Part shown: positions 1-32,359 of the stretch, piece after piece
Layout of the letters: each line of letters begins with the position of its first letter
How positions within the stretch are numbered: the stretch's first letter is position 1
Assembly (NCBI GenBank): GCA_029253285.1
Contig: JAQWZU010000089.1
Coordinates: forward strand, 1 to 32,359
From: Akkermansiaceae bacterium
GTDB taxonomy: Bacteria > Verrucomicrobiota > Verrucomicrobiia > Verrucomicrobiales > Akkermansiaceae
DNA: 32,359 nucleotides
Direction: 5' to 3'
Position numbers and translations under genes: made by a program
The notes under the pieces: generated by a model
Told to the model about the DNA's origin: nothing
Databases searched by the model: none
What the model saw: the letters and a program-made list of their open reading frames with translations, nothing else

Positions 1-453
1 AACTCCCCACTCCTCGGCCTCGGCTTGCGAGCGCGCGGTGATGTCGACAAACATATTTGGCACCCCGATGACCTTGTTCCGCTCAGCCTCGGAAAGGAAA
101 TGCGGCGGGCGGGAGCAAATCGTCCCCATGATCTTTTCTCCTGAGAAAGTTTTCACCTCAACTCGCTGGGATAGCAGAGTATGCCCCCACCAGCCTCCAA
201 CCGGCACCATTTTGAGAAAGCCATTTGGAAGGATCGTTTGAACACGAAATCCCACCTCGTCCATGTGGCCCTCGACCATGATTTTGGGTCCGGAATCACC
301 CTTGCGACAATAAACCGAGCCCACTTTATCACTTCCGAGCTCGCCATATTCACGGAGTTCATTGACGAAGATTTCCCTTACTTCGTCCTCATGTCCGGGG
401 ACGCTGTGGGCTTGCGTGAGAGATTCGAGGAGAGCGAGGCCTTTTTTCTGCAT
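1..453 (-). CDS. M42 family metallo-aminopeptidase, N-terminal 151 residues (cut by window edge)
   Basis: The frame starts at ATG 453-451 and stays open to base 1, so the gene runs off the window. The visible 151 residues read as the N-terminus of an M42 (FrvX/glutamyl aminopeptidase/endoglucanase-M type) peptidase. An early 'SVPGHEDEVREIF' stretch fits the family start, and 'GHMDEVGF' is the characteristic first metal-ligand motif, with its His and Asp. Family knowledge: these are cytosolic, two-metal, usually dodecameric aminopeptidases that trim peptides. AGGA lies 7 bases upstream of the ATG, a plausible ribosome binding site that supports this start. The gene is divergent from the DAHP synthase gene, with 62 bases between the start codons. 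The remaining metal ligands lie outside the window, so activity cannot be judged. Confidence 0.88.
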   Translation of the reverse strand, partial: MQKKGLALLESLTQAHSVPGHEDEVREIFVNELREYGELGSDKVGSVYCRKGDSGPKIMVEGHMDEVGFRVQTILPNGFLKMVPVGGWWGHTLLSQRVEVKTFSGEKIMGTICSRPPHFLSEAERNKVIGVPNMFVDITARSQAEAEEWGV

Positions 454-476
454 GGGAAAGTCCTAACAACCCACGC

Positions 477-505
477 TTGAAACTTGAAATAGAAAACCCT
501 AGATA
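477..505 (+). promoter_or_regulatory. possible promoter for the DAHP synthase gene
   Basis: TTGAAA (477-482) is followed after 17 bases by TAGATA (500-505), which resembles a sigma70-type -35/-10 pair with a weak -10. If real, transcription would start only a few bases before the ATG at 516, giving an almost leaderless message, consistent with the missing Shine-Dalgarno sequence. The match is modest and the call is tentative. Confidence 0.28.
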
Positions 506-515
506 GCCCCTCTTT

Positions 516-1556
516 ATGGAAAAGGTCTCCGACGTCAACGTCCTCAACAATACCCCTCTGCCCTCGCCGGCCGTCCTGATGAGCCAAGTCGCCCGGAGTC
601 AGGATCAGGCCCAATTGGTCTCCGAATCACGATCCGCCATCTGCGACTCCCTCTTCGTGCCGGACTCGCGATTCCTTCTCATCGTTGGCCCCTGCTCCAT
701 CCACGACACTGAGGCCTGCCGTTCCTACGCCGAAAAACTCGCCGGATTGGCCGAAGAAGTGAAAGACAAGATCCTCGTCGTGATGCGCGTTTACTTCGAA
801 AAACCCCGCACCACTGTGGGCTGGAAGGGTCTTATCATGGACCCCGACCTCGACGGATCGGACAATATCCCCAAGGGACTGGCAAAAGCCCGCGAGTTCC
901 TCACCGAGATCCTCGGTCTAGGTCTCCCCACTGCTACCGAACTGCTGGACCCTATTACGCCACAATACATTTCCGACCTCATTTCCTGGTCCGCAATCGG
1001 AGCCCGCACCTCAGAAAGCCAGACCCACCGCCAAATGGCCTCCGGCCTTTCCATGCCCCTCGGCTTCAAAAACACCACCGCAGGTGACGTCATCGCGGCC
1101 ATCAATGCCATTAAAGCAGCCTCCAACCCGCAAACTTTCCTTGGCGTTTCCCAGGAAGGCGTAGCTTCCGCTGTCTCGACCGCCGGAAACCCCCACTGCC
1201 ACCTCATCCTCCGCGGCGGCGACAAGGGGCCGAATTTCGATCCCGACTCGATCAAGCAGACTCGTGACACTCTCTTGAAGCACAACCTCGCCCCCGGAAT
1301 CCTGGTCGATGCCTCCCACGCTAACTGCGGAAAGGATTGCACCAGAATGCCCGGCGTTTTCGAGGATATCGTCAAGCAACGCGCCAAAGGAGATCGCTCC
1401 ATCATTGGAGCGATGCTCGAGAGCCACCTCGAGGCCGGCGCCCAAAAATTCCCCCAACCCCTTGACCGGTTGAAATACGGTCAATCCATCACCGATCAGT
1501 GTATCGACTGGGAAACCACCGAGCGAGTTGTCAAAGAGGCCGCCGATCGGCTCTAG
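516..1556 (+). CDS. aroG: 3-deoxy-7-phosphoheptulonate (DAHP) synthase, class I AroF/G/H type
   Basis: The enzyme condenses phosphoenolpyruvate with erythrose 4-phosphate, the first step of the shikimate pathway, in the cytosol. The 346-residue length matches E. coli AroG-type enzymes (about 350). Visible signatures in order are 'VGPCSIHD' with the metal-binding Cys, 'VYFEKPRTTVGWKG' (PEP-binding Arg/Lys), 'SWSAIGARTSESQTHR', 'HLILRGGDKGPNF', 'DASHANCGK' with the metal-ligand His, 'GAMLESHL' with the ligand Glu, and 'DQCIDWE' near the end with the ligand Asp. The N-terminal extension before the barrel, which carries feedback control in AroF/G/H, is present, so allosteric inhibition is likely, but the effector amino acid cannot be told by eye. 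The start ATG 516 aligns with the usual family start. There is no clear Shine-Dalgarno sequence. The symbol is by family and does not assign a specific isoenzyme. Confidence 0.95.
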   Translation: MEKVSDVNVLNNTPLPSPAVLMSQVARSQDQAQLVSESRSAICDSLFVPDSRFLLIVGPCSIHDTEACRSYAEKLAGLAEEVKDKILVVMRVYFEKPRTTVGWKGLIMDPDLDGSDNIPKGLAKAREFLTEILGLGLPTATELLDPITPQYISDLISWSAIGARTSESQTHRQMASGLSMPLGFKNTTAGDVIAAINAIKAASNPQTFLGVSQEGVASAVSTAGNPHCHLILRGGDKGPNFDPDSIKQTRDTLLKHNLAPGILVDASHANCGKDCTRMPGVFEDIVKQRAKGDRSIIGAMLESHLEAGAQKFPQPLDRLKYGQSITDQCIDWETTERVVKEAADRL

Positions 1557-1652
1557 TCAGCGATTTCCGCCGGATCGCACGCTTTCCTTGCTATTCTCAG
1601 GATTCTAAGGCAAGGACCGCACGCGCTTCCGCACCAACCAGCCAACTGCATC

Positions 1653-3479
1653 ATGTCCCAGTTCAGAAACCTCGCCATCATCGCCCACGTTGACCATGGC
1701 AAAACGACCCTCGTTGATCAGCTCCTTCAGGCTGGCGGCGCCTACCGTGAAAACCAAGCCGTCACCGAGCGCGCCATGGACTCCATGGATCTGGAACGTG
1801 AAAAAGGCATCACCATTAAGTCCAAGAACACTGCCGTTCACTGGAATGAGCACATCATTAACATCGTAGACACCCCGGGACACGCCGACTTCGGCGGAGA
1901 AGTGGAACGTGTCATGAAAATGGTGGACGGTGTCATCCTCGTCGTCGATGCCTTCGGCGGGCCACAGGCCCAGACTCGTTTCGTGCTGCGCAAGGCTCTC
2001 CAGGAAGGCCTGAAGCCCATCATCGTGGTTAACAAGATTGACCGTCCCAACTCTGATCCCCTCGCAGTGCATGATAAGGTCCTCGAGCTCTTTCTCGAAC
2101 TCGACGCCACCGAAGACCAATTCGACGCACCGACTCTCTACGGATCTGCCAAAAACGGATTTTTCTCCACTTCACACGACGTGACCGAAGGCGACTGCGT
2201 CCCTCTCATCGAAGCCATCATCGAGCACATTCCCGCTCCTGTCGTGGATTCCGATGCCCCCTTCAAAATGCTCGTTTCCAACATTGACTGGGATGACTAC
2301 GTTGGACGAATCGCCATCGGTAAAATCCTTGCCGGCTCCATCAAGAAGGGCGACACCGTTTTCCGCTTCCTCAAAGACGGCACCAAGGTCCGCACCAAGA
2401 TCGGCAAGGTCTTCGAATACACCAACCTCGGAATTCAAGACACTGAAGACGGAGTTGCCGGAAACATCGTCGGCATCGCTGGCTTTGAAGACGCTGACAT
2501 TGGAGAGACTCTCGCCGGAGATGAGGACGCCGAACCACTCCCTCCCGTCAACATCGACCCACCATCAGTGCAGATGCAATTTTCCATCAACGACGGCCCC
2601 TTCGTAGGCAAGGATGGCAAGCACGTTCAGTCCCGCGTCATTCACGATCGCCTCTTCCGCGAAATGAAGACCAACGTTTCTATTCACGTGGAGGATTCCG
2701 ACACAGCCGGTGTCTTCAATGTCTCCGCTCGTGGTGCGATGCAAATCGCCGTTCTCGTAGAAACAATGCGCCGCGAAGGATTCGAACTCCTCGTCTCCCG
2801 TCCGACCGTTATTCTGAAACGCGATGAAAACGACAAGCGCCTCGAGCCATGGGAAACTCTCTATCTTGAGATGCCTAGTGAGTATGCCAACTCGCTCCTT
2901 AAGATCCTCAATGAACGCAAAGGCGTCCTTGAGAACATGGAGACCAATGACACCTCCGGCCGCACTCTTATTACCGCCAACATTCCCACCCGTGGAATCA
3001 TTGGCCTCGAGTTTGAATTGGTCAACATAACCTCCGGACACGGCATCATGTCCCACCTCTTCGACGAGTATAAGCCATGGGCCGGACACATCTCCGCCCG
3101 ACAGGCTGGCACGCTCGTCTCCATGGACACCGGCCCTGCCACCGCCTACAGCCTTCTCGCTCTTGAAGGCCGAGGAACACTCTTCGTCAACCCGACCGAA
3201 GAAGTTTACTCTGGCATGGTGATTGGTGAGAACTCCCGCGCCGACGACCTCCCCGTCAACCCGGTTAAAGCCAAGAAGCTCGACAACATTCGCTCCGCGA
3301 ACAAAGAGAACACCCAGAAGCTCGCTCCTGCGCTCAAGTTTTCCCTCGAACGCGCCATCGAATACATTGCTCCTGATGAGCTGGTAGAAGTCACTCCGAA
3401 CTTCCTCCGCCTCCGCAAGCGCATTCTCGATCCCCACGAACGCAAGCGTGCCGTCAAGGCGGCCAAAGCCGAAGGTTAG
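1653..3479 (+). CDS. typA: ribosome-associated translational GTPase TypA/BipA
   Basis: This translation-factor GTPase of the EF-G family binds the 70S ribosome and helps ribosome assembly and stress or low-temperature growth. The 608-residue length matches the family (about 605). Visible motifs: G1 'AHVDHGKTT' (11-19), the switch I region 'EREKGITIKSKN', G3 'DTPGHADFGGEVER' (from residue 73), and G4 'NKID' (127-130). After the G domain come domain II, the EF-G-like domains III and V ('RPTVILKR', 'RGIIGLEFEL', 'EDSDTAGVFNVSARG') and a C-terminal basic tail. No Shine-Dalgarno sequence is visible before ATG 1653, but G1 begins at the usual distance from this Met. It lies 96 bases after the DAHP synthase gene, so it may have its own promoter or be co-transcribed. 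It ends at a strong terminator (3503-3537). Confidence 0.97.
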   Translation: MSQFRNLAIIAHVDHGKTTLVDQLLQAGGAYRENQAVTERAMDSMDLEREKGITIKSKNTAVHWNEHIINIVDTPGHADFGGEVERVMKMVDGVILVVDAFGGPQAQTRFVLRKALQEGLKPIIVVNKIDRPNSDPLAVHDKVLELFLELDATEDQFDAPTLYGSAKNGFFSTSHDVTEGDCVPLIEAIIEHIPAPVVDSDAPFKMLVSNIDWDDYVGRIAIGKILAGSIKKGDTVFRFLKDGTKVRTKIGKVFEYTNLGIQDTEDGVAGNIVGIAGFEDADIGETLAGDEDAEPLPPVNIDPPSVQMQFSINDGPFVGKDGKHVQSRVIHDRLFREMKTNVSIHVEDSDTAGVFNVSARGAMQIAVLVETMRREGFELLVSRPTVILKRDENDKRLEPWETLYLEMPSEYANSLLKILNERKGVLENMETNDTSGRTLITANIPTRGIIGLEFELVNITSGHGIMSHLFDEYKPWAGHISARQAGTLVSMDTGPATAYSLLALEGRGTLFVNPTEEVYSGMVIGENSRADDLPVNPVKAKKLDNIRSANKENTQKLAPALKFSLERAIEYIAPDELVEVTPNFLRLRKRILDPHERKRAVKAAKAEG

Positions 3480-3502
3480 ACTCTAACACTTCTTTCTATT
3501 TC

Positions 3503-3537
3503 AAAAATCTCATCCTTTCGAGGATGGGATTTTTTTA
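3503..3537 (+). terminator. intrinsic terminator after typA, probably bidirectional
   Basis: The arm AAAAATCTCATCC and the arm GGATGGGATTTTTTT enclose a short TTTCGA loop. The stem has 9 bp (one G-T pair) before A-T pairing, then a T run 24 bases after the typA stop codon. Read from the other strand it also ends in a T run, so it could serve as a backstop for the convergent gene at 3663-4553. Confidence 0.88.
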
Positions 3538-3544
3538 TGCAACG

Positions 3545-3560
3545 CTCACCGGAGGGTGAG
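3545..3560. other. small perfect hairpin in the typA / DUF6807 intergenic region
   Basis: CTCACC and GGTGAG form a 6-bp stem with a GGAG loop. It is followed by a second loosely paired stretch to about 3600 (CACC...GGTG around ACAC...GTGT). There is no adjacent T run. It lies beyond the terminators of both convergent genes, and its role is unknown. Confidence 0.35.
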
Positions 3561-3611
3561 GTGACACCGATTCCTACGACACTGATCGTGTGGTGCACAG
3601 AGATGGAGCAC

Positions 3612-3641
3612 AAAAAAAGGCCCCCCGCAGAGCGACCCTCT
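3612..3641 (-). terminator. candidate intrinsic terminator of the DUF6807 gene
   Basis: On the minus strand AGGGTC pairs with GGCCTT (two G-T pairs), leaving a G-rich loop, followed by a run of seven T residues. It sits about 22 bases after the stop codon of the DUF6807 gene, where a terminator is expected. The stem is weak. Confidence 0.4.
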
Positions 3642-3662
3642 CGATTAAATTTGCGATAGGTC

Positions 3663-4553
3663 TTACTTGCCCCAAGCCTCCCAGATTTTCTGAATATCAT
3701 CCTGGCCAGGTAGTTCACCATCAACGATCAGAAATCCATAATTCACGGTCAGAGACTCACCTTGCTTGACGTCCTTTTCGAAGAAGGCTCCGAAGCGTCC
3801 GTAGTCGCGGTAGGCCGAATGCACCGTCCCTTTCGGATTACTTTTCGAATTGAGATGAACCACGCCGTATTGCTTTTCAGCGAGAGTATAATTCTCAGCA
3901 GCCCACGGCATGTCCTTGGTGCCCTTCACTTTCTCTACACCTTTCGGGAAGACATACTTGGTGAGCTTCTTATCTACTTCATTGGCGGGACGATACTGAA
4001 TCCCGGCGTGCTCGGGATCTCCCTTCAATTGAACGTCGCCGCGCACAGGTGTGAGCTTGGATTGAAAATCAATGAGAGCCCGTCCTCCATGCACTCCTGC
4101 AGTAACAGTAAAGCTACGCTCTTCTTCGATGAAAGCCTTTCCTTCGGCATCCATCCAATGAGTTACCGAAGTGAACGAAGCGGCATTACCCTTAGCCTCT
4201 TTCTTGGAGAATTTTTGGTGCACAATGTCGCCGCCCTTCATATGCCAGCGGTCGTATTTTTTGCCGTCGAAGCCGATCTTGCTCCAGCCAATAAAAATTC
4301 CACGATGATGGGTAAATTGTCCACCCGGCCCTTTCGTAATCGGCTTCTTACCCTCCTTATCGAAAACGTGCAAATACGGCTTGTAGGTATTGTGATGCGT
4401 TGTCTTGTCGGTGGTGTCATGCTCATACATGTAGCGAACAAGAACCTTCCCGTCCGAAATCACATCAAGGTGCTTCCCCTTCTCATCCTTGAACTCCAAG
4501 GCCCCAAACACCGGCATCATGGCCAGGCCGCTCAATAACAATCCATACTTCAT
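3663..4553 (-). CDS. secreted DUF6807 ('PmoA-like') protein
   Basis: A 296-residue protein with an N-terminal signal peptide (about residues 1-17, hydrophobic core ending near Val-Phe-Gly-Ala). The conserved family blocks are visible: 'KPYLHVF' (58-64) and 'HHRGIFIGW' (82-90), then a beta-rich body ending in a 'VNYGFLIVDGE' strand. Databases often label this family 'methane oxygenase PmoA', which is misleading. In PVC bacteria it is a secreted beta-sandwich protein commonly found near sulfatases and sugar-catabolic genes, with no established reaction. The paired histidines suggest a metal or sugar site, by inference only. An AAGGA lies just before ATG 4553. It is divergent from the sulfatase gene with 87 bases between starts, suggesting co-regulation. 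Confidence 0.85.
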   Translation of the reverse strand: MKYGLLLSGLAMMPVFGALEFKDEKGKHLDVISDGKVLVRYMYEHDTTDKTTHHNTYKPYLHVFDKEGKKPITKGPGGQFTHHRGIFIGWSKIGFDGKKYDRWHMKGGDIVHQKFSKKEAKGNAASFTSVTHWMDAEGKAFIEEERSFTVTAGVHGGRALIDFQSKLTPVRGDVQLKGDPEHAGIQYRPANEVDKKLTKYVFPKGVEKVKGTKDMPWAAENYTLAEKQYGVVHLNSKSNPKGTVHSAYRDYGRFGAFFEKDVKQGESLTVNYGFLIVDGELPGQDDIQKIWEAWGK

Positions 4554-4600
4554 GATCCTTCAAAGACGCTGTATAAGACTCGATTATTTCAAGGAACGCC

Positions 4601-4622
4601 GGAATATGTCCCAAAACATCCC
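4601..4622. promoter_or_regulatory. imperfect inverted repeat between divergent DUF6807 and sulfatase genes
   Basis: GGAATATGT and ACATCCC form an imperfect dyad around six central bases (ATGT-N6-ACAT core) in the only intergenic space between the two divergent genes. It could be an operator controlling both, but the dyad is short and may be chance. Confidence 0.22.
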
Positions 4623-4640
4623 GTATCCATCTTTGCAGTC

Positions 4641-6020
4641 ATGAAAACGCTCTTATCCATCCTCTTCCTTTTCTCGGCCAATGCCTTCGCCAAACCCAAC
4701 GTCATCGTATTCCTCATCGATGATCTCGGCTGGGCCGACCTCAGCTGCCAGGGCTCGAAGTTCTACGAAACCCCCAATCTCGACAAGCTCGCCGCCTCCG
4801 GGATCCGCTTCACAAATTCCTACTCCGCCAACCCCGTCTGTTCACCCACTCGTGCCGCTCTCCTCACCGGAAAAGCCCCCCAACGCGTCGGCATCACCCA
4901 GTGGATCCCCCAGCCCTCGACTCTTCACCTTCCTGCGAAGGAAACCACCATCGCCGAAGCCTTCCAATCCGCCGGATACCAGACCGGATACATCGGCAAG
5001 TGGCACCTTGGCGAAAAAAACAATCAACTTCCTACCGCCAACGGCTTTTCGTGGATGAAGTCCGTCAATCGAGCCGGCCAACCCGCCTCCTACTTCTTCC
5101 CCTACACTCGAAAGTCAAAACGCGGAAACTACTGGGACGTCCCTGACCTCAAAAATGGCGAGGAAGGCGACTACCTCACCGACGCCCTCACCGATCACGC
5201 CTTGGATTTCATCAAGGAGAAAAAAACAAAACCCTTCTTTCTCTACTTCGGTCACTACGCCGTGCACACCCCGATTCAGGCTCCCAAGGAACTCGTCAAA
5301 AAATACGAAGAGAAGAAAAAGAAACTCTACGGCAATAGCCGTGCCGAAAAAATCTTCCATCGTTACCAAACCACCTCCCGCCCCCGTCAGGACCACGCCA
5401 CCTATGCCGCGATGATGGAGAACCTCGACACCAACATCGGACGAGTCATGTCCAAGCTCGACGAACTCAAGCTCACCGAAAACACCATCATCCTCTTTAC
5501 CTCTGACAACGGAGGTCATTGCCATCTCAAAAAATCTCCCGGCGTCACCTGCAACCTCCCTCTCAAGTCGGGCAAAGGATGGACTTTCGAAGGTGGTATC
5601 CGCATCCCCACCATCATTTCCTGGAAAGGCAAACTCAAACCCGGCATCTGTAACACCCCCATGATCTCCATGGACGTCATGCCCACCCTTCTCGATCTCA
5701 CTGATCAAAAACTGCTCCCAAAACAACACCTCGATGGAACATCCCTCAAACCCGCTCTCCTCGGCAATGCCACTCCGGCTCTCAACGAGCGAACACTCGC
5801 CTGGACCTACCCGCACAACCACGGTTCGGGCCACCGCCCGTCCCACGCCATCCGCAAAGGGAATTGGAAGCTCATCCACTTCGACACTACCGACACCAAC
5901 GAGCTCTACGACCTCAGCACCGACCTAGGAGAAAAGACCGACCTCGCAAAAAAGCATCCTGCCAAGGTAAAGGCTCTCCACGACGAACTCGCCGCTTGGA
6001 TCAAGGAGACCACTCCGTAA
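4641..6020 (+). CDS. secreted sulfatase (arylsulfatase A-like, formylglycine type S1)
   Basis: It hydrolyses sulfate esters, probably on sulfated polysaccharides, outside the cytoplasm. The signal peptide covers about residues 1-17 and ends 'ANAFA'. 'DD' at 27-28 supplies metal ligands. The activation motif Cys67-Ser-Pro-Thr-Arg71 is the C-x-P-x-R signature in which Cys becomes formylglycine. 'GKWHLG' (119-124) gives the active-site Lys and His, and 'SDNGGH' (Asp289, Asn290) completes the metal site. The 459-residue length is normal for the family. Maturation needs a formylglycine-generating enzyme, which is not in this window. The substrate cannot be inferred from sequence alone. It is divergent from the DUF6807 gene and followed by a candidate terminator at 6125-6173. 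Confidence 0.94.
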   Translation: MKTLLSILFLFSANAFAKPNVIVFLIDDLGWADLSCQGSKFYETPNLDKLAASGIRFTNSYSANPVCSPTRAALLTGKAPQRVGITQWIPQPSTLHLPAKETTIAEAFQSAGYQTGYIGKWHLGEKNNQLPTANGFSWMKSVNRAGQPASYFFPYTRKSKRGNYWDVPDLKNGEEGDYLTDALTDHALDFIKEKKTKPFFLYFGHYAVHTPIQAPKELVKKYEEKKKKLYGNSRAEKIFHRYQTTSRPRQDHATYAAMMENLDTNIGRVMSKLDELKLTENTIILFTSDNGGHCHLKKSPGVTCNLPLKSGKGWTFEGGIRIPTIISWKGKLKPGICNTPMISMDVMPTLLDLTDQKLLPKQHLDGTSLKPALLGNATPALNERTLAWTYPHNHGSGHRPSHAIRKGNWKLIHFDTTDTNELYDLSTDLGEKTDLAKKHPAKVKALHDELAAWIKETTP

Positions 6021-6124
6021 ACCCCTTTAAGGAAAATCCCGCAACGGAACAGAGTCCACGAAGAGATGGAGGAAATCGAAGGCGTCGCAGATCGCTTGGA
6101 GACCGATGCGCCCTGATCCGTATG

Positions 6125-6173
6125 AGCGTGAAAAATCGGTAATATGCCCATTTGTGCAGTCGCGCTTTTTTTT
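6125..6173 (+). terminator. candidate terminator between the sulfatase gene and the Bat operon
   Basis: AGCGTGA (6125-6131) can pair with TCGCGCT (6160-6166; one G-T pair), followed at once by a run of eight T (6166-6173). The 28-base loop is longer than usual, which lowers confidence. The position, about 105 bases after the sulfatase stop and 50 before the moxR start, suits a transcription boundary. Confidence 0.42.
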
Positions 6174-6223
6174 CCTCGTGCTAGCTTTCGCGCAATCTCA
6201 TCGTAATCAACGAACTCCCATCC

Positions 6224-7237
6224 ATGACACAAGAAGAACTTTCCACTGAAATCACTGCCCGCTCCGCCTTCGTCGCCCCGCTGCGACAGGAGATTTCCCG
6301 CGTTCTCATTGGCCAAAGCCACCTCGTCGACCGCATGCTGGTCTGCCTCCTCACCGGAAACCACCTTCTGGTGGAAGGCCTCCCCGGATTGGCCAAAACA
6401 CTCGCCGTCAACACTTTGGCACAGGCTATGACCGCGCGGTTCGGGCGGATTCAGTTCACGCCCGATCTCCTCCCCGCCGACGTCATTGGAACCCACATCT
6501 ACAATCCCGGCACCCAGGAATTCACCGCCAAGGAAGGTCCGGTCTTCACCAACCTCCTCCTCGCCGACGAAATCAACCGCGCTCCAGCTAAAGTGCAATC
6601 CGCGCTTCTCGAGGCGATGCAGGAAAAGCAGGTCACTCTTGGCGGAGAAACCCGTCAACTCCCCTCGCCTTTCCTCGTCATGGCAACCCAAAACCCGCTT
6701 GACCAGGAAGGCACCTATCCGCTTCCCGAAGCCCAAATGGACCGCTTCATGATGAAGGTCGTCGTCGATTACCCTGCCCGAGACGAGGAGAAGGAAGTCC
6801 TCCGCCGCATGTCTTCCACCACCACAACACCGGAAGCCTCACCCGTGACCGACTTGAACGCGATCATCGCGGCCCGCGACCTCATCAACGAAGTGAACGT
6901 CGATCCGAAAATCGAAGACTACATTCTCGATATCGTTTTTGCCACCCGTGCGGAGGGACGCAGCCAACTCTCCGAGCGTCAGTCCGGACTCGACCTTTCG
7001 GGCTTCGATCCACTCATCACGGCCGGAGCCTCTCCCCGTGCAAGCATTCAGCTCATCCGTGGAGTTCGCACCCTGGCCTTCCTCGACGGTCGCCCCTATG
7101 CTCTCCCCGAAGACGTCAAGGCCATCGCTCCCGACATTCTCCGCCACCGCCTGATTCCATCCTATGAAGCCCAGGCCGAAAACATGGACGCCGACGCCCT
7201 CATCACTCAACTCCTCGACACCCTCCGCACTCCCTAG
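6224..7237 (+). CDS. moxR: MoxR-family AAA+ ATPase
   Basis: A 337-residue cytosolic AAA+ ATPase of the MoxR subfamily, which works with VWA-domain partners as a chaperone-like remodelling machine. Walker A 'GLPGLAKT' is at 52-59 and Walker B is 'LLLADEIN' with Asp115-Glu116. 'QEKQVTLGGET', sensor I in 'FLVMATQNPLDQEGTYPLPEAQMDRF', and a C-terminal lid with 'GASPRASIQL' are all present and look intact. It opens a nine-gene run and is followed after 6 bases by a DUF58 gene, the standard MoxR-DUF58-Bat order. No Shine-Dalgarno sequence precedes ATG 6224, but the reading frame and length fit the family well. Confidence 0.95.
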   Translation: MTQEELSTEITARSAFVAPLRQEISRVLIGQSHLVDRMLVCLLTGNHLLVEGLPGLAKTLAVNTLAQAMTARFGRIQFTPDLLPADVIGTHIYNPGTQEFTAKEGPVFTNLLLADEINRAPAKVQSALLEAMQEKQVTLGGETRQLPSPFLVMATQNPLDQEGTYPLPEAQMDRFMMKVVVDYPARDEEKEVLRRMSSTTTTPEASPVTDLNAIIAARDLINEVNVDPKIEDYILDIVFATRAEGRSQLSERQSGLDLSGFDPLITAGASPRASIQLIRGVRTLAFLDGRPYALPEDVKAIAPDILRHRLIPSYEAQAENMDADALITQLLDTLRTP

Positions 7238-7243
7238 TCCGCG

Positions 7244-8110
7244 ATGTTGGCTTCCGAACTCATGGAAAAAGTGCGGCGGATTGAGATCCGCACCCGGCGA
7301 ATCGTACAAAATCGCACCGCCGGAGCTTGGCACGCCTCGTTCAAAGGACGCGGCATTGAATTTGCAGAGATCCGCGAATTCCAGGAAGGAGATGAAGTTC
7401 GCTCCATCGACTGGAATGTTTCTGCCCGTCTCGGCTCGCCATACATCAAACTCTTCACCGAAGAGCGCGAGCAGAACGTCTTCTTTCTCGTCGACCGCTC
7501 GGCCTCCGGACAGTTCGGCTCGGGCGAAATGACCAAGGCCGAATACACTGCCGAAGTCGCCGCCGTCCTCGCTTTCTCGGCCACTCTCAACAAGGACCGC
7601 GTTGGCCTCCTCCTCTTCTCAGACCAAGAGGAACTCCACCTCGATCCCGCCCGCGGACACCGCCACGTCCTCCGCATCATCCGGGAACTCCTCGCCTTCG
7701 AGCCAAAGTCCCAAAAGACCGACCTCGCCGCAGGGATCGAGCACCTTCTTAAGACAACCTTAAAGCGATCCATTGTTTTCATCTTGAGCGACCTCATCAC
7801 CCCCGAGTTCGACAAACCCCTCCGGGCCCTCTCTCGAAAACACGAAGTCATCCTGCTTCACGTCACCGACCCCATCGAACGAAGCCTCCCGAACATTCCC
7901 GCCCTCTCGATTTCCGATCTCGAGACCGGCGAAGTTACCCGACTCCGCCGCAAGGATGCCCAATCACTAGCAATCCGCACTTCAGAGGACTCTTCCGCTC
8001 TCGCCAAAAAATGCCTTCGCGCCGGCGTCGACTACGTTCCACTCGACACTGCCGTCGATTATCTTCCTGCCATCGTGGGGCTCTTCGATAAGCGTATTTC
8101 CCGCCGATGA
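7244..8110 (+). CDS. DUF58 domain protein (VWA-like partner of MoxR)
   Basis: A 288-residue soluble protein. The DUF58 hallmark 'REFQEGDEVRSIDWNVSAR' lies at 44-62, followed by a VWA-like fold with a DxSxS metal-site motif at Asp84-Ser86-Ser88 and a later 'LSDL' strand. In this family the protein is encoded next to moxR and is taken to be its adaptor or substrate; the exact function is not established. It starts 6 bases after the moxR stop and its last 4 bases overlap the next gene (ATGA), so translational coupling is likely. The sequence looks complete. Confidence 0.93.
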   Translation: MLASELMEKVRRIEIRTRRIVQNRTAGAWHASFKGRGIEFAEIREFQEGDEVRSIDWNVSARLGSPYIKLFTEEREQNVFFLVDRSASGQFGSGEMTKAEYTAEVAAVLAFSATLNKDRVGLLLFSDQEELHLDPARGHRHVLRIIRELLAFEPKSQKTDLAAGIEHLLKTTLKRSIVFILSDLITPEFDKPLRALSRKHEVILLHVTDPIERSLPNIPALSISDLETGEVTRLRRKDAQSLAIRTSEDSSALAKKCLRAGVDYVPLDTAVDYLPAIVGLFDKRISRR

Positions 8111-9090
8111 AATCGTTTCTCAAAATCCTGAAGTATCTCCTCTTCACGATCCTTATCGTGGGTTTGATCTTCGTGGTCATTTTCTTCCGCGTCTGGCAAA
8201 ACAATGAACGCCCTGGCCTGGTCAGTGCCACTTGGGATGAAGACGAAGTCCTCCTCGGGCACAGCCGCGACCTGAGCATCACCATCCGCGCACCCTGGCA
8301 CCGCGATGTGATCACCGCTCGCCCGGTCGCCCACCCGGACTCCCTCCCCCCGGTCAAAGACAAATACCTCTTCGCCAAAGGCGGCCTCGATTTCTCCGGA
8401 TATCGCCTCTGGCACTATCGCATCCCACTCGTCGCCACCGACACCACTTCGCTCGAAGGAAAAACCATCACTCTTCCCATCAAGCGCACCGGACGAATCG
8501 GCCCGAACTCCGTCACCGTCCCCCTGCCCGAACTGACCATCAACTTACCTGGAAGCATTCCTCCCGACCCCGAAAACCCCCAGAACTTCCTCAACGAAGA
8601 ACCTCCACTGAGCGAAGAATTCAACGACTCGGTCATCCCCGAAGATCAAACCAACTACTGGCTCATCATCGCGGTTATTCTCATCCTCCTCGGCGCGGTG
8701 TTCTTTCTCGTCAGGCGTCAAAAAACCATCAATGCCACCCCGCCCTGGGAGCGTGCCCTGAGCAAACTCGACAGACTCGCCCTCGATGACACCGCTCCGG
8801 AAAAGTTCTTCTCCCAGCTCACCGACATTCTCAAGCAATACACGGCCGAACGATACCTCGTTCCTGCCCGCGCCAAAACTTCATCCGAATTTATCCGCGA
8901 TTTAAAAAGGCTCTCGGACATTCCCGAGGAACATCTCGACAAATTGCCGCCTCTGGCCCGCTTGGCAGATGGAGTGAAATTCGCCGGCCTGACTCCGGAC
9001 GACGACGACGCACCCCGCTCGCAGAATCTCGTCCGTTCATTCGTAGTCGATACGACTCCAAAACCTGACACCGAAACCGAAGATGCCTGA
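8107..9090 (+). CDS. DUF4381-like Bat operon membrane protein
   Basis: A 327-residue protein with two predicted membrane segments: one near residues 5-27 that may be an uncleaved signal anchor, and one near 185-203 ('YWLIIAVILILLGAVFFLV'). The segment between them is an extracytoplasmic, beta-rich domain ('VLLGHSRDLSITI', 'LPIKRTGRIG'). The cytosolic C-terminal part is helical, with an 'LSKLDRL...FFSQLTDILKQYTAERYLVPARAKTSSEF'-like pattern (here abbreviated) typical of DUF4381 proteins found between DUF58 and BatA genes. The function is unknown; an accessory of the MoxR-VWA complex is inferred from position. The start overlaps the DUF58 gene by 4 bases and the end overlaps the batA-like gene by 8. 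Confidence 0.75.
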   Translation: MKSFLKILKYLLFTILIVGLIFVVIFFRVWQNNERPGLVSATWDEDEVLLGHSRDLSITIRAPWHRDVITARPVAHPDSLPPVKDKYLFAKGGLDFSGYRLWHYRIPLVATDTTSLEGKTITLPIKRTGRIGPNSVTVPLPELTINLPGSIPPDPENPQNFLNEEPPLSEEFNDSVIPEDQTNYWLIIAVILILLGAVFFLVRRQKTINATPPWERALSKLDRLALDDTAPEKFFSQLTDILKQYTAERYLVPARAKTSSEFIRDLKRLSDIPEEHLDKLPPLARLADGVKFAGLTPDDDDAPRSQNLVRSFVVDTTPKPDTETEDA

Positions 9091-10111
9091 ATTCGCACAC
9101 CCCTTCGTTCTCTGGCTCATCCTGCCTTTACTGCTGGGTGTCGCTTGGCGCTGGTTCAGCACTCCAGCGTCTATCGCCGTGTCCTCGACCAAGCATTACA
9201 CCAATGCTCCGGCCTCGAAATACTTCGCGCCCTGGCATATTCTCCTCTTCTTGGAAACCCTCGCCACCATCGCTTTTATCGTCGCCCTGGCCCGCCCCCA
9301 ACAAGGGGTTGAATTGATGCCTCAGACTCAGGAGGGAACTGACATCATGCTGGTCCTAGACTACTCGAACAGCATGGATGCCTTTGATCCAGACCCCTCC
9401 CTCAGCGAGTCTACGGTCAGACGCTTGGTCGCTGAGAGAGCCATCAAAGATCGTCTTGATGTCGCTCGAGAGCAAATCCAGCGCTTCGTCAAACGCCGCT
9501 CGGCTGACCGCATCGGACTCGTCATTTTTGGTGTCGATGCCTACCTGTCATGCCCGCCCACTCTCGATCACGACCATCTGATTGCCAAGGTCGACCAACT
9601 CACCGGCTCGCTCCTCTACCGTCACGAACGAGGGACCAACATCGCCGGCGGAATTGGAGCTGGAGTCAACGCTCTCGTAAACCACAGCGAAAGCCGCCGC
9701 ACCATGATCCTCATCACTGATGGCGACCACACCGTCGATGACGAGGTGTTCACCCCCGAAGAGGCAGCGGAGGTTGCCCGTGACAAAGAAATCACCATTC
9801 ACACCGTGGGCATTGGCAGCGACAATCCTTTTCTGGACACCTACCTGAGGAGTTCTGGCGCCAGCATTCAATTCGATACCCGTAACCTTGAAAAAATTGC
9901 CGCCATCACCAACGGACGTTTTTTCCGGGCTAAAGACAACCAGGGATTCGAGGATGTCATGGATACCATCGACGCCCTTGAGACAACTTCCCGGGTTCAC
10001 GAAGCCCTCGTCTTCCAACGTGACCTTTATCCCCTCTTCCTCATCTGCGGTGCCATCACCCTCGCCACCGCCTTCCTGCTTCGCCACACCTTACTGAGAG
10101 AGATTTGCTGA
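9083..10111 (+). CDS. batA: BatA-like membrane-anchored VWA protein
   Basis: A 342-residue protein with N-terminal hydrophobic segments (about 8-24 and 52-70), a VWA domain, and a C-terminal membrane segment (about 312-332). The metal-ion-dependent adhesion site is intact: Asp93-Tyr-Ser95-Asn-Ser97, a Thr in 'RGTNIAGG', and Asp in 'ITDGDHT'. Bat proteins (first studied in Bacteroides aerotolerance and later in Leptospira and Francisella) lie in the membrane and act with MoxR in envelope stress tolerance. The start overlaps the previous gene by 8 bases, and its stop TGA shares one base with the ATG of the next gene. Complete. Confidence 0.92.
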   Translation: MPEFAHPFVLWLILPLLLGVAWRWFSTPASIAVSSTKHYTNAPASKYFAPWHILLFLETLATIAFIVALARPQQGVELMPQTQEGTDIMLVLDYSNSMDAFDPDPSLSESTVRRLVAERAIKDRLDVAREQIQRFVKRRSADRIGLVIFGVDAYLSCPPTLDHDHLIAKVDQLTGSLLYRHERGTNIAGGIGAGVNALVNHSESRRTMILITDGDHTVDDEVFTPEEAAEVARDKEITIHTVGIGSDNPFLDTYLRSSGASIQFDTRNLEKIAAITNGRFFRAKDNQGFEDVMDTIDALETTSRVHEALVFQRDLYPLFLICGAITLATAFLLRHTLLREIC

Positions 10112-12621
10112 TGAAATTCCTTTCCTACCATCACCTCATCTGGGTCCTGCCGATTCTTCTCGGCGCGACTGCCGCACTCTATTGGTCCATCCGACAACGC
10201 CGGCAAGCCATTCAGCTTCTGACAAACCACGCGGCGAAATGCAATCTCCAGACCAACGCCTCCCCCTTACGCCGTCGCATTCTCACCGTCTCGCTTTTCT
10301 CCGCTCTCGTCCTGACTCTCCTCGCCGCGCTGCGCCCCACCGGTGGAACTGAATTTAACGAAAACAAAAAGCCCGCCAAAAATCTTATCGTCCTCCTCGA
10401 TGTCTCCCGCTCCATGGGGGCCAACGATTCCGACGGCCTTTCCCGCATGGACGCGGCCAAACTTCTCCTCCGCGAATTCATCAACACCCGTCCCACCGAC
10501 CGCATTGGCTTGATTTCCTTCGCCGGAGCCTCCTATCCGGAATGCCCGACCACTATCGATCGCACCATGCTCCTCCAGCGACTCGACAAGCTGAAACCGG
10601 GCTCGCTCCCTGTCGGCGGAACCGATATCAACACCGCCCTCCTGGAGGCGCAAAACCTCCTCGGCGATGATCCCCCCACCGGATCCGCAATTTTAGTCTT
10701 CTCCGATGGCGACAATGTCACCGGTGAAAGCCCCGCCAAGGTTCTCGAAGAGCTCAAGAAAGCAAGCATCCCCATCATCGCTGCCGCCTTCGGCAAGCCC
10801 GGTTCACCGGCTCCCGTCCCAAACTCACCGCTGGAATCCACCGCCGATCATAGCACCCTCAATAAACTCGCCAATGCTACCGATGGTCTCTACTTCGCCG
10901 GCATCCCCTCCAAGGTCGACGCTCAAATCGAGGAGCTTTCCACTCGTGTGGACACCATCGAAATCAACGGTGACAACTTTGCCAAAGAAATCTACAATCG
11001 CCCGCTGGACCTCTACGCCTACCCACTCACCCTTGCCCTTATCCTTCTTATGATTCACCTCTTCCTTCCCCTGCGCAGCAAAGCCTGGCACCCGCTCACC
11101 GCACTAATCGTGCTCTCCTTCATTTTCTCCCCCGCGCTCAAAGGAGCACAACACACTGACTTCGAACGCGCGCTCAAGGAAGCCAAGGAAGAAGAACTTC
11201 CCCTCGCCGTCATCTTCACCGGCTCCGACTGGTCCCAACTCTCCATCACTTTCGAAAAGGAAATCCTCTCCCACAAAGTCTATCAGGACTGGGCCAAATC
11301 CAAGGTCATCACCGTTCTTATCGACCTCCCCCGCACCGGGATCGACAAGGAAAGCCGCAATGCCCGACGCGCCCTCGCCGCCAAGTTCGATATCACCAGC
11401 TACCCCATGGTAATCTTCCTCGACACCGACGAGAACAACCTCGGCACCCTCTCCCATGATTCCAAGGGGGCCGCCTCCTGGATCAAAAGGGCCAACGCCA
11501 TCCTCGACGGTGACAGCTCGGTCTCCGACACCGCCGCATCCATCGACTATCTCCCAGAAGCTGTCAAAGAACAACTCGAGAACAAAGACCTCACCGACAC
11601 CCAACGCAGTATCGGTTATTACAACAAAGGAGTGGAATTCGAACGCGCCGAACCCGACCTCGAACTTAAATCGAAAGACCAGTTCAAGCTCCTCGTTGAC
11701 CTCTATTCCAAAGCAGCCGAGTTCTCTCCCGTCGACCGGCCCGACCTTCTCTTTAAAGCCCGCCTCAAGCTTGGCCTGCTTCACCATCGCAAAGGAAAGT
11801 CCATGGTCCCCAACTCCCAGGAAGAGGCTATGATGAAAGCCATGGAACTCCAAATGGAGCCCGTGAAAATGCTCGAAGAAGCCCTCAAATCCTTCCGCAA
11901 AGGCCTCGCGCTCTACAAGCAAGCGGCTCCTCTTGAACCTGCAAACAACGAACTCAGCACAAACTTCGCCGTCCTTTATCGAGACATCACGCGAGTGCAG
12001 GGATATCTCGACTACCTGAAGGCCTACCAGACCGCGATCGAAACCACCCTCGCCGCCGTCACGCAAGAAAAACGCTTCCTAAAAAGTCTCGAACGAGAGG
12101 TCACCACCAAGGAGGAGGTCAACAAAGCTGCTATTAATGAATCCTCCAACGCCATCGACGACCTCGTCAAAAAGGCCCTCGCGATCAAGGAAAAGCCGAC
12201 CCTCCTCCCCGAGGAGGGTCTGAAGGATTACAAGCTCGCGCTTGAAGACATCGTCCTTGCACCCTCCCCTCACCTCGACCGCGATCTCGAAGCCTCGGCA
12301 CAACACATTCAAGACGCCCTCGACCACCTTATCGACCCGCAGCAAATGCAACCGCAACAGGGTGAAGGTGAGGACGAAGGAGATGGGGAACCTGGTGAAG
12401 GAAGTGAAGGCGGAGAAGAGGAAGACGAAGGCCAAGGTGACAAACCCGATGGAGAAGAAGACGGCGACGGCGACGAAGAAGGCGAAAAACCGGAGGAATC
12501 CAAAAACGACGCCGACTTGCGACGCTCCGGCAAAGAAAATGGCGACCTCCGCGATCGTCTCCTCGAACGCCTCGGGAATAAGAATCGCAACAAGAGGATC
12601 CCCAGAAACAAAGACCATTGA
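10111..12621 (+). CDS. batB: BatB-like VWA protein fused to a thioredoxin-like domain and a BatC-like helical region
   Basis: 836 residues from ATG 10111, chosen over an upstream in-frame TTG (10105) because TGATG gives one-base coupling to the batA-like stop and GAGAG lies just upstream. Order: membrane segments near 9-25 and 57-74; VWA domain (about 90-270) with intact Asp97-x-Ser99-x-Ser101; a membrane segment near 302-320; a second hydrophobic, signal-like stretch near 328-346 ending 'SPALKGAQ'; a thioredoxin-like domain (about 348-460); a helical, TPR-like region (about 495-720); and an acidic Gly/Glu tail. In the thioredoxin fold the usual W-C-x-x-C is Trp374-Ser-Gln-Leu-Ser378, so both cysteines are serine, while the cis-Pro (Pro432, 'SYPMVIFLD') is kept. 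Redox activity is therefore unlikely; a binding role is inferred. Confidence 0.9.
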   Translation: MKFLSYHHLIWVLPILLGATAALYWSIRQRRQAIQLLTNHAAKCNLQTNASPLRRRILTVSLFSALVLTLLAALRPTGGTEFNENKKPAKNLIVLLDVSRSMGANDSDGLSRMDAAKLLLREFINTRPTDRIGLISFAGASYPECPTTIDRTMLLQRLDKLKPGSLPVGGTDINTALLEAQNLLGDDPPTGSAILVFSDGDNVTGESPAKVLEELKKASIPIIAAAFGKPGSPAPVPNSPLESTADHSTLNKLANATDGLYFAGIPSKVDAQIEELSTRVDTIEINGDNFAKEIYNRPLDLYAYPLTLALILLMIHLFLPLRSKAWHPLTALIVLSFIFSPALKGAQHTDFERALKEAKEEELPLAVIFTGSDWSQLSITFEKEILSHKVYQDWAKSKVITVLIDLPRTGIDKESRNARRALAAKFDITSYPMVIFLDTDENNLGTLSHDSKGAASWIKRANAILDGDSSVSDTAASIDYLPEAVKEQLENKDLTDTQRSIGYYNKGVEFERAEPDLELKSKDQFKLLVDLYSKAAEFSPVDRPDLLFKARLKLGLLHHRKGKSMVPNSQEEAMMKAMELQMEPVKMLEEALKSFRKGLALYKQAAPLEPANNELSTNFAVLYRDITRVQGYLDYLKAYQTAIETTLAAVTQEKRFLKSLEREVTTKEEVNKAAINESSNAIDDLVKKALAIKEKPTLLPEEGLKDYKLALEDIVLAPSPHLDRDLEASAQHIQDALDHLIDPQQMQPQQGEGEDEGDGEPGEGSEGGEEEDEGQGDKPDGEEDGDGDEEGEKPEESKNDADLRRSGKENGDLRDRLLERLGNKNRNKRIPRNKDH
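12361..12510 (+). repeat. acidic Gly/Glu/Asp low-complexity tail
   Basis: Purine-rich GAA/GAG/GAC/GGN codons encode about 50 residues that are almost all Glu, Gly and Asp, following a short Gln/Pro stretch at the end of the BatB-like fusion protein. Similar disordered acidic tails end BatC-type proteins. It may be a flexible linker or a cation-binding tail. Confidence 0.8.
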
Positions 12622-12630
12622 TCTCCTTCC

Positions 12631-14913
12631 ATGATTCGTTCTCTGGCACTTTTTCTGGCAAGCTCCCTGATCTCAGCAGGGCAGGATTTTTGGACTCCCG
12701 AACTCCCCTCGGAAATCCAAACCGACCTTCGTTATGAAATCCTGATCGACACCAAAGCCGAAATGGCTTGGGGGAAATTACCTGACCATCCAAAAATAAT
12801 CTGGCTCGACATCTCCAATCGGCGCACCCGCCAGGGAAGAACCTTCAATACTCTGGGCTTTATCGCGAAGACGCCCGGAACGATCGAGTTCCCCCCCATT
12901 CCCATTGTCCTCGAGGGAACGGAATTCTTTATTCGCAAGGGAACAATCCGGGCCGTCCCAAATGACCTTCCAAAAGACTTTGGCCGCTTCAAGGCTCTTT
13001 GGAACAGCCTGGAGGCGCCCCCGAAAAAAGTCCACCTCGGCGAGGCTATCGAAATTGATTTCATTGAAGAAACGCGTAGCCAAACCCGTCGCCGCCCTAC
13101 CTTTTTTAAACTCCCTTCCTCCCGCGCCAGCAATGCCCAATGGCATCAGTTCCGTAAAGTCGAGGGACGTAAACCCTCTCCTTACGACTACTTTTATGCC
13201 GACATGAGCTTCTTCGGAAGCCAGGCCCCCTACACGGAGGACGCAGAGATCATCGGCAACGAAATCGTGCAGACCCGCACCTACCGCTCGCGGCTTTACT
13301 TCACCGACCTCGGCATATCCACCGGCCATCTTGGAGTCACCATCGGGAATTCGGAATACTTCGCCCGCACCTACCTCATTCCCTTCAGCATTGAAGTCCT
13401 TCCGCTCCCGCCTATCCCCAACAATCAGGTCATCAATACCGGGCTCGTCGGTGATTGGGATTTCCAAACGTCCATCACCACCAAGTCCATCTTGGAAAAC
13501 GAGCCCTTCACCATTCAGATCGAAGCCCAGGGACTCGGCAACCCCAAACTCGTCAACCCCATCGACCTCTCCCGGGAAGGCTTTCCCTCGGTCAAAAAAT
13601 CAGACGATTTCGAGTCAAGAATGAGACGTAGCGCCCGCGACAACTGGAGGGACACCTGGCGAGGGGTATTCTCCCAAACTCTCATTCCAACCGGCAAGGT
13701 TGGCACCTATCCCACACTCACTATCGCCTCCTTCGACACCATCAATGACGAATGGAAACTTTCCAAGGTCACGCCCAATCTTACTCTCCCCGGCTTCACC
13801 GATGCCGTGGCTGAAATGGAGCCCCGCTCCTCCCTCGGCAAGTCCCTTACCCGCCCCGTTCTTCTCAATCTTCCCATCGCAACTTTTGGCGCCCTCGCTC
13901 TCGCACCCTTCCTACCCTTTCTCTTCGGACTAGCCAAGAAACGCTTCGATGACCGCGATCCCGAAAGGGCTGAAAACGATCGCAAACTCAAAGACCTGAT
14001 CTCACGGTTCGCCTCGGCTCAAGCCGGCCACAGCGAAATCAACGACGAACTTTATCCCTTCCTCCGCACCCGGCTCAAGCTACCCGACGGAGCGACCGGA
14101 AGCGAAATCGCAGACACCCTCCCGGCCAAGGACGGAGAACTGGCGGAAATGATCCGCGAGCACGCCAAAACAGCCTTCACCCCGCGCGCCAATTCCACCG
14201 ATCTCAAATCACTTTCAGCCTATCTCGCCAAGATCAGCTTTCTCTTCCTCCTCTGCCTGCAATCCCTGCAAGGAAGCACTCTGGAAGAAGCGAACAAAGC
14301 CTTTGACAAATCCCGCTTCAACGAGGCCATCGCGATTTACGACAAGCTCATCGAAGAAAACCCCGGCCACACCTCGCTGCACTTCAATCTCGCCCAGGCC
14401 TATCTCTCCGCCGACGACACCGGACGCGCCCGCGCCGCCTGCCACACCTCTCTGCTTCTCGATCCTCTTGACTCCAAAACCCGCGCCCTGATGGATGAAA
14501 TCCGCAACCGCCAGGGTCAGCCCGCCCTCCCGGGCACCTCCCTCATCGCACTCAGACCCGACCAATGGGTTATGGTGGCCACCGTACTCTGGATTCTCGC
14601 CTTCACCTACCTCGGTATCCGCCACTTTCGCTCTCTCCCCAAATGGCCCGCCCTCGCCGTCATCACACTGGCGGCATTACTCGCCCTCGCCGCCGCCTGG
14701 CGACAGCAAAACGCCTACTCCGACGATCAATACATGGTCCTCGTTGACGACCTCCCGCGCGAACCAACCGCCGGCGCGCCTGACTGGAACTACTCACCCT
14801 TCCGCGCCGGACAAATTGTCAAGGTAGACAAAACCACCGGAACCCACGCAAAGATCGTATCGGCTGAATCCTCATTTTGGCTCCCTTTAGAACACCTTCA
14901 ACAAGTTTGGTAA
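12631..14913 (+). CDS. batD: BatD-like protein fused to a BatE-like TPR/SH3 protein
   Basis: 760 residues. A signal peptide (about 1-16) precedes an extracytoplasmic BatD-type beta-domain region (about 18-400). A membrane segment follows near 411-434 ('FGALALAPFLPFLFGL') and a soluble, helical stretch near 440-530. At 532-549 ('LAKISFLFLLCLQSLQGS') is a second signal-like segment, then TPR units ('EEANKAFDKSRFNEAIAIYDKLIEENP'-type, here cited in part) to about 640. Two membrane segments (about 645-665 and 672-690) and a C-terminal SH3-like domain ending 'FWLPLEHLQQVW' complete it. TPR, two membrane segments and SH3 is the BatE layout, so the gene looks like batD and batE joined in frame. It starts 10 bases after the previous stop and ends 1 base before the next ATG. 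Confidence 0.85.
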   Translation: MIRSLALFLASSLISAGQDFWTPELPSEIQTDLRYEILIDTKAEMAWGKLPDHPKIIWLDISNRRTRQGRTFNTLGFIAKTPGTIEFPPIPIVLEGTEFFIRKGTIRAVPNDLPKDFGRFKALWNSLEAPPKKVHLGEAIEIDFIEETRSQTRRRPTFFKLPSSRASNAQWHQFRKVEGRKPSPYDYFYADMSFFGSQAPYTEDAEIIGNEIVQTRTYRSRLYFTDLGISTGHLGVTIGNSEYFARTYLIPFSIEVLPLPPIPNNQVINTGLVGDWDFQTSITTKSILENEPFTIQIEAQGLGNPKLVNPIDLSREGFPSVKKSDDFESRMRRSARDNWRDTWRGVFSQTLIPTGKVGTYPTLTIASFDTINDEWKLSKVTPNLTLPGFTDAVAEMEPRSSLGKSLTRPVLLNLPIATFGALALAPFLPFLFGLAKKRFDDRDPERAENDRKLKDLISRFASAQAGHSEINDELYPFLRTRLKLPDGATGSEIADTLPAKDGELAEMIREHAKTAFTPRANSTDLKSLSAYLAKISFLFLLCLQSLQGSTLEEANKAFDKSRFNEAIAIYDKLIEENPGHTSLHFNLAQAYLSADDTGRARAACHTSLLLDPLDSKTRALMDEIRNRQGQPALPGTSLIALRPDQWVMVATVLWILAFTYLGIRHFRSLPKWPALAVITLAALLALAAAWRQQNAYSDDQYMVLVDDLPREPTAGAPDWNYSPFRAGQIVKVDKTTGTHAKIVSAESSFWLPLEHLQQVW

Positions 14914-14914
14914 T

Positions 14915-16576
14915 ATGAAAGTTCTCGTCCTCCTCACCGCCCTCAACTCCCTCGCTTCCGCCGTCACCTGGACCGATCAAGACACCCGGACTCTCGACGA
15001 GCGTAGCATCGCCTTCAGCCAACAACTCCCGAAAAGCACCGTCATCATCGGGCGCCTCGGCCGGGCCGACACCCGAACCGCAATCGTAATCTCCGCAGAA
15101 GGACACCTTATCAGCCCCTACCTCGGAAGTATCGACGGAGAGCCCGCGCCCTACCTCCTTTATCATCCCGATGGACGCCGTGAAGAACTCACCACCATCA
15201 TTGAAAAAGACAAACTCAACTTTGCACTCCTCAAAACCGAATCCCCCGGCCTCGCACCGGTGCCCCTTTCCCAACGAAATGACGACACCGTCTTCGTCAC
15301 CGGTTGCGCTCCCATCACCAAGCTTGGCGAGCAAGCTCACTTTCAGGTCTGCCACCTACTCGCCCAACCAGCCAAAGACTCCAATGTTTTTTCCCTCGAC
15401 CTCCAAACCGTTGGACTCGGCGATGCCGTATTCAATCTCGACGGCTCCCTGACCGGCATCATTTCAAAATACACCAACAGCGGGCCCCAAGCCACACTCC
15501 TCTCCAGAATCATCGGAAAAGACGCCAAACTCAGTGAAGTTCTTCCCGAGTTGGTAAAGTCCAGCCCCACGCAACTTCCGAAAGCTCCCAGCCTCACCAA
15601 AGACGAACTCAAGGAACTCGAACAATCAGCCCTCCGGCTGGCACGGGAAAAAAAAGCCCTGAAGATCTTCCCCTCCCCATTGCCCAGCGTCCTCATCTTC
15701 AACGTCGACAAACAACGGACCCACTCGGTCATCGGCACCATCGTTGATGCCAATGGTCTTATCCTTACCAAGGCGAGCGAACTTGGACCCGACCTCACCG
15801 CCCAATACAATGGCAAGACACATCCTGCCGTTCTCCTCTCGACCGATGAAAAAAGCGACCTCGCTCTCGTTGGCATCGAAGCTTCCAATATGCCGGTGAT
15901 CCAGTGGCACGAGGATATTCCCTCTTCAGGCAGCCCACTGGCCGCACCAAAACTACTCAAGGAAACCACCTCTGAAATGCTCACCGAAAAATCCGCGCTT
16001 CTCGGGAACTTCATCGGCATTCAAAAATCAGGAACCCCCACCATTCATCAAACCAGCTCGGTCACCAGCCTGGGAGTCGTCACGGAACAGCTCGACAACG
16101 GCCTGCAAATCTCCGCCATCCTCTCCAAATCCTCCGCCAGCAAATCAGGCCTCACGGTTGGCGACACCATCGTCAGTCTTGACAAGACCAAAACCCCCAC
16201 CCGATCCACCCTCACCAGTTTCCTCAACAGCAAAGCTGTCGGTGACGAAGTTCAAGTCAAGATCTCCCGCGGCGGCTCCTCGCAGACTTTCGCTGTCACG
16301 CTGGAATCTCCCGACCTGATGCCTCCGACCACCGGAATCTCGGCCAACTCGTCTATCCCCGTTATTCCCAGCGTCCGACGAAGCCCTTTCCCCGACTGCC
16401 TTGTCCACACCCTCTCTCTCAATGCTTGGGACTGCGGATCACCCCTGTACGATCAAAACGGCAAGGCTATCGGCCTCAATATCGCCTCGGTTTCAGCCGG
16501 GAAAACCCTCGCCCTCACACCCGGGGAAATCCGCGCCGCTCTCGAGCGCCTCCTCACAAACTCCCGCCAATTTTAA
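14915..16576 (+). CDS. degenerate tandem HtrA-like protein with PDZ domain (pseudoprotease)
   Basis: A 553-residue secreted protein (signal peptide about 1-16, 'LNSLASA'). Two trypsin-like units are recognisable by their strands. In unit 1 (about 40-190) all three catalytic positions are lost: 'HLISPYLGS' has no His where HtrA has 'TAAH', 'LNFALLK' has Asn for Asp, and 'GLGDAVFN' replaces the Ser loop. In unit 2 the positions are Ser288 ('TKASEL') for His, Asp315 ('SDLAL') retained, and Cys507 ('DCGSPL') where Ser would be. A PDZ domain (about 390-470; 'LGVVTEQL...SGLTVGDTIVSLD') lies between Asp315 and Cys507. The protein resembles the second half of the next gene's product. It is probably a binding or regulatory partner of the active protease, by inference. 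It starts 1 base after the BatD/E stop. Confidence 0.8.
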   Translation: MKVLVLLTALNSLASAVTWTDQDTRTLDERSIAFSQQLPKSTVIIGRLGRADTRTAIVISAEGHLISPYLGSIDGEPAPYLLYHPDGRREELTTIIEKDKLNFALLKTESPGLAPVPLSQRNDDTVFVTGCAPITKLGEQAHFQVCHLLAQPAKDSNVFSLDLQTVGLGDAVFNLDGSLTGIISKYTNSGPQATLLSRIIGKDAKLSEVLPELVKSSPTQLPKAPSLTKDELKELEQSALRLAREKKALKIFPSPLPSVLIFNVDKQRTHSVIGTIVDANGLILTKASELGPDLTAQYNGKTHPAVLLSTDEKSDLALVGIEASNMPVIQWHEDIPSSGSPLAAPKLLKETTSEMLTEKSALLGNFIGIQKSGTPTIHQTSSVTSLGVVTEQLDNGLQISAILSKSSASKSGLTVGDTIVSLDKTKTPTRSTLTSFLNSKAVGDEVQVKISRGGSSQTFAVTLESPDLMPPTTGISANSSIPVIPSVRRSPFPDCLVHTLSLNAWDCGSPLYDQNGKAIGLNIASVSAGKTLALTPGEIRAALERLLTNSRQF

Positions 16577-16579
16577 GCC

Positions 16580-18718
16580 ATGAAATTTCTCCTGCCCTTT
16601 TTCTTTTCTCTCTCGTTGGCATTGGGCCAAACTCCCGAGGAACTCGACCGCACCCTCAAAAAACTTGCTCCCGACCTCGTTGCCTCCACTGTCGCCATCA
16701 TGGTCGGACAAGGGTCTGGTTCCGGCGTCATCGTGACTGCCGATGGCCTCGTCATCACGGCCGCCCATGTCACATCGACCCCCGGAGAACAAATGAGCGT
16801 CCTCCTCTCCGATGGCCGTGAGCTTCCCGCCACCAGCCTCGGCGTCGATCATACTACCGATGGTGCCCTACTCAAAATCAACTCCCCCGGACCATTCCCC
16901 TTCCGCCCCTACATCAAGGAAAAGACCTACGAAATCGGTGAATTTGCCATCGCCACCGGCCACCCCGGCGGACCAGTCGTCGGACGCCCCAGTCCGATCC
17001 GTCTCGGACGCATTATCGAAGCTGGCACAAAAAGCGGATTCAACGACGCCATCACCACCACCGCGACCGTGATCTCCGGGGATTCGGGCGGCCCGCTCTA
17101 CAATCTCAAAGGAGAAGTCATCGGCATCAACAGCAACATCGGCATGCCTTGGTCGGTAAATAAACACGTCCCCCTCCCCGCCATCGTCGAAAAATGGGAC
17201 GAGTTGATGAACAACGAAACCATCGGCGCAGCTCAATCAATGGCGCAGCAAACAGAATACTACTTCGACGAACCCTACGCTGGCCTGCGCGAAAAATTTG
17301 AAGCCGCTCTCGAAGAAAATTCCGGGGATCCCTTCGCTGCCGAACTCCTCAAACACCCCCGACTTCTTGACCCCCACCACATGCAGGACTTCCTCGACCG
17401 CGTCGTCACCGGGGAAAAAGAGGGGGAACCTGTCGAAGAAATCCCCAAAGCACCACACTTTGGATTCACTCTCGATCTGACAGCCCCCTCTCCCACAATT
17501 GCCTCCATCCAATCAGGTGGCCCGGCTGAAAAAGCAGGACTCGCTAAGGGTGACGTCATCACCAGCGCCAATAACCAGTCCGTCAAAAGCCCTATCAGCC
17601 TCGCACTAAAGCTCAAAGCCAAGACCCCGCTCACGCTCACCACCGCCAACAACAAAACAGCCACTCTTTCTCCTGAAGAAGTCCCCGCCCGACGCCACTT
17701 CCCACAACCTGTCGCCGGCCTCATCTCAATGATGATCACCAACGCCTCCGGTAAACAACCGGCCTCAATCCAGAAATCCAACCTCGAATTCCTCGCCTCA
17801 TTGAACGTGCTCCAGCAAGCATTTCAAAATTCCGTTCTCGAAATTAAACGCGGCGATAAAACCGTCATTCATGCCACCGTCGTGTCACCCACCGGACGCC
17901 TGGTCACCAAAGCATCCGAGCTTTCCAAGCCGGAAGAACTCCTCGCTCACTTCAAGGGGAAGACCTATCCCATCACCATCATCGGCACTGATAAGGCAAC
18001 CGACATCGCCTTGATCAGCATCAACGCCGACGGCCTGGTCTCCGTCCGATGGGAGGAGGACGAACCCTCCCCCGCCACTCTGGTTTTCTCCCCGCTTCCC
18101 GATGACATGGCTTATGGCGTCGTAACCCAACCTGCCCGTTCCGCTCCCAAGAAAGGATTTGAGAAGAACGTCTCCTCAAAAGAACCAAGCGCATACCTTG
18201 GTGTCAGTTTCTCGCCCGAAACCGCTTCCGCAATTATCTCGGGTGTCGACCTCGACAGCCCGGCTGATAAAATCGGGTTCCTCGAAGGCGACGAAGTAAT
18301 CAGGATGAATGGAAAATCCATCGACACTTCCGAGGAACTCGGCGAGGCCATCTCCAAACACGGACCCGGTGAGAAAATCACCATCATCGTTAAACGCGGC
18401 GATAAGGAAGTCACGCTCAAACCAATCCTCGATGTTCGTCAGGCCAAAGCCATCGGAACCTTTGACCGAACAGCCGCCCGCCGGGACGATTCGCTCTCTT
18501 CTCTGAGCGGACGGGGCGGAAAACTCAGCAAGCGTCGCGACGACTTCCCCCGCACGCTTTACCATGACGAGGTCTTAAAACCACAAAACTGCGGCGCTCC
18601 CCTGATCAATCGCAAAGGAGAAGTCGTGGGACTCAATATCGCCCGCGCCCTTCGCCATCGCAGCCTCGCCATCCCCGCGAAGACGGTCAACGAAGTGGCG
18701 AAGAAGCTGCGAAGGTGA
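16580..18718 (+). CDS. HtrA/DegP-like S1C serine protease with a second, Ser-Asp-Cys trypsin-like unit and two PDZ domains
   Basis: A 712-residue secreted protein (signal peptide about 1-17). Unit 1 has a complete catalytic triad: His63 ('ITAAHVT'), Asp94 ('TTDGALLK') and Ser169 ('SGDSGGPLYN'). PDZ 1 follows (about 300-360, 'GGPAEKAGLAKGDVITSANNQ'). Unit 2 resumes near 420: 'RLVTKASEL' puts Ser446 at the His position, Asp475 ('ATDIALI') is kept, and 'NCGAPL' puts Cys671 at the Ser position. PDZ 2 (about 537-617, 'SPADKIGFLEGDEVIRMNG') is inserted before that motif. Family knowledge: HtrA proteases degrade or chaperone misfolded envelope proteins. The gene is 3 bases from its pseudoprotease neighbour and lies in the Bat operon, so a shared envelope quality-control role is likely. 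There is no obvious Shine-Dalgarno sequence. Confidence 0.9.
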   Translation: MKFLLPFFFSLSLALGQTPEELDRTLKKLAPDLVASTVAIMVGQGSGSGVIVTADGLVITAAHVTSTPGEQMSVLLSDGRELPATSLGVDHTTDGALLKINSPGPFPFRPYIKEKTYEIGEFAIATGHPGGPVVGRPSPIRLGRIIEAGTKSGFNDAITTTATVISGDSGGPLYNLKGEVIGINSNIGMPWSVNKHVPLPAIVEKWDELMNNETIGAAQSMAQQTEYYFDEPYAGLREKFEAALEENSGDPFAAELLKHPRLLDPHHMQDFLDRVVTGEKEGEPVEEIPKAPHFGFTLDLTAPSPTIASIQSGGPAEKAGLAKGDVITSANNQSVKSPISLALKLKAKTPLTLTTANNKTATLSPEEVPARRHFPQPVAGLISMMITNASGKQPASIQKSNLEFLASLNVLQQAFQNSVLEIKRGDKTVIHATVVSPTGRLVTKASELSKPEELLAHFKGKTYPITIIGTDKATDIALISINADGLVSVRWEEDEPSPATLVFSPLPDDMAYGVVTQPARSAPKKGFEKNVSSKEPSAYLGVSFSPETASAIISGVDLDSPADKIGFLEGDEVIRMNGKSIDTSEELGEAISKHGPGEKITIIVKRGDKEVTLKPILDVRQAKAIGTFDRTAARRDDSLSSLSGRGGKLSKRRDDFPRTLYHDEVLKPQNCGAPLINRKGEVVGLNIARALRHRSLAIPAKTVNEVAKKLRR

Positions 18719-18723
18719 TCATG
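18711..18723 (+). promoter_or_regulatory. strong Shine-Dalgarno sequence deciding the beta-propeller start
   Basis: GAAGGTGATC directly precedes ATG 18721. GGTGATC is fully complementary to the 3' end of typical bacterial 16S rRNA. It overlaps the stop of the HtrA gene and favours ATG 18721 over the in-frame GTG at 18715. It is the clearest ribosome binding site on the plus strand of this window. Confidence 0.6.
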
Positions 18724-19917
18724 TTGAGAGTCCTTTTACTTCTCCCTGGTCTTTTAAGTGCCGCTCCCGAGTGGAGCGTCTGGCGCGGGCCGGCGAGTGA
18801 GGGGAACTACGACCACGAAACGACTTGGAAACACGACTGGCTGCCGACCGGACCAAAAACGCTTTGGCAGACCAAAGTCCACACCGGCTACTCGGGTATC
18901 GCAGTCAGTGAAGGGCGAGCCTACACTATCGGCAATTCCGAGGGCGAGGACCTCATTCAATGTCTCAACATCGATACCGGAAAAATCATCTGGAACGAAA
19001 AATATCCCCAGGATCTCGTGCCGAAATACAATCCCGGCGGGCCAAATGCCCCACCCATTATCGAGGGTAAATGGCTCTATACTCTCAGCAAGCAGGGCCT
19101 CGTTTCCTGCCTCGACAAAGCAACCGGGAACTCCAAGTGGCGTAACGATCTCGCCACGACTGCAAAGGCACCCATGCCAACATGGGGATTTGCCTCCTGT
19201 CCTGTGATCGTCGGGGAGCGGCTCTTCCTCAACGTCAACGAATCGGGTGTCGCGCTCGACAAGCAAACCGGGAAGCTCCTATGGAATTCTCCACCCTCCT
19301 CCTGCGGATACGCTGCGGCCGTCCCTTTCACCTGCCGCGACCAGAATGCCGTCGCGATCTTTGGTCACAAATCAATGCACGTCGTGTCCCAAGCCAGCGG
19401 CAAGGTTCTTTGGCAAGTGGATTGGCCCACCAAGTATGGCGAGAACTCCGCCGACCCGCTCATCATCGACAACAAACTGTATCTGTCCTCCTGGTGGGGC
19501 CAAGGAGCCGCTCTCTTCGACCCCAATAAAGACTCCGCCGAGCCGATTTGGACGAATAAGGAATTTCAAAACCACATCCAACCACCTGTTCTCTTCGAAG
19601 GTCATCTCTATGGCTTCGACGGCCCCGTTCACAAAAAGAAAATCAAAGGCTTCCTCCGTTGCGTCAATTTCGCCACCGGAAAAACCGTTTGGAGCAAACC
19701 CGACCTCAAGGGCTCCCTCATTCTCTCCAGTGGAAAACTTCTCATCCTCTCCAACGACGGCTCCATCATCGCGGCGAAGGCGCAAAGCGAAGGATACCGG
19801 GAACTAGCCCGTCATTCCGGACTTGGCAAACGCACCTGGAGTCCCCCTGTCCTTCATCAAGGCCGCCTTTACGTCCGCGATGCCGATGGCACCGCAACTT
19901 GTCTCGACCTGCGATAG
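18721..19917 (+). CDS. secreted PQQ-type beta-propeller protein
   Basis: 398 residues from ATG 18721. The signal peptide is short (about 1-15, 'LLLLPGLLSAAPEW'). The mature start 'WSVWRGPASEGNYDHET' is the 'W-RGP-G' opening common in PVC outer-membrane PQQ-like propeller proteins. Repeated blade motifs include 'CLNIDTGKIIWNEK', 'CLDKATGNSKWRND', 'ALDKQTGKLLWNS', 'VVSQASGKVLWQVD', 'CVNFATGKTVWSK' and a closing 'DADGTATCLDL'. The conserved Gly-Lys-x-x-Trp pattern fits the PQQ/BamB fold. No dehydrogenase catalytic residues are evident, so a scaffold or binding role is more likely than an enzyme. The gene starts 2 bases after the HtrA stop and is probably the last gene of the operon. Whether it acts with the Bat/HtrA proteins is inference from position. 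Confidence 0.87.
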   Translation: MLRVLLLLPGLLSAAPEWSVWRGPASEGNYDHETTWKHDWLPTGPKTLWQTKVHTGYSGIAVSEGRAYTIGNSEGEDLIQCLNIDTGKIIWNEKYPQDLVPKYNPGGPNAPPIIEGKWLYTLSKQGLVSCLDKATGNSKWRNDLATTAKAPMPTWGFASCPVIVGERLFLNVNESGVALDKQTGKLLWNSPPSSCGYAAAVPFTCRDQNAVAIFGHKSMHVVSQASGKVLWQVDWPTKYGENSADPLIIDNKLYLSSWWGQGAALFDPNKDSAEPIWTNKEFQNHIQPPVLFEGHLYGFDGPVHKKKIKGFLRCVNFATGKTVWSKPDLKGSLILSSGKLLILSNDGSIIAAKAQSEGYRELARHSGLGKRTWSPPVLHQGRLYVRDADGTATCLDLR

Positions 19918-19926
19918 CTACGAAGC

Positions 19927-19956
19927 TTGAAAAAACGACTCCGTGAACGATTTAAA
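19927..19956 (+). promoter_or_regulatory. candidate sigma70-like promoter upstream of the TIM-barrel gene
   Basis: TTGAAA (19927-19932), 18 bases, then TTTAAA (19951-19956): a 5/6 match to the -35 and 4/6 to the -10 consensus, about 25 bases before ATG 19982. It lies in the only sizeable gap after the nine-gene run, suggesting a separate transcription unit. Confidence 0.4.
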
Positions 19957-19981
19957 CACAAGGCTGCGTAAATTAATCCCA

Positions 19982-20770
19982 ATGTCTCTTCTCAAAATTT
20001 TTCTCTCCTTCTCTCTTCTTTCTTCTGCATTCGCCGAACCTTTTCAGCCCAGGTTCTACGCCTTTCAAAACGGGGTCAACTTCAAGAACCCCGCAGCCAC
20101 GCTCAAAGAGCTGGGCTTCGATGGCATCAGCCAGGTTCGAGCCCATCCCACCGGCTTGCCCAATCAAGTTCAGTCCTTCGAGACAGCCGGACTAAAAGTC
20201 CTCAGCATCTATCTCAACGTCAACGACAAGCCCATTGAGCCAGCCACCGTGCAAGCTCTCGCAAATCGTGACGCCCTCATTGAGCTCACCATCCAAAAAA
20301 TGAGCCCGATGACCGTCGAGGCTGTTCGTCGAACCGCGGCAATGGCGAAAAAATTAAAAATCAAAGTCGCTCTATATCCTCACCACGGGTTCGCCGTCGC
20401 CACCATGCCCCAAGCCATGGATCTCATCGAAAAAGTCAACCATCCTAATCTCGGTGTGATGTTCAACCTCTGCCATTTTCTCAAAAACGAGGATCCCAAG
20501 ACTCTCGAGACAACGCTTGAAAAAGCCGGCTCAAAACTCTTCGCCGTCAGCACATGCGGAGCTGATCTGAAGGGGGGAAACTGGAACCAACTGATTCAGA
20601 CCCTGGACAAAGGCGATTTCCCCCAGGAAAGGGTTTTCAAGGCCCTGAAGAGACTGAAATTCAGCGGCCCCGTCGGCTTGCAATGCTACGCAATTAAAGG
20701 CGACAAGTATAATAACCTCCAGAAATCCATGGGCGCCTGGAAGACGATTATCAGGAACTTGGACAAGTAA
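19982..20770 (+). CDS. secreted sugar phosphate isomerase/epimerase-like TIM-barrel protein
   Basis: 262 residues from ATG 19982, chosen over an in-frame GTG at 19943 because the Met is followed at once by a signal peptide ('LLKIFLSFSLLSSAFAEP'). The body reads as a xylose-isomerase-like TIM barrel: 'TLKELGFDGISQVRAH' (strand and helix 1), 'AGLKVLSIYLNVN', 'KLKIKVALYPHHGF', 'VNHPNLGVMFNLCHFLK' and 'FSGPVGLQCYAIKGD'. These are the usual spacings of the AP endonuclease 2/sugar isomerase fold. Cytoplasmic relatives bind a divalent metal through Glu, Asp and His residues; some positions are present (His in 'PHHGF' and 'CHFL'), but a full set cannot be confirmed by eye. A signal peptide on this family is frequent in PVC bacteria. 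Substrate unknown. Confidence 0.8.
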   Translation: MSLLKIFLSFSLLSSAFAEPFQPRFYAFQNGVNFKNPAATLKELGFDGISQVRAHPTGLPNQVQSFETAGLKVLSIYLNVNDKPIEPATVQALANRDALIELTIQKMSPMTVEAVRRTAAMAKKLKIKVALYPHHGFAVATMPQAMDLIEKVNHPNLGVMFNLCHFLKNEDPKTLETTLEKAGSKLFAVSTCGADLKGGNWNQLIQTLDKGDFPQERVFKALKRLKFSGPVGLQCYAIKGDKYNNLQKSMGAWKTIIRNLDK

Positions 20771-20982
20771 GCACTCCGGTCCTTCGTAGCTCAATTGCCC
20801 CTTTGGAGCACTCCATCAAAATCAATTTGCACAAAATCGCCCCATTTCATGAAGCCTTACTCCTTCTTATCTAGTGTTCATGGTCCAGATTTCATCAGTC
20901 CCATACAGCTACGATCTGGGGGATTAATAACCTGTTCATCTGGGATTTTTCCAGCTATGTGCTTTTCGAAGAAAGCAGTCTT
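20771..20982 (+). promoter_or_regulatory. intergenic leader upstream of the giant CotH protein gene
   Basis: A 212-base gap with no convincing ORF. CCAGAT (20885-20890) can pair with ATCTGG (20914-20919) across a 23-base loop, and CTGG/CCAG forms a small hairpin at about 20940-20955 just upstream of the gene. GCACTCC occurs twice (20771 and about 20808). The region must contain the promoter, but I cannot place -35/-10 boxes with confidence and recognise no riboswitch class. Confidence 0.3.
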
Positions 20983-23900
20983 ATGAAGTCCGCTCTGATC
21001 ATTCCATGCCTCTTCCTTCCCTTATTCAGCCAGGTTAGGATTAACGAGTTCATGGCTTCCAACGCCCGCTCGGTGCCTGACATCACCGATTTTGAGGACT
21101 ATCCCGACTGGATTGAGCTCCACAATCCCGGGGCCACCGCAGTCAACCTCGACGGCTATTTCCTAAGTGACAATCCCAACGACCGTTTCAAATGGGCCAT
21201 TCCGGCGGGTGCGTCCATTCCGGCCGGCGGCTATTTCATGATCATCGCTGACGGTCACGGCGCCGGCCCCGGCGAGAGCTTCCCTCGAGGATACTGGCCA
21301 TGGCGGAGCTTCGATACCGAAAAATACCACACCAATTTCAACCTCTCCTCCGATGGCGAATCTGTTGTGCTGACCCAGGCAGTTGGCGTCAACACCACAT
21401 CCTTTATCGGCGAAGGTGCCACTTGGAAGTATCTCGATGACGGCTCAGCCCAATCGACTCAATGGCGCGCCCGAACATACAACGACATCCCTTGGGCTTC
21501 CGGCCCCGCACCCCTCGGATACGACAATGGTCCCGCCACTGAAATTTCCTTCGGTCCAGATGAAAACGGAAAATACATCACGAGCTATTTTCGCCACACT
21601 TTCAATATCACCGACCCCTCGATCTACACTGGCCTGACCTTGAGATTGCTCGTCGACGATGGAGCGGTCGTGTATCTCAACGGCGAAGAATTGTTCCGCC
21701 AAAACATGCCCACCGGCACCATCGTTTCCAGCACCACTGCAGAAGACAGTATTAGCGGGAGTGATGAAACTGATTTCACCACCTATCAACTGCCTCCCTC
21801 ACATCTTATCTCCGGAGACAATGTCATTGCCGTCGAAGTTCACCAAAGTTCTGACAGTAGCAGCGATCTTGGATTCGATCTCTCTCTCGAATCCTCCTCA
21901 TTCACCAGCGTCAATACTCTCGATTCAATCACTTATGGCACCTCCGTCACCGACATCTCTTTCGGGCGGGACATAACAACGCCCACGATCTGGCAAGCCT
22001 ACGCCGAGCCCACTCCGGGAGCCGCCAACACCAGCAGTGTTGTCACCGACATTCGCCTGATCAGTTCAGACACTGACATTTCTCCGGCCGCAGGACTTTA
22101 CACCGCCCCTGAGAGCATTGTCCTGACTGCTACAGCCGGAAACATTCACTACACTCTCGACGGCAGCGACCCCAGCAGCAGTTCCCCGATCTACTCCGCA
22201 CCTATTGCAATTTCAACCACGACCATCGTGCGCGCCCGTGTTTTTGAATCAGGAAAAGTTCCCGGACCCATCGCCACCGCGACTTATCTCTATGGCGAAG
22301 TCTTCAACGGTCTTCCCATCGTTTCTGTTGTTGCCGATCCCAAAACTCTCTTCGGCGATGAAATCGGAATTTACGACAACGATCACGAGCCGATCTCTTC
22401 GGGGATGAACGAAGTCTACAAAGGCAAGGACGCACCCGGGCATGTCGAGTTTTTCCCACATGACAGCAGCGAAGGATTCGCCGTCAACGGCGGCATCCGC
22501 ATCGGTGGTGAAAACAACTGGGGCAGTCACGAACAAAAAGCGTTCAACATTTCCCTCCGTGGAAAATATGGCGACGACAACCTCAAGTATGACCTCTTCC
22601 CAGGCAGCGGGATTCCCAATCATACCGCCTTCACTCTCCGCGAAGGTGGCGACGACTGGGATGACGCCATGCTTCGCGACGGAATGTGGAATTCAATCGC
22701 CAAAGGTTATCTCAATGCCGAGACTACAAATTTCCGCCCTTCGGTTGTTTTCCTCAACGGCGAATATTGGGGCATCTACAACCTTCGCTCTCGCTGGACC
22801 GAAGAATGGCTCTTTGAAAAATACGGAGTCAGCGTTGGCGAATATGACCACGTAGGATACGGCCACTTCAACAGCAGCTCCACAACTCTGGGAGCGCAGG
22901 AAGGTGAAGTCACCGAGTGGCAGGAACTCCTCAATTTCATCGACGACAACGACATCAACACACCAGCAGGCTGGACCTTCGTGGAATCGCGCGTCGATCT
23001 CGATAGCTTCATCGACTTCATCGTCAGTGAGAGCTTTGCCAACAACACCAGTTGGGCCCACAACCGGGAGTTTTGGAAAGCCCACACTCCGGGAAGCCGC
23101 TGGAAGTGGTTCCTCCCCGACATGGATCGCACCTTCAAGATAGCCGACATCGGCGACAACGAATTCGATTCCATTCTCCGAAACGACGCCCTCCTTGATC
23201 GCATCAAGAATCAGCCTGAATTCCAGGCCCGTCTTGCTCAGCGATACGCCGCGCATATTTCTGCGACCTTCAATCCAACCCGTATTGCAAACATTGTCGA
23301 TACCCTCGGAGCTCTCATCACTCCGGAATTAGATCGGCACAAAGCCAAGTGGTCCGGAAGTATCGATGCTGCGGAACAGGCAACTGACCTCCAGGAAATC
23401 AAAGACTACGCCACCCAACGATCTACTGGAGTTCACGCCGAAATCTCTGCCGAACTCGGCATCGGCTCTGCAGTCGATATGACTCTCGTCGTCACCGGAT
23501 CGGGAACGGTTCATCTCGCCGGAGTTCCGGTGAATCCGGGCAATATTTCCATCTTTCCTAATCTTGATGCATCACTCCTCGCGGTCCCCGCACCTGGATT
23601 TCAATTCGATTCCTGGGCCGGTGTCAACGGCGACGCCTCCACGATTCTGAACACCTCGGGCGCGATCGCCATCACCGCGAACTTCATTCCCGCACCCGGC
23701 ACCGTCGTCGGAGGAACTCTCGCCTCCAACACCACCTTCAGTCTCGCGGGCTCTCCTTACTTCGTCGAAAGCGACCTCATTGTTCCCGGCGGCATCACTC
23801 TCACCGTCAACGCCGGGGTCAACATCAGCCTCAAGGATGAGCGCAACATCCGCGTCATTGGAACTCTCGACATTCAAGGCACCCTGGGGTCAGAAGTCAC

Positions 23901-26172
23901 CCTGCAAGGATGCAACGGAGAACGTTGGGGTGGTGTGTCATTTGAGGAACCAGTTACCACTTCCACCCTCGCTCACGTCATTGTGAGAGACGCCTCGCGC
24001 GGTCACGATCCCACCCGCTACCCCGCAGCCATTGCGGGACTCAATGCTACCGTCGAACTCGACTTCATCGATATTCGCGAATGCCGGGGACCGCTCTTCT
24101 TCCGTGGTGGTTCGACTTATCTCCGCGACAGTCTCATTCACATCCCGATCACTGGGGACGGCATTAATATCAAAACCGGCTACGCCGAAACGATCCGCTG
24201 CACCTTCCTCGGCAACAATGCCCCGGACACCGATGCGATTGACTACGATGGCGTCACCAATGGCATTATTCGCGATTGCTACATCTACAATTTTCAAGGA
24301 TTCAACAGCGACGGCATCGATACCGGAGAGCAATGCGTCAACGTCCTCATCGAAGGCTGCGGCATTTATTTCAACTCCGACAAAGGCATTTCCGTGGGAC
24401 AAGGTTCCTCTGTCATCCTGCGCAAGAACATCATCGTCGGTTGTCCACAAGGCGTCGGAGTGAAAGACTTCGGTTCCACCATTCTCATTGACCAAAATAC
24501 TTTCGTCGATTGCGCGGAAAGCATCGCCGTTTTCGAGAAAAACTTCGGAAACGGTGGAGGCCACGCCACGGTGACAAACAACATCATCTCGGGCTCCGAC
24601 ATTCCCGTATCGGTCGATTCCTACTCCACCATCATCACAAACTACAATCTCAGCGATACCATCGCGATTTCCGGAACCGGAAACCTTCTGACCAATCCAA
24701 TGTTTGTCGATGCCGACAGCCTCAACTTCCAGCTTCAGCCGGGGTCACCCGCCATCAACTCCGGTGATCCTGCGCACGCTCTCGACCCGGACTCCACCCG
24801 CGTGGATATGGGAGCAGCCTATCTTTACCAGACTACGGACTACCCCTTCACCCTTGGTAAAACCGTCGTAGTTAACGAGATCCTCACCAATTCCGGAGCC
24901 AGCCCCGATTGGATCGAACTTCACAACCGTACCAATGACGACATCGATATCGGAGGATGGTTCCTCAGCGATAGTGCTCTTGACCTTGCCAAGTATCGCA
25001 TCCCGGTCGGCACCATCATTCCCGCCGGAGGGTTCCGAACCTTCTACGAAGATCTCCACTTTGGAGCCGCCAGCGCTGATCCCAATCGGATCACGGGCTT
25101 CGGTCTCAGCGACGATGGCGAGACCGTCTATCTCAGCTCGGCCGAGAACGATCAACTCACCGACTATCGCTTCAAGGAAGACTTTGGCGCTTCTCTTCCC
25201 GGAGAAGCCCAAGGCTACTACTACAAATCCAGCAGTAATAGCTACAACTTCCTCCCGCTTGCCAGTCCGACGCCACAAGCACCCAATGACGGCCCACGAA
25301 TTGGTCCGATTGTGATTTCGGAAATCATGTATCACCCGGCAGGTAACGGAGATGCCGAGTATCTCGAGCTCCTCAATGTCAGCGACCAAGGCGTCACGCT
25401 TTTTGAAGCCGCTTCCAGCACCGCATGGCGATTTACATCCGGTATCGGATACGAATTCCCCGCCGGACTCACCATTGCCCTCGCTCCCGGTGAGCGACTG
25501 ATCCTCACCTCCAACATTCCCGCTTTCAACACAGCCTTCACCGTCCCGGCTGGAACCCAGGTTCTCGAATGGACCACCGGCGGCCTCTCCAATGGCGGAG
25601 AAGCCATCCAACTCGGACGGCCTGGCCCGGTCGACGCCAACAACTTCACGCAGTATGTGCGCGTTGACCGGGTGAACTACGAAGACTCGGCACCTTGGCC
25701 GACATACCCCGATGGGGCCGGACCTTCACTCTCCAAAATCGCCGAACAGGAATACGGAAACGATTATATCAACTGGATTTCATCTCCCGCCTCACCCGGA
25801 GACATCACTCCTGGAGAGCGCTTCAGCGATTGGGCTACCATCAATGGAGTCACTGATGAAGATAGCGACGACGATGGTGACGGCATAACCAGCCTCATGG
25901 AATACGCCTTCAACACCAACCCGAACGTCGCAAATTTCGCATCTCCATTGACGGTGACAGCTTCCGGAAGCAGCTATTCCTTGAACTACAATCTCAGCCT
26001 CCTGCGCACGGACGTTAACTTCGTTTTGCAATCCTCGCCGGATCTCCAAAACTGGATGACCCTTACCACTACTTCCGGGATCATCAGTTCAACTGAGCAG
26101 TCGCGCTCGGCGGATCTATCTACTGACGGACCACAGCGCTTCCATCGACTTCAGGTGACATTGAAACCTTAG
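20983..26172 (+). CDS. giant secreted CotH-kinase / lamin-tail / beta-helix protein
   Basis: 1729 residues from ATG 20983 (an in-frame GTG at 20959 would put charged residues before the signal peptide 'MKSALIIPCLFLPLFSQ'). Order: lamin-tail domain 1 (about 18-145, 'VRINEFMASN', 'DWIELHNPG'); a beta-sandwich (about 147-310, 'LLVDDGAVVYLNGEELFR'); a chitobiase C-terminal-like domain (about 365-435, 'IHYTLDGSDPS'); CotH (about 443-790) with 'AHNREFWK' (His693, Asn694) and 'PDMDRTF' (Asp713, Asp715), the CotH atypical-kinase signature; an InlB-like repeat (about 828-905); a right-handed beta-helix (about 905-1285); lamin-tail domains 2 and 3 (about 1291-1425 and 1440-1605); a Ca-binding-like 'DSDDDGDGIT' loop; and a C-terminal module ending 'VTLKP'. 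Probably cell-surface. The kinase substrate is unknown. Confidence 0.9.
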   Translation: MKSALIIPCLFLPLFSQVRINEFMASNARSVPDITDFEDYPDWIELHNPGATAVNLDGYFLSDNPNDRFKWAIPAGASIPAGGYFMIIADGHGAGPGESFPRGYWPWRSFDTEKYHTNFNLSSDGESVVLTQAVGVNTTSFIGEGATWKYLDDGSAQSTQWRARTYNDIPWASGPAPLGYDNGPATEISFGPDENGKYITSYFRHTFNITDPSIYTGLTLRLLVDDGAVVYLNGEELFRQNMPTGTIVSSTTAEDSISGSDETDFTTYQLPPSHLISGDNVIAVEVHQSSDSSSDLGFDLSLESSSFTSVNTLDSITYGTSVTDISFGRDITTPTIWQAYAEPTPGAANTSSVVTDIRLISSDTDISPAAGLYTAPESIVLTATAGNIHYTLDGSDPSSSSPIYSAPIAISTTTIVRARVFESGKVPGPIATATYLYGEVFNGLPIVSVVADPKTLFGDEIGIYDNDHEPISSGMNEVYKGKDAPGHVEFFPHDSSEGFAVNGGIRIGGENNWGSHEQKAFNISLRGKYGDDNLKYDLFPGSGIPNHTAFTLREGGDDWDDAMLRDGMWNSIAKGYLNAETTNFRPSVVFLNGEYWGIYNLRSRWTEEWLFEKYGVSVGEYDHVGYGHFNSSSTTLGAQEGEVTEWQELLNFIDDNDINTPAGWTFVESRVDLDSFIDFIVSESFANNTSWAHNREFWKAHTPGSRWKWFLPDMDRTFKIADIGDNEFDSILRNDALLDRIKNQPEFQARLAQRYAAHISATFNPTRIANIVDTLGALITPELDRHKAKWSGSIDAAEQATDLQEIKDYATQRSTGVHAEISAELGIGSAVDMTLVVTGSGTVHLAGVPVNPGNISIFPNLDASLLAVPAPGFQFDSWAGVNGDASTILNTSGAIAITANFIPAPGTVVGGTLASNTTFSLAGSPYFVESDLIVPGGITLTVNAGVNISLKDERNIRVIGTLDIQGTLGSEVTLQGCNGERWGGVSFEEPVTTSTLAHVIVRDASRGHDPTRYPAAIAGLNATVELDFIDIRECRGPLFFRGGSTYLRDSLIHIPITGDGINIKTGYAETIRCTFLGNNAPDTDAIDYDGVTNGIIRDCYIYNFQGFNSDGIDTGEQCVNVLIEGCGIYFNSDKGISVGQGSSVILRKNIIVGCPQGVGVKDFGSTILIDQNTFVDCAESIAVFEKNFGNGGGHATVTNNIISGSDIPVSVDSYSTIITNYNLSDTIAISGTGNLLTNPMFVDADSLNFQLQPGSPAINSGDPAHALDPDSTRVDMGAAYLYQTTDYPFTLGKTVVVNEILTNSGASPDWIELHNRTNDDIDIGGWFLSDSALDLAKYRIPVGTIIPAGGFRTFYEDLHFGAASADPNRITGFGLSDDGETVYLSSAENDQLTDYRFKEDFGASLPGEAQGYYYKSSSNSYNFLPLASPTPQAPNDGPRIGPIVISEIMYHPAGNGDAEYLELLNVSDQGVTLFEAASSTAWRFTSGIGYEFPAGLTIALAPGERLILTSNIPAFNTAFTVPAGTQVLEWTTGGLSNGGEAIQLGRPGPVDANNFTQYVRVDRVNYEDSAPWPTYPDGAGPSLSKIAEQEYGNDYINWISSPASPGDITPGERFSDWATINGVTDEDSDDDGDGITSLMEYAFNTNPNVANFASPLTVTASGSSYSLNYNLSLLRTDVNFVLQSSPDLQNWMTLTTTSGIISSTEQSRSADLSTDGPQRFHRLQVTLKP

Positions 26173-26180
26173 CAAAAGTT

Positions 26181-26208
26181 GGGGGAGAGGACCTTTGACC
26201 TCTCCTCC
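26181..26208. other. strong stem-loop between the CotH gene and the metallopeptidase gene
   Basis: GGGGGAGAGG pairs with CCTCTCCTCC (10 bp with one G-T pair) around the loop ACCTTTGA, beginning 8 bases after the CotH gene stop. There is no T run on either side, so it is not a standard intrinsic terminator; it may act in mRNA stability, attenuation or processing. Confidence 0.6.
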
Positions 26209-26230
26209 CATGGTGACTAGCGTGTCGCCC

Positions 26231-27604
26231 ATGAAGTTCTGCGTCCTTTTTCTCATTGCCATTACCGCATCGGCCTCCGCGGTTACCGTCACCAATCTCA
26301 AAAACGGCGACACCATTCGCTACGAGCTCGCTCTCATCAAGGGCACCTTGAGCGATGGCGCCACTGAGTTGAACATTCAGCGTGAGGGAGACAAGGAATC
26401 CATTCCTGCTCTCGTGCACGAAGGGAAATTCAAAGCACTCATCCCGCTGAAGCCAGGGAATAACCCGCTGCGCCTCCTTCCCAACGTCTCGGACAAAATC
26501 AAAACCTTTCAGCTCAACTACGAGCCTCAAACGAATGCTCATTTTGTCCGGCTCATTTGGTTCACTGACAAGAGCGGAGAAGAGACCTTCGCCACCCCGG
26601 ATGACAAAACGATCCAGGACTATGAAGGACGACTTCGAACCGCAGGTCTCTTGATGCAAACCTTCACCGCCGAAAAGATGAACGAAAGCGGGCATGGGCG
26701 AAGAACCTTCAAGCTCGAACGCGACGAGAAAGGTGCGATCATCATCCACAAACTCAAAGGTGAGAGGTCGAAAGATTACTACTACAATCTCGGCGACAGC
26801 GGACACTATTGGAACAAGGTCCGCTCGGAAGTCAACCGGGCCTTCCCCGACAAAGTAAGCAAGAATGTCGTCCTGGCCGCCTTTACCCGTAAAGATTCCA
26901 AGACCGGAAAAATGAAAGGCCACACCGCTCTCGGCGGAGCCAACCTGGGACTTTTCGGAAGCGCCTCCATCTTCTCCTGGCCTCGTTCCGTCGAGGAAGC
27001 ACAAGCCGCCTTTCTCAGCGAAAAGGCCTTCGATGCCTCCAAGGTTCACGACGACAGCATCTCCCGGAGCAACTACTGGGGTCTCGCTTCGACCACGATG
27101 GGAGCAACTCTACACGAACTCAGCCACACCCTCGGACTATTCCACACCGGCGATCCACGCGCCATTATGAGTCGCGGCTTCGACAACTTCAACCGGGCCT
27201 TCACCTTCTGTGATCCTCCCACCAAGCGAAGCAAGAAAGCCTATTACTTCCCGCCCGAAAAAGAAGCCTACTTCTCCCCCGCCTATGCCGCCTCATTGAA
27301 GTGGAATCGCTGGTTCACCTTGGAAAAAACCGCCTATCTCGGAAGCACCCCTCCCAAAGCGACCTACTACCATGACCGCGAAACCATCGAATTCAAATCG
27401 GGACAAGGCATCCGATGGATCGGCTTGATCACCGGCAAGGACAAGGTCGAAATCTTCCGTCAATACGACGGCCCCACTCCACCCAAAAGCCTCACTATCA
27501 AACTCAGCGAATTCGAAGCCGAACTCAAAGGACGAAAAATTGACGGCATCGATTTTCGCTCGGGAAACGGCATCCAGGCCCGCCTGAACATGCCGAAAAA
27601 ATAA
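26231..27604 (+). CDS. secreted metzincin-like zinc metallopeptidase
   Basis: 457 residues from ATG 26231, preferred to an upstream in-frame TTG (26195) because a signal peptide follows directly ('FCVLFLIAITASASAV'). A beta-rich N-terminal domain (about 20-95, 'VTNLKNGDTIRYELALIKG') precedes the catalytic domain. The extended zinc motif H-E-L-S-H-x-x-G-x-x-H is complete: His295, Glu296, His299, Gly302 and His305, followed by a Met-turn candidate 'AIMSRGF' (Met313). A beta-sandwich-like C-terminal domain follows (about 375-455). The layout and 'IM-RG' Met-turn recall the uncharacterised Metallopep family (PF12044; yeast YIL108W), from memory and unverified. It lies 58 bases after the CotH gene, separated by a stem-loop. 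Its stop is 3 bases from that of the convergent PPC gene. Confidence 0.82.
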   Translation: MKFCVLFLIAITASASAVTVTNLKNGDTIRYELALIKGTLSDGATELNIQREGDKESIPALVHEGKFKALIPLKPGNNPLRLLPNVSDKIKTFQLNYEPQTNAHFVRLIWFTDKSGEETFATPDDKTIQDYEGRLRTAGLLMQTFTAEKMNESGHGRRTFKLERDEKGAIIIHKLKGERSKDYYYNLGDSGHYWNKVRSEVNRAFPDKVSKNVVLAAFTRKDSKTGKMKGHTALGGANLGLFGSASIFSWPRSVEEAQAAFLSEKAFDASKVHDDSISRSNYWGLASTTMGATLHELSHTLGLFHTGDPRAIMSRGFDNFNRAFTFCDPPTKRSKKAYYFPPEKEAYFSPAYAASLKWNRWFTLEKTAYLGSTPPKATYYHDRETIEFKSGQGIRWIGLITGKDKVEIFRQYDGPTPPKSLTIKLSEFEAELKGRKIDGIDFRSGNGIQARLNMPKK

Positions 27605-27607
27605 TCA

Positions 27608-30181
27608 CTACTCTTCCGGTGTGATCAATCGGTAGAAGCGATTATTCCGATCAATCCCAGGCGCTGAGTTGGTTCTCGGCGGCCCGGCGTCAACCCATTG
27701 CAGGGTTGAGTTTGGACTCGAAATCACCTCCGGAATGAGTGTCCAATCCAATAGATTCGACGAGAATTCCACCTGATACACCTGATCCGGAATGACCTGC
27801 CATTCGACAGAAAAAGATCCGGTGGGAAACACATCCCGGCAATCAGTCGCCGTCTCTCCAATTCGTAGAAGATAGAGGGCTGGCGACCGCGCCTTCCGAG
27901 TCACTGCAATGTAAAATTCATTACCCAGCTCACCTGGAATGGTCACTGAAGACTCTGAGCTCATCACCAGCTCTTGGCTCAAGTTATACACCTCAATATT
28001 CAACGGGATTGGCTGACCACTCTGCGAGATAGACACCGTCCTCACATCCTCATCCGAAAAAATTGCGCGGTAAAAATCAGGCAGATCATCTGAAATCCAC
28101 CCCAAAGTTGACTCCCCTGAACTCACACTCATTGCAGCAGTTGGAACTGAATGAGAAGGATCCTCCAGTCCAGCATTCAAAATCATGAGAAGGTCATAAG
28201 GCACGACAAGTTCGTTGCTCAATTTAACGATCAAAGATGTATCGGAATCTGCGCGATACGTGAGAATTTGAGGGAGATCAAACCGGCTGTAAAACCCAAT
28301 GGTCAGGGAGTTTCCATTTTCAAAAACTTCAATCAAGGGATCATCTTGATAGCAGGCAAGGGTGAACAACTCGCCCTCAGCCAGATCAACACGATAGTAA
28401 TCATGCTGATCCGATTCGGGAACTGCTTGCAAATGATGATGCGCCAATGACACATGAAGCTCATACCGATCATTGTTCCTCAGGGTGCCATCCCCACCAT
28501 TTCTACCCACTTCGATGAAATAGGTCCCAGGATTTCCCAGTTCAACATTGATAAACGAATCATTTTGAGACCCACTGCCTCTGGCACCATCGCTGATTTC
28601 TGAATCATCGTTCTCAGCAATGAGATTCCCTTCGTTATCCAAGACCCGAACAAAAGTGTTCAAGCTAAACGAGCGGTCAATATCACAAATCAAGCGACTA
28701 TTCGGAACACGGGATTTGAAGCGATAAAGATCTTTGGATCCATCCCCACCTCCACCTCGCATACTGGTATGTGGCAAGATGGTGGAATCAAGAATATCGC
28801 TACTGGACTCAAGGGACCACTCCGCCACATCAAGATCCTGAGCTTCTTCCAAAGTATTATTGGGCTCCAGATCAAACCGATCACTTCCCAGCCCCACCTG
28901 CCCGGAAACTGTCAACAAGCGGGAACAACCGCCAATCTTCGTCCATCCATAGGCAATTGGATACGCGGTAGCCTCGCTGTCATTTCTTGCTGATGGCTCC
29001 CTTAAGACATTAGTAGACAATTCAACTTGATAGGGAACGAGTTTTCCGTCCGTCGTTGCGATCGTCAAAAAATAATCGCCGGATTCCACGGCCGTGAAAG
29101 AAAGTCCGGTTTCCTCACCCACCGATCCCACTCTCAAGGGATCACGTTCAGGCGACTCCAACAAATAGGAAACGGGGCCGTCCCCCGACTTCGACATGAT
29201 CAAGCTCACCGCTTGATTTCTCTTGAATGTCATCCGATAGGAATCGCGAGCAAAACCCCCGGCATTCAACAACGCCCCAACAAGACTGGCTTTGTGAATA
29301 TTGGAGAACGGTCGCGACTCATCAGTAACGAGACGCCCGACCGATGGTGGAGTCAATTCATCTTCTGGTGAAGAGATCGTAGCTACAAAGTCATAATCCC
29401 TCCTTCTTGGATTCAAAATCTCAACGAAAAGCGATTGGTTCGTAGTCACAGAAAACCCGTCAATCATTGCAGTGAGTCCATTCACGCCGGAACTGGAGGA
29501 CGCCAGCAATTCGCCCAAATTATTCCGCAATTCAATATCGAGCCGTTGGGCCTCGGCAGCCAGTGAAAGGCTCTCTCCAGCACCTAAATCAATCTGAAAA
29601 ACTTCGATGGATTCTCCTGACTCTGATCGCAAGGTAATCGACCGATCATGGAATCCCGTGGAAATGAGACCTTGATCAATTAATTGGGCATTCGGAATAG
29701 ATTCGTTTCCCACCTCGTCAGGAATCAGATTCAACTTCGCAGAAAAATCAAACACCACTTCCTCGATTGTCAAAGGCTGCAACCTGACGAAATGCCGTCC
29801 GGATTTTCCAGCAATCAATGAGACCCGATCAGACTCGCCATCGCCAAAAGAACGCTCTTGCAAGGTCACTCCGTCGGGATCTTCAACTCTCGCCCGATAT
29901 CGCCCCGGACCACTTGCCTCAAAATCAAAAAGCATGGCCTGGCCGACAATCACTTCCAATGAATACACCCCACCCGGGTTGGGCGCAGACGATGCCAGCG
30001 TTCCGGATCGAGTCGATTCAAGAGCATTCGAAAGCGGAACATCTGAAGACGACGAAAAGGGCTCCAAAGGAACGGTCTGGGAGTATGCCACACCGCTTAA
30101 TGAACAAATTAAAGCGATCAAAGATAATGAAACTCCCTTGTAAGGAGTCAATTGATCGGAATTGTTAGCAGTCAAAAACAT
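27608..30181 (-). CDS. secreted protein with PPC (pre-peptidase C-terminal) domains and C-terminal shared module
   Basis: 857 residues if started at ATG 30181. AGAAGG touches that ATG; the in-frame TTG two codons on (30175) would have better spacing, so the start is uncertain by two residues. A signal peptide ends near residue 35 ('LSGVAYSQ'). The body is a chain of beta-sandwiches. The clearest is a PPC domain at about 434-560 ('FDLEPNNTLEEAQDL', 'KDLYRFKSRV', 'VRVLDNEGNLIAENDD', 'GTYFIEVGR'), and earlier stretches ('GESLSLAAEA', 'YFLTIATTDG') look like diverged copies. No catalytic motif is seen. The C-terminus ('YQVEFSSNLLDW' to 'NRFYRLI') resembles the ends of the two lamin-tail proteins nearby. 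It lies 4 bases after the upstream lamin-tail gene, so the two are likely co-transcribed. Adhesion or matrix role by inference. Confidence 0.8.
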   Translation of the reverse strand: MFLTANNSDQLTPYKGVSLSLIALICSLSGVAYSQTVPLEPFSSSSDVPLSNALESTRSGTLASSAPNPGGVYSLEVIVGQAMLFDFEASGPGRYRARVEDPDGVTLQERSFGDGESDRVSLIAGKSGRHFVRLQPLTIEEVVFDFSAKLNLIPDEVGNESIPNAQLIDQGLISTGFHDRSITLRSESGESIEVFQIDLGAGESLSLAAEAQRLDIELRNNLGELLASSSSGVNGLTAMIDGFSVTTNQSLFVEILNPRRRDYDFVATISSPEDELTPPSVGRLVTDESRPFSNIHKASLVGALLNAGGFARDSYRMTFKRNQAVSLIMSKSGDGPVSYLLESPERDPLRVGSVGEETGLSFTAVESGDYFLTIATTDGKLVPYQVELSTNVLREPSARNDSEATAYPIAYGWTKIGGCSRLLTVSGQVGLGSDRFDLEPNNTLEEAQDLDVAEWSLESSSDILDSTILPHTSMRGGGGDGSKDLYRFKSRVPNSRLICDIDRSFSLNTFVRVLDNEGNLIAENDDSEISDGARGSGSQNDSFINVELGNPGTYFIEVGRNGGDGTLRNNDRYELHVSLAHHHLQAVPESDQHDYYRVDLAEGELFTLACYQDDPLIEVFENGNSLTIGFYSRFDLPQILTYRADSDTSLIVKLSNELVVPYDLLMILNAGLEDPSHSVPTAAMSVSSGESTLGWISDDLPDFYRAIFSDEDVRTVSISQSGQPIPLNIEVYNLSQELVMSSESSVTIPGELGNEFYIAVTRKARSPALYLLRIGETATDCRDVFPTGSFSVEWQVIPDQVYQVEFSSNLLDWTLIPEVISSPNSTLQWVDAGPPRTNSAPGIDRNNRFYRLITPEE

Positions 30182-30185
30182 CCTT

Positions 30186-32359
30186 CTAGGGCTTCAAAGT
30201 TGCATTAAGTCTGAAAAACCATCGCTCTCCTATCGGGAGGGAAATCTCCCGCACCTGAACCCTCCCGACAATCTCAGTCGGAGTAAGGTCAACTCCCTGC
30301 CAAGTCTCCAGGTTCGATGATCGTTCAATGATCAAATCGACGTCGGGAGCTTCGAGTGACACGCCCAGCCCCAATCGAACTTGGTGCCCCTCATTCTCAT
30401 AGCTGAATCCCGGGCCAGCATCCGCCACCATGGGGTCGGAGCCCAGGGCATATTCAATCAAATTGGAACGACCATCGTCATCAGGATCGCCATAAACGCC
30501 TAAGACACCCCTGTCAGCCGACCAAAGAGCATAAGAATCTGACCCAAAAACGTTTCCCGGCGTTGGCTCGGAAGCGGTCCAATTAATGAAGTCGTTTCCA
30601 TAGGATTTTTCAGAAATCTTTCTCAACGCCAACCCATCACCGCTAGTTTCAAGGGGCCAGGGGAAATCATTGTCATAATTCACTCGATCAACCCGAACGT
30701 ATGACCGGCTTCCATCCGCTCTGGTCGGCCCCGGGCGGTTGAGCTGAATTGCCTCTCCTCCATCATTGAGCCTTCCTGAACTCCACTGATATTTCCTAAT
30801 CGAAGGATCGAAACTATACGGCCCCAATTTCGCCAAATCTTCTACAACCAACATCCGCTCTCCGGGCTGAAGAACGACATTGGGCTGAAAAGCATACACC
30901 ACCCCATCCGCAAGCCACCAAGGTGCGCCCTTATCGGAATCATACAGGCTTACCGGAGTATCGCTGATATTCAACAACTCAATATACTCGGAAGCATTCT
31001 CATCAGAAGGATGATACATGATCTCCGAAATCACGATCGGCCCTACTACCGGCGCCCCATTTTTTTGAGCCAAGGTCGCGTCTTGTTGAGCAATGAAGTT
31101 GTATGTCCCACTGCTGGGTTTGTAGTAATACCCCAAGGTCTGACCTTCCAATGAAGGACCAAATTTTTCCTCAAACCGATAGTCAGTCAAGATCGCCCCA
31201 TTCCCTGAGGAAAGATAGACTGTCTCTCCGGTATCGCTCAAGGAGAAGGGCACCAAACGGCCCGGGGCCGTGCTCTGCTCACCAAAATGAATATCCTCAT
31301 AAAACACAATAAACCCACCAGCAGGAATCATCGTCCCATCCGGAATGCAGAATTTCTTCAAAGCCCCGCTATCATCACTCAAAAACCATCCGCTGATATC
31401 GGTCATTTCATTTGATCGATTGTGAATTTCAATCCAATCGACCTCACCAGCCCCCGAGTTCGCCAACACTTCGTTAATCACGATCATGTTTCCGATGAGG
31501 AAAGGGTAATGATCGGAATCGAAAAGATAATACGCCCCCCGATCCGCAACGGTGGCGTCGGGATCGAGAGCATGAAAAGGGTCCCCGGTATCTTTCGCAA
31601 TGGAATCACCCAGCAAAGAGAAATTCAATTTTGATGGCTCAACGAATTCAGGAAAGCCCAACAAATTATTCGCTCCGGGCAACCCTTCTGTATCGCTCAG
31701 GCTATAGCTGATTGAAACCGTCGAAAGGGAATCCCAATCAACCGGAGCCACCGACGAGTTGGAGAAGATGGAATTGGTTATCACAGCCTCACTTCCACCA
31801 GCACCAAAATTTTTCTCATAGACCGACACTCCAATTCCACAATCCACAAAGGTATTCTGATCCACCGTGATTGTTGAGCCCTGATCTTTCACTCCAATCC
31901 CAAGAGGACAACCTACGATAAGGTTATTACGGGAGATCACTGTAGACCCCTGCCCCACTGAAATCCCTTTGTCGGAATTGTAATAAATCTGATTCCCCTC
32001 GATGATTACGTTGACACACTGCTCACCGGTATCAATTCCATCGCTATTGAAACCAAAGAAGCGATAGATCTGACAATCCTTAATGAGCCCGTTCACCACG
32101 CCATCGTAGTCAATCGCATCGGTATCCGGGGCGTTGTTTCCCAGAAAAACACAACGCAGGGTCTGCGCCTGCCCCTGCTTCACATTCAAGCCATCACCCG
32201 TGATTGGGATGTGAATGAAGCTATCGCGCAGAATCAAACTTCCACCCCGGAAGAACAAGGGGGCCAATCCTTCATCGATATTTAAAAACTCGATCACCAC
32301 ATCCGCATCCAGGCCCGAAATCCCAGCGGGATAAACAAGCGGATCATGACCCCGCCCGG
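30186..32359 (-). CDS. lamin-tail / beta-helix surface protein, C-terminal part (5' end beyond the window)
   Basis: The frame is open to the window edge (first whole codon at 32357) and gives 723 residues; an internal GTG at 32300 is not the start, because the preceding codons align with the paralogue at 20983. Visible order: right-handed beta-helix (about 1-280), lamin-tail domain (about 285-430, 'VINEVLANSG', 'DWIEIHNRSN'), a second lamin-tail domain (about 437-600, 'VISEIMYHP', 'EYIELLNISD'), a 'DPDDDGRSNLIEYAL' loop, and a C-terminal module ending 'NATLKP'. Over a 136-residue stretch of the helix I count 32 differences from the paralogue. Whether it also carries a CotH domain cannot be seen. 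It is followed after 4 bases by the PPC-domain gene. Confidence 0.88.
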   Translation of the reverse strand, partial: GRGHDPLVYPAGISGLDADVVIEFLNIDEGLAPLFFRGGSLILRDSFIHIPITGDGLNVKQGQAQTLRCVFLGNNAPDTDAIDYDGVVNGLIKDCQIYRFFGFNSDGIDTGEQCVNVIIEGNQIYYNSDKGISVGQGSTVISRNNLIVGCPLGIGVKDQGSTITVDQNTFVDCGIGVSVYEKNFGAGGSEAVITNSIFSNSSVAPVDWDSLSTVSISYSLSDTEGLPGANNLLGFPEFVEPSKLNFSLLGDSIAKDTGDPFHALDPDATVADRGAYYLFDSDHYPFLIGNMIVINEVLANSGAGEVDWIEIHNRSNEMTDISGWFLSDDSGALKKFCIPDGTMIPAGGFIVFYEDIHFGEQSTAPGRLVPFSLSDTGETVYLSSGNGAILTDYRFEEKFGPSLEGQTLGYYYKPSSGTYNFIAQQDATLAQKNGAPVVGPIVISEIMYHPSDENASEYIELLNISDTPVSLYDSDKGAPWWLADGVVYAFQPNVVLQPGERMLVVEDLAKLGPYSFDPSIRKYQWSSGRLNDGGEAIQLNRPGPTRADGSRSYVRVDRVNYDNDFPWPLETSGDGLALRKISEKSYGNDFINWTASEPTPGNVFGSDSYALWSADRGVLGVYGDPDDDGRSNLIEYALGSDPMVADAGPGFSYENEGHQVRLGLGVSLEAPDVDLIIERSSNLETWQGVDLTPTEIVGRVQVREISLPIGERWFFRLNATLKP

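Follow-up and report, generated by a model that had tools for sequence, protein, structure and literature searches.

Two neighbouring genes in an Akkermansiaceae genome encode HtrA-like proteins whose second trypsin-like units carry Ser-Asp-Cys in place of His-Asp-Ser, raising the question of what such a site is kept for and whether the Cys belongs to it. They lie in a 32,359-nucleotide stretch of contig JAQWZU010000089.1 (the window), and the motifs of the initial annotation can be located in both translations. Naming each product by its start coordinate, the features are as follows.

14915–16576, + strand: HtrA-like protein of 553 residues with two degenerate trypsin-like units (Pfam Trypsin_2 and PDZ_2)
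15557–16573, + strand: second unit of 14915, a Ser-Asp-Cys pseudoprotease with a nested PDZ (AF2 model, VIA alignment)
15767–15784, + strand: TKASEL of 14915 (residues 285–290), Ser at the catalytic His position (Ser in 28/28 orthologues)
15851–15868, + strand: KSDLAL of 14915 (313–318), Asp retained (28/28 orthologues)
16067–16303, + strand: nested PDZ of 14915 (385–463), between the Asp and Cys motifs (Pfam PDZ_2)
16427–16447, + strand: WDCGSPL of 14915 (505–511), Cys at the catalytic Ser position (Cys in 27/28 orthologues)
16580–18718, + strand: HtrA-like protein of 712 residues, with an intact protease unit, a PDZ and a pseudoprotease unit with a nested PDZ
16718–17128, + strand: intact His-Asp-Ser protease unit of 16580 (47–183; Trypsin_2 E 4.3e-30; ITAAHV/TTDGALL/GDSGGPL)
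17795–18715, + strand: pseudoprotease unit of 16580 (match to family profile A1; 25 orthologous units)
17906–17923, + strand: TKASEL of 16580 (443–448), Ser at the catalytic His position (Ser in 25/25 orthologous units)
17996–18013, + strand: ATDIAL of 16580 (473–478), Asp retained (25/25)
18137–18139, + strand: Arg520 of 16580, which closes GVVTQPAR and probably corresponds to the HtrA L3 Arg (DegS Arg178/DegP Arg187; profile alignment; 25/25 by column)
18194–18418, + strand: nested PDZ of 16580 (539–613; best Pfam PDZ_2 stretch; one nested PDZ in 25/25 orthologous units)
18587–18604, + strand: NCGAPL of 16580 (670–675), Cys at the catalytic Ser position (Cys in 4/25 orthologous units)

The first unit of 16580 has the His-Asp-Ser triad of HtrA (MEROPS S1C) proteases, and all 22 orthologues in the alignment keep H63, D94 and S169; neither second unit has the triad. 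Both second units also depart from the HtrA layout, in which PDZ domains lie C-terminal to the protease domain, by holding the PDZ between their two halves. In 14915 the triad of the first unit is gone: among the 28 orthologous frames in the alignment, some truncated where the locus ends, the His column reads L (16), I (5) or gap (7), the Asp column drifts through V/L/I/F/S and the Ser column through S/T/A/D. Pfam and NCBIfam models recognise such proteins merely as trypsin-like/HtrA and PDZ domains. For the three best NCBIfam Do/HtrA models (cut-offs 416.2–470), 14915 scores 59.2–61.2 bits and 16580 134.2–190.8 bits, all below threshold, and 16580 does not reach the cut-off of 800 for the NCBIfam MamO model (50.6 bits).

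Both genes form the end of a predicted MoxR–Bat operon, whose preceding part is one feature.

6224–14913, + strand: genes for MoxR, DUF58, DUF4381-like, VWA/BatA, VWA plus thioredoxin, and BatD-like/TPR proteins (Pfam)

The last of these, before 14915, is presumably BatD-like; Pfam returned TPR only. The VWA–thioredoxin protein (10105–12621) contains a thioredoxin-like domain. This Bat–HtrA gene order is preserved in 9 of 10 stretches compared, including one that hardly differs from the window. Scanning 5900–20000 for promoters and terminators gave only weak consensus matches, for promoters barely more than in shuffled sequence (7 against 3.8, s.d. 2.6), and we base no conclusion on them.

On sequence and modelled structure, the two second units belong to one HtrA pseudoprotease family. 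We collected 206 distinct units, from Verrucomicrobiota (including Akkermansia), Lentisphaera and Planctomycetes; in a named-genome scan, run with one 10-residue pattern over the whole collection and keeping 80 of 99 relatives, all 80 matched titles name one of these three lineages. Ser replaces the catalytic His in 203/206 units, the catalytic Asp is retained in 205/206 and a Lys two residues before the Ser is conserved in 205/206; the nucleophile Ser (Ser195) survives in just one. Dereplication at 90% identity leaves these figures in place (Ser 167/169, Asp 168/169, Lys 168/169). One of two Lentisphaera units has Thr instead of Ser. At this motif the unit of locus L105 reads TKATE; those of L128 and L136 have the Ser (TKASE). 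Nine residues before the Cys position, 191/206 units have a His (QHD, where HtrA has QTD). The Lys-x-Ser...Asp constellation is putatively a constrained structural or binding site, a remnant of the active site.

The third column behaves differently. Cys occupies the old nucleophile position in 71/206 units, so we rejected it as a family-wide invariant; the other 135 have V, M, T, I, A, Q and further residues. Nearly all 14915 orthologues (27/28) and shorter planctomycete units (31/33) have the Cys, as do both Lentisphaera units; other verrucomicrobial units have Cys in just 3/98 and V or M in 74/98, and 13 of the 20 large planctomycete units have Q or M. The 16580 orthologues read T (16), A (4), C (4) and I (1), Cys here being confined to the window and three relatives of about 95% identity; after dereplication at 90%, which preserves the overall trend across groups, Cys remains in 1/20. 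A tree of 100 dereplicated units, built after removing the Cys column and those next to it, needs at least eight changes between Cys and non-Cys; its deep branches are weak, and we therefore make no claim as to whether the 16580 Cys was retained or regained. On these alignments Ser and Asp are common to the whole family, the Cys of 16580 is a local feature, and the Cys appears maintained in the 14915 group and the shorter planctomycete units and dispensable elsewhere. The expectation that all three columns would be invariant in homologues thus holds for Ser and Asp and breaks down for Cys outside two groups. Likewise, Ser-Asp-Cys as a conserved site describes those two groups, not the 16580 orthologues, 20 of 25 of which have T or A. 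Because the Cys varies between groups, the same three-part pattern seen twice in the window is not one inherited site.

Could the pseudo-units simply be decaying? They have lost the triad, and the triad columns of the first unit of 14915 do drift, as expected of functionless duplicates on the way out. Against this stand long intact frames, the near-invariance of Ser, Asp, Lys and Gly, and the presence of the unit in three PVC lineages. Compared with three close relatives, the 16580 second unit shows a dN/dS of about 0.10, beside 0.06–0.07 for the active unit; for the 14915 second unit the values are 0.19 and 0.15 against two relatives. Purifying selection and conservation led us to reject decay, which we consider scarcely credible, and support the original view that the altered site is under constraint rather than randomly eroded.

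Nor is catalysis by Ser-Asp-Cys likely. Viral 3C-type proteases pair their nucleophilic Cys with a His that acts as general base; a 3C-like Cys protease was rejected for the window proteins, with Ser at the His position in every one of the 28 and 25 orthologous units. Some other mechanism might have the Cys act as nucleophile aided by the Asp and Ser, or by the His at −9. The steadiness of the Cys in its two groups and the frequency of that His speak for it, as does the acid or amide that directly precedes the Cys in 64/71 units (30/135 of the others), a resemblance to GDSGG. Yet 135 units with an otherwise equal site have other residues there, the His is kept without Cys too (for example in 25/25 16580-type units), and the His position itself offers no base. 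In the HtrA fold, moreover, position −9 is not adjacent to the nucleophile. We regard such a mechanism as very improbable.

A second Cys bears on a further alternative, in which the site would bind a metal or some other ligand, or the Cys would work as a redox switch or pair up in a disulfide. Cys occurs at column A135 in 22/33 shorter planctomycete units and at column A37 in 19/28 14915-type units; over all 206 units these coincide with the old-nucleophile Cys in 21/23 and 19/19 cases, respectively. That a second Cys accompanies the first in two groups, at a different column in each, is mild support for redox chemistry, although the pairs could stem from relatedness alone. Strict conservation of Lys, Ser, Asp, His and Arg without catalysis would suit a binding site, and the thioredoxin-like domain encoded in the operon would suit a redox one. 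Set against this, most relatives have no Cys. In the window, 14915 has Ser rather than Cys at A37, with a Cys495 in the stretch preceding the Cys loop, likewise in three close relatives; the Cys of NCGAPL is the sole one in the whole 16580 protein; and among the 31 shorter planctomycete units with Cys, 6 hold a single one in their barrel parts. MamO, whose structure is solved, sets a precedent for an HtrA-like domain put to another use, but its metal is held by two surface His and not by the triad (PMC4794232). We consider a ligand, metal or redox role rather unlikely.

The nested PDZ and the conserved active partner, neither of which figured in the initial annotation, say most about function. 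For the second unit of 14915, an AF2 model (mean pLDDT 89.2) covers an entire DegQ protease domain and matches the protease domains of DegQ, AlgW and DegP with VIA-align Z scores of about 20–22, as expected of a trypsin-like double-barrel fold; residues 32–337 align to DegQ (4ynn_B, 8–239) with Z 21.7 over 191 residues (RMSD 2.7). Foldseek TM-scores are poor (about 0.3), which we attribute to the nested PDZ. The full-length 16580 model was poor (pLDDT 71.6, pTM 0.58) and was left unused. Family profile positions 23–129 and 242–295 align to DegP-like residues 93–201 and 205–263, so the PDZ (about 130–233) drops into a three-residue gap of HtrA. Alignment and model place the PDZ within the second barrel, at the HtrA sensor loop L3. 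One nested PDZ is present in 190/206 units, two in 14 and four in 2, the multiple copies all belonging to large planctomycete proteins.

In many members the insertion follows just after an Arg matching DegS Arg178/DegP Arg187. By column, this Arg is also found in all 98 other verrucomicrobial units, as in the 16580 type. It is scarce in 14915 orthologues (1/28 by column, 2/28 by motif) and in large planctomycete units (1/20 by column, with 17 gaps; 4/20 by motif). The Gln position of the HtrA activation cluster holds Tyr in 24/25 16580-type and Val in 22/28 14915-type units.

Most loci pair the unit with an intact HtrA. Among the 80 named-genome loci, 79 have one just upstream (78) or fused (L061, whose fused HtrA carries TACHV, outside the motif pattern used for the count); the remaining locus, L105, begins at a contig end. 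Across 74 loci tested for both sides, an intact HtrA lies upstream in 72 and downstream in none. Fusions of active and pseudo-units occur in the window genus, in Lentisphaera and in planctomycetes. The window itself combines an active unit and one pseudo-unit in 16580, with 14915 as a further, fully dead protein. Units of the 14915 type precede the active HtrA, which lies downstream, and 28 of 53 window-genus rows have no upstream HtrA. At six planctomycete loci no intact HtrA was found in the surrounding 10–16 kb stretches, so the pairing is not universal.

Taken with the altered site, this suggests, at a probability of roughly 70%, that the pseudo-unit lacks protease activity and serves an active HtrA as a regulatory partner, in the window at the end of a MoxR–Bat operon. 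It would regulate the protease or recruit its substrates. Less firmly, it may sit in a mixed HtrA trimer, and the nested PDZ may bind client or signal peptides. As the pseudo-unit's own active site is dead, an L3/Arg signal could pass only to a neighbouring active protomer. The same observations would also suit a chaperone that works without a partner. A more specific version of the regulatory-partner reading, in which peptide bound by the L3-spliced PDZ signals through the L3 Arg to a neighbouring live HtrA and the planctomycete and 14915 forms that have the Cys, each with its lineage-specific second Cys, add a redox-sensitive input where the nucleophile used to be, is offered tentatively, and we would not expect it to prevail. 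Given the missing L3 Arg and the replaced Gln, such trans-signalling cannot apply across the whole family, and for 14915 it is questionable.

If the regulatory-partner reading is true, proteins of Verrucomicrobiota, Lentisphaera and Planctomycetes annotated as trypsin-like/HtrA plus PDZ, including those of Akkermansia, would be non-catalytic partners. With the PDZ nested at L3, PDZ-to-L3-to-neighbour signalling would be testable in a natural protein that has sensing and cutting on separate units. The constrained, non-catalytic Lys-x-Ser...Asp(...Cys) offers a target for learning why a retired active site persists.

The closest relatives by fold are DegS, DegP and DegQ, which share the protease-domain fold and a PDZ; their triad aligns to the three columns discussed above, and many family members share the L3 Arg. 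The family differs in lacking the His and almost always the Ser nucleophile, and in carrying the PDZ inside, at L3, rather than after the protease domain. S41 proteases such as Prc and CtpB, like the pseudo-units, have a PDZ within the protease chain, but on a different protease fold, not the trypsin fold, and with different catalytic residues. In these C-terminal processing proteases the PDZ gates the protease, as an excerpt describes (PMC6686036). No nested PDZ is described in the accessible part of the SpoIVB paper, and among the matches listed from open-licence PMC full text we found no description of a nested-PDZ pseudo-HtrA family. In function, a parallel is MamO, a dead HtrA-like protein beside a partner HtrA, MamE: in the sections available, MamO is required for proteolysis by MamE, and its own triad is dispensable for this (PMC4794232). 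MamO differs from the family in that its His and Asp are intact and the Ser is replaced by Thr; it also carries a TauE-like transporter domain and coordinates metal through H148/H263, and the same sections do not mention a nested PDZ (PMC4794232). Plant DEG7, as far as the excerpted text goes, has four PDZ domains, arranged in tandem, is eukaryotic and is not linked there to Ser-Asp-Cys; like 16580, it joins active and degenerate HtrA units in a single chain, and its degenerate protease domain is involved in trimerisation (PMC3473262, citing its ref. 30).

The window, an entire contig of a 4.3 Mb genome, carries a MoxR–Bat operon (6224–18718) that terminates in a dead HtrA-like protein followed by an active/dead HtrA fusion:

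14915–16576, + strand: gene 14915, 553 aa, two HtrA-like units
16580–18718, + strand: gene 16580, 712 aa, an active unit and a pseudo-unit

One base lies ahead of 14915 and 3 bases separate it from 16580, whose 3′ end is overlapped by 4 bases by the gene at 18715. In 16580 the first unit is an intact HtrA protease (Trypsin_2, E 4.3e-30); in 14915 it lacks the triad. Both second units possess the Ser-Asp-Cys motifs where the initial annotation had placed them. The gene order MoxR, DUF58, DUF4381-like, VWA/BatA, VWA+thioredoxin, BatD-like/TPR, 14915, 16580 is kept in 9/10 fetched stretches, including one from a different family of the same order (L229, genome G043) and one almost identical to the window (L230); in the exception, L226, the fetched stretch showed none of the first three genes. 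The VWA protein at 10105–12621 has a thioredoxin-like (DsbH-like) domain fused to it, which may connect it by redox chemistry to the Cys-bearing pseudo-HtrA. Searching open-licence PMC full text, we found no paper linking MoxR, BatA, aerotolerance and HtrA. Downstream of the HtrA/PQQ genes lies an open frame of 1737 aa (20959–26172).

In a profile scan across 288 genomes from the window's phylum, 141 matched at E 1e-10, many through short stretches covering the PDZ; among the matches listed, those spanning at least 250 of 316 profile positions come from at least 31 genomes. Of 99 loci from a one-pattern scan of named species genomes, 80 were retained (by title 76 Verrucomicrobiota, 3 planctomycete and 1 Lentisphaera), and 50 of 294 genomes in the phylum of the planctomycete G336 matched at E 1e-25. 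Planctomycete loci are the top-scoring of this last scan plus stretches hand-picked from the remaining matches, and are therefore not a random draw; we divide them into shorter (open frame <750 aa, some fused to an active unit) and large (longer frames). Counting only units with both halves (first >25 bits, second ≥40 bits), and dropping cut or weaker ones (for example, L029, L030, L204 and L214), we extracted 236 units, 206 of them distinct.

The position of the catalytic His is Ser in 203/206 distinct units, with Asp, a Lys two residues ahead of the Ser and a Gly following the Cys position each present in 205/206. The conserved Ser-Asp-Cys site proposed in the initial annotation is thus real and more widely spread than was then known, with Ser and Asp nearly invariant, but it is not uniform, Cys being present in 71/206. 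Cys is found in 27/28 14915-type, 31/33 shorter planctomycete and 2/2 Lentisphaera units, and in 4/25 16580-type, 3/98 other Verrucomicrobiota (V 40, M 34) and 4/20 large planctomycete units (Q 10). Across all 206, the position reads C 71, V 41, M 38, T 23, Q 11, I 10, A 6, E 3, N 1, L 1 and S 1. Dereplication at 90% identity (n = 169) leaves Ser in 167, Asp in 168, Lys in 168 and Cys in 58 (14915-type 21/22, 16580-type 1/20, other Verrucomicrobiota 3/78, shorter planctomycete 27/29). An acid or amide precedes the Cys, as in GDSGG, in 64/71 Cys units versus 30/135 others. Because a second Cys accompanies the first in 19/28 14915-type and 21/33 shorter planctomycete units, at different places in the two groups, a redox role is possible in both; the window 14915 is without its group's second Cys and has Cys495 instead. 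In the shorter planctomycete units this second Cys is lineage-specific and lies in the first half of the unit, in the strand after TKxS (for example, VTCEL or LRCQL; L080, L153–L159 and others); it occurs in 22/33, 21 of which have the old-nucleophile Cys.

Among orthologues of the two window units, Ser and Asp are invariant in both 14915-type (28/28 each) and 16580-type (25/25 each) second units. L027, the sole 14915-type unit without Cys, comes from a different family of the order and reads FQNGSPL. The 16580-type column reads T 16, A 4, C 4 and I 1, its Cys-bearing members being the window and three relatives ~95% identical to it. The first unit of 14915 serves as an internal control: its triad columns drift among orthologues. 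Comparing the window with three close relatives gives a dN/dS of ~0.10 for the 16580 pseudo-unit and 0.06–0.07 for its active unit; against two relatives, values are 0.19 and 0.15 for the 14915 second unit and 0.19 and 0.35 for the first.

A profile of 76 units, searched against PDB sequences, aligns positions 23–129 with residues 93–201 of a DegP-like protein, 242–295 with residues 205–263 and 130–233 with its PDZ. This places the PDZ within the protease domain, nested after an Arg aligned with that of GIVSAKGR and directly ahead of a strand matching IQTD. The 14915 second unit, modelled with AF2 from a 76-row alignment (pLDDT 89.2, pTM 0.74), matches a DegQ protease domain over model residues 32–337 (Z 21.7, 191 residues, RMSD 2.7). 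In planctomycete proteins of ~900–1150 aa the same insertion site accommodates two PDZ in 14 units and four in 2 units, the latter in L191 (1146 aa frame) and L212 (1085 aa frame). From the profile alignment and by counting along the DegS numbering, we take the family Arg to be that of the HtrA sensor loop, L3. This Arg is kept in all 16580-type (25/25), other Verrucomicrobiota (98/98) and Lentisphaera (2/2) units, in 27/33 shorter planctomycete units by column (26 by motif), 1/28 14915-type units by column (2 by motif) and 1/20 large planctomycete units by column (17 gaps; 4 by motif). The activation-cluster Gln is kept in 97/98 other Verrucomicrobiota and 29/33 shorter planctomycete units; its position is Tyr or Phe in 25/25 16580-type units and Val, Ala or Ile in 28/28 14915-type units. 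A review (PMC11642142) places L3 of DegS at residues 176–189, with Arg178 within it and Gln191 in the same activation cluster, describes a signal passing from the PDZ through L3 to the LD′ loop of the adjacent subunit, and names Arg187 and Gln200 for DegP; in human HtrA1, Arg302 of L3 is required for activity (PMC5666011).

An intact HtrA ORF lies upstream on the same strand in 78/80 named-genome loci; in L061, missed by the search pattern, it is fused (inspection shows TACHV and GDSGGP), and the last, L105, begins at a contig end. Where the locus extends 2.5 kb or more downstream (74 loci), intact HtrA is upstream in 72 and was found downstream in none. The pseudo-gene frame opens a median of 59 bases ahead of the HtrA stop (from 359 upstream of it to 54 beyond). 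By pattern, HtrA is upstream or fused in 28/31 other verrucomicrobial entries; L033 duplicates the fused protein of L061, while L055 and L031 (the 14915 unit again) gave no upstream or fused HtrA by pattern. The 36 planctomycete/Lentisphaera entries, among which two genomes are represented twice and two units are from Lentisphaera, have HtrA by pattern in 29, plus the fused L143. Six planctomycete loci (L205–L210) show no other HtrA-unit match in the surrounding 14–16 kb (10 kb for one); the partner of these orphan pseudo-HtrA genes, if any, is located elsewhere. In the window's genus, 24 entries are fused and one has HtrA upstream; a further 28 are 14915-type units, none with HtrA upstream, the active HtrA being 16580, downstream. 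The window genome holds three more units (L182, L183 and L184, on contigs C127, C192 and C2), each next to or fused with a unit bearing TAAHV and GDSGG. In the L183 unit Ser is replaced by Thr (TKNTE), and the loop reads CGGP.

Scanned against Pfam and NCBIfam, the 76 units match general HtrA, protease–PDZ and PDZ models, with no family-specific model seen (25 of 29 NCBIfam families listed). The pseudo-units have lost the triad, nest a PDZ, keep a conserved partner and retain a site under constraint. Such a unit would act without catalysis, regulating the active HtrA or delivering clients to it; the two may form a mixed oligomer, with signalling in trans from the pseudo-unit. There are precedents: in MamO/MamE, a dead HtrA-like protein is required by a live HtrA independently of the dead protein's own triad (PMC4794232), and in plant DEG7 a degenerate HtrA unit serves trimerisation (PMC3473262).
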